DNA from: Caulobacteraceae bacterium
Lineage (GTDB): Bacteria > Pseudomonadota > Alphaproteobacteria > Caulobacterales > Caulobacteraceae
DNA: 48,512 nucleotides
Direction: 5' to 3'
Assembly: GCA_028290905.1 (NCBI GenBank)
Contig: JAQGIW010000028.1
Location: 1-48,512 of the forward strand
Below are positions 1-48,512 of the stretch, one piece after another. Both the position numbers and the translations under genes were made by a program. Position 1 is the stretch's first letter. Each line of letters starts with the position of its first letter. The notes beneath the pieces were generated by a model that was given only the letters and a program-made list of their open reading frames with translations, was not told the origin of the DNA and made no database searches.

Positions 1-44
1 ATTTTGACAACCTATTTCAGCTAGCCGACACACGCGCGGAGAGG

Positions 45-221
45 TCAGATTAGGATCAAAGCGCGGCGAAGCGCTCGGTGTCGGCGAAGCCAGTCTCCGA
101 ACGCGATGAACTCTGCGGGATGCAGGCTCTGCTCCACCATCAGACGCGCTATCTCAAGGCGAAGGCTTTCCACGGCTTTCGCCAGCATCTGGCCCATCTC
201 CCTCCGGAAAGTCCGCCGAAT
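45..221 (-). pseudogene. AraC/GlxA-type regulator, C-terminal remnant
   Basis: The minus strand encodes the end of an AraC-type DNA-binding domain, with RRTFRREMGQ, AVESLRLEIARLMVEQ and HPAEFIAF. These align closely with the intact regulator at 11446-12420 ([21 protein letters not shown]). After EFIAF the frame is lost by about one base. The shifted frame continues ETGFADTERFAAL and then a stop, matching [10 protein letters not shown] of the intact copy. Everything upstream of the second half of the HTH domain is missing. The remnant ends next to the operator at 317-333. It is a decayed paralogue, not a functional regulator. Confidence 0.8.
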
Positions 222-316
222 TGACGAGGACCGAGAAGCGCCGCTCCGCGGCGCATCCGGGGCGCGCTCGCCTGCCGGGCGGCAGGCTGGGGGAGCCTGC
301 TCAGTTGTCCCAATCT

Positions 317-333
317 GAGGGAATTTCGACCTA
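317..333 (+). promoter_or_regulatory. Regulon operator, copy 1
   Basis: GAGGGAATTTCGACCTA, preceded by TTGTCCCAATCT. It lies 102 bases upstream of the alpha/beta hydrolase at 436. About 65 bases around it are clearly similar to the region around copy 2. The consensus over seven copies is GAGG, 8-9 bases containing TTTCGA, then CCTC or CCTA. Regulatory function is inferred from recurrence and position. Confidence 0.65.
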
Positions 334-435
334 ACGGTGCTTCGCCCGTTGCCGTCCAATCGGCATTGAGACGCCGGGCGTCTTCGCCTCCCGGCTAGCG
401 GGCGCTCACGAGCGCCACTGTCAGAGGACATCTCA

Positions 436-1329
436 ATGACCCAGCTTACTTCAATGACTCAGCTAACTCACCAGACCGCAGCGACCCAATTCGTCGAGGC
501 CAACGGGATCCGCTTCGCCTATCGCCGGTTCGGCAAGGCTGGCGGCGTGCCGCTCGTTTTCAATCAGCACTACCTCGGCACCATGGATTACTGGGACCCG
601 GCGGTGACCGATGGCTTGGCTCGCGACCGCGAGGTGATCCTGTTCGACAATGCGGGCGTCTCCAGCAGCTCCGGCGAGGTCCCGACCACATTTGAAGAGA
701 TGGCCGCCAACGCCATCGCCTTCATCAAGGCGTTGGGCCTGAAGCAGGTCGACGTTTTTGGCTTCTCGATCGGCGGCCTCGTCGTGCAGGAGATCACGTT
801 GCAGGCGCCCGATCTCGTTCGCAGGATGATCATCGACGGCGCAGGTCCGCGCGGCGGTCAGGGCATGGAGCTGATCGCCGAGGCGACGGATCGGCTCTTT
901 GGCGTCCACCCCAAAGATCCGCCCGAGAGTGTCTGGCTCGCGGTCAAATTCAGTCCGTCCGCGGCAGGCCAGGCGGCGGGACGGGCGTACCTGAAACGCA
1001 CGCATCTGAGGCAGACGGATCGCGATCCCGAAGTGAACGACAAGGTGTCGCCAGCGCAGGTCGAAGCGATCCGCAATTGGGCCGTCAAGAAAAACGGGTC
1101 CGACGACTACCTGAAGACGATAAAGCAGCCAACGCTCATCGTGAACGGCAGTAACGACGTGGACATACCCACGGTCAATTCTTTCATCATGCAGCAGAAA
1201 ATGCCGTATGCGCAGCTGATCATCTACCCCGACTCCAATCACGGTGGGCACCACCAGTACCCCGAGCTGTTTGTGCGGCATGCGTCGTTGTTTCTCGGTG
1301 AACAGGGCGGTGAGTGCTCGCCGGGGTGA
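436..1329 (+). CDS. Alpha/beta hydrolase (paralogue A)
   Basis: A 297-residue alpha/beta-hydrolase-fold protein. The nucleophile elbow GFSIGG places Ser at residue 111, the acid is in NGSNDVDIP and the His is in DSNHGGHH, so the catalytic triad is complete. There is no signal peptide, so it is probably cytoplasmic. The substrate is unknown; family members include esterases, C-C hydrolases and cofactor-free haloperoxidases. It is closely similar to the genes at 2791 and 9173. The start at 436 follows AGAGGACATCTCA. The first residues are a tandem duplication (MTQLTS then MTQLTH), so a second in-frame ATG at 454 is also possible. It is the first gene after operator copy 1. Confidence 0.88.
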   Translation: MTQLTSMTQLTHQTAATQFVEANGIRFAYRRFGKAGGVPLVFNQHYLGTMDYWDPAVTDGLARDREVILFDNAGVSSSSGEVPTTFEEMAANAIAFIKALGLKQVDVFGFSIGGLVVQEITLQAPDLVRRMIIDGAGPRGGQGMELIAEATDRLFGVHPKDPPESVWLAVKFSPSAAGQAAGRAYLKRTHLRQTDRDPEVNDKVSPAQVEAIRNWAVKKNGSDDYLKTIKQPTLIVNGSNDVDIPTVNSFIMQQKMPYAQLIIYPDSNHGGHHQYPELFVRHASLFLGEQGGECSPG

Positions 1330-1727
1330 GCACGCCTCACACCAGTGAAGCGAATGCTCGGCGGCGCGCCGAGTTGGACCAACCATCACCACGGTCGACC
1401 AGAGTTGGAACCTTCTCATCAATTCAGAGTGGAGGTTGTTCCAACCGGCAGGCGCTCCCTGAAGGCGGCGGCAAGAGGGCTCCGCTGAGTTGTCCCAATT
1501 GGAGGGAATTTCGACCTAACGGCGCCGTCGCCCGATGCCGTCTAATGGTGGGCGTTGAGATCACGCAAGTCGTTCTTCGGCGACTCACGGACGGTGATGG
1601 ACGTTAGACCAGATCAACGCGCAAACCCTATCAACTGGCGGAGTCCAACGGCTAGCGCGTCGAAGACGCACGGCATTTCTACTGGACCAGCACAGAAACT
1701 GGTAGCAGCCAGACGAAGGAACGCAGA
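1330..1727. other. Intergenic region with operator copy 2
   Basis: About 400 bases between the hydrolase and the SDR. It contains operator copy 2 at 1502-1518 and its extended flank to about 1560. I see no convincing gene, hairpin or RNA in the rest. Confidence 0.5.
1502..1518 (+). promoter_or_regulatory. Regulon operator, copy 2
   Basis: GAGGGAATTTCGACCTA, identical to copy 1, preceded by TTGTCCCAATTG. It lies 209 bases upstream of the SDR at 1728. Similarity to copy 1 extends about 45 bases downstream, through a CGCCCGATGCCGTCTAAT-like stretch, which suggests the whole promoter module was duplicated. Confidence 0.65.
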
Positions 1728-2474
1728 ATGAGTACTCAAGTTGTCTTGATCACCGGCGCGCTGACCGGCATCGGCCGCGCCGCCGCCATCGCCTTCGCGA
1801 AGAAGGGGGCCAAGGTCGTGGTTTCCGGTCGTCGCGACGAAGCCGGCCAGGCGCTCGTCAAGGAGCTGCAGGCGCTGGGTTCGGAGGCCGAGTTCATCCA
1901 CGCCGACGTCCTGAAGGAAGACGATCTCCGCGACCTGGTCGACAAGACCGTCGCGCGGTTCGGCCGTCTCGATGTCGCGGTGAACAACGCCGCTAGCGAG
2001 GGCGCCGTCGGCCCGATCACCGACCAGACCCCGGAAAGCTTCGCCGCGACGTTCGACACCAATGTTCTGGGCGTGGTGCTGAGCATGAAGCACGAAGTGC
2101 GCGCCATGCAAGCCCAGGGCAGCGGCAACATCATCAACATCTCCTCGACCTACGGGCACGAGGGCGCGGCCGGCGCCTCGATCTATGTGGGCGCCAAGCA
2201 CGCCGTCGAAGGCATCACCAAGTCGGTGGCGCTCGAGACCGCCAAGTCGGGCATTCGGGTGAACGCCGTGGCGCCCGGTCCTACGGACACCGGCATGCTG
2301 ACCCGCTTCACCGGCACGGCGGAGAACAAGGCCGCTTTGGCGTCTCAAGTTCCTCTGGGTCGACTCGGCCTCTCCGAAGAAGTCGCCGACGGCATTGTGT
2401 TCATCGCGTCAGACGAGGCCCGCTTCATCACCGGCCACGTCCTCAACGTCGACGGTGGTCACAGCGCCAACTGA
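1728..2474 (+). CDS. SDR family oxidoreductase
   Basis: A classical short-chain dehydrogenase of 248 residues. The N-terminus carries TGALTGIGRA, the Rossmann glycine motif. NNAASEG is the NNAG-type motif, Ser is in NISSTYGHEG, and Tyr-Lys is in IYVGAKHAVEG. VDGGH lies at the C-terminus. It should catalyse NAD(P)-dependent oxidoreduction of a carbonyl or alcohol; the substrate is unknown. The ATG follows GAAGGAACGCAGA. A near-identical copy lacking its N-terminus lies inverted at 14589-15126. A deleted medium-chain oxidoreductase and a second hydrolase follow on the same strand, so these may be co-transcribed. Confidence 0.9.
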   Translation: MSTQVVLITGALTGIGRAAAIAFAKKGAKVVVSGRRDEAGQALVKELQALGSEAEFIHADVLKEDDLRDLVDKTVARFGRLDVAVNNAASEGAVGPITDQTPESFAATFDTNVLGVVLSMKHEVRAMQAQGSGNIINISSTYGHEGAAGASIYVGAKHAVEGITKSVALETAKSGIRVNAVAPGPTDTGMLTRFTGTAENKAALASQVPLGRLGLSEEVADGIVFIASDEARFITGHVLNVDGGHSAN

Positions 2475-2493
2475 TCCTGTCCAGAGGCATCCC

Positions 2494-2781
2494 ATGACTG
2501 AGAGCAAGAACCGCCAGTGGATCTTGAACGCTCGCCCCGCGGGCAAGTTGACCGGACTGGTGGCCAGGCGCGCGCGCATGAAGGGCTTTACCGCGCTTGA
2601 TTATCCCGCGCGGCTTCCCGAGGCCCTCGAGGCGCTGAGCCGTTGGCGGCGGGACGGCCGCCTCGTGCACAAGGAGGACGTTGCGTATGGCCTCGAGAAT
2701 GCGCCGAAAGCGTTACTCCGCCTGTTTTCCGGCGAGAACTTCGGAAAGCAGCTCATGAAAATCACCGATGCAGGGGCCTAG
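2494..2781 (+). pseudogene. NADP-dependent medium-chain oxidoreductase, internally deleted
   Basis: The frame is open for 95 residues but joins only the two ends of a roughly 335-residue protein. The N-terminus NRQWILNARPAG corresponds to NRQWLINGRPNG of the complete gene at 43116-44117. After LTG it jumps to MKGFTALDY, and it ends DVAYGLENAPKALLRLF and GENFGKQL, matching the C-terminus of that gene. The entire substrate and Rossmann core is missing. The open frame could still be translated, but it cannot be the parent enzyme. It sits 20 bases after the SDR and 10 before the next hydrolase, so the reading frame may persist for translational coupling. Confidence 0.85.
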
Positions 2782-2790
2782 GAGGCTACC

Positions 2791-3666
2791 GTGACGATCC
2801 ACACTCACCAGACTACGCCGACGCAGTTCGTCGAGGCCAAGGGCATCCGCTTCGCTTACCGGCGCTTCGGCAAACCGGGTGGCGAGCCGCTCGTCTTCAA
2901 TATGCATTTCACCGGCACGATGGATCACTGGGATCCGCTGGTGACCGACGGCCTCGCGGCGACGCGAGAGGTGATCCTGTTCGACAATGCGGGCGTCTCC
3001 AGCACGAGCGGCGAGACGCCGGCCTCGGTCGAAGAGATGGCGGCCAACGCGGCGGCGTTCATCAAGGCCCTGGGTCTGGCGAAGGTGGACGTCCTCGGCT
3101 TCTCCATTGGCGGGACGGTCGCTCAGGCGCTGACGGTCGCCGAACCTGGTCTGGTTCGCCGCTTGATTTTGGTGGGCACCGGTCCGCGGGGCGGAGAGGG
3201 CATGGCGAGCCTGACGCCTGAGGCCCAGGCCGTGTTCGGCGCGACCTATGCGAACCCGGACGAGGTGTGGCTGGGCGCCTTCTTCACGCCGTCCGAGGCA
3301 AGCCAGGCCGCTGGTCGCGCATTTCTGAAGCGGTTTCGCCTGCGAACGGAAGGCCGCGACCCCGAAGTCAGCGAACAGGTCGCGCCAGCCCAGCTCGAGG
3401 CGCTCGCGAAGTGGGGCGCGCCGCGCGCGGGCGCCCTCGATTATCTCCGAGAGATTACCCAGCCGACGCTGGTGATCAACGGTAGCAATGACGTGCTCGT
3501 CTATACCATGAATTCATTCATTCTGCAGCAAAACCTGCCCAATGCAGAGCTCATCCTCTATCCGGATTCCAATCACGGGTCACAATACCAATATCCCACT
3601 CTGTTTGTCGCTGACGTGGCGCGGTTTCTGGACGCTGAAGTCCCGTTTCAAATACAGAAGGATTAA
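2791..3666 (+). CDS. Alpha/beta hydrolase (paralogue B)
   Basis: A 291-residue alpha/beta hydrolase, a close paralogue of the genes at 436 and 9173. GFSIGG carries the nucleophile Ser, NGSNDVLVY the acid, and DSNHGSQYQYP the His. The start is GTG at 2791, preceded by a strong AGGAGG at the ideal distance. No signal peptide is seen. It is followed 5 bases later by the DUF427 gene, so the two are almost certainly one operon. The substrate is unknown. Confidence 0.88.
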   Translation: MTIHTHQTTPTQFVEAKGIRFAYRRFGKPGGEPLVFNMHFTGTMDHWDPLVTDGLAATREVILFDNAGVSSTSGETPASVEEMAANAAAFIKALGLAKVDVLGFSIGGTVAQALTVAEPGLVRRLILVGTGPRGGEGMASLTPEAQAVFGATYANPDEVWLGAFFTPSEASQAAGRAFLKRFRLRTEGRDPEVSEQVAPAQLEALAKWGAPRAGALDYLREITQPTLVINGSNDVLVYTMNSFILQQNLPNAELILYPDSNHGSQYQYPTLFVADVARFLDAEVPFQIQKD

Positions 3667-3670
3667 GATC

Positions 3671-4078
3671 ATGGCTAATAAGGCGATGAAGAGTCCCGGG
3701 CCCGACCACCCCATTACGATCGAAGCGAACCCATCTCACGTCGTGGTCACCGTCGGCGGAAAGGTTATCGCCGACACCCGCAATGCGTTGACGCTTCGCG
3801 AGGCTTCCTATCCGCCCGTTCAGTATATCCCCCGTCGGGATGTTGAAATGACCGCGCTAACGCGCAGCGAACACACGACCCATTGCCCCTACAAGGGCGA
3901 CGCTTCCTACTACAGCATCCCAGCTGGCGGGGATCGTTCCGTCAATGCGGTGTGGACTTATGAGACCCCGTTGGAAGCGATGGCGCAGATCAAGGATTAC
4001 GTCGCCTTCTACCCGGACCGCGTCGACGAAATCACCTTAGAGATCCTCGCCTCCGATCGACGGCCTGCGGTAGGCTAG
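3671..4078 (+). CDS. DUF427 domain protein
   Basis: A 135-residue small cytoplasmic protein of the DUF427 family. It shows the typical order: ITIEANPSHVVVTVGGKVIADT, then RRDVEMTALTRSEHTTHCPYKGDASYYSI, then WTYETPLEAMAQIKDYVAFYP near the end. (These motifs are quoted as separate landmarks of the family.) The molecular function is not established. DUF427 proteins often lie beside oxidoreductases and hydrolases in alphaproteobacteria. The ATG at 3671 follows GGATTAAGATC, which overlaps the end of the hydrolase gene, consistent with translational coupling. Confidence 0.85.
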   Translation: MANKAMKSPGPDHPITIEANPSHVVVTVGGKVIADTRNALTLREASYPPVQYIPRRDVEMTALTRSEHTTHCPYKGDASYYSIPAGGDRSVNAVWTYETPLEAMAQIKDYVAFYPDRVDEITLEILASDRRPAVG

Positions 4079-4672
4079 GCCGCCCAAAGGGCGCTGTGAG
4101 GCCGGAATCCCTAAAGATCGGACACCCGAGGCGCCTTAACGGCGCATCGGCTCAGACCTCGCACCCACCTTCCCTCTCGGGGTCGCCAACCCTCGGCCGA
4201 CGGGAAAGGCTGCATCCGGGCATCGAGCAGTGGGATCGCTCGCCGCCGAGGCCAACGTTGGTCTCGCCTGGCCACTTCTTTGAATACACTGCAGATTATT
4301 GAGATGAATTCAGAGAGGCCGCAACAGTCGCCCCAACAGGCGTTTTGGAAGCCATGTGAGCAACCGCGTCAGACCGAGCCCGACGGCTTCCACCCCAGCG
4401 TGGAGGGCGCCGGGCGGCGGGCCTGTCCCAATTGGAGGGATTTTTGACCTCACGAGGCAGCTGGCTGCTCGCATAAAATTCGTGTGGGTAAGCGACTGTA
4501 TTGAGGTTCTACCGATGCTCGTTGGGTTTGCCGACCAGCCTACATGGTCCTCTTCGGCGGCGCTGGCAGGCCCGGCGAGCTTCGAAAGGGTTTCCAAAGC
4601 GCCCTCCAACCCAGCGGTCTGGTCTCCGCGCTCCGCGGGAGGCTGGAGGATACATCTCGGAGGACTAAAGCC
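4079..4672. other. Intergenic region with operator copy 3
   Basis: Nearly 600 bases with no convincing gene. A small GC hairpin (CGCCCAAAGGGCG, near 4082) follows the DUF427 stop and may slow transcription. Operator copy 3 lies at 4435-4451. Short frames here have no recognisable content. The last 15 bases hold the ribosome site CGGAGGA for the SDR at 4673. Confidence 0.5.
4435..4451 (+). promoter_or_regulatory. Regulon operator, copy 3
   Basis: GAGGGATTTTTGACCTC, preceded by CTGTCCCAATTG and followed by ACGAGG. Here both arms, GAGG and CCTC, match perfectly. It lies 221 bases upstream of the SDR at 4673, in the same orientation as that gene. Confidence 0.65.
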
Positions 4673-5419
4673 ATGAACGAGCACGTCGTTCTAATTACGG
4701 GCGCGTTGACCGGCATTGGCCGCGCAACCGCATTCGCCTTCGCCGACCAAGGTGATCGAATCGTGATCGCTGGGCGCCACCAGGACGCCGGTGAAGCGCT
4801 GGTTTCGGAACTGCGCGCCAAGAACGTCGAGGCCGAGTTTCTACCGGCGGACGTTCGCCACGAAGAAGACGTGCGCAACCTTGTCGACCGGACCGTCTCA
4901 AGGTTCGGCCGCCTGGACGTGGCCGTAAACGCCGCAGGCACCGAGGGCAAGCCCGGTCTACTCACCGAGCAGACTGCGGAGAGTTACGCCGCGACCTTCG
5001 ACACCAACGTCCTGGGGACCATGCTCAGCATGAAGCACGAATTGCGCGTGATGAAGGCGCAGGGCAAAGGCAGCATTGTCAACATCTCCTCGACCTACGG
5101 CCACCAGGGCGCCGCCCGCGCGCCAGTCTACGCCAGCAGCAAGCACGCTGTCGAAGGGCTGACCCGGTCGGCGGCGCTCGAGGCCGCAGGGGCTGGCGTC
5201 CGAGTCAACGCGGTCGCGCCGGGGCCGATCCAAACCGGCTTGCTCGACCGTTTCACCGGCACCGAGGAGAACAAGGCGGCGCTGGCGTCAGGCGTGCCGC
5301 TCGGCCGGATCGGGACTCCCGACGAGATCGCCCGCATGATCGTCTTTCTTGGATCGGAGGCGGCGTCGTTCCTGACCGGCCAGATCGTCACCGTTGATGG
5401 CGGCAAGACGGCGGGCTGA
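4673..5419 (+). CDS. SDR family oxidoreductase
   Basis: A 248-residue classical SDR: TGALTGIGRA for the cofactor, NAAGTEG in place of NNAG, NISSTYGHQG with the catalytic Ser, VYASSKHAVEG with Tyr and Lys, and VDGGK at the end. It is a clear paralogue of the SDR at 1728 but more diverged than the fragment at 14589. The start ATG at 4673 has CGGAGGA upstream. The NTF2-like gene follows 34 bases after its stop, so the two probably form an operon under operator copy 3. Substrate unknown. Confidence 0.9.
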   Translation: MNEHVVLITGALTGIGRATAFAFADQGDRIVIAGRHQDAGEALVSELRAKNVEAEFLPADVRHEEDVRNLVDRTVSRFGRLDVAVNAAGTEGKPGLLTEQTAESYAATFDTNVLGTMLSMKHELRVMKAQGKGSIVNISSTYGHQGAARAPVYASSKHAVEGLTRSAALEAAGAGVRVNAVAPGPIQTGLLDRFTGTEENKAALASGVPLGRIGTPDEIARMIVFLGSEAASFLTGQIVTVDGGKTAG

Positions 5420-5453
5420 GCGAGTTGCGGACCCCAAAGATCGAGGAGGCGGC

Positions 5454-5900
5454 ATGATGACCGCGCAGCCCGACATTGACCGAGACAAGTCCACAGTGGA
5501 CGCTTTTTACAGACTGGGCGCGGAAGGCCGCCTTACGGACTTTGCGTCGTACGTGCATCCAGACTTCAGAGTCACCGCACCCAATTATTTGCCCTGGGGC
5601 GGCACGCACCTGGCCGCATTCTTCAACGACGAAATCCTTCCCAATCTGCCGAAGGAACTAGATTTCTCGCGGTTCAGCTACGACAGCGTGACCGCGGAGG
5701 CCGGTCGGGTCGCCGTGTTGGCCAACATGGGCGTAACTGGCGCCGACGCGATGATCAAGATCGCCGACCACTGGACGGTTAAGGATGGAAGGGTCACGGC
5801 GCTCTGGGTCGCCTACTTCGAGCCCCAGGCCCTCCTGGACAAGCTCGGCATCGTCCACAGTCTCGGACGCCGCCTGACGCAGACGGAACCTCAATCGTGA
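5454..5900 (+). CDS. NTF2/SnoaL-like protein
   Basis: A 148-residue protein of the cone-shaped NTF2/SnoaL fold type. It has an N-terminal helix (DKSTVDAFYRLGAEGRLTDF), then YVHPDFRVTAPNYLPWGG, and a final strand pattern IADHWTVKDGRVTALWVAYFEP. Family members are small isomerases, cyclases or accessory proteins, and no specific reaction can be assigned. The start is chosen at the ATG at 5454 because GAGGAGGCGGC directly precedes it; an immediately following second ATG is also possible. It is downstream of the SDR at 4673. Confidence 0.8.
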   Translation: MMTAQPDIDRDKSTVDAFYRLGAEGRLTDFASYVHPDFRVTAPNYLPWGGTHLAAFFNDEILPNLPKELDFSRFSYDSVTAEAGRVAVLANMGVTGADAMIKIADHWTVKDGRVTALWVAYFEPQALLDKLGIVHSLGRRLTQTEPQS

Positions 5901-5985
5901 TCGGTCTGGCTGGGAAAACGGCCCTCGTCACTTGAGCCCCCACGGCATCGGCCGCGTCAGCGCGTTGGCCCTTGCCCAGGTGGCA
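5899..5985 (+). pseudogene. SDR N-terminal scrap
   Basis: Starting at the GTG overlapping the end of the previous gene, the sequence reads VIGLAGKTALVT and then a stop. In the next frame it continues PHGIGRVSALALAQ. Together these are the first 25 or so residues of an SDR: beta-1 strand, TGxxHGIG motif and first helix, with a frameshift in the glycine loop. Nothing further of the gene remains before the next gene at 6009. Confidence 0.65.
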
Positions 5986-6008
5986 GGCCGGGAGAAGGAA
6001 TACTGGAG

Positions 6009-6728
6009 ATGACCGATCTGCTTCAGTTTGCGATTGAAGCGCACGGTGGCGAGGCCCGCTGGGCAACGGTCCGGTCCATCGTCGTCTCGCTCAACTTCTA
6101 TGGCGCCCTCCTCGAACTAAAGGGCTTTCCGGGCCACCGACGCCCGACGGTGTCGATTGATGCGCGAAATCCCCGGACGGTAATCCAGCATCTCGAGGAG
6201 GGTGATGATCGGTGGATATTCACCCCCGATCGCGTTTGGATCGAGAAACCGGACGGCTGGATCGAGCAGGAGCGATCGAATCCGCGCGGGGCGTTTGCTG
6301 GCCACGTCCGGACCACGCCATGGGATCGACTCCACCTCACCTATTTCTTGGGCTATGCGATTTGGAATTACCTTGCAGCTCCGTTCCTCTTCACTCGACC
6401 CGGGTTTTCAACGCGGGAGCTCGAAAATCACACCGAAACCCGCGACGTGTGGCGGGTCTTGCAGGTCACCTATCCAGACGGCTTTCCGGCGCACACCAAG
6501 GTGCAGAAGCTGTACTTCGACGAGGCCGGTCTGCTGAAGCGGCTGGACTACGAAACCGATGTCCTGGGCGGTGTCGCAGCCCACTATTGCTATGACCCCA
6601 AGACCTTCGACGGTCTCATAATTCCGACGCTTCGCCGGGTGGTAAGACGCACGCCCGAGGGTCCGATCCTCTCAGGCCCGACTTCATTTGCTCTCGACTA
6701 CACCGATGTGCGGGTCGACCGGCTCTGA
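6009..6728 (+). CDS. Uncharacterised protein, paralogue of 10297-11022
   Basis: A 239-residue protein that I do not recognise. It has no signal peptide or membrane segment. It shares with the gene at 10297-11022 an overall plan: MTDLLQFAIEAHGG at the start (MSDLLELAVAAHGG in the other), NPRGAFAGHVRTTPWDRLH, YFLGYAIWNYLAAPFLFT and ETDVLGG. Alternating strands with many aromatic residues suggest a beta-rich fold that could bind a hydrophobic ligand, but this is inference. AAGGA lies 10 bases before the ATG. It lies downstream of the SDR/NTF2 operon of copy 3 and may belong to it. Confidence 0.8.
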   Translation: MTDLLQFAIEAHGGEARWATVRSIVVSLNFYGALLELKGFPGHRRPTVSIDARNPRTVIQHLEEGDDRWIFTPDRVWIEKPDGWIEQERSNPRGAFAGHVRTTPWDRLHLTYFLGYAIWNYLAAPFLFTRPGFSTRELENHTETRDVWRVLQVTYPDGFPAHTKVQKLYFDEAGLLKRLDYETDVLGGVAAHYCYDPKTFDGLIIPTLRRVVRRTPEGPILSGPTSFALDYTDVRVDRL

Positions 6729-6761
6729 GAAGTCGTCTCTCGATGAACGCCAGGCTGCCAC

Positions 6762-7145
6762 TCAGCGTGTTGTGCCAAGCGTCACGAAGAGGATGGTAGC
6801 AGGCCGATCGCCACGATTGCGCCAGCCGTGTCGCGTCGCCTGCTGGACCACGACGTCGCCGGCGGACAGGTGGGGGTCTGCGTGAGGACGCTCGATAATG
6901 CGTTGCAATTTCGGCGGTGGACCGTGGAGGTAGTTCGGACTGAAGACCCCGGCGCCGTCGCAGAGGGCCGTCACCTCAAAGGCGCCGACCTTCACCCGGT
7001 AGAATCCCGGGACCTGCGTCTCACTCTGGGCCGCCGGCTGTGCTGCCGCCGCACCTTGCTGCAGCATAATCAGGCCTCCGAGCAGGGCCAGCAACATCAG
7101 AACGAGTCTCAGGGGCCTTCCCAGCATCGCAACGCTCCTCGCCAT
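6762..7145 (-). CDS. Chimeric secreted protein: metallo-hydrolase N-terminus joined to cupin C-terminus
   Basis: The 127-residue frame begins with a signal peptide (hydrophobic LRLVLMLLALLGGLIML, then AAAAQPA). VPGFYRVKVGAFEVTALCDG follows, as in the N-terminus of periplasmic metallo-beta-lactamase-fold hydrolases. Their HxHxDH metal motif is absent. After about residue 80 it becomes LSAGDVVVQQATRHGWRNRGD, the last strands of a small cupin. The remaining cupin metal ligands are also missing. It is therefore a fusion of two gene ends, probably non-catalytic. Operator copy 4 is 39 bases upstream. Translation could also start at the ATG at 7127. Confidence 0.6.
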   Translation of the reverse strand: MARSVAMLGRPLRLVLMLLALLGGLIMLQQGAAAAQPAAQSETQVPGFYRVKVGAFEVTALCDGAGVFSPNYLHGPPPKLQRIIERPHADPHLSAGDVVVQQATRHGWRNRGDRPATILFVTLGTTR

Positions 7146-7183
7146 CGCCGAGGTTCACCCCACGCAAGAGCCTTGGCGCTCGT

Positions 7184-7200
7184 GAGGTCGAAAAATCCTC
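7184..7200 (-). promoter_or_regulatory. Regulon operator, copy 4
   Basis: On the minus strand GAGGATTTTTCGACCTC, preceded by GTCCCCATTC and followed by ACG. Both arms are perfect. It lies 38 bases upstream of the chimeric secreted protein gene, in that gene's orientation. Confidence 0.65.
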
Positions 7201-7439
7201 GAATGGGGACGAGCGTTGGGTCGCCAGGGCCTCTTGGATTGACCGGCCCCATCACTCGCGAAGATCCGGCTGCGCCGCCACCGAGCCAATAGTCCGGTGG
7301 GCAGGCTGCTGAGAACCTTCGGCATGAGCGACCGGGCGCCCGGCTTGACGCTGCGGCGACACGTTGATCCGGAGCGTGGTGGTCTGGTCGCCGAACGAAA
7401 GTGAGCCTGCCCTGTGATGTGTCGCCGGCCTACTACCGC

Positions 7440-8837
7440 TCAAGCTTGTGTCATCCACCCTTCGGCGCCCATGGCTGCTTGCCGGAGCGCTTCCGACCTC
7501 GTGGGGTGTGGGTGACAGGTGCGTGCGACATCCTCGCCGTCAGCCTGAAACGCCATCGCCACACATGCCTCGCCGATAATCTCGCTGGCTTGTGGACCGA
7601 TCATGTGCACACCGAGAATCCGGTAGTCCTCGCGGCTGGAGATAACCTTCACAAAGCCCTCGCTCTCATGAGCAAGTCTGGCGCGGCTGTTGGCGGAGAA
7701 CGGAAACCTGCCGACCCTGTAACCTCTGCCGGACGTCCGGACCTCGGCCTCGGTTTCGCCGACCCAGGCGACCTCTGGGCTGGTGTAGATGACATTCGGA
7801 ATAACGTCGTAGTCCATCCTGCCAGGCCGGCCGGCCAGGAGCTCAATACAGGCGATGGCCTCGTCCTCCGCTTTGTGCGCGAGCATCGGTCCACGGGTGA
7901 CGTCGCCGACCGCCCAGATCCCAGGGACGGCCGTCGCGAATGGTTCCGTCGGGATAAAGCCTTGCTTGTCGAGGGAAAGGCCGATCGCTTCCAGGCCAAG
8001 GTCGCCGACGAAGGGCTGACGGCCGACCGCGCTCAGGACCACGTCCGCCTTGAGGCTCCGGATTGTGCCGTCGGCCAGGTTCCGGACTCTGACAACCACC
8101 TCATCCTCGCCGGCGAGCGCGTCCAGCGCCATGGTGAGGAGGCGGAAGCGGAGATTCTGCTTCTCGAGGATCCCCCGAAGCGCGCGCGAAATCTCCTCAT
8201 CGGCGCCCGGGATGATGCGATCGTGGGCCTCCACAACCTCGACGTCGGAGCCCAGGCGGCGCCAGACCGATCCCAACTCAAGGCCGATGCAACCCGCGCC
8301 GATAATCAGGAGTCGCCGTGGAGGTTCGCGGAGCGCGAGCGCCCCGGTCGAGTCGACAATGCGATTTTGGTCGACCACCACGCCCGGTAGTGAGGATGGA
8401 ATCGACCCGGTCGCAATCACAACGTGCCGCGCGGAGAGAGTGACTTTGGTCTGTTCCGCCCTGCGTACGGAGATCCGCCCGGAACAGTTCAGGCGCGCCC
8501 AGCCTTCGATCCGATCGACCCCATTCTTGTCGAAGAGGTCTTCGATGCTGCGGCCGAGCGCGTCAACGCTCGCCTGCTTCTGACTCATCATGATGGACAG
8601 GTCGAATTTGGGGCTTACCCTGATACCAAACTCGGCGAACTTGGTGCGGGCGAAATCGAAAAGCCCGGTGGCGTGCAAGAGGCTCTTCGATGGTATGCAG
8701 CCGTTGTTGAGACATGTGCCGCCCAACACCGAGTTGCCCTCGACGCAAGCTGTCTTCAGTCCCAGCTGGCTCGCCCGGATGGCGGCCGTGTAGCCGCCAA
8801 CGCCGCTGCCGATCACCACTACGTCGTAGTCGGTCAT
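7440..8837 (-). CDS. lpdA: Dihydrolipoamide dehydrogenase-like flavoprotein (E3)
   Basis: A 465-residue class I pyridine nucleotide disulfide oxidoreductase. VVIGSGVGGYTAAIRA binds FAD, GGTCLNNGCIPSKSLLHA holds the redox-active disulfide, and IIGAGCIGLELGSVW binds NAD. The C-terminus has HPHPTRSE, the His-Glu active-site pair contributed to the partner subunit. Family enzymes reoxidise lipoamide in 2-oxoacid dehydrogenase complexes. No E1, E2 or lipoyl-domain gene is adjacent; the nearest E1 pair is 36 kb away on the minus strand. It may serve another disulfide substrate. The ATG at 8837 was preferred over an upstream frame extension. Operator copy 5 is 86 bases upstream. Confidence 0.85.
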   Translation of the reverse strand: MTDYDVVVIGSGVGGYTAAIRASQLGLKTACVEGNSVLGGTCLNNGCIPSKSLLHATGLFDFARTKFAEFGIRVSPKFDLSIMMSQKQASVDALGRSIEDLFDKNGVDRIEGWARLNCSGRISVRRAEQTKVTLSARHVVIATGSIPSSLPGVVVDQNRIVDSTGALALREPPRRLLIIGAGCIGLELGSVWRRLGSDVEVVEAHDRIIPGADEEISRALRGILEKQNLRFRLLTMALDALAGEDEVVVRVRNLADGTIRSLKADVVLSAVGRQPFVGDLGLEAIGLSLDKQGFIPTEPFATAVPGIWAVGDVTRGPMLAHKAEDEAIACIELLAGRPGRMDYDVIPNVIYTSPEVAWVGETEAEVRTSGRGYRVGRFPFSANSRARLAHESEGFVKVISSREDYRILGVHMIGPQASEIIGEACVAMAFQADGEDVARTCHPHPTRSEALRQAAMGAEGWMTQA

Positions 8838-9172
8838 ACCCACCGTTTCGAGCACCCAATTCTCGCGGCGCCGTCTTCGTGGGCCGCGTGATCAAAACTA
8901 GGCGAGGGGTCGGGTCTCGTGGGAGGTCGAAATTCCCTCCTATTCGGTCGGGCTGACGCCGTGGCGAATAGCCCGGCACGAGTTTTTCGACCTGCGCCTT
9001 AGTCAACCTCTTCGCGCGGCAGGTCAGGTATTGCCTGACGTCGGCGTACCGCGACTACATCGACAAGAGCTGCGCGGTCGCGACCCTCGCCACTGACGCT
9101 TGGCGCCAGGATCCTCACCTACCTGACACCGGCTGCGGAGCTGTGGCTTCGCCATCCATCGCGGGCTTGGCC
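8838..9172. other. Intergenic region with operator copy 5
   Basis: It contains operator copy 5. The remainder (8960-9172) has short reading frames on both strands that look protein-like in places but match no family I can name; they could be further gene debris. Confidence 0.4.
8923..8939 (-). promoter_or_regulatory. Regulon operator, copy 5
   Basis: On the minus strand GAGGGAATTTCGACCTC, followed by CCACGAG. Both arms are perfect, and the core is identical to copies 1 and 2. It lies 85 bases upstream of the flavoprotein gene, in its orientation. Confidence 0.65.
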
Positions 9173-10030
9173 CTATGGAGACGCGTCAAGGAACATCTGG
9201 CAGTGGGCGACAAATAGGTCAGGATACTGAAACAAGGAGCCGTGGCCGGAATCCGGATAGATGATCAGCTGGGCATTGGGAATGCCTTGAGACAGAGTGA
9301 ACGAGTTGACTGTCGGGACCATCACATCGTGACTGCCGTTCACCACTAAGGTCGGCTGCGTGATGTCCCTCAGCTGGGCGAACCGCTCTCCATGAACCTT
9401 GCGCCAGTCGGCTATCGCGGCCCTCTGAGCCGCCATCGTCTTGGGGGATGTGGGCCGGTCTGCGTCAACCTTGCGTAGGTGACGACGCTGCCAGAAGGCC
9501 CGACCTGCGGCTTGGCTGGCCGCCGATGGGCGAAAAAAGAGATAGAGGAAGGCGTCCAGGCCGCTCTCACCCGTGTTGGGGTCGGTCGACGCGCCCAACT
9601 CCAGATACTTTGGGTCCTGCGAGGGTTCGCCGCCGCGGGGCGCGGTGCCGACCAGTATGAGGCGCCGCACAAGGGCTCGATGCCGCAGCACCAGCGCCTG
9701 GGCGATATAGCCGCCGATCGAGAAGCCGAGAAAATCGGTCTGCGGCAGGCCAAGGGCGTGAATGAAGGCGGCGGCATGATCCGCCATCGCTTCGATAGTG
9801 TCTGGAGTCTCTCCGCTGGAGTTGGCCACACCGGCGTTGTCGAACAGGATCACCTGGCGGGCGGCGGCCAATCCGTCGGTCACGGCAGGATCCCAGCTGT
9901 CCATGCCGGCGCGAAAGTGCTGCATTAGCAACAATGGTGGCCCGGAACCCTCCCCGAACCGGCGATGGGCGAACACGACGCCATTCGCCTCGACGAACCT
10001 GGTCGGCGCGTTGACGTGGGTGTGCGTCAT
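9173..10030 (-). CDS. Alpha/beta hydrolase (paralogue C)
   Basis: A 285-residue alpha/beta hydrolase. It is the third and most diverged of the set with the genes at 436 and 2791. GFSIGGYIAQA holds the nucleophile, NGSHDVMVP the acid, and DSGHGSLFQYP the His, so it should be active. The ATG at 10030 is preferred because AGGAGG lies seven bases before it; a GTG three codons upstream overlaps that ribosome site. Operator copy 6 lies about 60 bases upstream. Substrate unknown. Confidence 0.88.
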   Translation of the reverse strand: MTHTHVNAPTRFVEANGVVFAHRRFGEGSGPPLLLMQHFRAGMDSWDPAVTDGLAAARQVILFDNAGVANSSGETPDTIEAMADHAAAFIHALGLPQTDFLGFSIGGYIAQALVLRHRALVRRLILVGTAPRGGEPSQDPKYLELGASTDPNTGESGLDAFLYLFFRPSAASQAAGRAFWQRRHLRKVDADRPTSPKTMAAQRAAIADWRKVHGERFAQLRDITQPTLVVNGSHDVMVPTVNSFTLSQGIPNAQLIIYPDSGHGSLFQYPDLFVAHCQMFLDASP

Positions 10031-10063
10031 AGACAGCACCTCCTCTTTTCGGGAGAGACCAGA

Positions 10064-10285
10064 CTAAAGCGCACGAGGGTGCGATGGACGAGGTCGAAAG
10101 GCCTCGAATTGAGACGTCGGGCGTCGCACGCAGACGACATCGAAGGGCGCGAGCCGCTCAATTAGCGGGCCGGTTTCCTCCAGGTGGTCCGTGAAGACCG
10201 TAATCTCGGCCTTTGCCGTGACGGGCGCCCAGTCCGCCGATTCCAACGCTGCATTCTGATAATCATCGAGTATCGCGACTTTCAT
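10064..10285 (-). pseudogene. D-2-hydroxyacid dehydrogenase, N-terminal fragment
   Basis: The frame begins MKVAILDDYQNAAL, continues ADWAPVTAKAEITVF and reaches LAPFDVVCV, the start of NAD-dependent 2-hydroxyacid dehydrogenases of the D-isomer type. Homology stops at about 10127, some 53 residues in. The remaining codons read through the operator copy 6 region, so the rest of the enzyme, including the NAD and catalytic domains, is lost. AAGGA precedes the ATG, and it follows the gene at 10297 by 11 bases. Confidence 0.75.
10090..10105 (-). promoter_or_regulatory. Regulon operator, copy 6
   Basis: On the minus strand GAGGCCTTTCGACCTC, preceded by TCTCAATTC. The spacer is one base shorter than in the other copies. 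It lies inside the open frame of the truncated hydroxyacid dehydrogenase and 59 bases upstream of the hydrolase at 9173-10030, in that gene's orientation. Confidence 0.6.
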
Positions 10286-10296
10286 CGCCGAGGTCC

Positions 10297-11022
10297 TTAA
10301 GCGGCGACATACCAGAGGCGCCTGATGTCGATCGAGACCAAGATCGGCGCATCGATCTTCCGATTGTCGGCTCCGCGCGGATGAACCCGCCGTCGATGCG
10401 GCGCAAACAGGCCACCATGGTCGTAATAGTCGCCGATGTACTGAGCGGCCTGGGCTCCCCCGAGGACATCGACGGTGTAATCGTGGCGCCGCATGAGCCC
10501 GTCCGGTCCGAAGTAGGTCACCTGCTCGCGGGTGTGGCTCGCGATATGGTCCGGAAAGATAACCCTCAGCCGTCGCCAGGTTTCGCCTGCCTCCTCCCAC
10601 GGCTCGATCTCCGCCGTTTCAAATCCGGCATAGGTGTAGAGAAACGGTTGAGTCAGGTAGGTCCAGAGCGCGTAGCCATCGAAGTAGGCGGCATGTAGAG
10701 CATCCCAGGGTGTTTCGCCGACGTGGCCGGCGAAGGCTTCGCGCGGATTATCACGAACTTCGATCACCTGCCCTGCCGCGTCCTCGACCACGAGCCGGGT
10801 TGGGGTGAAGCGAACCCGCCGGTCGGAGCCTCCGAAGCGGCCGAGGGTCGCCTGCTGGAGGCGGGTGTTCGCTTCGTATGTGCTGTTCTCAAAAAGGCCG
10901 GTTTGACCCTTCAGGTCCCAGAGCACACCGCCCACCGATAATTCGAGCGAGACACTACGTTGTGCGTTCCACCGCTCCAGGCCGCCATGCGCGGCGACGG
11001 CCAACTCCAGTAGATCGCTCAC
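10297..11022 (-). CDS. Uncharacterised protein, paralogue of 6009-6728
   Basis: A 241-residue protein of the same unrecognised family as the gene at 6009. Conserved landmarks are AHGGLERW, NPREAFAGHVGETPWDALH, YFDGYALWTYLTQPFLYTYAGFE, HDYTVDVLGG and PILVSIDI. There is no signal peptide or membrane helix. The start is GTG at 11022, supported by a strong AAGGAGGTG. It is followed at 11 bases by the truncated hydroxyacid dehydrogenase, so it once headed an operon with that enzyme. No good operator copy lies directly upstream. Confidence 0.8.
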   Translation of the reverse strand: MSDLLELAVAAHGGLERWNAQRSVSLELSVGGVLWDLKGQTGLFENSTYEANTRLQQATLGRFGGSDRRVRFTPTRLVVEDAAGQVIEVRDNPREAFAGHVGETPWDALHAAYFDGYALWTYLTQPFLYTYAGFETAEIEPWEEAGETWRRLRVIFPDHIASHTREQVTYFGPDGLMRRHDYTVDVLGGAQAAQYIGDYYDHGGLFAPHRRRVHPRGADNRKIDAPILVSIDIRRLWYVAA

Positions 11023-11445
11023 GGCGACACCTCCTTAGACTGCAGTGGTTCAGCCGCGGCGCAACGGCCTTGCGAGCCCGCCCGGAAGGCGACCCAGTCC
11101 CTTCTCAGACGTCACCCCCAACTTCACCCTGAGTGGTCGTTGAGCCGGCCATCTTGCTAAGCCGCCGACGCGCGGGCGCGAACGTCGTTTTTACCTCTTT
11201 TTGAGACGCCGAAGTCGTCATCGCTCTGCGGCGGAACCACGACGCGCGTTAAGAGTTGTGAAAATGGCCCTCGGAATGGCGGCTTGGTAGGAGGGCAGCC
11301 ACGGTGGGTTGACGTCTGGACGGCCCAAATGCCGCGCGCGTCTCGGGCGACGGGCAGCGGATGGCAGTTGCCAGTCGGTCCGCGGCTGCTCAATACTAGA
11401 AGCCGACCGATCGATGCCTTCTGAGTCCCGACGGGGAGGCCCGCG
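11023..11445. other. Divergent intergenic region before the AraC-type regulator
   Basis: A 420-base gap between two divergent genes. It contains a degenerate operator-like half-site at 11181-11197 followed by TTGAGACGCCG. No gene is supported; a short minus-strand frame from 11393 has no recognisable content. Confidence 0.45.
11181..11197 (+). promoter_or_regulatory. Degenerate operator-like site before the AraC-type gene
   Basis: AACGTCGTTTTTACCTC keeps the right half of the regulon element (TTTTT, A, CCTC), but the GAGG arm is lost. It points toward the regulator gene 249 bases away. If bound, it would allow autoregulation; this is weak. Confidence 0.3.
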
Positions 11446-12420
11446 ATGATCGAGATAGCGCTCGCTGTTTCGCCCGGCTTTCAGATGATGATCTTCGCCG
11501 CCCTCTCGGTGTTCGAGGTCGCCAACGTTTGCACCGGTGAACCCCTTTACGAAATCCATGTCCTTTCCGAGCAGGGAGGCGAAATCCGTAGTTCGCTTGG
11601 AATGCCGATCAAGACCGCGGGATTCGAGAGATCGGACTTCGACACCCTTATCTTAGGCGGCCTAATCGACGTAGCGCCACCAAATCCGGAAGGCCTGCTT
11701 CAGTTCATCCGCAGATGTTCCGTGTCATGCCGTCGGGTCGGCTCAATTTGCACCGGTGCCTTCATGCTGGCCGAGGCTGGAGTGCTTGATGGGCGTCGCG
11801 CCACGACCCACTGGCGATACGCGCCGGAACTACGCGCTCGCTACCCTAAAATCTCGGTCGAGGAGGATCTCATCTACATCACCGATGGTCCGATCTGGAC
11901 GTCCGCGGGCATGACCGCCGGCGTCGACCTGATCCTCGGGATGATCGAGATGGACTTCGGCGCGGAGGTGGCGCGGTCCACCGCCCAGATGCTCGTCCTC
12001 TATCACCGGCGGGGAGGCGGACAGTCCCAGCATTCAGCCTTGCTCGAGATGGATCCAAAGACTGACCGGGTCGGGCGGGCTCTGGAATATGCAAGGGCCA
12101 ATCTCCAGCAAAAGCTGACGGTGGACCAACTCGCCGACGCCGCATGTCTCAGTCCGCGCCAATTCAGCCGCGCGTTCCGAGAAGAGACGGGCCTGACGCC
12201 GGCCAAGGCGATCGAAAACCTTCGGCTCGAGGCGGCGCGGCTGATGATGGAGCAAACCCGGCATCCCGCCGAGTTCGTCGCGATGGAAACCGGCTTCGCC
12301 GACCCTGAGCGCATGCGTCGCGCTTTCCTGCGCTCCTTCGGCCAGCCTCCTCAAGCCGTGCGCCGGGCCGCGCGGATCCGGGCCGCCACAAGCTTGCGCC
12401 CCCTGGAAGCGACCACCTAA
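11446..12420 (+). CDS. GlxA/AraC-family transcriptional regulator
   Basis: A 324-residue regulator. Residues 1-190 form a DJ-1/PfpI-like (class I glutamine amidotransferase fold) domain, with LILGGLIDV and the elbow [14 protein letters not shown]. Residues 215-310 form the AraC-type double helix-turn-helix: [20 protein letters not shown], then [20 protein letters not shown], then [14 protein letters not shown]. Such proteins activate or repress local genes in response to small molecules. The ATG follows GGGAGGCCCGCG. It is the only intact regulator among the operator-bearing genes and the natural candidate to bind the GAGG-N9-CCTC element. A frameshifted remnant of a paralogue lies at 45-221. 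Confidence 0.9.
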
Positions 12421-12456
12421 GCCGGCGAATCGAAGGCCGTTTTGAACGTCGCGCTT

Positions 12457-12600
12457 GCGCGCGCGGTGCCACTTCGTGGGACTGGCGTCGGGCATCGACT
12501 GCACGGCCTGGTCTTCAGGCGAAAGCGGCCAAGCCAGGCGTTCGGTGCGCGCCCTCACCGCTCGGTATTGGTCTACAAGCGAATTGCCCCTGCGATCGGT
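12457..12600 (-). pseudogene. egtB: EgtB N-terminal remnant (ergothioneine synthesis)
   Basis: On the minus strand the sequence [40 protein letters not shown] is the conserved N-terminus of EgtB, the iron-dependent hercynine sulfoxide synthase. That motif normally continues HTTWFFE, but here homology stops after HRAR at about 12457, next to the end of the AraC-type gene. No ATG is evident. It lies downstream of egtD on the same strand, so an egtD-egtB operon was cut here. Confidence 0.75.
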
Positions 12601-12683
12601 GCTTGGCGCCAGAGGCGAATGTGACGGCGCTCCGATTCGGGAAGATGTTCGATCGTCAAGCACCCAACCGTCCTCCAGCGACC

Positions 12684-13640
12684 TCAGGACGCCAGCAAGA
12701 AAATTCCGAACGCCGGCGAAGGATTCAAATAGCTGGCCGCCACCCGCCAACGCGCGCGCTCCGCCAAGTCGGCGAAGGCGGCCGGGTCGTGCTTGTAGGA
12801 GTTTTCGGTGTGAATGGTCTCGCCTGGCTCGAACTCCAAGACCCAGCCGCCGATCTCGACGCGCTGCTGTCGCCGGCTCACCAGATGCATTTCGATGCGG
12901 CTGGCGACGGAGTTCCACACCGAAAGGTGCTCAAAACTCTCCAGATCAAAATCGGCGCCGAACTCGCGGTTGAGGCGCGTCAGGACGTTCTTATTGAATG
13001 CTGCGGTCACGCCCTGGTCGTCCGCATACGCGGGGATGAGAACCTCGGCTGGCTTGGCCAGGTCCGCACCCACGGCAAATTTCGACCCCGGCCCCAGCAC
13101 GGCGCGGGCGTTGCGCAGGAACTCTACAGCCTCGTCGGGCGAGAAGTTGCCGATCGTCGAGCCTGGAATGAAGCCGACGACCGGTGAACGCGCCGCGGCC
13201 GCAGGCAACCGCACGGGCTGAGTGAAGTCGTGGACCAGGGGGGATACTGCGAGGCGTGGGTAGCGTTCGCGCAGCATCTGGGCGGCGTGCTCCACGGCGT
13301 CACGGCAATTGTCGATCGGTACGTAGCGGCGGATTTGCGGCGCCGCATCCAGCAACAGGCGGGTCTTGGTGCTGGATCCGCTGCCGAACTCGACCAGCGT
13401 CGCATCCTGAGGAACAAAGGCGGCGATGTCCTCGGCGACCTGCCCCAGCAACGCCGTCTCGGTGCGGGTGACGTAGTATTCCGGCAGCTCACAGATCGCT
13501 TCGAACAGGCGCGAGCCTTCGGCGTCGTAGAAATATTTGCTGGGGATGCTCTTCTGAGACGCGGTCAACCCCGCGAGCACGTCTTCGGGGATCGAATACG
13601 CGACGTGGCGGTCGGCGACGGACGCGTGCATTGACATCAT
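12684..13640 (-). CDS. egtD: L-histidine N(alpha)-methyltransferase
   Basis: A 318-residue SAM-dependent methyltransferase that trimethylates histidine to hercynine, the first step of ergothioneine synthesis. Landmarks are [18 protein letters not shown] and [10 protein letters not shown] near the N-terminus, [17 protein letters not shown] for SAM binding, [22 protein letters not shown], and HTENSYKHD near the end, which supplies substrate-binding residues. Full length for the family. The start has AAGGACCCCGGG before ATG ATG. It follows the NTF2-like gene by 92 bases. Because egtB survives only as a stub downstream, the pathway cannot be completed from this locus unless another egtB exists. 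Confidence 0.92.
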
Positions 13641-13732
13641 CCCGGGGTCCTTAAGTTGGGGGCAGCACGGCGCCCGGCCGGCGAGTGGCGATTTCGTCGG
13701 AGGCGGCCGCTGCTCCGCTGCGTCCGAGGCGG

Positions 13733-14134
13733 TCAGGCGGGGAAATTATCGCCGAACATCGGTCGGCCGCTGACCGAGGTCGCCTTGTCAGCCTCATCCT
13801 CGACGACGTCCCAGTGCTCCGCGAGACGACCCGCCTCCACGCGCACAACATCGAGCACGATCCACGCTTTGGGGCTCGCAAGACCGGTGAAACGGCCGTG
13901 CAGCATCAGCTTGTCGCCCTCGGCAAAGATCAGGCCATTCTCGTAGCGTAGTGTCTTGGGACCGTTCTTGATCAGGTTGAACAGACCTTCCCGGCCTGGC
14001 GGAATGTGTGCGCTGTGCTGGATGTAGTCGGGGGACCAGAACGCCTCGGCGGCCTGGTAGTCCTTCTCGTTGAAAAGCGTGTCGAACGCCTTCAGCACAA
14101 GCGCCTTGTTCTGTTGCTCGATGGTCTGCGTCAT
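13733..14134 (-). CDS. NTF2/SnoaL-like protein
   Basis: A 133-residue SnoaL-type protein: NKALVLKAFDTLFNEKDYQAAEAFWSP, then YIQHSAHIPPGREGL, then FAEGDKLMLHGRFTG, and AEHWDVVEDE at the end. (These are consecutive landmarks.) It resembles the stand-alone SnoaL-like polyketide-cyclase-type proteins common near oxidoreductases; the reaction is unknown. The ATG at 14134 was preferred because GAGG precedes it by about 7 bases; a TTG 7 codons upstream is less likely. Operator copy 7 lies about 110 bases upstream, and egtD follows. Confidence 0.85.
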   Translation of the reverse strand: MTQTIEQQNKALVLKAFDTLFNEKDYQAAEAFWSPDYIQHSAHIPPGREGLFNLIKNGPKTLRYENGLIFAEGDKLMLHGRFTGLASPKAWIVLDVVRVEAGRLAEHWDVVEDEADKATSVSGRPMFGDNFPA

Positions 14135-14243
14135 GAATCGCCTCACGGGATACAATCTTGGACAGAAGGCGAAGCGGCCTCGATTGCATGCGGCGTCGTT
14201 GCTCCGCCCGCCAGAACGTTAGCCGCAGGCGATGGGCTGTTGT

Positions 14244-14260
14244 GAGGTCGAAAACCCCTC
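14244..14260 (-). promoter_or_regulatory. Regulon operator, copy 7
   Basis: On the minus strand GAGGGGTTTTCGACCTC, followed by ACAAC. Both arms are perfect. It lies 109 bases upstream of the NTF2-like gene at 13733-14134, in its orientation, and would also control egtD. Confidence 0.65.
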
Positions 14261-14469
14261 AAATCCAGCCACCTGGGCCGAATACAAGCGGCGGACGATC
14301 GATACCCAACCCGAAAAAGCCGGAGCTACCTGAAGCAGCGCGATAGCGACTGGCCCCATTTCCGATAACGCCAGGGCTGATCACGCCGCAACTTAGTGAT
14401 GGACAACGACAATTTCTGATATTGTTCCTGATACGCCAAATGTCTAATAATTACAACAGTTTATGTTTT

Positions 14470-14486
14470 CAGACGTTTTCGACCTC
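14470..14486 (+). promoter_or_regulatory. Orphan partial operator, copy 8
   Basis: CAGACGTTTTCGACCTC followed by ACATG. The core and right arm match; the left GAGG arm is degenerate. It points right toward the truncated SDR, which is on the opposite strand, so it no longer serves a gene. Confidence 0.45.
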
Positions 14487-14588
14487 ACATGCCCCGCTCA
14501 CCTGCGGAACCTGATCGAAGCTGCTACTGCAGCTCCGATCAGACCAGATCGCCGTTCGAACGAACAACGATCGTCGGGACCCCGAATT

Positions 14589-15126
14589 TTAGTTGGCGCT
14601 GTGTCCGCCGTCGACGTTGAGGACGTGGCCGGTGATGAAGCGGGCCTCGTCTGACGCGATGAGCACAATGCCGTCGGCGACTTCTTTGGAGAGGCCGAGT
14701 CGACCCAGAGGAACTTGAGACGCCAAAGCCGCCTTGTTCTCCGCCGTACCGGTGAAGCGGGTCAACATGCCGGTGTCCGTGGGGCCTGGCGCGACGGCGT
14801 TAACGCGAATGCCCGACTTGGCGAGCTCCAGCGCCACCGACTTGGTGATGCCTTCGACGGCGTGCTTGGCGCCGACGTAGATCGAGGCGAAGGCCGCGCC
14901 CTCGTGCCCATAGGTCGACGAGATGTTGATGATGTTGCCGCTGCCCTGAGCCTGCATCGCGCGCACTTCGTGCTTCATACTCAGCACCACACCTAGGACG
15001 TTGGTTTCGAACGTCGCCGCAAAGCTTTCCGCGGTCTGGTCGGTGATGGGGCCAACCGCACCCTCGGTGGCGGCGTTGTTCACGGCGACATCAAGACGCC
15101 CGAACCGCTCGATGGTCTTGTCGACC
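14589..15126 (-). pseudogene. SDR, 5'-truncated near-copy of the gene at 1728
   Basis: From VDKT to the C-terminal VDGGHSAN this fragment differs from the SDR at 1728-2474 in about 7 of the last 161 residues. NNAATEG, NISSTYGHEG and IYVGAKHAVEG are kept. The first 70 residues, including the cofactor-binding TGALTGIG, are missing. Homology ends at GTCGACC (15126), where Fur-like sequence begins. A start could be imagined at 15083, but the protein could not bind cofactor normally. Confidence 0.85.
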
Positions 15127-15840
<714 letters not shown>

Positions 15841-16148
15841 GCGGCGGTGAGGATAGCAGGGCGTGAACGGATACCCGGCGCCTAGTGACAAAAATGTCCG
15901 TCCAACGTTCCACGCCACCGTTCCACCCCTGCCACTGTCGCTCGCGCCTGCCGATGACACGCATCGATCGGCGACAGAACTTTGAACCTTGTTCCCGTTC
16001 CAAGACATCAACCCATTGCCCCCCACAGGGCGAGCAGGGTCATGGGAGGACCTTCATGCCGGTGGCGACCATTGGCCGGACTCTGAATTCCGACGGCAAC
16101 TGGGCGACCCCAACCGGAAGGATCCCCGCGATGCGTAAGCGCCTGACC

Positions 16149-16170
16149 ATGTCCCCCTTAAGGGGGACAT
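16149..16170. repeat. Perfect 22-bp palindrome
   Basis: Two 11-base arms, ATGTCCCCCTT and its complement, meet without a spacer. It resembles REP-type palindromes more than a terminator, since no T-run follows. The sequence GGGACATCC at its right side recurs in the next inverted repeat, 70 bases on. Confidence 0.7.
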
Positions 16171-16233
16171 CCAAAGCCGCGAAATACTCGTCCCAGGAGC
16201 GCAGGAGCGCTCGCGTCTAACACTTCAACAAAA

Positions 16234-16252
16234 GAACGGGACATCCCCGTTC
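16234..16252. repeat. Inverted repeat GAACGGG-N5-CCCGTTC
   Basis: Seven-base perfect arms around ACATC. It lies 31 bases upstream of the secreted-protein start and could be an operator or the edge of a mobile remnant. Confidence 0.5.
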
Positions 16253-16283
16253 AATAGGCCGTGATGGCCAGGAGGAAAGGACC

Positions 16284-17726
16284 ATGAACCACACCACCAC
16301 GGGTTTCATCGCAACGTCGCTCGCCTCTGCGCTCGGCCTCGCCAGTTTGGCTTCTCAGGGCGCGGATGCAGCACAACCGCCGCCACCGTGTCACCCCAAT
16401 CCGAATGCCGCGCAAGATCGGCAAGTCGTCCTGCAGCGCGGCGACATCAGCCAGTTACCCAAAGCCTTGCGCGAGAGGCTCGCCGAGCAAGCGGAACGCC
16501 CCCACAGTCAGTTACCCACTCAAGCGTACTCGGAAGCCGATCAGCGGAGCCAGCTGTTCCAGTATTACCTGCTCGATACCAGTGGTTTCGAGCCCAATCC
16601 ATTTACACAGCTGTTCCCCGGTATCAACGACAAGGCGCAGTTAACAGCCACTGGACCTAGTTGCGGATTGGCGACGATCGGTGCAGTGCGCGTCGTTCTT
16701 GAGCCGAAACCTCACTTGCCCACCAATCCCAACAACATACGCGCATTCATCGACGTCTTTACCGATATTTCCGGCCTCTTCGTCATCAACAACGAGAGCG
16801 GCTGGTACGAGGGGTGGATGATTCACGATTTGAAGGTCGCACCCGTCTCGTCGGCTCTTGGGCGTCCATCCTTCGGGACCATTACGCAGGGCGACGCGGC
16901 GGCGCTTCAGGCGATGGGCGACCACCATAACGTGCCCGGCGCCGTCTTTACCACCGACGGCAACAAGCCACACTTGCCCAATCCAGCCGACCATTTTCCG
17001 GACCGACAGACCAATCTTGTCCCCCTTCAGGTGAGCATGGGTGCGTGGAACACGCTGCAACAGAGCGACGGCCACGCCTACTGGGAGTTCAACTACACCA
17101 CCAACTGGATCTATCCGCTGTATGAACTTCCCTTTACTGGCGGCATTCCCGGGACGTTCGAGGCGGGAAAAATCGGTGCGCTACAGTCGATCATTCCGGG
17201 CTCGGGACCATCGGGGATCAAGAACGATCCGGTGCGATACGGGGACAACCCGAACAACCGAGGCGTAATCCAGGCCTCGGGGCCCCGCGACCCGGACAAG
17301 TTTGACGCCAAAGACGATTTGCAGCGCGAGTTCCGCATGCGCTTCATTCCGAGCGGTCTCGCGAGGGAAGTCTTCCTCGACGCCTACCAGCGATTGACGT
17401 CGTTCGAACCGACCGTCACCGACTTCAAGAAGCGGCTATTCGACGCCTACGCGATCGAGGTGTCACGTGTGGACAAGGACGGCGACGGCGTCATTTCGGC
17501 CCTGGAAGGCGACGTCGACACGGCGTCGGGCGGATTTCCCGATAACAGCCGGCTGTTCATTCCGGCCACCGAATTCAACCGCTTCGCCATCACGCGCGAG
17601 ATCAATGATGGACTGCTCGCGCCGCGCTTTGCCCCCAGTCAAAAGGCCTGGGTGATGTCGGGACAGAAGGTGGGCGTGTTCCCCGCGGTTCTTTCCTCCA
17701 CCGGCCGCGACTCCGACGACAGGTAG
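16284..17726 (+). CDS. Secreted protein of unknown function with an EF-hand-like loop
   Basis: A 480-residue protein. Residues 1-30 form a signal peptide (hydrophobic FIATSLASALGLASLA, then AAQ). The mature part is rich in Pro, Asn and aromatic residues (FEPNPFTQLFPG, WYEGWMIHDL, YWEFNYTTNWIYPLYELPF). DKDGDGVISALEGD near residue 395 is a good 12-residue EF-hand calcium loop. I cannot place the rest in a family. It has a strong ribosome site, AGGAGGAAAGGACC. Its base composition seems slightly lower in GC than its neighbours, and it directly follows the debris field, so horizontal acquisition is plausible. Confidence 0.8.
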   Translation: MNHTTTGFIATSLASALGLASLASQGADAAQPPPPCHPNPNAAQDRQVVLQRGDISQLPKALRERLAEQAERPHSQLPTQAYSEADQRSQLFQYYLLDTSGFEPNPFTQLFPGINDKAQLTATGPSCGLATIGAVRVVLEPKPHLPTNPNNIRAFIDVFTDISGLFVINNESGWYEGWMIHDLKVAPVSSALGRPSFGTITQGDAAALQAMGDHHNVPGAVFTTDGNKPHLPNPADHFPDRQTNLVPLQVSMGAWNTLQQSDGHAYWEFNYTTNWIYPLYELPFTGGIPGTFEAGKIGALQSIIPGSGPSGIKNDPVRYGDNPNNRGVIQASGPRDPDKFDAKDDLQREFRMRFIPSGLAREVFLDAYQRLTSFEPTVTDFKKRLFDAYAIEVSRVDKDGDGVISALEGDVDTASGGFPDNSRLFIPATEFNRFAITREINDGLLAPRFAPSQKAWVMSGQKVGVFPAVLSSTGRDSDDR

Positions 17727-17745
17727 GGGGGCTGCTTTGTCACGG

Positions 17746-17769
17746 CAGTGAGGCGGTAACGCCTCTGCC
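17746..17769. terminator. Hairpin between convergent genes
   Basis: GAGGCG, GTAA loop, CGCCTC, extended by GGCAG and TGCC on the flanks. It has a GNRA tetraloop and no T-run. It lies between the stops of two convergent genes (17726 and 17784), so it may end transcription from both sides. Confidence 0.5.
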
Positions 17770-17783
17770 CGGATCGTCGGCGA

Positions 17784-18257
17784 TCAAGTCCCGACCTTGC
17801 TCAGCATGGAGCGGACGATCAATTTGTGGAACGGCAGGATCGCGGTCAGATAGGCCCGGCCCAGCAGGTTATGCAGACGCACCAAGGTGGTCGCCGTCAC
17901 CTCGCGGACAACGCCGGCGCCGACCACGTCGACCACGACGCGGAAGTCCAGGTGTTTGTCGTCAAAGCCGAGCACGACGCGGTTCCGGGTCGCGGACTCG
18001 ATGGGGAAGAGCCCGATCCTCTCGCGTCGATCGCCGGGCCCCGCGTCGATCTTCAATCCGAACGGTGTCACCAGCGCGTTGCGAAGCGCCATCAGCCCGC
18101 GGGTCCACGCCGGCGGCTGGGCCAGCATCGATCGCGCGGCGTCCGCCGCGTCCAGATCGTCGGCCGCCACGGTCACCCGATAGGCGTCGACGAAGTGCGC
18201 GCCGATCAGAACCGTGCCGACGTCGGGTGCGGGCCTGACGGCGAAGACCTCGGTCAT
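17784..18257 (-). CDS. DUF2867 domain protein
   Basis: A 157-residue protein of the DUF2867 type, with YRVTVAADDLDAADAARSML, WTRGLMALRNALVTPFGL, IGLFPIESATRNRVVLGFDD, and LLGRAYLTAILPFHKLIV at the end. (Separate landmarks.) The function is unknown; it is often beside SDRs and TetR regulators. The ATG at 18257 has AAGGA upstream. It lies 73 bases after the SDR on the same strand and probably shares its promoter. Confidence 0.82.
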   Translation of the reverse strand: MTEVFAVRPAPDVGTVLIGAHFVDAYRVTVAADDLDAADAARSMLAQPPAWTRGLMALRNALVTPFGLKIDAGPGDRRERIGLFPIESATRNRVVLGFDDKHLDFRVVVDVVGAGVVREVTATTLVRLHNLLGRAYLTAILPFHKLIVRSMLSKVGT

Positions 18258-18330
18258 GGGGTCATCCTTCTCAGGTCGTCCTGGTCGCAGCTTCTGCCAC
18301 TTTCGGCGAGCGCGCCGGCGCCCAATGATC

Positions 18331-19086
18331 TCAGAGCATCACCCGCCCCCCGGCGACATCGAGAGTGACGCCAGTGATCCAGCTCGAGCTTGGACCGAGC
18401 AGGAACAAGGCCGCCGCCGCCACATCCTCGACCTCGCCCAGGCGGCGTAGCGGAAACCCCTGGGCGATTTGCTGGCGGACCGTCTCCGGCTGCGTCGCCA
18501 TGCGATCGGTGAGGATGGACGATGGTGCGATGGCGTTGACCCGCACGCCGGACGGCGCGGCCTCCGTGGCCGCCTGGCGGGTCAGCGACAGGAGCCCCGA
18601 CTTGGCGGCGGCATAAGCGGCCGACGCCCCGGAGGCCTGGCGCCCGGCCGTTGAGGCCACGGTCACGATCGCCCCGCGCCGCGCCTCCATCATGGTCGGC
18701 AGAAAGGTCTTCAGGGTCAGGAAGGCGGAGGTCAGATTTGCCTCCAGTGTCCCCCGCCATCGCTCGGCGCCCATCTGGGTCAGGGGCTCCGGGGCGCCCC
18801 CGCCGCCGGCATTGGCGACCAGAAGGGAGACTGGTCCGAAGGCGGCCTCGGCCTGTGCGCGTAGCTGGGCGAGATCGTCCTCATCGGTCACATCCGCGGC
18901 CACGCCGATCGAGCGACCGCCTTGGTCGCGAATGGCGTCGGTGACGCGCGCAATGGCGGCGGTGTCGCGCCCGTTGACGACGACCTGAGCGCCGCGCCTC
19001 GCCAGGGCCATCGCGATCCCCGCGCCGATGCCACGCGAGCCGCCGGTGACCACGGCGATGTGGCCGCTGAAGTCCGGCTCAGACAT
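18331..19086 (-). CDS. SDR family oxidoreductase
   Basis: A 251-residue SDR: TGGSRGIGAGIA for cofactor, NGRD suggesting NADP, ANAGGGG, VASTAGRQ with the Ser, AYAAAKSGLL with Tyr and Lys, and DVAGG at the end. It is not closely related to the SDRs of the first 15 kb. It is divergent from the TetR gene, with the palindromic operator at 19165 between them, and it starts an operon with the DUF2867 gene. Substrate unknown. Confidence 0.9.
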   Translation of the reverse strand: MSEPDFSGHIAVVTGGSRGIGAGIAMALARRGAQVVVNGRDTAAIARVTDAIRDQGGRSIGVAADVTDEDDLAQLRAQAEAAFGPVSLLVANAGGGGAPEPLTQMGAERWRGTLEANLTSAFLTLKTFLPTMMEARRGAIVTVASTAGRQASGASAAYAAAKSGLLSLTRQAATEAAPSGVRVNAIAPSSILTDRMATQPETVRQQIAQGFPLRRLGEVEDVAAAALFLLGPSSSWITGVTLDVAGGRVML

Positions 19087-19164
19087 GGCGCGCCGTCGAC
19101 AGCGCGTGGAGGGTCAGGGGGAAGATGAGGACGATGGGCAATGGTAGGTCTCCCGGAGGCCCGG

Positions 19165-19184
19165 CATATTGGATATACAATATG
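19165..19184. promoter_or_regulatory. Palindromic operator for the TetR regulator
   Basis: CATATTGGATATACAATATG: 20 bases, symmetrical except for one pair, with CATATTG and CAATATG arms. It is strikingly AT-rich in a GC-rich region, and sits midway between the divergent SDR (start 19086) and TetR (start 19209) genes. Binding there could repress both. Confidence 0.7.
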
Positions 19185-19208
19185 TCTACCTAATTCAATG
19201 GAAGCCCG

Positions 19209-19856
19209 ATGGCAAGACGCACCTATTCCAGCCCGGCTCGCGACGCCGCCGCCGCCGTCAGGCGCGCCCGAGTCCTCGAGGCGGCCGAGCGGTTGCTGCG
19301 CGAGGCGGACGACGCCGCGGCGGTGGCGATGGAGACCGTGGCCGTGGCCGCGGGCGTCACCCGGTTGACCGTCTACAAGCAGTTCGGCTCACGCCGGGGT
19401 CTGCTGGAGGCGGTTTTCGATCACCGCGCGGCCCAGGGTGGACTTTCCCGCCTCCCCGAGGCGATGGCGATCGACGACCCGCGCCAAGGGCTGGATCGGC
19501 TGGTGGAGATCTTCTGCGCATTCTGGGGCGGCGACCCGGCTGTCGGACGGCTACAGGCCTTGGCCGCCTCGGATCCCGAATTCGCGGAGATGGTCGATGC
19601 GCGCAACGAACGCCGCCGGCAGGCGATCCAGGTCCTCCTCGCCCGCATCGGCAGCCCAGAACAAGCGGACCATCGCCGCGACGCCGTGGACCTGATCTTC
19701 ACCCTCACTGGCTACGCCACCTATCGGTCGCTCGAACGGAACCGTTCGGAGGCCGAGGTGCGCGCTCTGATAAAGGCGGCCTGCGCCAACGCACTCAACC
19801 TTGGACCGGCCGCCCGAGGGTCTGCCCCAAGGAGTCTCGAATCGCCGTCAAGGTGA
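19209..19856 (+). CDS. TetR-family transcriptional regulator
   Basis: A 215-residue protein. The N-terminal HTH domain runs from about residue 18 to 65, with RVLEAAERLL, METVAVAAGVTRLTVYKQFG and SRRGLLEAVF. The C-terminal ligand domain is helical (LDRLVEIFCAFW, FAEMVDARNERRRQAIQVLL). It probably represses the divergent SDR-DUF2867 operon and itself through the palindrome 25 bases upstream of its start. The ligand is unknown. Confidence 0.9.
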   Translation: MARRTYSSPARDAAAAVRRARVLEAAERLLREADDAAAVAMETVAVAAGVTRLTVYKQFGSRRGLLEAVFDHRAAQGGLSRLPEAMAIDDPRQGLDRLVEIFCAFWGGDPAVGRLQALAASDPEFAEMVDARNERRRQAIQVLLARIGSPEQADHRRDAVDLIFTLTGYATYRSLERNRSEAEVRALIKAACANALNLGPAARGSAPRSLESPSR

Positions 19857-19994
19857 CCCGCGGCTCACGACGCTCCAGGGCCCGCCGGCGACCGGCCTCC
19901 CAATAGATGGTTCGCAGCGTCCGCAGGCCGACCGGAATCCCGCGCGCCGACAGATAGTCGTGGGAAGGCCTCGGCCATGATAGGGAGGTCGGTA

Positions 19995-20300
19995 ATGGCG
20001 AGAGGTTGGCTGATCGGGGTGATGGTGGAGGTGGCGGGCGAGCCCATTCCTCTGCGCCATTTCTTCGCCGTCGGTCACGAAGACCGCGCCAAGGCCGAGT
20101 GGAGCGCGATCGATAGAGCCTTGCTTATCGGCAGGGTGGCGACCAGTCCGGTCGGAGGTTTGGAGCCCGTTCACATGGTCAGCGAGCTTGCGGCGCGGAC
20201 GACGAACGCTCTGGCGCTCAAGGCCGGCGAAGTGCGCTCGTTGGGCTGGCGGTGGCCGCGCCGTTGGATCACGCTGAAAGTCAGATCCCCGGATCAGTGA
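19995..20300 (+). CDS. Small conserved-looking hypothetical protein
   Basis: A 101-residue protein: MARGWLIGVMVEVAGEPIPL, FFAVGHEDRAKAEWSAIDRA, VATSPVGGLEPVHMVSEL and a basic RWPRRW end. (Separate landmarks.) The composition is globular and there is no signal peptide. It resembles short hypothetical proteins of alphaproteobacteria, but I cannot assign a function. The ATG at 19995 follows GGGAGGTCGGTA. It converges on the esterase gene and overlaps its stop by 7 bases. The 130 bases before it hold no feature I can support. Confidence 0.6.
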   Translation: MARGWLIGVMVEVAGEPIPLRHFFAVGHEDRAKAEWSAIDRALLIGRVATSPVGGLEPVHMVSELAARTTNALALKAGEVRSLGWRWPRRWITLKVRSPDQ

Positions 20301-21349
20301 CCCAGATACCGGTCCAGGAATGCACTGATTTCCGTGAAGGCCTGCCGGTCCTCGGGAATGCGATCATCGAGAGTGAACTGGGCGTGGGACATCCCCTCGA
20401 AAACCAGGAGGTCGGCCTGTACGCCGGACTGCAGCAGCTTCTGGTGGGTGCGGACCGTATCGCTCAGCAGCAGGTCACGCGTACCGGTGGTCAGGATGGT
20501 CGGTGGAAAACCTTGGAAATCGCCGTTGAGAGGCGAGATCATCGGGTCAGCCATGTCGTGACCGTTGGCGTAGAAGCGGGCCGCGGCGTTGCAGAACCCG
20601 CTCGGCGACACAAGGACGTTGTCGACCAATGCGTTCGTCTGCATGGAATCGCCGTGCTCCGTCTCATCCGCCATCGGCGTGCCGACCGCTATGGCGCCCG
20701 GCGGCGGCAGGTGCTCCTGCTTTGCGCGCAGCATCATCTCCAGCGTCAGCGCGCCGCCGGCGGAGCTGCCGAACACGCCGATATCCTGCGGCTTCGTCAT
20801 CTTCAGGGCCGCCGTGTAGACGGTCATCGCGTCATCGAGCGCTGCGGGGAAATAGGCCGTGGGCGGCATCCGGTAGTCGACGGAAATGACGGGCATGTGG
20901 CTGAAGCCAGCCATCAGCACCGCCTCGGGCAGCGCGGCCTCGCCGGGGTTCAGCACGTAGCAGCCGCCATGGAGATGGATGAGCAGGCGCCTGGCGTTGG
21001 GCGTCGGGATGGTCTCGGGCGTGACGCGATAGACCTTTACGCCGTCGATCGTGCTCTGCTCGATCGTGACGTGCAACCGCCTGGCCATCGGTTCGACCAC
21101 CGCCGCGGCTGCGGCGGCTTCGGAGTCCGCCAGGCGCCGCCAACCCTCGGCTGTTACCGGCGGCGTGTCCCAGCCGCTGTGGAGTGGCTGAGCGATAACC
21201 GCCCGCAGCTGAGGACTGACGTCGTCGGGCACAGGAACGCGCCTCGCCGGCACGTCGTGCGGCGCCAGGGTCGTCTGCGCCATGGCGGCGGGCGCAAGCA
21301 TCATGAAAGCCGCCGCCGCGAAGGCGCGGACTGCATCCGGTTTGCGCAT
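20294..21349 (-). CDS. Secreted HSL-type alpha/beta hydrolase (esterase)
   Basis: A 351-residue protein with a signal peptide (residues 1-24, ending AMAQ). It then carries the hormone-sensitive-lipase type features: HLHGGCYV for the oxyanion hole, FGSSAGGALT for the nucleophile Ser, GTRDLLLSD for the acid and GMSHAQF for the His. It is expected to be a periplasmic carboxylesterase acting on small acyl esters. The substrate is not identifiable. Confidence 0.88.
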   Translation of the reverse strand: MRKPDAVRAFAAAAFMMLAPAAMAQTTLAPHDVPARRVPVPDDVSPQLRAVIAQPLHSGWDTPPVTAEGWRRLADSEAAAAAAVVEPMARRLHVTIEQSTIDGVKVYRVTPETIPTPNARRLLIHLHGGCYVLNPGEAALPEAVLMAGFSHMPVISVDYRMPPTAYFPAALDDAMTVYTAALKMTKPQDIGVFGSSAGGALTLEMMLRAKQEHLPPPGAIAVGTPMADETEHGDSMQTNALVDNVLVSPSGFCNAAARFYANGHDMADPMISPLNGDFQGFPPTILTTGTRDLLLSDTVRTHQKLLQSGVQADLLVFEGMSHAQFTLDDRIPEDRQAFTEISAFLDRYLGH

Positions 21350-21802
21350 CGGTTGTCTCTTTTCGTCCGTCCTTGAACCGTCAGGTCAGCATTAAGGTGA
21401 AAGGGTAGGGATTCCCGCACTCGTTTCCAAATGAGATCGGAGGGCCTGCGCCGCACGCCTGCGCTAGAAACTTGACAAATTGCAAATATTCTGCCATTCT
21501 TCCCGCCTCACCGCTGTCCTCCGAGGCGCCCATGCACGACACCTCCACCCCCGCTCCCCCCGCCCACCGTATCTACGGTGATTAACGGTGGATTCCCGCT
21601 TGGACCGCACCCCTGAGGTGAGACGGTTAAACACGGGACAGTTGTTGTCCTGTGGGCTGCGGGACCGCAGCCCACAGGCTTGTTTGTTTCGCCTCGAACT
21701 CGCCGATCCGCCCCAGCCCGGCGCCCAACGAACCCCTCGACCCATCGGCGGCGCGCCCCTATGACTGCCCCAACCGCCGCCAAGGCCCGGGAGAAGACGT
21801 CC
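21350..21802. other. Possible leader RNA before the acyl-CoA synthetase
   Basis: A 450-base gap. TTGACA at 21472-21477 is a good -35 box; the -10 region (around 21495) is weak. A 17-codon frame with a GAGG site lies at 21532-21585 and is rich in Thr and Pro. A strong hairpin with a T-rich tail ends at about 21690. Together these could form an attenuated leader or a small RNA. Confidence 0.4.
21649..21688 (+). terminator. Intrinsic terminator-like hairpin
   Basis: A 13-14 bp stem, CCTGTGGGCTGCGG paired with its complement, with a minimal loop, followed by CTTGTTTGTTT. It lies 115 bases upstream of the acyl-CoA synthetase start, on the same strand, so it may be an attenuator. Confidence 0.65.
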
Positions 21803-23269
21803 ATGGTTGAACCGGTTTCGCTCGGCGCGCGCCTCAGCGCCCTGGCCGCCGAGCATCCCGACAAGCCGGCCATCTCCGACCATGAGCGCACCGTGAGCTA
21901 TCGCGAGCTCGACCGGCGGACCAACCGGATCGCCCGGGGGCTGGAGAAATCGGGAGTGCGCCAGGGCGACCTGGTCACCATCGGCCTCCCCAACGGGATC
22001 GGCTTCATCGAGGCGGCCTTCGGCATCTGGAAGGTCGGCGCGACGCCGCAGCCGATCTCGCACCGGCTCCCGGCCGCCGAGGCCGCCGCGGTGATGGACC
22101 TCGCCGAGACCCCGATCCTGATCGCGGGCGCCGGCATGGCGAGCACGCGGCCGCGCCTGGATGTCCCGGACCTGCTCGCCCTCGCGGGCGACGACGCCCC
22201 GGTCCTCGACCGCACCGCGCCGGTGTGGAAGGCCCCCACTTCCGGCGGCTCGACCGGGCGGCCGAAGCTGATCCTGTCCGGGTCGCCGGGCGTCTACACG
22301 CCGCCCGAAGGCGAGGGCCTCGGCGCCTGGAAGATCACCGCCGCCGACACCGCCATCGTGCCCGGCCCGCTCTATCACAACGGGCCCTTCATCACGTCGG
22401 TCGCCGCCGTCACCCAGGGCGCGCACCTGGTGATCATGCCGCGCTTCGACGCCGAGGAGACGCTGAAGGCGATCGACCGCCACAGGGCCACCTGGATCTA
22501 CCTGGTGCCGACGATGATGAGCCGGATCTGGCGCCTGCCCGCCGAGACCCGCGCCGCCTGCGACGTCGGCTCGCTGCGCACCGCCTGGCACCTGGCCGCG
22601 CCCTGCCCGCCCTGGCTGAAGGAGGCGTGGATCGACTGGCTGGGGCCCGACGTTGTCATGGAGCTCTACGGCGGCACCGAGGGGCAGGCGGCGACCATCA
22701 TCACCGGCGCCGAATGGCTGGCCCACCGCGGCTCGGTCGGCAAGGTCGCCATGGGGGAGATGAAGGCCATCGGGCCCGACGGCGCGACGCTGCCGCCTGG
22801 CGAGATCGGCGAGATCTTCATGCGGCGGGCGCCGGAGACGCCGCCGACCTACGCCTACCGGGGCGCCGAGGCGCGGGTGATGGAGGGGGGCTGGGAATCG
22901 CTCGGCGACATCGGCTGGTTCGACGACGACGGTTACCTCTACCTGGCCGACCGGCGCACCGACATGATCCTGGTGGGCGGCTCCAACGTCTACCCGGCCG
23001 AGATCGAGTCCGCCCTGGACGAGCATCCCCTGGTGCAGTCGAGCGCGGTGGTCGGCCTGCCCGACGACGACCTGGGCAACCGCATCCACGCCATCGTCCA
23101 GCCCTGGCCCGGCCTTACCGAGGCGGCCCTGCGCGAGCACCTGGCCAGCCGTCTGGTCACCTACAAGCAGCCGCGCAGCTATGAGTTCGTCGAGGAAAAC
23201 ATCCGCGACGACGCCGGCAAGGTGCGGCGCAGCCAGCTGCGCGAGGAGAGGATCGCGGCGAGCAAGTAG
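21803..23269 (+). CDS. Acyl-CoA synthetase (AMP-binding)
   Basis: A 488-residue ANL-family adenylating enzyme that activates a carboxylic acid with ATP and transfers it to CoA. The P-loop-like motif is TSGGSTGRPKLI, the A5-type motif is ELYGGTEGQA, LGDIGWFDDDGYLYLADRRT is the hinge region and YKQPRSYEFVE lies near the end. Final Lys is in DDAGKVRRSQL. The fatty or aromatic acid substrate is unknown. The start is uncertain: the ATG at 21803 has GGGAG upstream, but the in-frame ATG at 21761 would add 14 residues. Confidence 0.88.
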   Translation: MVEPVSLGARLSALAAEHPDKPAISDHERTVSYRELDRRTNRIARGLEKSGVRQGDLVTIGLPNGIGFIEAAFGIWKVGATPQPISHRLPAAEAAAVMDLAETPILIAGAGMASTRPRLDVPDLLALAGDDAPVLDRTAPVWKAPTSGGSTGRPKLILSGSPGVYTPPEGEGLGAWKITAADTAIVPGPLYHNGPFITSVAAVTQGAHLVIMPRFDAEETLKAIDRHRATWIYLVPTMMSRIWRLPAETRAACDVGSLRTAWHLAAPCPPWLKEAWIDWLGPDVVMELYGGTEGQAATIITGAEWLAHRGSVGKVAMGEMKAIGPDGATLPPGEIGEIFMRRAPETPPTYAYRGAEARVMEGGWESLGDIGWFDDDGYLYLADRRTDMILVGGSNVYPAEIESALDEHPLVQSSAVVGLPDDDLGNRIHAIVQPWPGLTEAALREHLASRLVTYKQPRSYEFVEENIRDDAGKVRRSQLREERIAASK

Positions 23270-23272
23270 ATT

Positions 23273-23320
23273 CGCCTCCCCTCTGGGGGAGGGGGACCCC
23301 GAAGGGGTGGAGGGGGCCAC
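23273..23320. repeat. Intergenic GC repeat, partial copy
   Basis: GCCTCCCCTCTGGGGGAGGG, then GGACCCCGAAGGGGTGGAGG. It is the left half of the repeat present in full at 26531 and 29670. Confidence 0.7.
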
Positions 23321-23461
23321 CGGCGCGAACACGTCACCCTGTACGCTCTCGCCACTTGGCGACATTCACGCCCATGACCTTCAGGCGCTCTCCGCCCGCC
23401 CTTCGCCATCCTCGCCCAACGTGCTAGGTGCGCCCGCTCCCAACCCAAGTCCGAAAGTCTC

Positions 23462-24559
23462 ATGGCCCTGAAAGTCGCCATCGTCGGTCTGCCCAATGTG
23501 GGCAAGTCGACCTTGTTCAACGCCCTCACCCAGACGGCGGCGGCCCAGGCCGCCAACTATCCGTTCTGCACGATCGAGCCGAATGTCGGCGAAGTGGCGG
23601 TGCCCGAGCCCCGGCTCGACGCCCTGGCGAAGATCGCCGGGTCGAAGGAGATCATCCCCGCCCGCATCACCTTCGTCGACGTCGCCGGCCTGGTGCGCGG
23701 CGCGGCCCAGGGCGAGGGGCTCGGCAACCAGTTCCTGGCCAACATCCGCGACTGCGACGCCATCGCCCTGGTGGCGCGCTGCTTCGTCGACACCGAGATC
23801 ACCCACGTCGAGGGCCGCATCGACCCTCTGGCCGACCTCGACATCATCGAGACAGAGCTGATGATCGCCGACCTGGACAGCCTCGAGAAGCGCGTGCCGG
23901 CCCTGGAGAAGCGGGCCAAGGGCGGCGACAAGGAGGCGCTGGCCAATCTGCGGCTGGCGAAGCTGGCGCTGGAAGCCTTGAGCGCCGGGCGGCCCGCGCG
24001 GTCGGTCAAGGTGGCGGAGGAGGACCAGAAGGCCTGGCGCATGCTCCAGCTGCTCACCACCAAGCCCGCCCTCTATGTCGCCAACGTCGACGAGGCCTCC
24101 GCTTCCACCGGCAACGAATACTCCGCCCTGGTGGCCGAGCGGGCGGTGCGCGACGGCGCCAAGACGGTGGTGATCTCGGCCCAGATCGAGAGCGAGATCG
24201 CCATGCTCGATCCGGACGAACGGACCGAATTCCTGGAGACCCTGGGCCTGGAGGAGCCGGGCCTCAACCGCTTGATCCGCGAGGCCTACGCGCTCCTGGG
24301 TCTTCGCACCTATTTCACCGCCGGCCCCAAGGAATCGCGGGCCTGGACCATCCCGGTGGGCGCCACCGGGCCGCAGGCGGCGGGGGTCATCCACACCGAC
24401 TTCGAAAAGGGCTTCATCCGCGCCGAGACCATCGCCTTCCACGACTACGTCCGCCTCAACGGCGAGGCGGGGGCCCGCGACGCCGGAAAGCTGCGCGCCG
24501 AGGGAAAAGACTATGTCGTCCAGGACGGAGATGTCATGAATTTCCGGTTCAACGTCTGA
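23462..24559 (+). CDS. ychF: Redox-regulated ATPase YchF
   Basis: A 365-residue OBG-family P-loop NTPase, full length. GLPNVGKST is at residues 9-17, FVDVAGLVRGA is the G3 region, and YVANVDE replaces the guanine-specific NKxD, as expected for the ATP-preferring YchF. The C-terminal TGS domain holds TYFTAGPKESRAWTIPVG, ATGPQAAGVIHTDFEKGFIR and DYVVQDGDVMNFRFNV. (Separate landmarks.) YchF binds ribosomes and modulates stress responses. It is a core chromosomal gene. Confidence 0.96.
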   Translation: MALKVAIVGLPNVGKSTLFNALTQTAAAQAANYPFCTIEPNVGEVAVPEPRLDALAKIAGSKEIIPARITFVDVAGLVRGAAQGEGLGNQFLANIRDCDAIALVARCFVDTEITHVEGRIDPLADLDIIETELMIADLDSLEKRVPALEKRAKGGDKEALANLRLAKLALEALSAGRPARSVKVAEEDQKAWRMLQLLTTKPALYVANVDEASASTGNEYSALVAERAVRDGAKTVVISAQIESEIAMLDPDERTEFLETLGLEEPGLNRLIREAYALLGLRTYFTAGPKESRAWTIPVGATGPQAAGVIHTDFEKGFIRAETIAFHDYVRLNGEAGARDAGKLRAEGKDYVVQDGDVMNFRFNV

Positions 24560-24607
24560 CAGGCCCCCGACATAGCGAACGGCCACGGACCGAGGGAGAA
24601 TGACGCC

Positions 24608-25294
24608 ATGGGCGAGATGATCAGGATCAAGAGCACCGCCGACGACGGCTTCACCTTCGATGCGTACCACGCCGCGCCCACCGGTGAGCGCAAGGGCGGA
24701 GTGATCGTGGTCCAGGAGATCTTCGGCCTTGACGAGCACGTGCGCCGGGACGTCGACCGCTGGGCCTCCCTCGGCTACGAGGCCACAGCGCCCTCGTTGT
24801 ACGACCGCCGCCAGCCCGGCTTCACCGCCGGCCACGATCCGGACGGCATGGCCGCCGGCATCGGCCACGCCCGCGCCACCCCGCTCGACCAGGCCCTGGG
24901 CGATATCGCCGCCGTGCGCGACAGCCTGGCGCCGCGGGGCAAGGTGTTCATCGTCGGCTACTGCTACGGCGGCTCGCTGGCCTGGCTCGCCGCCGGCAAG
25001 CTCGACGGCCTCTCCGGCGCCTCCAGCTACTACGGCAGCCTGGTCCAGGCGAACGCCAGCCTGAAGCCGAAGTGCCCGACCATCGTCCACCTCGGCCGGC
25101 TGGATGCCGGGATACCCGCCGACGCGGTCAAGGCCGCGGTCCAGGCGTCCAACCCCGACGTCCCGGTCTACGTCTACGAGGACGCCGGCCACGGCTTCAA
25201 CAACGAGGATCCGGCCAGGCATGCGTCGGCCAGCGCCGACCTGGCCCGAAAGCGGACTTTGGAAGTGTTCGGAGGGATCGGGTCCGGGGGTTGA
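24608..25294 (+). CDS. Dienelactone hydrolase family protein (first of a tandem pair)
   Basis: A 228-residue alpha/beta hydrolase of the dienelactone hydrolase type. Cys is the nucleophile in VGYCYGGSLAW, Asp is in LGRLDAGIP, and His is in DAGHGFN. EIFGLDEHVRRDVDRWASLG is the family's N-terminal signature. It hydrolyses lactone or ester bonds in aromatic-derived products in known members; the real substrate here is unknown. The second copy starts two bases after its stop, so they are translationally coupled. Confidence 0.9.
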   Translation: MGEMIRIKSTADDGFTFDAYHAAPTGERKGGVIVVQEIFGLDEHVRRDVDRWASLGYEATAPSLYDRRQPGFTAGHDPDGMAAGIGHARATPLDQALGDIAAVRDSLAPRGKVFIVGYCYGGSLAWLAAGKLDGLSGASSYYGSLVQANASLKPKCPTIVHLGRLDAGIPADAVKAAVQASNPDVPVYVYEDAGHGFNNEDPARHASASADLARKRTLEVFGGIGSGG

Positions 25295-25295
25295 G

Positions 25296-25976
25296 ATGGG
25301 CGACACCGTCCGCCTGACCAGTCCCCGCGACGGCTTCGTCTTCCAGGCCTGGCGCAGCGCCCCGCGCGACGCGCGGCGCGGCGGCCTGGTGTTGATCCAG
25401 GAGATTTTCGGCCTCACCGGCCACATCCGCGACCTCGCCGACGGCTTCGCCGCCGACGGCTACGAGACGATCGCCCCGTCCCTCTACGATCGCCGCAAGC
25501 CCGGGTTCGCGGCGGACTACGACGCTCAGGGCGTGGCGCAGGGACGGGCGCTTTCGGAAGCGACGCCCTGGGACGAGGTGGCCGCCGACCTGCAGGCGGC
25601 GATCGACGCCCTGGCCCGGCCGGTGTTCGTGGTTGGCTACTGCTGGGGCGGCACGGCGACGTGGCTGGCGGCCTGCCGCTGCACGGGGCTCTCGGCCGCC
25701 TCCAGCTTCTACGGCCGGCGCATTCCCGAGCTGCTCGGCGAGACGCCGCGCGTCCCGATCATCCTCCACTTCGGCAAGAGCGACACCTCCATCCCGCCGG
25801 CCGCGGTGGAGGCCATCGGCGCGGCCCACCCTGACATCCCGATCCACCTCTACGAGGCCGGCCACGGCTTCGTCTCCGACCGCCGGGTCGACCACCGACC
25901 GGACGCCGCGCGGCTGGCGCGCCTGCGCACCCTGCAGCTCTTCGCCCTGAACGGCGGCGGGCGGGGGGAGCTTTAG
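25296..25976 (+). CDS. Dienelactone hydrolase family protein (second of a tandem pair)
   Basis: A 226-residue paralogue of the gene before it, with EIFGLTGHIRDLADGFAADG, GYCWGGTATW (Cys nucleophile), FGKSDTSIP (Asp) and EAGHGFVSD (His). The triad is intact. The two proteins share their plan but differ widely in sequence, so they may have different substrates or form a heteromer. Confidence 0.9.
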   Translation: MGDTVRLTSPRDGFVFQAWRSAPRDARRGGLVLIQEIFGLTGHIRDLADGFAADGYETIAPSLYDRRKPGFAADYDAQGVAQGRALSEATPWDEVAADLQAAIDALARPVFVVGYCWGGTATWLAACRCTGLSAASSFYGRRIPELLGETPRVPIILHFGKSDTSIPPAAVEAIGAAHPDIPIHLYEAGHGFVSDRRVDHRPDAARLARLRTLQLFALNGGGRGEL

Positions 25977-25982
25977 AGGGGA

Positions 25983-26462
25983 TCACGCCTCGTCTCGGCG
26001 GCCGATCAGGTCGCGCACGGCCGGATCGGCTTCCAGCGCCCGCACCAGCACCACCTGGGCGATCAGCAGGCCAAGGCCAGCGCCGAAGCCGGCGAATGCC
26101 CCGCCGGGCGATCCGCCGCCATGGGCGAGGCGATGGACCTGCCAGACGATCAGGCCGGCCAGCGCGACCAGCAGGCCCAGGCCGACGATCACCGAGATCA
26201 CGCTCTGGCCGAAGCCCGTACGATAGCTGAGCCACAGGTGACGGGTGATCGCCCGTCGGACCGCCGGGATCGCCAGGGCGACGACCAGGGTCAGGGCGAG
26301 ATAGGCGCCGGGGAACACAATGGTGAGCTTCCACCTGAGGTCGTCGCCGCCCGGCAGCACCTCCCAGGCGTCCAGCGCGGCGCCGGCGTACACAAGCAGC
26401 CCGACCGCCAGCACGCTCGCCTGCATCCGCCGAAAAATACGCCACGACGATCGTTGGGCCAT
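25983..26462 (-). CDS. Small integral membrane protein
   Basis: A 159-residue protein of unknown family with about four predicted membrane segments: VLAVGLLVYAGAAL, IVFPGAYLALTLVVALAI, VISVIVGLGLLVALAGLIVW and GLGLLIAQVVLV. A short basic tail (VRDLIGRRDEA) is probably cytoplasmic. The ATG at 26462 is preferred over one 14 codons upstream because the extension is uneven in composition. It converges on the dienelactone hydrolase pair. Confidence 0.7.
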   Translation of the reverse strand: MAQRSSWRIFRRMQASVLAVGLLVYAGAALDAWEVLPGGDDLRWKLTIVFPGAYLALTLVVALAIPAVRRAITRHLWLSYRTGFGQSVISVIVGLGLLVALAGLIVWQVHRLAHGGGSPGGAFAGFGAGLGLLIAQVVLVRALEADPAVRDLIGRRDEA

Positions 26463-26530
26463 GGGGAAAAGGTGGCGCACCGACCCGGCGAAAAAAAGGG
26501 CCAAGGCAAGGCGTTTCCGCCCTTGTGATC

Positions 26531-26656
26531 GCCTCTCCTCCCCCTTCTGGGGAGGGGGACCCCGAAGGGGTGGAGGGGGTGACGCGGCCGAAACCTCGCC
26601 AAGCCTGCCCCCTTCCCCGGCTTCGCCGGGACTTCCTCCAGAGGGGGAAGAGAGGC
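26531..26656. repeat. Intergenic GC repeat with terminal inverted repeats, full copy
   Basis: About 126 bases between GCCTCTCCTCCCCCTTCTGG and its near-perfect complement CCAGAGGGGGAAGAGAGGC. Inside are GGACCCCGAAGGGGTGGAGG and CCTCGCCAAG. A second full copy lies at 29670 and a half copy at 23273. The inverted ends suggest a palindromic or non-autonomous element spread between genes. Confidence 0.75.
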
Positions 26657-26673
26657 CAACTCCCTGAGGGGGC

Positions 26674-27201
26674 CTAATGCCCCTCGAAACTCACCAGGGT
26701 TGAAACCCGCACACCGGCCGCGCGCAGTTTGTCCGCGCCGCCCAACTCAGGCAGGTCGACCACGAAGGCGGCCGCGACGATCTCGGCCCCGGCCTGGCCC
26801 AGCAGGTCGATCGCCGCCAGGGCCGTGCCGCCGGTGGCGATCAGGTCGTCGACCAGGATCACGCGCTCGCCCTGATGCACGGCGTCCAGGTGCATCTCCA
26901 TCACGTCGGCCCCGTACTCCAGCGCATACTCCACGGCCCGGGTGCGGTGGGGCAGCTTGCCCTTCTTGCGCAGGGGCACGAAGCCGGCCGACAGCTGGTG
27001 GGCGACCGCGCCACCGAGGATGAAGCCCCGCGCCTCGATGCCGGCCACCTTGTCGAGCTTCAGCCCGGCGAAGGGCTGCACCAGCTCGTCCACGGCGCGG
27101 CGGAAAGCGCGGGCGTCGGCCAGCAGGGTGGTGATGTCGCGGAACTGGATCCCGGCCTTGGGATAGTCGGGAATCGTGCGGATCGAATCGCGGAGGGTCA
27201 T
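26674..27201 (-). CDS. apt: Adenine phosphoribosyltransferase
   Basis: A 175-residue enzyme that converts adenine and PRPP to AMP (purine salvage). Landmarks are [46 protein letters not shown] and the PRPP-binding [17 protein letters not shown]. Length and order are standard. It lies near mtnP on the same strand. MTA phosphorylase releases adenine, which Apt reclaims, so the two form a functional pair with the hydrolase gene between them. Confidence 0.96.
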
Positions 27202-27245
27202 TGATGCTCGCGGAGAGGAGTAGTCTTGTGGGCGATTTGGCGTGG

Positions 27246-27896
27246 TCAGCCGAGGAAGGCCAGCAGGATGTCGGCCGTTTCCCGTGGAGCCTCGACCTGA
27301 GGAAGGCGTCCCTTGCCCGGCATGATCCGAAACGCGGCGCGAGGCAACTGGGCGGCGAGCCGGCGGGCGGCGCCTGGGGTCGGATGGTCGCCCTGGGTCC
27401 AGAACACCAAGGTGTGGGCCGTCGGCTCCCGCTGGGGCGTGCGGCCGCGGCTCAGCATCCGCGCCGGGTACGCCCCCAGCCGGCCACCCAGGCCCAGGCG
27501 GGCCAGCAGCCGCTCGGGCGTGCTGGGCAGGGCGCCGCCGTTGATCAGCACCAGGGCGTCGCAGCGATGGGGATGGCTGGCGGCGTAGGCCCGCGCCAGG
27601 CAGGCCCCGAACTCATGACCCGCGATCCTCACCGCGCCGATCTCCAGGGCGCCGACCAGTCCGTCGAGCCAGGCGACCAGCGAGGGCAGGGTCGATCGGG
27701 CCATGGCCTGCGATCCGCCGCAGCCCGGCAGGTCGGGGGCGATGACGCCGTAGCGCTCCGCCAGGCGGTCCCAGATCGGCGACCAGTGACGCTGCGCGTC
27801 GGCCCCGCCGCCATGCAGCAGGACGAGGGGCGGCCCCTCCCCGCCCCGCCAGAGGTGGACCTGGCGTCCCCGGACCGAGAGGGTTTCAGCGCGCAT
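27246..27896 (-). CDS. Alpha/beta hydrolase-fold protein lacking the catalytic Ser and His
   Basis: A 216-residue hydrolase-fold protein: [20 protein letters not shown] and [13 protein letters not shown] are typical. However, the elbow reads AGHEFGACL, with Glu95 where Ser is expected. The C-terminal GxGHxPQ motif reads GKGRLPQ, with Arg197 in place of His. Asp170 (QGDHPTP) remains. It therefore looks like a pseudoenzyme or one with altered chemistry. Its start overlaps the end of mtnP by 11 bases, so it is co-translated, and apt follows, which suggests a tie to methylthioadenosine or purine salvage. Confidence 0.8.
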
Positions 27897-28773
27897 CGGG
27901 CTTCACGAGGCCCAGCGCCCGACCGGCCACCGCCGACAGCCGCTCGACCATCGCCGGGTCGCGCGCGGCGGCCGTGGTGATCAGGGCCCCCTCGAGACAG
28001 GTGTCGATCGGCGAGGGGCCCCGCACCGGCGGCAGGCGCCGCGCCAGGTGGGCGACCAGGCTGCGAGCCTTGCCGGCGTTGGCGCTCAGCACCGCCTGGA
28101 TGTGGTGCACTTCCACGGGGGCGACCTCCTCGCGCCAGCAGTCGTAGTCGGTCACCATGGCCACCGAGGCGTAGGGCAGTTCCGCCTCCCGCGCGAGCTT
28201 GGCCTCCGGCATGTTGGTCATGCCGATGACGTCGCACCCCCAGGACCGGTAGAGTGCGCTTTCGGCCTCGGTGGAGAACTGCGGGCCCTCCATGGCCAGA
28301 TAGCAGCCGCCCTTCACCACCCGCGCCCCCGCGGCGCGCCCGGCTTCCGCCGCCAGGGCCGACAGCCGGGGGCAGACGGGGTGGGCCATCGACACGTGAG
28401 CGGCGAGGCCGGGGCCGAAGAAGCTCTTCTCCCGGGCGAAGGTCCGGTCGATGAACTGGTCGACGACCACGAAGTCGCCGGGGCTCAGGGCCTCGCGAAG
28501 CGAGCCGACCGCAGAGAGGGACAGGACATCGGTGCAGCCCGCCCGCTTGAGGACGTCGATATTGGCCCGGGCGTTGACGGCTGTGGGCGGCAGGACGTGG
28601 CCCCGCCCGTGCCGGGGCAGGAACACCAGCGTCACCGGACCCAGGGCGCCGATCAGGAGGGCGTCCGAGGGCTCGCCAAACGGGCTTTCGATGCGGGTCC
28701 AGCGCCCGCCCTCCAGTCCCTCGATGTCATAGACCCCCGAGCCGCCGATCACGCCCAGGACCCACGCCGCCAT
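27886..28773 (-). CDS. mtnP: S-methyl-5'-thioadenosine phosphorylase
   Basis: A 295-residue phosphorylase that splits methylthioadenosine into adenine and methylthioribose 1-phosphate. Landmarks are VIGGSGVYDIEGLE, LPRHGRGHVLPP, MEGPQFSTEAES, IGMTNMPEAKLARE and AMVTDYDCW. It has a strong ribosome site, GGAGGTGGGTTGA, before the ATG. Released adenine would go to Apt encoded downstream. Confidence 0.94.
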   Translation of the reverse strand: MAAWVLGVIGGSGVYDIEGLEGGRWTRIESPFGEPSDALLIGALGPVTLVFLPRHGRGHVLPPTAVNARANIDVLKRAGCTDVLSLSAVGSLREALSPGDFVVVDQFIDRTFAREKSFFGPGLAAHVSMAHPVCPRLSALAAEAGRAAGARVVKGGCYLAMEGPQFSTEAESALYRSWGCDVIGMTNMPEAKLAREAELPYASVAMVTDYDCWREEVAPVEVHHIQAVLSANAGKARSLVAHLARRLPPVRGPSPIDTCLEGALITTAAARDPAMVERLSAVAGRALGLVKPDAR

Positions 28774-28799
28774 TCAACCCACCTCCGTGCTGGCGCCTT

Positions 28800-29663
28800 A
28801 TGGCGAGGATCGCGCCGTTTGGCCATTGTACCCTCAGGCGCCGCGCGGGCGGGGAGGCTCGACTATTGATCGGCAAGGCTCGCGAGTCGAAGCGACGGAG
28901 CGCCGCGGTGACCCCGGTCGCCCTCCTGGCGGCGCTGGCGCTGGCGCGAGGCGCGCTGGCCGGCGAGACGCGGTGCTGGATCGACAAGGGAGCCCTGGTG
29001 GCGCCGGTGGCGTTCGGCGACATCGCCGGCGATTTCCTGATCGACCTCTCGGCGCCGGCCAGCGCCCTGCACGTCACCCGCGCCCAGGAGGACGGGCTGG
29101 ACGGGGAGGCGGCGACGCGCGACCTCTCGATCGCCGGCCGGCGCCTCGCCGGCGTCACCCTGGCGATCGTCGATCTGGACGTCCGGACGGCGAAGTTCGA
29201 CACCACCATCAACGGGGTCATCGGCGCGGACCTGCTGCGCCGCTTCGTGGTCGAGATAGATCCGTCGCCCTGCCGGCTGCGGCTGCTGCGGCGCCGGCCC
29301 GCGCGTTGGGCCGGGAGCGTCCGTCTGGCGATCCGCGAGGCGGACGGACGGCCCCTGGCCCCCGCTAGCGTCACCGACGGGCTGAAGGTCCGCTCGGGTC
29401 TCTTCGCCCTTGGCACCGCGGACTGGGCGACCCGGGTGAACGGCCGTCTCTCGCGCCCGCAGACCACCGACGCCCCGGCCCCCGTACGCCTGCGCGCCCT
29501 CGAGATCGCCGGCCGCCTGTTCGAACAGGTCCCGGCCGCCACCCAGCCCCAGGCGATCGGCGAGGCGCGGGGCGCGATCGGAATGGCCGTCTGGTCCCGC
29601 TGGCGCCTGCGCCTGGACATGCGCGAGGGCTGGCTGGAGCTCGCGCCCGCCGATGGGAAATAG
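28800..29663 (+). CDS. Hypothetical protein with retropepsin-like features
   Basis: A 287-residue protein of unknown function. A hydrophobic segment VTPVALLAALALARGALA around residues 37-54 looks like a signal or anchor, so the true start may be further downstream. Repeats of the type DFLIDLSAP and GVIGADLLRRFVVEID recall the hydrophobic-D-[ST]-G loops and the 'INGVIGxDLL' motif of bacterial retropepsin-like proteins. The first catalytic motif reads IDLSA, not DTG, so activity is doubtful. It runs divergently from mtnP. Confidence 0.65.
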   Translation: MARIAPFGHCTLRRRAGGEARLLIGKARESKRRSAAVTPVALLAALALARGALAGETRCWIDKGALVAPVAFGDIAGDFLIDLSAPASALHVTRAQEDGLDGEAATRDLSIAGRRLAGVTLAIVDLDVRTAKFDTTINGVIGADLLRRFVVEIDPSPCRLRLLRRRPARWAGSVRLAIREADGRPLAPASVTDGLKVRSGLFALGTADWATRVNGRLSRPQTTDAPAPVRLRALEIAGRLFEQVPAATQPQAIGEARGAIGMAVWSRWRLRLDMREGWLELAPADGK

Positions 29664-29669
29664 CGAGGC

Positions 29670-29801
29670 GCCTCTCCTCCCCCAGGGGGACCGCGAAGCG
29701 GTGGAGGGGGCCGCCGCAGCAGAGGCCTCGCCAAGCGCGCCGCCCCCTCCCCCCGCGTACGCGGGGTTCGCCGGTACTTCCCCCAAAGGGGGAAGAGAGG
29801 C
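29670..29801. repeat. Intergenic GC repeat with terminal inverted repeats, full copy
   Basis: Same family as 26531-26656: GCCTCTCCTCCCCCAGGGGG at the left, CCTCGCCAAG inside, and CCCCCAAAGGGGGAAGAGAG at the right. It lies between convergent genes. Confidence 0.75.
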
Positions 29802-29813
29802 GTAGCCGCTAGG

Positions 29814-30680
29814 CTAGTGCGCAACCTTGCGCCAGATCTGGCGATAGCTGCCGTAGAGCAGGCCGGAGAACAGGACCAGGAAGATCATCACCGCGAAGCC
29901 GGTCTGCTTGCGCTGCTCCATCTTCGGATCGGCCGCCCACTGCAGGAAGGCCGCCACGTCCTTGGCCTCCTGGTCCGTGGTGGCCTTGACGCCGTCATCG
30001 TAGGTGACGCGGTTGTCCGTCAGCGGCGGGGGCATGGCGATGACGCCGCCTGTCGGAATCTTGTGGGGATCGCCCTTGTAGAAGGAACTGACGTCGCCCG
30101 GCATCCACGGATCGTAGAACTTGCCCGCCGGCAGGGCGAGGCCCGGGGGTGGTGGCGTGCCGTCGCCGGTCACTACCGAGTAGATGTATTGCGGGCCCCC
30201 TTCGCGGGCGGCCGCCAGCAGCGACATGTCCGGCGGCACGGCCCCGCCGTTGGCGGCGCGCGCCGCAGCGTCATTGGCGAAGGGCGAGGGGAGATAGTCG
30301 GCCGTGGTCCCCGGGCGCTTGATCGCATCGCCGCTGTCGGGGTCGATGTCGGCAATCTGGGCCTCCTTGGCGATCGCCTTCGCCACCGGATTGTCGTTGG
30401 GGTTGGGGTACTTGGGATTCCAGAACGGACCGCCCGGGTCGGCGAGGTTGCGGAACGCCACCATCTTCATCGAATGGCAGGACGAACAGACCTCGTGGTA
30501 GACCTTGTAGCCACGCTGGAGCTGCTCCTGATCGTACATCCCGAAGGGGCCCTCGAACGACCAGTGGACCTCCTTGAGCGGGGCCTGGGTGGTCGCGGAC
30601 AGGGCCGGCGAGGCCGTGACGAGAAGGCCCGCGCCAAAGAGGCCCGCGACCTGCGCCGCGGCGAAGAGTTTGCGCAGCAT
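29814..30680 (-). CDS. petC: Cytochrome c1 of the bc1 complex
   Basis: A 288-residue membrane-anchored cytochrome. Residues 1-28 form a signal peptide (ending ALSAT). Haem c is attached at CSSCH, and VIAMPPPL supplies the axial Met. A C-terminal anchor helix, FAVMIFLVLFSGLLYGSYRQ, is followed by a basic tail. It passes electrons from the Rieske protein to soluble cytochrome c in the periplasm. It starts 6 bases after the cytochrome b stop; the order petA-petB-petC is the standard alphaproteobacterial operon. Confidence 0.96.
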   Translation of the reverse strand: MLRKLFAAAQVAGLFGAGLLVTASPALSATTQAPLKEVHWSFEGPFGMYDQEQLQRGYKVYHEVCSSCHSMKMVAFRNLADPGGPFWNPKYPNPNDNPVAKAIAKEAQIADIDPDSGDAIKRPGTTADYLPSPFANDAAARAANGGAVPPDMSLLAAAREGGPQYIYSVVTGDGTPPPPGLALPAGKFYDPWMPGDVSSFYKGDPHKIPTGGVIAMPPPLTDNRVTYDDGVKATTDQEAKDVAAFLQWAADPKMEQRKQTGFAVMIFLVLFSGLLYGSYRQIWRKVAH

Positions 30681-30686
30681 CGTGTC

Positions 30687-32012
30687 TCAGCCCTTCGTTT
30701 CGGGAGCGGCCGCCGCGCCCGCCGGGACGCCGGCGGGGTGTGACAGCACCGGCGTGTAGAGCGAGTCGGGAACCGGCAACGGCGTTTCCGTCAGCCCCAG
30801 GATCGGCGTGATGACCAGGAAGTAGGCGAAGTAGTACAGCGCCGCGATCCGGCTGAGCCACGTCACGGTGTTGACGCCGTAGTCGAGGAAGATCGGTCCG
30901 GGTCCCGCGCCCGGGATGATCACGCCGTCGGGCTCCTGCGAGCCGCACCAGCCGAGCGCCAGCGAGGCGACGATCCACACGAAGAAGAACATCCGATAGG
31001 TCGGGCGGTAGCGCATCGAACGCACCTTGGAGGTGTCCAGCCACGGCAGGACGAACAGCATGAGGATCGCGCCGCCAAGGGCCAGCACGCCGGTCAGCTT
31101 GTCCGGGATCGCCCGCAGGATGGCGTAGAAGGGCAGGAGGTACCACTCAGGCACGATGTGCGCCGGGGTCTTCAGCGGATCGGCGGCGACCTGGTTGTCT
31201 ACCTTCCCCATGGCTTCGGGCAAGTAGAACACGAACAGAGCGAACAGGATCATGAACAGCGAGACCGCGAACAGGTCCTTCACCGTGTAGTACGGGTGGA
31301 AGGGCACGGTGTCGGACGCGCTCCTCACGTTGACGCCGGTCGGGTTGGAGTTGCCGGGCACGTGCAGCGCCCAGATGTGCAGGGCGACCACGGCGGCGAT
31401 CACGAACGGCAGCAGATAGTGCAGCGAGAAGAACCGGGTGAGCGTCGGGTCGTCCACCGAAAAGCCCCCCCAGAGCAGGGTGGTCAGGGGCTTGCCGACC
31501 AGCGGCAGGGCGCCGAACAGGCTGGTGATTACCTTGGCCCCCCAGAAGCTCATCTGGCCCCAGGGGAGGACATAGCCCATGAAGGCGGTGGCCATCATCA
31601 GCACATAGATGACGCAGCCCAGCAGCCACAGTACCTCGCGCGGCGACTTGTACGAGCCGTAGTACATGCCGCGCAGAATGTGGATGTAGACGGCCAGGAA
31701 GAACATCGCGGCGCCGTTGGCGTGCAGGCCGCGGATCAGCCAGCCGTAGTTGACGTCGCGCATGATGCTGCGCTGGACGGAAACGAAGGCCCCGGCGGCG
31801 CTGGGGTCGTAGTGCATGGCCAGGACGATGCCGGTGACGATCTGCACCACCAGGCAGAACGACAGGATGCCGCCGAACGTGTACCAGTAGTTCAGGTTCC
31901 GCGGCGTCGGGTAGTCCAGCAGGTCGGCGCTGAAACGGATGATCGGCAGGCGCGCATCGAGCCAGCGCTCGATGGCGGTCCCCGGTTGATAGGTGCTTGG
32001 ATGCTCGCTCAT
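30687..32012 (-). CDS. petB: Cytochrome b of the bc1 complex
   Basis: A 441-residue integral membrane protein with about eight helices, carrying haems bL and bH and the Qo and Qi quinol sites. Landmarks are [77 protein letters not shown] and the Qo-site [13 protein letters not shown]. The bacterial length and the C-terminal extra helix are as expected. It starts 7 bases after petA. Confidence 0.97.
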
Positions 32013-32019
32013 CTGCGGT

Positions 32020-32583
32020 CTACCCGATCTTCACTTTGGTGTCGCTCAGGAAGGTGTAGTCGGGCAGCACCAGGTTGAGCGGCGCGGGGCCTTTGCGGAT
32101 CCTCGCGGCGGTGTCGTACTGCGAGCCGTGGCAAGGGCAGAGCCAGCCGCCGTAGTCGCCTTCCCCGAAGGTCGGCACGCAGCCCAGGTGGGTGCAGCTG
32201 GCCAGGACGATCAGCCACTGCTCGTGTCCTGGCTTGACCCGCGCGGAGTCGGGGGCCGGATCCTTCATCGGAGCGTTATCGTCCGCCCTGGCGCGGGCGA
32301 TCTCCGCGGGCGTGCGGTGACGGATGAACACCGGCTGCTTGCGCCAGGAGATGGTGACTTCCTGGCCCAAGGCTATCTTGCTGATGTCGTACTCGAGCGA
32401 GGCCAGCGCCAGGGTGTCGGCGGCCGGATTGAGCTGGTCGATCAACGGCCAGGCCACCATGGCGACGCCGCCGACGGCGGCGGCCGCGGCGGCGATATGG
32501 ATGAAATCCCGACGGCCGGGATCGTCGGGACCGTCCATTGCGGGCGCCGCTTGGGCTAGGCTGTCTGCCACCTTGAAACTCAT
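32020..32583 (-). CDS. petA: Rieske iron-sulfur subunit of the bc1 complex
   Basis: A 187-residue protein. The 2Fe-2S cluster ligands are in CTHLGC and CPCHGS. The N-terminus [20 protein letters not shown] is a Tat-type signal anchor, retained as the membrane helix. It takes an electron from quinol and hands it to cytochrome c1. The ATG at 32583 is preferred; a GTG 8 codons upstream is possible. It is the first gene of petABC and diverges from trmL, so the 80 bases between them hold both promoters. Confidence 0.95.
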
Positions 32584-32663
32584 CCCCGATCGATTGAGGG
32601 TCCGCACGATAGCGGACGACCATGGACCACCACGGCGGTGTCTCTATAGGGGGTTCGCTTAGA

Positions 32664-33152
32664 ATGCGTCTCGCGCTTTTTCAACCGGACATTCCGCAAA
32701 ACGTAGGTGCGGCCATTCGGCTGTCCGCATGCCTGAATGTAGCGCTCGACGTCATCCAGCCCTGCGCCTTCCCGCTCGACGACCGGTCTTTGAAGCGCGC
32801 GGCCCTGGACTATGGCCCGCTCGCCCATCTGACGCGGCATGCCTCGTGGAGCGATTTCCTTGCCGCGCGGCCGGCGACGGCGCGGCTGGTGCTGCTGACC
32901 ACACGGGGCGACACGCTCTTTCCCGACGTCGTCTTCCGGCCCGACGACATCCTGCTCATGGGCGCCGAGAGCGCCGGCGCGCCGGCCCACGTCCACGCCG
33001 CCGCCGCGATCCGCCTGCGCATTCCGCTCGCCGCCGGCGCCCGCTCGCTCAACGTCGTCACCGCCGCCACCCTGGCGCTCGGCGAGGCGCTGCGGCAGAA
33101 CAACGCCTTTCCCCCGGACCCCCCTTTTCGAGACGCCGGACCGCTTCCATGA
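32664..33152 (+). CDS. trmL: tRNA (cytidine(34)-2'-O)-methyltransferase
   Basis: A 162-residue SPOUT-class methyltransferase that methylates the wobble ribose in tRNA-Leu. Landmarks are [20 protein letters not shown] at the start, [25 protein letters not shown] and [20 protein letters not shown], the knot that binds SAM. The ATG at 32664 is preferred over one 14 codons upstream. Its stop overlaps the hemF start (ATGA), so they are coupled. Confidence 0.92.
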
Positions 33153-34039
33153 CCGTCGAGTCCCTTCACGGCGCCGACCTCGCCGACAATCCGCGGGTCA
33201 AGCGCGCAAGGGCCTGGTTCGACAGCCTGCGCGACAGCCTGGTCGGGGCCTTCGAGGCGCTGGAGGACGAGGCGCCGGCCGATCTCTATCCGGGCGTGGC
33301 CGGCCGCTTCACCCTCGAGCCCTGGGTGCGCGAGGCCGGCGGCGGCGGGGTGATGGGCTTCCTGCACGGCCGCTTCTTCGAGAAGTGTGGCCTGCACGTC
33401 AGCGAGGTGCACGGGACCTTCACCCCCGAGATGGCCGCCGCCATGCCCGGCGCGAAGAAGGACCCCCGCTTCGTCGCCACCGGCGTCAGCCTGATCGCCC
33501 ACTTGGTCAACCCGCGCGTGCCAGCCGTTCACATGAACACACGCTACCTCGCCACCACCAGCGGCTGGTTCGGCGGCGGCGCGGACCTGACGCCGCTGCT
33601 CGGCGAACAGCGGCGGCCGGACGCCCCGGACGCGGTCGCCTTCCATGCGGCGCTGCGGGCGGCCTGCGATGCGCACGACGGGGCGTGGTATGCGAAATTC
33701 AAGGAGGAGTGCGATCGCTACTTCTTCCTGCCGCACCGGAACGAGCCGCGGGGCGTCGGCGGCATCTTCTACGACCGCCACGATAGCGGCGACTGGGAGC
33801 GCGACTTCGCCTTCACCCAGGACGTCGGCCGGGCCCTGCTGGAGGTCTATCCCCGGATCGCCCGGGAACGCATGGGCGAGGCCTGGACGGGCGCCGAACG
33901 CGAGGAGCAGCTGGTCCGCCGCGGCCGCTACGTCGAGTTCAACCTGCTCTATGACCGCGGCACCATGTTCGGCCTGAAGACCGGCGGCAACATCGAGTCG
34001 ATCCTCTCGTCCATGCCGCCCGTGGTCAAATGGCCCTGA
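33149..34039 (+). CDS. hemF: Oxygen-dependent coproporphyrinogen III oxidase
   Basis: A 296-residue enzyme that decarboxylates coproporphyrinogen III to protoporphyrinogen IX with O2, in haem synthesis. Landmarks are [70 protein letters not shown] and the end [18 protein letters not shown]. Full length. It is coupled to trmL by a 4-base overlap and its end overlaps the acyltransferase gene by 14 bases. Confidence 0.96.
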
Positions 34040-35057
34040 TCGCCTCGCGACGGCGCGCCGGCGCGGCGCGAAACCAGGCGAGCAGGGGCTTTTCAACCCA
34101 GGCGCGGCCGGCGAGCCCCGCCGCGATCGAGGCGGCTATGGCGACCGGCAGGAACAGCCAGGGCCGGCCGTAGCCCAGGGTGTGGGCGACGAGGGCGGTG
34201 GCCGGCAGGTGCAGGATGTAGATGGCGTAGGAGGCGTCGCCCAGCACGAGCGCCGGCCGGGCCGCCCAGGCGGGCGCGCGAACCGCGCCGGGGCTCAGCT
34301 CCAGGCCGAGCGCCCCGGCGACGGTCAGGACGGCCGGGACTCCCCACAGCAGGGGTCGCCAGAGCTCGGTGAAGAGGCCGCCGGCCTGCACCGCGGTCCA
34401 CCAGGCCAGGGCGGCGAGGATCATCACCCAGCCCAGCCACCGCGGCGGCGCGAGGCCGTTCTCGACGGCGATCCCCAGGCACACGCCGGCCGCGAACTGC
34501 AGCAGCATCGGATTGGCCCCGAGGTAGTAGTAGGGGTCGGGCAGCAGGAAGCCGAAGGCGGTCACCGCGATCAGGGCGCCGACCACCAGGCGCCCGCGCC
34601 ACGCCCGCGGCCCCGCCAGCACTGCCGCGAAGATCCCATAGAACAGCGCCTCGTAATCGAGGCTCCAGCCCGGCGGCAGGGTCGGGAACGGCAGGCCGCG
34701 CGGGTCGAGGTGGGGGATGAAGGCCAGGGAGAGGGCGAGATGCCGCCATCCCGGCCGCACCTCGGGCAGGAAGGCCGGCCACACCAGGGCGAGGGCGAGA
34801 ACGCCGAGCGTCGCCAGCCAGTAGAGCGGCGCCACGCGGGTGAACCGCCGCCACAGGAAGGCGCCCGGCGCGACGTCCCGGCCCGTGGTCACATGCCACA
34901 TGACGACGCCGCTGATCACGAAGAATACGTCGACCCCCGCCCGCCCGACATCGAAGCCGCCCCGGTCCCACTGCAGAGCGTGGTAGGCGACCACCACCAC
35001 GGCGGCCAGGGCGCGTAGCGCCTGGATCGAGAGCAGAACCGGGGTCCCGCGGGGCAT
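34026..35057 (-). CDS. Acyltransferase 3 family membrane protein
   Basis: A 343-residue polytopic membrane protein of the OafA/acyltransferase-3 type. [20 protein letters not shown] contains the conserved Arg and His of the first helix, and [14 protein letters not shown] and [16 protein letters not shown] follow. About ten helices are visible. It transfers acyl groups to a surface polysaccharide or lipid; the acceptor is unknown. It converges on hemF. Confidence 0.9.
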
Positions 35058-35097
35058 TCATTTCCCTTTCAGCTTGGCCTACCTATATGGCACGGCC

Positions 35098-36597
35098 ATG
35101 CCCTCCTGGCCCTCGATCCCCCGCCGCCTCCTGCTCGCTCTCGCCGGCGCCGGGGTGGGCCTCTCGGCCGCTCCGCGCGCCGCCTTCGCCGCTTCGGAGG
35201 GCGGGAGTCCCACGCCCGCCCCCGCGGTCCCATCAGCCATATGGACGGAATTCTTCAAGGGCCAGCGGATCTGGGCCTACGCCGACCGCCAGAGTCTGCG
35301 GCCGGGCGAGCCGCTGAACATCATGGCCGCCGGCGGCCCGGGGCAGCCGGTCCGCCGGGCGCGTCTGGAGGTGTTCCGCATCTCTTCCGGGGCTCCAATC
35401 CCGGTGTGGACCAGCGAATTCGCCGAGGTGCGCTATCGCGGGGCTACCCGCTCGGGCGCCGCCATCGGGCCGGGCTGGCCGCCGACCTTCGCGGGCATCG
35501 ACACCTCCGCCTGGGCCCCGGGCTGCTACTACGCCGATATCGTCGAGCAGACGACCGCGACCCGAGACGTGAAGGCCGTCTTCTGGGTGGTCACCAATCC
35601 AAGGCGCTCCGGTGCCGTCCTTCTCCGCCTGGGGACCAACACCTACCAGGCCTACAATCCGTGGGGCGGCCACAGCCTCTACCCCAACGACGACGACGAG
35701 AACCGCGGCCTCATCGTCTCCTTCGACCGGCCGACCGAGCCCAGCTTCTTCGAATACGACGTGTTCCTGGTCTCCTGGCTGGAGGGCCTCGCCGCCAGCC
35801 TGGGCGGGGTGGACTATGCGAGCAACTTCGATGTCCACGCCGACCCGACCCTCATCGAGCGCTACCCCCTGGTCGTCACCAGCGCTCACGATGAATACTG
35901 GAGCGGCGAGGAGCTCGACGCATTCCACCGGCGCATCTTCACGCTGGGGCGGAACACCGCCTTCCTGGGCGCCGACGCCGCCTACTGCCAGATCCGCTAC
36001 GGCGACCTCAACCGGGGGCCGGGGGCGCCGGAACTCGGCCGCCAGCTGGTCTGCTACAAGACCGCCGCCGACCCCATCGCCCTGCGCCCCGGCAAGGGCG
36101 ATCCGCGCCGGCTGGTCACCAACAACTTCCGCGCCGACGCGCGCCGTCCCGAGACCATGCTGATGGGCAGCGCCTATCAGAACTGGTTCCAGCCCGACGG
36201 GCCGCAGCGACCCTCCTACAAGGTGGCGCGCACGGATCTGCCGTTCTTCGCCGGCACGGGTTGGAAGACGGGCGACGTGGCCGCCGACGTCGTCGGCTAC
36301 GAGTGGGACAACCACGATCCCGACGGCGACGGCAAGCGGCTGTGGGACGCCGCCCGCTCCCTCGATCCGGCCATCGACCCGGCGACCATCAGCGTGCTCT
36401 TCCACGGCGAGGCGATGGCCGAAGACGGCAGCCGCGGCGTCGCCGAGGCGACCTATTTCCGGTCTCCCGCCGGCGCGCAGGTCTTCAACGCCGGCGCGGT
36501 CCGCTGGGCGTGGGGCTTGGGCAAGGAAGGCTTCGTGAGTCCGGCGTTCCAGAGGTTCAACGAGAACCTGATCCGCGCCCTCAGCCGCCGGACCTGA
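35098..36597 (+). CDS. Tat-secreted protein, N,N-dimethylformamidase beta-subunit-like
   Basis: A 499-residue protein. The N-terminus IPRRLLLALAGAGVGLSAAP is a Tat-like signal peptide. The body matches the large-subunit family of N,N-dimethylformamidase: YADRQSLRPGEPLNIMAAG, TNTYQAYNPWGGHSLY, VVTSAHDEYWSGEELDAF, NTAFLGADAAYCQIRY and VGYEWDNHDPDGDG. (Separate landmarks.) The small subunit is not adjacent, and most homologues are of unknown activity, so a formamidase reaction should not be assumed. The ATG at 35098 gives the cleanest signal peptide. Confidence 0.8.
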   Translation: MPSWPSIPRRLLLALAGAGVGLSAAPRAAFAASEGGSPTPAPAVPSAIWTEFFKGQRIWAYADRQSLRPGEPLNIMAAGGPGQPVRRARLEVFRISSGAPIPVWTSEFAEVRYRGATRSGAAIGPGWPPTFAGIDTSAWAPGCYYADIVEQTTATRDVKAVFWVVTNPRRSGAVLLRLGTNTYQAYNPWGGHSLYPNDDDENRGLIVSFDRPTEPSFFEYDVFLVSWLEGLAASLGGVDYASNFDVHADPTLIERYPLVVTSAHDEYWSGEELDAFHRRIFTLGRNTAFLGADAAYCQIRYGDLNRGPGAPELGRQLVCYKTAADPIALRPGKGDPRRLVTNNFRADARRPETMLMGSAYQNWFQPDGPQRPSYKVARTDLPFFAGTGWKTGDVAADVVGYEWDNHDPDGDGKRLWDAARSLDPAIDPATISVLFHGEAMAEDGSRGVAEATYFRSPAGAQVFNAGAVRWAWGLGKEGFVSPAFQRFNENLIRALSRRT

Positions 36598-36604
36598 GCC
36601 TCCT

Positions 36605-37024
36605 TCAGGCGTAGACTTGCGACGGCGGCGGGGTCCACGTCCTCGAGCGCGAAGCCCGGTCGGCGTCGGCGGCGATCCGCTTGTCGATGGCCGCGACGAT
36701 AAGGCGGGCGGCCCACTTGTGGGCGGTGAGCAGGTCGGAGGCGGCGGCCCCGGCGATGGGGATGGCGGATATCAGCGTCCGCCCGGTCATCAAGCCCGCC
36801 GCCAGCAACAGCGTCGAGGCCGGCACGCGGGCGCGGGCCCCCTGGACGAGCAGAAAGGCCGCCGCGCCGGAGCCGTAGAGCTCGCCGACCCCGGGGACCC
36901 AGCTGAGAACACCTTCGATCCCGAGGCTGAAAGGGCCAACGCGGACCAGCCCGTCGGAGAGCCGGCCGATCAGGGCGACACTCGCGCGGATGGCGCGAAG
37001 ATCGGAATCCAGGAACTTGGACAT
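36605..37024 (-). CDS. DUF4112 domain protein
   Basis: A 139-residue membrane-associated protein of the DUF4112 family. It has a central pair of hydrophobic segments (AAAFLLVQGARARVPASTLL, AGLMTGRTLISAIPIAGAAA) preceded by the typical SWVPGVGELYG, and DLLTAHKWAARLIVAAIDKR near the end. (Separate landmarks.) Function unknown. It converges on the dimethylformamidase-like gene with only 7 bases between the stops. Confidence 0.85.
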   Translation of the reverse strand: MSKFLDSDLRAIRASVALIGRLSDGLVRVGPFSLGIEGVLSWVPGVGELYGSGAAAFLLVQGARARVPASTLLLAAGLMTGRTLISAIPIAGAAASDLLTAHKWAARLIVAAIDKRIAADADRASRSRTWTPPPSQVYA

Positions 37025-37129
37025 ACGCTACCTAACTCCGTGCGGCGGACCCGTGACTTCGCAAACGCATCAGAGGTGGTATCGGTCCACCGCCGTCGCC
37101 AGCGTCTGACAGATTCGTGAAGAGGTGGA

Positions 37130-37172
37130 GCGCGTTCCGAAAAGTGGAGACCGGTTTTCTGAACAAACGCGC
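37130..37172. repeat. Alphaproteobacterial intergenic palindrome
   Basis: GCGCGTTCCGAAAAGTGGAG, then ACCGGTTTTCTGAACAAACG. GCGCGTT and AACGCGC form the outer arms, and CCGAAAA with GGTTTTC the inner arms. It is the type of repeat (CCGAAAAGTGG...CCGGTTTTC) scattered widely through alphaproteobacterial genomes. Confidence 0.7.
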
Positions 37173-37184
37173 GCGCGAGCCGGC

Positions 37185-37568
37185 CTAGGGGGCGTAGCTG
37201 CTGCGCGCCTTGATCCCCCAGTGGCCGCCCTCGCGCGTCACCACATAGATGGAGTCGAACCCGCCGATCACGCTGCCGTCGGCGCGATAGCGCGTGAAGC
37301 GGGTGTCGAAGTGCACCTTGTCGGGGCCGCTGTGGATCACCTCGCGGCGCTCCCAGGCCGAATGGCCCCACTCGGCCAGCGCCCCGGTCTGGAACATCGC
37401 CGGCTTGTGATGGCCCCGCTCGATCAGGGTAAGGGTGTTGGAAGCCAGGCGGACGCTCGGGAAGTTGAAGGTCGTCTCAAAGGCCTCGACATCGCGGGCG
37501 TTGAACGCCGCCATGAAGTCGTCCAGGCAGCGCATGGCCGCGGCGATCTCGGCGATGTGTTCCGTCAT
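37185..37568 (-). CDS. NTF2/SnoaL-like protein
   Basis: A 127-residue protein: MRCLDDFMAAFNARDVEAFE, TFNFPSVRLASNTLTLIERG, TRFTRYRADGSVIGGFDSIY, VVTREGGHWGIKARSS. (Consecutive landmarks.) The pattern is a SnoaL-like cone fold of unknown function. The ATG at 37568 is chosen because GAAGGAGCAACC precedes it. It is not similar in sequence to the two NTF2-like proteins in the first 15 kb. Confidence 0.78.
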   Translation of the reverse strand: MTEHIAEIAAAMRCLDDFMAAFNARDVEAFETTFNFPSVRLASNTLTLIERGHHKPAMFQTGALAEWGHSAWERREVIHSGPDKVHFDTRFTRYRADGSVIGGFDSIYVVTREGGHWGIKARSSYAP

Positions 37569-37663
37569 GGTTGCTCCTTCGCCCTCCTGAAGCTGGAGGC
37601 TAGGGCGTTCGCCGCCGAAATGGGAACTGGTTCGGCGATCGGCGAACGCTCCAGTGTATGACT

Positions 37664-37717
37664 CTAGCGCAAACCATCGCCATCCAGGTGATTCCACCTG
37701 GATGGTGTTTGCGCTAG
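37664..37717. repeat. Long hairpin at the end of the FAD oxidoreductase gene
   Basis: CTAGCGCAAAC pairs with GTTTGCGCTAG, and CATCCAGGTG with CACCTGGATG, around a 4-base ATTC loop. The palindrome belongs to a type common between alphaproteobacterial genes. Its right end includes the stop codon of the oxidoreductase, so it may act as that gene's terminator or protect its mRNA. Confidence 0.7.
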
Positions 37718-38874
37718 TCGCTGGAGCGGGGAGCCGCCAGGGGCGCGGAGGCCGTCTCGCTCCCGTAGAGCGCCCCGATCACCTCCTCGGCGATGGCGAA
37801 GGCTGTCGACGCCCCCGTGCCGCTCGTCACCATCACCAGGCGGATGGCCGGTGCGGGCGCGTCGACGAACATCGCCATCCCCTCGGCGGAGGCGTAGGTC
37901 CCGCTCCATCGCTCCACCACCGGCGGAGGCTCGAGGCCGAGGGCCTCGCGAAACGCTTGCAGGATCAGGGCCTCCACGCGCGCGCTCATGAACGGTTCGG
38001 CGGCCGGGCCATAGTGGTGGGAATCGCCCACGACGAGCGTCCCGTCGGCGCTCTGGGTGACGATCAGGTGCACGCCGTGGGCGAGGGCTTCGGCATGGCT
38101 ACGCGCCAACGCCGCCCGCAGCGCCGCCGCCTCCGGCAGGGCCGCGTAGCCCAGGTAGCGCACCAGGCCGAGGTCCGACATGATCGCCCCGGGCAGGCGG
38201 AAACCCGGATCGGCAAGGCGAAGCATGCTGAGCGTGCAGCGGCTGACCCGGTGGGCGGCGATGCGGTCGGGACAAAGCGTCGCCAGGTCATCGCCCGGAC
38301 AGACGACGACCGCCTCGGCCTCCACCGGTCCGCGCGAGGTCTGGAGCCGGGGCGGTTCGGCCGAGAGCACGGCGGCGCCGTACTGGAACGCTACCCCCCA
38401 GGCCTCCTGAAGCCAGGCCGCGAGACGCGGGATGGCCAGGCGCGATTCCACCCTCAGGTCATGGGGACTGTGGAGCACGCCAGCGAGGCCGTCGTTGGGG
38501 AAGGGCAGGGCGGCCCGCTCGTCCGGCTCCAGCAGCCGGCAGCCCTGCCCCATCTCGGTGCCGAGGAACGCCCGCACGACGGCAAGGGCGAGGGGATGGC
38601 GCAGGCTCACCAGCAGGCCCGTCTGCTCGATGGCGATCCCTGCCTGGGGTGCGACCGCGGCCCAGATGTCCCGCGAGCGCCGGGCCCTGCGCCAGGTCGC
38701 GCCGCGCTCCTGGCCGGTGACGGTGACGAAACCGAAGTTGCGGATAGAGGCCCCGGTCGCGCGCGGCTCCCGCTCGATCACCACCACCCGCTTCCCCAGG
38801 CGGGCGGCCGCAAAGGCGTGGGCCAGGCCGACGATTCCCGCGCCGACGACGGCCAGATCAAAGGGTCGTGGCAC
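37714..38874 (-). CDS. FAD-dependent oxidoreductase (DAO family, TIGR03364-like)
   Basis: A 386-residue flavoprotein of the D-amino acid oxidase superfamily. DLAVVGAGIVGLAHAFAAAR binds FAD, ATGASIRNFGFVTVTGQ is the typical second motif, and MVTSGTGASTAFAIAEEVIG closes the FAD site. The IRNFGF motif points to the TIGR03364 group, which in other bacteria is linked to aminophosphonate degradation; no phosphonate gene is nearby, so the substrate stays open. Confidence 0.82.
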   Translation of the reverse strand: MPRPFDLAVVGAGIVGLAHAFAAARLGKRVVVIEREPRATGASIRNFGFVTVTGQERGATWRRARRSRDIWAAVAPQAGIAIEQTGLLVSLRHPLALAVVRAFLGTEMGQGCRLLEPDERAALPFPNDGLAGVLHSPHDLRVESRLAIPRLAAWLQEAWGVAFQYGAAVLSAEPPRLQTSRGPVEAEAVVVCPGDDLATLCPDRIAAHRVSRCTLSMLRLADPGFRLPGAIMSDLGLVRYLGYAALPEAAALRAALARSHAEALAHGVHLIVTQSADGTLVVGDSHHYGPAAEPFMSARVEALILQAFREALGLEPPPVVERWSGTYASAEGMAMFVDAPAPAIRLVMVTSGTGASTAFAIAEEVIGALYGSETASAPLAAPRSSD

Positions 38875-39208
38875 GGCTTCGCGCGACTCTTACAGAAAAA
38901 TAATCGTGGGACGTATTGACGCAACGACCCGCGGACAACACATCTGCGTTGTCCGCGGGTATCCCCCCCGTTCTCGCGGCATAACTGGCCCGGCGGAGTG
39001 ACTAACTCGCCGGGCCACTTTTTTCGAAACTGACACAATGAGCAAGAGCCGACGTAGGTTTTGCCGAACTCGGCGCGCCGGCGTGTCGCAAAAGCCACAG
39101 GGTTTCGGGTGTTGGGGGGTGTGTCCGACCCGGCCTGGTGCTCGAAAACCCGTTTAGAACGAGTTACTTACGACGGCCGTCCGCGCGGCCGTTTTATCCG
39201 TCGGCCGG
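38875..39208. other. Intergenic region with two strong hairpins
   Basis: A 334-base gap between two minus-strand genes. It contains the hairpin pair at 38927-39024. The rest (39025-39208) shows no supported gene. Confidence 0.5.
38927..39024 (+). ncRNA. Candidate small RNA: stem-loop, C-rich linker, intrinsic terminator
   Basis: Stem 1 is ACCCGCGGACAAC with its exact complement (38927-38960, 8-base loop). A linker follows with ATCCCCCCCG. Stem 2 is TGGCCCGGCG with its exact complement (38986-39017), followed by six T residues, a canonical terminator on the plus strand. No plus-strand gene is near, so the terminator probably ends an independent short RNA. The C-run could pair with ribosome sites. 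No clear promoter was found, so the 5' end is unknown. Confidence 0.45.
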
Positions 39209-40990
39209 TCAGGCGCCGAGCGCCACCGCATGAAGCCGCGCATACGCCCCGCCGATCGCGAGCAGCTCCCGGTGCCGCCCCTGCTCGATCACCTGGCCGT
39301 CCTCGAACACCAGGATCCGGTCCGCCCCCCAGATGGTGGACAGGCGATGGGCGATGACGATCGTCGTGCGCCCCGCCATCAGCGCCTCGCTGGCCGCCTG
39401 CACCTGCGCCTCGGTCTCCACATCGAGGGACGACGTCGCTTCGTCCAGCACCAGGATCGGCGCGTCCGCCAGGAAGGCGCGGGCCAGCGCCACCCGCTGG
39501 CGCTCGCTGCCGGAGAGCTTCACGCCGCGCTCGCCCACCAGGGTCTCGTAGCCCCTGGGCAGGGCCGTGATGAAGTCGTGGGCCCGCGCCCGCCGCGCGG
39601 CCAGGGCGATCTCCTCCATCGAGGCGTCCGGGCGTCCATAGGCGATGTTCTCGACGATCGTCCGATGGAACAGCGCCGGATCCTGCGGCACCACGGCGAT
39701 CGCGCGCCTGAGGCTCCCCTGCGTGAGCTGGGCGACGTCCTGGCCGTCGATGAGGATGCGGCCGCCCTGAATATCGTAGAGCCGCTGGACGAGCTTGACG
39801 AAGGTCGACTTGCCCGACCCCGTCGGACCGACCAGCGCCAAGCGCTCTCGGGGGGCGATTTTCAGCGAGAACCGGTCGTAGATCGGGGCGCCCGCCGACT
39901 TGTAGCGGAAGGTCACCTCCTCGAAGACCACCTCGCCCCGCCCGGCGACGAAGGCCGTCGCGCCGGGCCTGTCGGCCACCTGCGGCTCGGTGCGGGCGAA
40001 CCGCGCGACGTCCTCGACGTCCGCCAGTCCGCGCTGGGCCATGCGGATGTTGTCGCCGATGTTGCGCAGATAGCCGCTCATCACCAGGAAAGAGGTGATC
40101 ACGAAGGCGACGTCGCCCGCGGCGCCCTCGCCGCGGGTCCAGCGCAGGATCATGAGGCCGGTAAGGCCGGCCTGCAGGGCCGTCAACATCAGGTTCTGCA
40201 CCAGCCACACGTCGAGGTAGCGGTTCCACGTGGAGATCACGGCCTGGCGCCAGTCGGTGGTGATCGCCCCGATGCGGGCCTCCTCGCGCGCCTCCGCGCC
40301 GAAGCTCTTCACCGTCGGGTTTGAGGCGATCGAATCGGCCAGGGCGCCGCCGATGCGCGAATCCATGGCCACGGACCGGCGCTGGGCCTGGCGCACGTAG
40401 ACGTTCGAGAGGGCGATGTTGGAGGCTATGTAGACCGCCACCATGGCCAGCGAGAATCCGCCGACCAGCGGCCAACGCAGCATCATCTGCACCGACAGCC
40501 CGATCAGGACCAGCAGGGCCGGCCCGATCCAGATGACGATCGCGTCGGCGACGGTGTCATAGCCCCATATGGCCCGCGAGAGCCGCCTGACCGTCGCGCC
40601 GGCGAAGGTGTCGCCGTGCCAGTCGGCGGAAAACGCCTGGACCCGTTTGAAGCCCTCGTCGGTCATCTCCTTCATGGTCCGGGCCGCGAGGGGATTCCAG
40701 AACCGTCCCGAAAAGTTGCGCAGGGCGGCGAGGGCGATGGAGACCGCCACGAAGAAGGCCCACGCGCGCCAGGCGTTGGCGGGGCGCGCCGGTCCGGCGA
40801 CGGCGGCGTCCACCAGGGCCTGCGCGGCCCGGGGCACCAGGAGTTCGACGCCGATGGCGGCGAGGGTGAAGAGGACGGTTCCCGCAATCAGCGCCGGTCG
40901 ACGCCGCCAGTAGCCCAGGATGAACGCCAGCACCTGCCCGTTGCTCAGCACGCGCCGGCGGCTCCGCTCGTCGTCTTCGTCCTGTTCCAT
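39209..40990 (-). CDS. ABC transporter, fused permease and ATPase
   Basis: A 593-residue half-transporter. The N-terminal six-helix membrane domain (about residues 25-320) is followed by the nucleotide-binding domain: Walker A GPTGSGKSTF, ABC signature LSGSERQRVALARA, Walker B ILVLDEATSSLD and the switch His in IVIAHRLSTIWGAD. It probably works as a homodimeric exporter of a lipid or hydrophobic compound; substrate unknown. The signature reads LSGSE in place of LSGGQ, which is tolerated in exporters. The start at the ATG at 40990 is uncertain; a GTG at 41020 would add 10 residues. Confidence 0.9.
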   Translation of the reverse strand: MEQDEDDERSRRRVLSNGQVLAFILGYWRRRPALIAGTVLFTLAAIGVELLVPRAAQALVDAAVAGPARPANAWRAWAFFVAVSIALAALRNFSGRFWNPLAARTMKEMTDEGFKRVQAFSADWHGDTFAGATVRRLSRAIWGYDTVADAIVIWIGPALLVLIGLSVQMMLRWPLVGGFSLAMVAVYIASNIALSNVYVRQAQRRSVAMDSRIGGALADSIASNPTVKSFGAEAREEARIGAITTDWRQAVISTWNRYLDVWLVQNLMLTALQAGLTGLMILRWTRGEGAAGDVAFVITSFLVMSGYLRNIGDNIRMAQRGLADVEDVARFARTEPQVADRPGATAFVAGRGEVVFEEVTFRYKSAGAPIYDRFSLKIAPRERLALVGPTGSGKSTFVKLVQRLYDIQGGRILIDGQDVAQLTQGSLRRAIAVVPQDPALFHRTIVENIAYGRPDASMEEIALAARRARAHDFITALPRGYETLVGERGVKLSGSERQRVALARAFLADAPILVLDEATSSLDVETEAQVQAASEALMAGRTTIVIAHRLSTIWGADRILVFEDGQVIEQGRHRELLAIGGAYARLHAVALGA

Positions 40991-41125
40991 GGCGGGGGCG
41001 CCTGAAAATCGGGCGTTCACATAATCGTGTTTTCAGGACGAGGAGAGGGGGGCGGCGAGATTTCCCAGGCCGATGGTGCAAAAGCCACAAGCCATACGCC
41101 GTCAGACCGAAGAGCCTCGAGCCCC

Positions 41126-42121
41126 GTGACCACGCCGCTCCCCGACGCCGCGCCGACCAACTGGGTCGACCGTCTCGCGCCGGCCGGATGGCGCCCATGG
41201 CTGAAGCTGGCCCGCCTCGACCGGCCCACCGGGGTCTGGCTGCTGATGTTGCCGGGATGGCAGGGAATCGCCCTGGCCGGCGCCAGCCGCGGGGAGGGGC
41301 CGGACCTGCGCCTGCTGGTCCTCTTCGCGGCGGGATCGGCGCTGATGCGCGCGGCCGGCTGCGCCTTCAACGACATCGTCGATCGGGACTTCGACGCCAG
41401 GGTGGCGCGCACATCGGGCCGTCCGATCCCTTCGGGCCAGATCACCGTGCGGGGGGCCTGGATCTTCCTCGTCGCCTGCGCCCTCGGCGGACTGGCGATT
41501 CTGCTCAGCCTCGACCTCCTCGCCTTCTACCTGGGCGTCGCCTCTCTGGGGCTGGTGGCGGCCTATCCTTTCATGAAGCGGATCACCTGGTGGCCGCAGG
41601 CGTGGCTGGGCCTCACGTTCAACTGGGGCGCCCTGATGGGCTATGCGGCGGCGATGGGCGGGCCGCCCGTGATCTTCGTCCTGCGGGTGCTGGCCGGCGC
41701 CGGTCTCCGAGGCGCCGACGTGCAGGCGACCACGGCGCCGCTGCCCTGGCCGCCGGTCCTGCTCTACCTGTCCGGCGTGCTGTGGACCCTCGGCTACGAC
41801 ACGGTCTACGCCCTGCAGGACATGGAGGACGACGCCCTCATCGGCGTGAAGTCGTCCGCCTTGCGGCTCGGGGTCGCGGCGCCGCGCGCGGTGACCGCCT
41901 TCTATGCCGCCAGCCTCGCCGTGGTGCTATCGGCCGGTTGGCTGGCCGGCCTCGGGCCCCTGTTCACCCTGGGCGCCCTGGCGTTCGGGGCGCAGCTCGC
42001 CTGGCAGGCCCGGCGCCTGCGTCTCGGCGATCCGGTCCTCGCCCTCACGATCTTCAAGTCCAACACGATCGCCGGCCTGATCCTCTTCACCGCCCTGGCG
42101 GCCGGCGCCTGGAGACCGTAG
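41126..42121 (+). CDS. ubiA: 4-hydroxybenzoate polyprenyltransferase
   Basis: A 331-residue membrane prenyltransferase that joins a polyprenyl chain to 4-hydroxybenzoate in ubiquinone synthesis. The first Asp-rich motif is NDIVDRDFDARVARTSGRPI, the second is YALQDMEDDALIGVKSSALR. About eight helices. The ring-substrate motif GWQGIALA lies in the first helix. The start is a GTG at 41126 with a weak AGAG site, because no ATG gives a sensible N-terminus. It diverges from the ABC transporter. Confidence 0.92.
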   Translation: MTTPLPDAAPTNWVDRLAPAGWRPWLKLARLDRPTGVWLLMLPGWQGIALAGASRGEGPDLRLLVLFAAGSALMRAAGCAFNDIVDRDFDARVARTSGRPIPSGQITVRGAWIFLVACALGGLAILLSLDLLAFYLGVASLGLVAAYPFMKRITWWPQAWLGLTFNWGALMGYAAAMGGPPVIFVLRVLAGAGLRGADVQATTAPLPWPPVLLYLSGVLWTLGYDTVYALQDMEDDALIGVKSSALRLGVAAPRAVTAFYAASLAVVLSAGWLAGLGPLFTLGALAFGAQLAWQARRLRLGDPVLALTIFKSNTIAGLILFTALAAGAWRP

Positions 42122-42135
42122 CGCAGAGGCCCCCA

Positions 42136-42275
42136 CCCCGCTCATCCCCGCGAAAGCGGGGACCCAGTCCTGTCCAGCTTGGCGCGAAATAACTCTTTGG
42201 CGCCCGTCAGTTACCCAAGGCAGGCCCGCTATCCCTGGACACTGCTGGGTCCCGCTTTAGCGGGGATGAGCGGGG
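42136..42275. repeat. 140-bp element with 41-bp inverted ends
   Basis: The left end CCCCGCTCATCCCCGCGAAA, then GCGGGGACCCAG, is repeated inverted at the right (42235-42275) with few mismatches. Each end is itself a hairpin around GCGAAAGC or CTTTAG. The inner 57 bases carry no gene. This looks like a small non-autonomous palindromic element of the kind frequent in alphaproteobacteria, sitting between convergent ubiA and the ThuA gene. Confidence 0.7.
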
Positions 42276-42283
42276 TGTGTGTT

Positions 42284-43105
42284 CTATCCCTTTGCCCAGG
42301 CCAGGGCCTCGGGGGAGCACACCCAGCGGATGGCGTTCTCGACCAGCCGCCGGTAGTGGGCGTTCTCATAGGTGGGCGGCCCGTCGCCCGGTTGCAGATA
42401 GACCAGCGGGCTTTTGCGGGCGCGCTTCACCCAGCCGACCAGGTTCGAGCCATCGGGGTGGCTCCAGCCTTCGTTGGCGTACATCTGGCCGTTCACCGCC
42501 AGGGTCGCCGAATAGAACCCATCCCGCGTGAAAGTCGCGTCGGACGCCAGCAGAGGGTGGATGAGGTCCTCGAACACCTCGCTCAGGTAGAGCTCGTCCG
42601 TAAGGCGGAAACGCTCCGGCAGGCCCGCCGTCACCGCGTGGGCGGGATCGAGCACCGTCACCCCGTGGTCGACATCGTGGCGATAGCCGGAATCGGGGCG
42701 CTCGGCGCCGCGCAGCGGCCCCGCCCGGTAGAGGAAACGGCCGCCGAGCAATTCGGCGTACTCCGGCCAGGCGGGCCAGCCGGCGATGGCGTGGTGCAGG
42801 GCGACGACGCCCTTCCCCTGATCCAACAGCGCCAGGAGGCCCGCCTTGAAGTCCGGTTCGGGCTCGACATAGCCGGGGCGTTCGGGGGCGGCGAAGTTCA
42901 GGCCCGGCATGTCGTAGAGCACCAGGGCGTCGTACCCCCGCATGCCGTCCGGGCTCATCAGCCGCTGCACGGCCGGCTGTTCCACCAGGGTGCAGGCGAT
43001 CCCCGGCAGGGTGTCGAAGATCGCCATGAACGGGTCGCGCAGATAGGGGTGTCCCTTGGCCGCCACCACGACGTTCAGCGGTTCGCCGTAGCGGATGGCG
43101 GGCAT
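42284..43105 (-). CDS. ThuA-like domain protein
   Basis: A 273-residue protein with the glutamine-amidotransferase-like ThuA fold: PYLRDPFMAIFDTLPGIACT, DALVLYDMPGLNFAAPE, KGVVALHHAIAGWPAWPEYA, GGRFLY, FRLTDELYLSEVFED and SPLVYLQPGDG. (Separate landmarks.) ThuA was first named from trehalose utilisation genes, but most members have no proven activity. It is the last gene of the minus-strand operon that starts at 48021, 10 bases after the oxidoreductase gene. Confidence 0.88.
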   Translation of the reverse strand: MPAIRYGEPLNVVVAAKGHPYLRDPFMAIFDTLPGIACTLVEQPAVQRLMSPDGMRGYDALVLYDMPGLNFAAPERPGYVEPEPDFKAGLLALLDQGKGVVALHHAIAGWPAWPEYAELLGGRFLYRAGPLRGAERPDSGYRHDVDHGVTVLDPAHAVTAGLPERFRLTDELYLSEVFEDLIHPLLASDATFTRDGFYSATLAVNGQMYANEGWSHPDGSNLVGWVKRARKSPLVYLQPGDGPPTYENAHYRRLVENAIRWVCSPEALAWAKG

Positions 43106-43115
43106 GGCGCGCGCC

Positions 43116-44117
43116 TTACAGCTTCAGGAGCTGCTTGCCGAAGTTCTCGCCCTGGAACAGCCGGCGCAGGGTGCGCGGCGCGTTCTCCAGGCCGTGCTGG
43201 ACGTCTTCCTTGTAGCGCAGGGCCCCGGCCCGGATCCACCAGGCCAACCGCTCGCGGGCCCAGGGGAACTCGTTCTGGTAGTCGCTGAGGATGAAGCCTT
43301 CCATCGAGGCGCGCTTGAAGATCAGGTTGAAATAGTTCTCCGGCCCGGCCGGCATCTTGCCCAGCTCGTAGCGCGAGATGCCGCCGCAGACGACCACCCG
43401 GGCGTGCATCGCCAGCTGGGCCAGCAGGGTGTTGAAGGCCGGCCCGCCGACATTGTCCCACAGGACGTCGATTCCATCCGGGGCGGCGGCGCGGGCCTGG
43501 TCGCGGATGTCGCCGGCCTTGTAGTCGATGGCCGCGTCGAAGCCGAGTTCGTCGATCAGCCAGGCGCATTTCGCCGGCCCGCCGGCCACGCCCACCACCC
43601 GGCAGCCGCCGATCTTGGCGATCTGGCCGACCACCGAGCCGGTGGCGCCCGCCCCGCCGGTGACGACCACCGTGTCGCCCGGGAAGGGCTTGCCGATCTT
43701 CTGCAGGCCGAAGAAGGCGGTGAGGCCGGTGGTGCCCAGCGCCCCCAGGTTGGCGGTCAGGAGATCGTCGTCGGCCACCTTCAGCAGCTCCCTGGCCGGC
43801 AGGGTCGCGTAGTCCTGCCAACGGAGCGCGCCGGTCACCTTGTCGCCGGGCGCAAAGCCCGGGGCGTTCGAAGCCACCACCTCGCCCAGGCCGCTGCCGC
43901 GCATCACCTCGCCGATCTCGGTGGGGGCGGTGTAGCCGCCGATGTTTTCCATCTGGCCCTTCTGGGCCGGGTCGAAGGCGAGGTAGAGGGTCTTGACCAG
44001 CACCTCGCCCTCCTCGGGGTCGCGGGCCGGGGACTCCACGAGCTTGAAATCGCCGTCGATCAGGCTGCGTCCGTTCGGACGGCCGTTGATCAGCCATTGG
44101 CGGTTGACGAGGGTCAT
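43116..44117 (-). CDS. NADP-dependent medium-chain oxidoreductase
   Basis: A 333-residue zinc-free MDR of the prostaglandin reductase/CurA type, which reduces activated double bonds of enones. NRQWLINGRPNG starts the protein. GTTGLTAFFGLQKI and VVTGGAGATGSVVGQIAKI bind NADPH. YENYF-like FN motif (GPENYFNLIFKRASMEGF) and GENFGKQLLKL end it. The ATG at 44117 is preferred over a poor upstream extension. The remnant at 2494-2781 is a deletion derivative of a related gene. It lies 31 bases after the VOC gene in the operon. Confidence 0.92.
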   Translation of the reverse strand: MTLVNRQWLINGRPNGRSLIDGDFKLVESPARDPEEGEVLVKTLYLAFDPAQKGQMENIGGYTAPTEIGEVMRGSGLGEVVASNAPGFAPGDKVTGALRWQDYATLPARELLKVADDDLLTANLGALGTTGLTAFFGLQKIGKPFPGDTVVVTGGAGATGSVVGQIAKIGGCRVVGVAGGPAKCAWLIDELGFDAAIDYKAGDIRDQARAAAPDGIDVLWDNVGGPAFNTLLAQLAMHARVVVCGGISRYELGKMPAGPENYFNLIFKRASMEGFILSDYQNEFPWARERLAWWIRAGALRYKEDVQHGLENAPRTLRRLFQGENFGKQLLKL

Positions 44118-44148
44118 GCGGGATATCCGAAGCGTTGAAGGGGGACGA

Positions 44149-44688
44149 TCAGCCGAGGCGGCGGAGAGGTTCCGAACCGTCCCAGCCGCGGGCGGCCTCA
44201 CGGATCATGGCGAAGAAGTCGCGGGTGCCGGGGCCGGGCTTGAGGATCTCCACCATGGTGCCGGGGCCGCCGCCGGTGTCGACGTAGATCACCTCGCCAC
44301 CGCCGGTGACCTTGCCCTCCTGGGCCACCTCCGCCCCCGTCGCGGCGCAGACGGCGCGGGCCTGGGCCATGTCGTCGCAGAGGATGCAGACGTGCTGGAG
44401 TCCCTCGTTCCCCGAGTCCCGCCACGCCTTGTAGATCGACGGCGCGTCGTTGTGCTGGCGGATCAGCTCGATCTGCATGTCGCCCCAGTAGCCGAGGGCC
44501 ATGGAGAAATCGATGTCGGAGGGAAGGCCTCGGTGCTTCACGTCGGTGAGCTGGACGTGGTCGAGGGCGAAGAACGGCCCCGCCCCCATCACCTCGGTCC
44601 AGAACTTCAGGGCGCCGTCGAAGTCGGCCGGCACGAAGGCCAGCTGCATGACCTCGCCGAGGTCGGTGATCTGGGCGGGGCGGGTCAT
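44149..44688 (-). CDS. VOC family protein (glyoxalase/dioxygenase fold)
   Basis: A 179-residue vicinal-oxygen-chelate protein. Two beta-alpha-beta modules are visible: QLAFVPADFDGALKFWTEVM, then HVCILCDDMAQARAVCAATG, with VDTGGGPGTMVEILKPGPG at the end. Candidate metal ligands are His in LQHVCIL and Glu in MVEIL. It may be a lyase, isomerase or dioxygenase. The start ATG overlaps the stop of the E1 beta gene by four bases, a sign of tight coupling. Confidence 0.85.
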   Translation of the reverse strand: MTRPAQITDLGEVMQLAFVPADFDGALKFWTEVMGAGPFFALDHVQLTDVKHRGLPSDIDFSMALGYWGDMQIELIRQHNDAPSIYKAWRDSGNEGLQHVCILCDDMAQARAVCAATGAEVAQEGKVTGGGEVIYVDTGGGPGTMVEILKPGPGTRDFFAMIREAARGWDGSEPLRRLG

Positions 44689-45698
44689 CGGGCCCACGCC
44701 ATCGCCTTCCGCGCCGCTTCTTCGATGCGGCGGGGATTGGGCATGAACTCGTCCTCGAGGTTGGGTGCGAAGGGCACCGGCGTGTGCGGGCAGGTGACCT
44801 TGCCGATCGGCGCCTTGAGCGAGCCGAAGCCCTTGTCGGCGACCATCGAGGCGACGTCGGCGGCCAGGCTGCAGCGCGGCGGGCTCTCGTCGATCACCAC
44901 CAGGCGGCCGGTCTTGGCGACGCTGTCGAGGATCGAGTCCTCGTCGAGCGGCGAGGTCGTGCGCGGGTCGATAACCTCGACGCTGATGCCGTCGGCGGCC
45001 AGGGTGTTCGCGACGGCGAGGGCGCGCGGGACCATGGCCCCGAAGGCGACGAAGGTGAGGTCCTTGCCCTCGCGGACGATGTTCGCCTCGCCGAACGGGA
45101 TGCGGTAGGCCTCGTCCGGCACCTCGCCTTCCATGCCGTAGAGCAGCTTGGACTCCATGAAGATCACCGGATCGTCCTCGCGGATAGCGTTGATCAGCAG
45201 GCCCTTGGCGTCATAGGGGCTGGCCGGCATCACCACCTTGAGCCCGGGCACCATGGTGAACAGGGGATGCAGGGTCTGGCTGTGCTGGGCGCCGCCGCGC
45301 AGCCCCGCGCCGATGGCGGTGCGGATGACCATCGGGGTCTTGGCCTTGCCGCCGAACATGTACCGGAACTTGGCGGCCTGGTTGTAGATCTGGTCGAAGC
45401 AGACGCCGACGAAGTCGACGAACATGATCTCCGCCACCGGCCGCATGCCGGTCACCGCCGCCCCGGAGGCGGCGCCGATGATGGCGCTCTCGCTGATCGG
45501 GGTGTCGAGGACGCGCTCGGGACCGAACTCGGTGAAGAGGCCGTGGGTCAGACCGAAGACGCCGCCCACGCCGCCCGTCTCGCCCGAGGCGCCGTGGCCG
45601 CCGGCCACGTCCTCGCCGATGATGATCACATTGGGATCGCGGCGCATCTCCTGGCGCAGGGCCTCGTTGATCGCCTGACTGTAGGTTTTCTTTGACAT
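44685..45698 (-). CDS. Thiamine-diphosphate 2-oxoacid/acetoin dehydrogenase E1, beta subunit
   Basis: A 337-residue E1 beta subunit: YSQAINEALRQEMRRDPNVI, IGEDVAGGHGASGETGGVGG, TPISESAIIGAASGAAVTGM, GGAQHSQTLHPLFTMVPGLK, IDPRTTSPLDEDSILDSVAKTGRLVVIDE. (Separate landmarks; the last is cut from a longer conserved stretch.) With the alpha subunit it decarboxylates a 2-oxoacid or cleaves acetoin using thiamine diphosphate. It is encoded 1 base after the alpha gene. No E2 gene follows. Confidence 0.93.
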   Translation of the reverse strand: MSKKTYSQAINEALRQEMRRDPNVIIIGEDVAGGHGASGETGGVGGVFGLTHGLFTEFGPERVLDTPISESAIIGAASGAAVTGMRPVAEIMFVDFVGVCFDQIYNQAAKFRYMFGGKAKTPMVIRTAIGAGLRGGAQHSQTLHPLFTMVPGLKVVMPASPYDAKGLLINAIREDDPVIFMESKLLYGMEGEVPDEAYRIPFGEANIVREGKDLTFVAFGAMVPRALAVANTLAADGISVEVIDPRTTSPLDEDSILDSVAKTGRLVVIDESPPRCSLAADVASMVADKGFGSLKAPIGKVTCPHTPVPFAPNLEDEFMPNPRRIEEAARKAMAWAR

Positions 45699-45699
45699 T

Positions 45700-46665
45700 T
45701 CAATACCTGACGTAGACGTCTGTTTCGAGGGTTTTGATATCCGGACGCGGAGCGGCCATCGCCAGCTGGACCGCCTCCTCCACTTCGTCGGCGACCTGCT
45801 TCTCGATGGCGTCGAGGTCGGCGTTTTCCAGCAGGCCCGCCTCGGTCACCCCGGTGCGGAAGCGCGGCAGCGGATCGTTGGCCCGGGCCTGGATCAGCTC
45901 TTCCGGCAGCCGGTAGCCCTGCGGGTCGCCGATGAAGTGGCCCAGGAAGCGCGAACATACGATTTCCAGGGCGTAGGGACCCTCGCCGGCGCGGCCGCGC
46001 TCGAGGGCCCGGCCCATCGCCTGGTGCACGGCGAAGAAGTCCGAACCGTCCACCACCTCGGCCGGCATGCCGAAACTCTTGGCGCGCTCGGCGATGGAGG
46101 GGGCGCCGACGGCGTAGCTGGCCGCCGTGTGCTCGCCGTAGCCGTTGTTCTCGAAGGCGAATATGGCCGGCACGCCCAGCACCACGGCCATGTTGAGGGC
46201 CTCGAAGGTAGTGCCCTGGTTCGAAGCGCCGTCGCCGCTGAAGGCCACCGCCACCTTGCCGGTCTTCTTGAGCTTCTGGGTCAGGGCCGCGCCCACCGCG
46301 ATCGGCGGCGAGCCGCCGACGATGGCGTTGGCCCCCAGCATGCCCTTGGACATGTCGGCGATGTGCATGGAGCCACCCTTGCCGCCGCACAGGCCGCCCT
46401 GCTTGCCCATGATCTCCAGCATCATGCCCTGGACATCGCAGCCCTTGGCGATGCAGTGGCCGTGGCCGCGGTGGGTGGAGCCGATGTAGTCCTCATCGGT
46501 GAGGTCGAAGCAGACCCCGACGCCGGCCGCCTCCTGGCCGATGTAGACGTGGGCGAAGCCCGGGATGTTGCCCTGGGCGAATTCCTTGGTCACCCGCTCC
46601 TCGAAGGTGCGGATGGTGACCATGCTGCGGTAGGCTCGCTTGAGGTCGTCTCGGCTCAACTGCAT
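45700..46665 (-). CDS. Thiamine-diphosphate 2-oxoacid/acetoin dehydrogenase E1, alpha subunit
   Basis: A 321-residue E1 alpha subunit. The thiamine-diphosphate/Mg motif runs from GDGASNQGTTFEALNMA to FAFENNGYGE (GDG-N26-NN). YIGQEAAGVGVCFDLTDEDY, STHRGHGHCIAKG and GKGGSMHIADMSKGMLGANA are typical of acetoin or pyruvate dehydrogenase E1. The compact size fits the acetoin-dehydrogenase-like group. It lies in the middle of an operon with SDR, VOC and MDR genes, which suggests use on a keto or diketone intermediate. Confidence 0.93.
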   Translation of the reverse strand: MQLSRDDLKRAYRSMVTIRTFEERVTKEFAQGNIPGFAHVYIGQEAAGVGVCFDLTDEDYIGSTHRGHGHCIAKGCDVQGMMLEIMGKQGGLCGGKGGSMHIADMSKGMLGANAIVGGSPPIAVGAALTQKLKKTGKVAVAFSGDGASNQGTTFEALNMAVVLGVPAIFAFENNGYGEHTAASYAVGAPSIAERAKSFGMPAEVVDGSDFFAVHQAMGRALERGRAGEGPYALEIVCSRFLGHFIGDPQGYRLPEELIQARANDPLPRFRTGVTEAGLLENADLDAIEKQVADEVEEAVQLAMAAPRPDIKTLETDVYVRY

Positions 46666-46690
46666 GAAAAGGGCTCCCTGGATGAAGGCG

Positions 46691-47458
46691 TCAATCGGCG
46701 CCCCGGCCGCCGTCGACGGTCAGTTCGATGCCGGTGACGTGGGCGGACTCGTCGCCGAGCAGAAACAGGATGGCGTCGGCCATGTATTGCGGCAGCCCGA
46801 TAATCTTCAGCGGCGTGTCGGCGGCGAAGGCGTCGGCCAGGGCCTGGTCGTCGCCGAACTGGCCGGTGATCATCGGCGTCCAGATCACTCCGGGGTGCAG
46901 GGAGTTGACCCGGACCGGCGGGGTCCTGGCGGCGCCTTCGATGGCGGCGGTCTTGGTGAGGCCGGTCACCGCGCCCTTGGTGGCGCAGTAGGCCGTCGCG
47001 CCGGGGAAGCCGACCTGGCCCATGAGGGACGAGACATTGACGATGGCCCCCGGCGCGCCGCTCCGCGCGATCGCTTCGAAACCCAGCTTCACGCCCAGGA
47101 AGGCGCCCTGGACATTGATCTCGAACATATCCTGGAATTCGGCCTCGCTGGTCTCGGCCAGGGGTTTGACGAGGAAAGCGCCGGCGTTGTTGACCACGCC
47201 GTAGACGCCGCCGAGTTCGGTCTCGGCGCGCACGATCACGTTCCGCCAGTCGGCCTCGCGGGCGACATCGTGGGGAACGAAGATCGCCCTGCCGTCTTCG
47301 GCGGCGATCTCGGCCACCACCGAGGCGCCGCCCTCGCGGTCGCGCCCGGTGCAGGCGACCTTGGCCCCCTCGCGCGCGAGCTGTTTGGCGGTTTCGCGGC
47401 CGATGCCTTTGGTGGCGCCGGTGACGATCACCACCCGGTCCTGCAGCCGCCCGGTCAT
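46691..47458 (-). CDS. SDR family oxidoreductase
   Basis: A 255-residue SDR with a complete active site: TGATKGIGRETA, NNAGAFLV, NVSSLMGQVGFPG, AYCATKGAV and VDGGRG. TGRD after beta-2 suggests NADP use. It resembles 3-alpha/20-beta-hydroxysteroid and cyclohexanol dehydrogenase type enzymes. Its start overlaps the stop of the degenerate SDR before it (ATGA), and E1 alpha follows after 25 bases. Confidence 0.9.
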   Translation of the reverse strand: MTGRLQDRVVIVTGATKGIGRETAKQLAREGAKVACTGRDREGGASVVAEIAAEDGRAIFVPHDVAREADWRNVIVRAETELGGVYGVVNNAGAFLVKPLAETSEAEFQDMFEINVQGAFLGVKLGFEAIARSGAPGAIVNVSSLMGQVGFPGATAYCATKGAVTGLTKTAAIEGAARTPPVRVNSLHPGVIWTPMITGQFGDDQALADAFAADTPLKIIGLPQYMADAILFLLGDESAHVTGIELTVDGGRGAD

Positions 47459-48021
47459 GCGGCCAGCCGGCCGCCGTCGACGACAAGGTCGGCGCCTGTC
47501 ATGAAGTGGGCCCGCGGAGAGGCGGCGAAGGCGACGCTGGCCGCCACGTCGGCCGGGGCGCAAGCCCGCCCCAGCGGCGTGTCGCCGGCGCCGGGCAGCA
47601 CGATGTTCACCCGGATCCCCTCAGGCCCCAGCTCCAGGGCGGCGGCCTTGGTTAGGAGGCGCAGGCCCTGCTGCAGGGCGTCGAAGGCCCGATGGTCGGC
47701 CGAGGGGGGCGAAACGAACACCACGGCGCCGCCGGCGCCCTTGGCGCGCATGGCGGAGACGCCGTCCTGCAGCGCCACGAACGCGGCCTTCAGCTCTCCG
47801 CCGAGCCGGCCGGAAAGATCCTCGACGCGAGTCGCCGCGAACGACACCGAGGCCGCCACCTCGCGGGCGATGAACACCAGGATGTCCAGGCCCTCGGCCG
47901 CGTCCAGCCTCTCCGCCACCTCCACGCCTTCGCGACGCAGGGCCTCGCGCACCGCGCCGGCCAGAACGGGGTCGCCGCCTACTATGGCGCCGACGGGGGG
48001 AGAGGTTGCAGCGTCTTCCAT
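47455..48021 (-). CDS. Degenerate SDR-fold protein lacking the catalytic Tyr and Lys
   Basis: A 188-residue SDR-like protein, about 60 residues shorter than usual. GAIVGGDPVLAGAV stands where TGxxxGIG should be. The catalytic Tyr-X3-Lys has become Phe113-X3-Gln117 (AFDALQQGL). The end ALELGPEGIRVNIVLPGAGD and VVDGGRLAA is well kept. It is therefore probably not an oxidoreductase itself. Being first in the operon and overlapping the active SDR gene, it could be a non-catalytic partner or regulator of that enzyme. Confidence 0.8.
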   Translation of the reverse strand: MEDAATSPPVGAIVGGDPVLAGAVREALRREGVEVAERLDAAEGLDILVFIAREVAASVSFAATRVEDLSGRLGGELKAAFVALQDGVSAMRAKGAGGAVVFVSPPSADHRAFDALQQGLRLLTKAAALELGPEGIRVNIVLPGAGDTPLGRACAPADVAASVAFAASPRAHFMTGADLVVDGGRLAA

Positions 48022-48148
48022 GGTCGGCCGGCCCTCCCTCGTCTTGCGACGGAGGGCTTCGTCGCCTCCGCTCCGCTCAATGTCCCCGCGCGGGCAGTGA
48101 TCGGTTTCTAGCCCAGAAAAGTCAAGCGTGCTGGTTTTCGGGACCGCC

Positions 48149-48512
48149 CTAGAAGCGGCGCGTCACCTGGAAGATGACCTCGCGCGGCCGGCCGATGCCG
48201 GCGATCACGTCGCCGCGGATACCCAGCGGCTTGTCGCCGCCGGTCGTGGCGTAGATGGTGTTGGTGAGGTTGCGGCCGATCAGGGCGGCTTCCCACTTGT
48301 TATCGTAAAGCCGGATGGTGGCGTCCAGCGTCTCATAGTCACCCTGCCAGCCGTAGGGGTTGTTGTTGGTCGAGATGTAGTAGCCCGTGCTGTAGCGGCC
48401 ATCGACGGTGAGGCCGACCTTCCAGGTGTCGGAAACGGGCCTGTCGTAGGAGAACCCTGCCAGCACCGACCAATCGGGCGCGCGGGACAAATGGCGGCCG
48501 GAGAGGTTCTGC
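48149..48512 (-). CDS. TonB-dependent receptor, C-terminal part (cut by the window edge)
   Basis: The last 121 residues of an outer-membrane beta-barrel, open at the right edge of the window. QNLSGRHLSRAPDWSVLAGF, VGLTVDGRYSTGYY, NKWEAALIGRNLTNTIY and the terminal VIFQVTRRF are typical, with the final Phe used for barrel insertion. It imports a scarce compound with energy from TonB-ExbBD. The operon at 42284-48021 lies 127 bases downstream on the same strand, so the receptor may import its substrate. Confidence 0.9.
   Translation of the reverse strand, partial: QNLSGRHLSRAPDWSVLAGFSYDRPVSDTWKVGLTVDGRYSTGYYISTNNNPYGWQGDYETLDATIRLYDNKWEAALIGRNLTNTIYATTGGDKPLGIRGDVIAGIGRPREVIFQVTRRF

Follow-up and report, generated by a model that had tools for sequence, protein, structure and literature searches.

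We predict, on sequence grounds, that seven copies of a promoter element in the first 14.3 kb of the window (the whole 48,512-nucleotide stretch of Caulobacteraceae DNA analysed here) are operator sites of the GlxA/AraC-type regulator whose gene lies at 11446, and we consider this assignment likely. In sequence the element agrees with a site conserved ahead of the genes for GlxA relatives, and register, strand and distance to the -10 agree as well. As several promoters carry the switch that the GlxA-type regulator of relatives uses at a single gene, a single regulator probably governs the whole local group of detoxification-type enzymes.

All seven copies were found where the preliminary description had placed them (317, 1502 and 4435 on the plus strand; 7184, 8923, 10090 and 14244 on the minus strand), and each was confirmed to read toward the gene downstream of it, with 41-224 bp between the end of the 26-bp site and the predicted ORF start. 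On the plus strand, c1 (306..331; TGTCCCAATCTGAGGGAATTTCGACC; -10-like TCCAAT at 355-360) precedes an alpha/beta hydrolase gene (436-1329), while c2 (1491..1516; TGTCCCAATTGGAGGGAATTTCGACC; TCTAAT at 1541-1546) precedes an SDR gene (1728-2474), a short zinc-alcohol-dehydrogenase-type fragment (2494-2781), a second alpha/beta hydrolase gene (2791-3666) and a DUF427 gene (3671-4078). Next, c3 (4424..4449; TGTCCCAATTGGAGGGATTTTTGACC; TAAAAT at 4474-4479) is followed by an SDR gene (4673-5419), a SnoaL-like gene (5454-5900) and an ORF lacking a Pfam match (6009-6728). On the minus strand, c4 (7186..7211; CGTCCCCATTCGAGGATTTTTCGACC; -10 unconvincing, TGGGGT) faces a 127-aa ORF lacking a Pfam match (6762-7145), c5 (8925..8950; CGACCGAATAGGAGGGAATTTCGACC; weak -10-like TAGTTT at 8895-8900) a dihydrolipoyl-dehydrogenase-like flavoprotein gene (7440-8855), c6 (10092..10116; CGTCTCAATTCGAGGCCTTTCGACC; -10-like TTTAGT at 10063-10068) an alpha/beta hydrolase gene (9173-10039), and c7 (14246..14271; TGGCTGGATTTGAGGGGTTTTCGACC; weak -10-like TAACGT at 14216-14221) a SnoaL-like gene (13733-14155) and egtD (12684-13640). 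A half-site inverted relative to c7 (CAGACGTTTTCGACCTC; 14470..14486, plus strand) has no gene in the direction it faces. One further copy, on contig C294, precedes a GlcG/HbpS-like gene. The number of regulated promoters given earlier needed correction. The best hexamer lies at site position 50 or 51; it is good in c1, c2, c3, the C294 copy and the copy in one other genome (G342), reads TTTAGT in c6, is weak in c5 and c7, and is missing in c4.

As judged from the sequences, conservation extends over a 26-bp site, (T/C)GTC-N18-GACC, with a constant spacing to a -10-like hexamer, rather than over the 17-bp GAGG/CCTC frame of the preliminary description: the copies themselves are real, but the unit is longer, and the 10090 copy is one base shorter (25 bp; 16 bp in the 17-mer frame). 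The arrangement TGTC...GACC is inverted; direct-repeat half-sites of the CdhR/ArgR kind were not found in it. A true GAGG-N-CCTC dyad was rejected because it corresponds less well than TGTC...GACC to the conserved columns of the relatives' operator. Loosely written (GAGG-N8/9-CCTM), the pattern gave 26 rows in the window versus 8.63 in 100 shuffles (sd 3.86, largest 18), 12 of them being the seven sites and 14 other places. The 17-mer GAGG-N3-TTTYGACCTM matched seven times without mismatch in the 5.23-Mb genome (six in the window, one on C294). At up to two mismatches it matched 109 times versus 42 for the reversed pattern, and thus, once loosened, the 17-mer lacks specificity on its own. Exact matches occurred at least once in 44 of 390 family genomes (at most two per genome outside the own genome), and those spot-checked in other genomes (L033, L034) lay inside coding sequence. 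The extended 27-mer CCCAATTNGAGGGANTTTCGACCTMAC, at up to three mismatches, was found in the own genome only at five window sites (317, 1502, 4435, 7184 and 8923) and on C294, missing the copies at 10090 and 14244; random genome-wide placement, which had been named as grounds against a regulon, was therefore not seen for this form. Among 388 family genomes it occurred in two (the own genome and G342), and among 385 class genomes in the own genome only.

Plasmids held no DNA match to window positions 1440-1640. Viral contigs held 12 stretches with AATTNGAGGNNNTTTYGACCT, several of them near-copies of one another and none with the flanking consensus or any of 17 query proteins; these were treated as chance. 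An ECF-sigma -35 was also entertained as an interpretation, from the sequence only, but was dropped because GGAAT is present in only some copies.

The regulator (11446..12420, plus strand, 324 aa) combines an N-terminal DJ-1/PfpI-type domain (PF01965, 2.6e-16) with a C-terminal AraC helix-turn-helix (PF12833, 1e-21; PF00165, 2.5e-13), and by these domain matches is a member of the known AraC/XylS regulators with a DJ-1/PfpI (GATase-1-like) domain. Its intergenic region holds a related site (11183..11208, minus strand; CGTCTCAAAAAGAGGTAAAAACGACG) which the preliminary description had overlooked. This site, with TAGCAA at site position 50 (11154-11159), is directed toward a divergent 241-aa ORF (10297..11022, minus strand) that has no Pfam match and is a paralogue of the 6009-6728 ORF (42% identity).

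GlxA homologues 60-66% identical to the window regulator were gathered from 80 loci, among them Rhizobium, Bradyrhizobium, Dyella, Cupriavidus, Sphingomonas and Caulobacter relatives. Their common upstream site, TGTCCTAAAAGGTGGTATATATGACA, faces a divergent SDR gene and has a -10 at site position 50. TGT-N20-ACA was present in 51 of 81 upstream regions (the window's own included); after model fitting, the site exceeded 20 bits in 74 of 80 regions and fell below 12 bits in four (L111, L132, L139 and L141). The divergent ORF (at least 120 aa) belonged to one SDR cluster in 73 of 78 distinct loci, and 71 of 79 distinct loci had a TA beginning at site position 50. These sites contain an extra TGTC, and their outer pair is inverted too. 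Two of the relatives' sites that do not precede GlxA precede the same SDR type; of six loci examined, five had an SDR and the sixth a thiolase, an SDR there being preceded by a second site. In the literature searched (open-licence papers only), no operator of the GlxA/SDR clade was found.

The window elements match this site in register, strand and -10 spacing (within one base). All six gapless elements retain the same nine of its 12 near-invariant positions; the other three (9, 18 and 26) are altered. When a matrix derived solely from other genomes (78 sites, thinned to 19) was run over 96,974 window positions, the GlxA own site ranked first, and c3, c2, c5, c1, c7 and c4 ranked 2, 4, 9, 10, 13 and 14 respectively; the other seven of the top 14 were unrelated positions. 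With the 20-site matrix the combined score was 24.8, which none of 3000 column-permuted matrices reached (mean 3.7, maximum 23.3), and it fell to 7.8 or less in shifted register; for the first, symmetrised and 35-column matrices, two of 1000 permutations each reached the observed value. Due to its one-base deletion, c6 ranked only 392 (20-site matrix). On C294 and G342:C25, too, the top matches were the elements. Binding of the element by the protein at 11446, previously proposed from proximity alone, thus gained support from these rankings and from the matching -10 distance.

Measured with the relatives' matrix, the elements reach only low absolute scores (1.8-17.4 bits, versus 35.5 for L080, a typical relative). 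The 17-mer was found in none of the 80 relatives' loci at up to one mismatch, which had led to an initial view that GlxA was not the regulator (at two mismatches there were 19 matches versus 32 for the reversed pattern); this view was overturned once the relatives' own upstream site was found. Could a different protein of the same type act on these operators, either a paralogue (C130 or C115) or a regulator absent from the assembly? Several observations would fit: i) C130 and C115, 61% and 59% identical to the window GlxA, are each preceded by a typical operator in their own promoter region; ii) G342 (89% complete), which alone among other genomes carries the element, has no GlxA closer than 62%; iii) the element is slightly nearer to several relatives' operators than to the window GlxA's own site, which ranks only 24th of 82 by its likeness to the elements. 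But the window GlxA sits among the elements, and its own site shares A13, C6 and the loss of A26 with most of them, features rare in relatives. Moreover, what is left of a second GlxA-like helix-turn-helix domain, broken into two pieces (68..215, minus strand; 64% and 80% identical), adjoins c1. An actor other than the 11446 protein is unlikely.

Local gene duplication and decay might also have left copies of promoter segments with no common regulation. Flanking similarity extends over 77-266 bp among c1, c2 and the C294 copy, so these are not three independent events, and the SDR and hydrolase genes are paralogues, with several genes truncated. However, among c3 to c7 the resemblance stops at the site and does not reach into the flanks, yet these copies keep orientation and mostly the spacing of the -10-like hexamer, and the bases common to the elements are those conserved in the relatives' operators, which makes duplication alone a very improbable account. 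Least credible of all is a LysR-type or winged-helix STAND regulator: similar SDR-GlcG-hydrolase-DUF427 operons do adjoin a LysR gene in Mesorhizobium and on Rhizobium plasmids and a winged-helix/AAA regulator on a Bradyrhizobium plasmid, and the own genome has 17 places matching the latter type (several full-length; 21 matches listed), but no element lay near either type in the loci fetched, neither in those linked operons nor in eight own-genome winged-helix neighbourhoods, where one 2-mismatch match was the sole hit.

For the GlxA regulator at 11446, we infer binding, activation and response to a signal as follows. The DJ-1/PfpI domain would sense the signal, upon which the regulator would bind as a dimer to the predicted 26-bp operator through half-sites TGTCCCAATT and (reverse strand) GGTCGAAATT. 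If transcription starts where the -10-like hexamer suggests, the site would lie at about -61 to -36, and a -35 box would be missing there; the bound regulator would recruit RNA polymerase at the element promoters, driving hydrolases, SDRs, SnoaL-like proteins, the flavoprotein and egtD. In relatives the site would control one divergent SDR gene, while here it has apparently spread to seven nearby promoters and the C294 GlcG/HbpS-like gene. Tentatively, and with considerable doubt, a regulator that serves a single SDR gene in relatives may have come, by rewiring, to head a local multi-promoter regulon: the GlxA-operator unit would have undergone duplication, one regulator copy would have broken (the remnant beside c1), operators would have been captured by unrelated genes such as egtD and the flavoprotein gene, and the DNA specificity of the regulator would have shifted along with its own operator. 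If so, the locus is a snapshot of regulon birth. More generally, with the operator defined as 26 bp at a fixed distance from the -10, the regulon of the widespread GlxA/SDR clade can be predicted in many genomes, and the window, with the operator before several genes, makes regulon spread testable.

Compared with known systems, the window regulator resembles CdhR, GbdR, SouR and ArgR of Pseudomonas, which likewise join an AraC helix-turn-helix to a DJ-1/PfpI-like (GATase-1-like) domain. The half-sites described for CdhR (GGTCGC) and ArgR (TGTCGC-N6-GNAA) are close to TGTCCC and GGTCGA of the window element, and a CdhR-type gene lies divergently to the operon that it targets (PMC5806209, PMC10963909). 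On the other hand, CdhR is described as a class I activator binding direct repeats, whereas the halves of the window element are inverted, and the Pseudomonas systems, unlike the window regulator, have known catabolic inducers. The best NCBIfam match of the latter is FtrA (PRK09393; 236.4 bits, residues 20-310), which is below the model cut-off of 425, so that this model does not identify it as FtrA. Further counterparts are the divergent GlxA-SDR pairs defined here, from Rhizobium, Bradyrhizobium, Dyella, Cupriavidus and other genera, with a regulator 60-66% identical and the same operator register and -10 spacing; most of these have one divergent SDR target, whereas the window has several nearby promoters, a non-SDR divergent ORF, and operators changed at bases 9, 18 and 26.

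All seven predicted copies of the repeated element were present, at 317, 1502 and 4435 on the plus strand (c1-c3) and at 7184, 8923, 10090 and 14244 on the minus strand (c4-c7), each reading toward the gene downstream of it. The 17-mer (a GAGG/CCTC frame) given as the element in the preliminary description was found, but conservation of the aligned copies reached past it: TGTCCCAATT was conserved ahead of GAGG, and a TATAAT-like hexamer lay downstream. The spacing to a good hexamer was constant in c1, c2, c3, c6 and the copies on contig C294 of the same genome and in G342 (another genome of the family), while those of c5 and c7 were weak, c4 had none at the distance kept by the other copies, and no -35 box was evident in the spacer of the copies.

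The loose GAGG/CCTM pattern gave 26 rows in the window versus 8.63 (sd 3.86) in 100 shuffles, the seven sites accounting for 12 of the 26. Exact GAGG-N3-TTTYGACCTM had seven occurrences across the 5.23-Mb genome, one on C294 and the other six within the window. The proposed scan of this and related genomes showed a confined element when the extended 27-mer was used (up to three mismatches), which matched five window sites and the C294 copy and nowhere else in the genome, only G342 besides the own genome among 388 family genomes, and none of the other genomes of 385 class genomes; the 17-mer pattern at two mismatches was unspecific, because the own genome held 109 matches versus 42 for the reversed pattern. 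The gene downstream of the element on C294 and in G342 was HbpS/GlcG-like (by Pfam for the C294 gene), and both contigs break off within it. These two loci (L032 and L150), from different genera, start at the same base inside this gene, pointing to a sequence, shared or repeated, at which both assemblies broke.

That the GlxA/AraC-type protein (11446-12420, plus strand) is not the regulator was first suggested by the 17-mer (up to one mismatch), missing from all 80 loci surveyed for its relatives (60-66% identity), and was countered by a strong site shared upstream of these genes. TGT-N20-ACA was present in 51 of 81 such upstream regions, the window's own among them; under a fitted model, whose site scores are partly by construction because it was fitted to the same regions, 74 of 80 reached 20 bits and four (L111, L132, L139 and L141) fell below 12 bits. 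In L139 and L141 a site stands before an SDR gene elsewhere in the locus. L141 (Sphingopyxis) carries two strong GlxA-type operators, at 4389 and 8617, one before an SDR gene and the other before a thiolase gene. Read toward the divergent gene, the relatives' consensus was TGTCCTAAAAGGTGGTATATATGACA; of the 78 distinct loci whose divergent ORF measured 120 aa or more, 73 had one from a single SDR cluster (L108 being the SDR example for the Pfam scan), and TA started at position 50 of the site in 71 of the 79 distinct loci. Within the open-licence papers searched, this operator was not described; the predicted regulon is new, and the kind of regulator is already known.

The 26-bp (T/C)GTC-N18-GACC unit around each element aligned to this operator without gaps in the six gapless elements, all of which kept nine of the 12 near-invariant positions, the other three being altered; identity to the consensus was 16/26 for c2 and 18/26 for c3. 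With a matrix that excluded the own genome and G342 (78 sites from other genomes, thinned to 19), the diverged site of the window GlxA (11183-11208) ranked first among 96,974 positions, c3 second, c2 fourth, c5 ninth, c1 10th, c7 13th and c4 14th; ranks 3, 5-8, 11 and 12 were unrelated positions, and c6, with one base missing, lay outside the top 25. The elements were also the best matches on the C294 and G342 contigs. Under a 20-site matrix, one of whose sites came from a paralogue in the own genome, the six elements together scored 24.8 (permuted mean 3.7, maximum 23.3; 0 of 3000 permutations reached 24.8), and at most 7.8 with the register moved by 1 to 8 bases; with earlier symmetrised and 35-column matrices, two of 1000 permutations each reached the observed value.

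Several lines of evidence count against the link to the window GlxA: i) under the other-genome matrix the elements scored 1.8-17.4 bits versus 35.5 for a typical relative's site (L080); ii) three near-invariant positions are altered in the elements, and in order of resemblance to them the window GlxA's own site came only 24th of 82; iii) the genome holds two GlxA paralogues, on C130 and C115, with typical operators; iv) G342 has no GlxA nearer than 62%. The window GlxA shares the first recognition helix with the 80 relatives and departs from them at several positions in the second helix-turn-helix region. Similar SDR-GlcG-hydrolase-DUF427 operons elsewhere, with a LysR or winged-helix regulator, were without the element in the loci compared. 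Many winged-helix/AAA (STAND-type) regulators, some as tandem pairs, occur on contigs C287, C190, C288, C251, C15 and C261 of the own genome.

Beside c1 lies a broken second GlxA-like helix-turn-helix remnant (68-215, minus strand), in two pieces in different frames; longer flanks are common to c1, c2 and the C294 copy, and several genes near the elements are truncated or duplicated. The simplest history would be that a regulator-operator unit was duplicated and that neighbouring genes then captured operators. A 191-bp fragment (15682-15872), matching the beginning of the C294 dinB-like gene (L032, 1097-1287) at 93% identity, lies at the right-hand edge of the region holding the elements. In two other loci, copies of the hydrolase and SDR genes share, by eye, an upstream stretch unlike the element, CATATCCCTTTCCGCGCCTTCTG... 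(L201, about 3330-3420; L202, about 5140-5230), which may be a further promoter element in common.

Were the hexamer placed at -12, the 26-bp site would span about -61 to -36; an activator role would fit, as is known of AraC-family regulators, since the site would adjoin the expected -35 position. The genes at the elements include SDRs, hydrolases, a flavoprotein and egtD, which suggests a possible role in detoxification or redox stress. The published half-sites of the related regulators CdhR (GGTCGC) and ArgR (TGTCGC) are close to those of the elements, but are arranged as direct repeats, unlike here (PMC5806209, PMC10963909).
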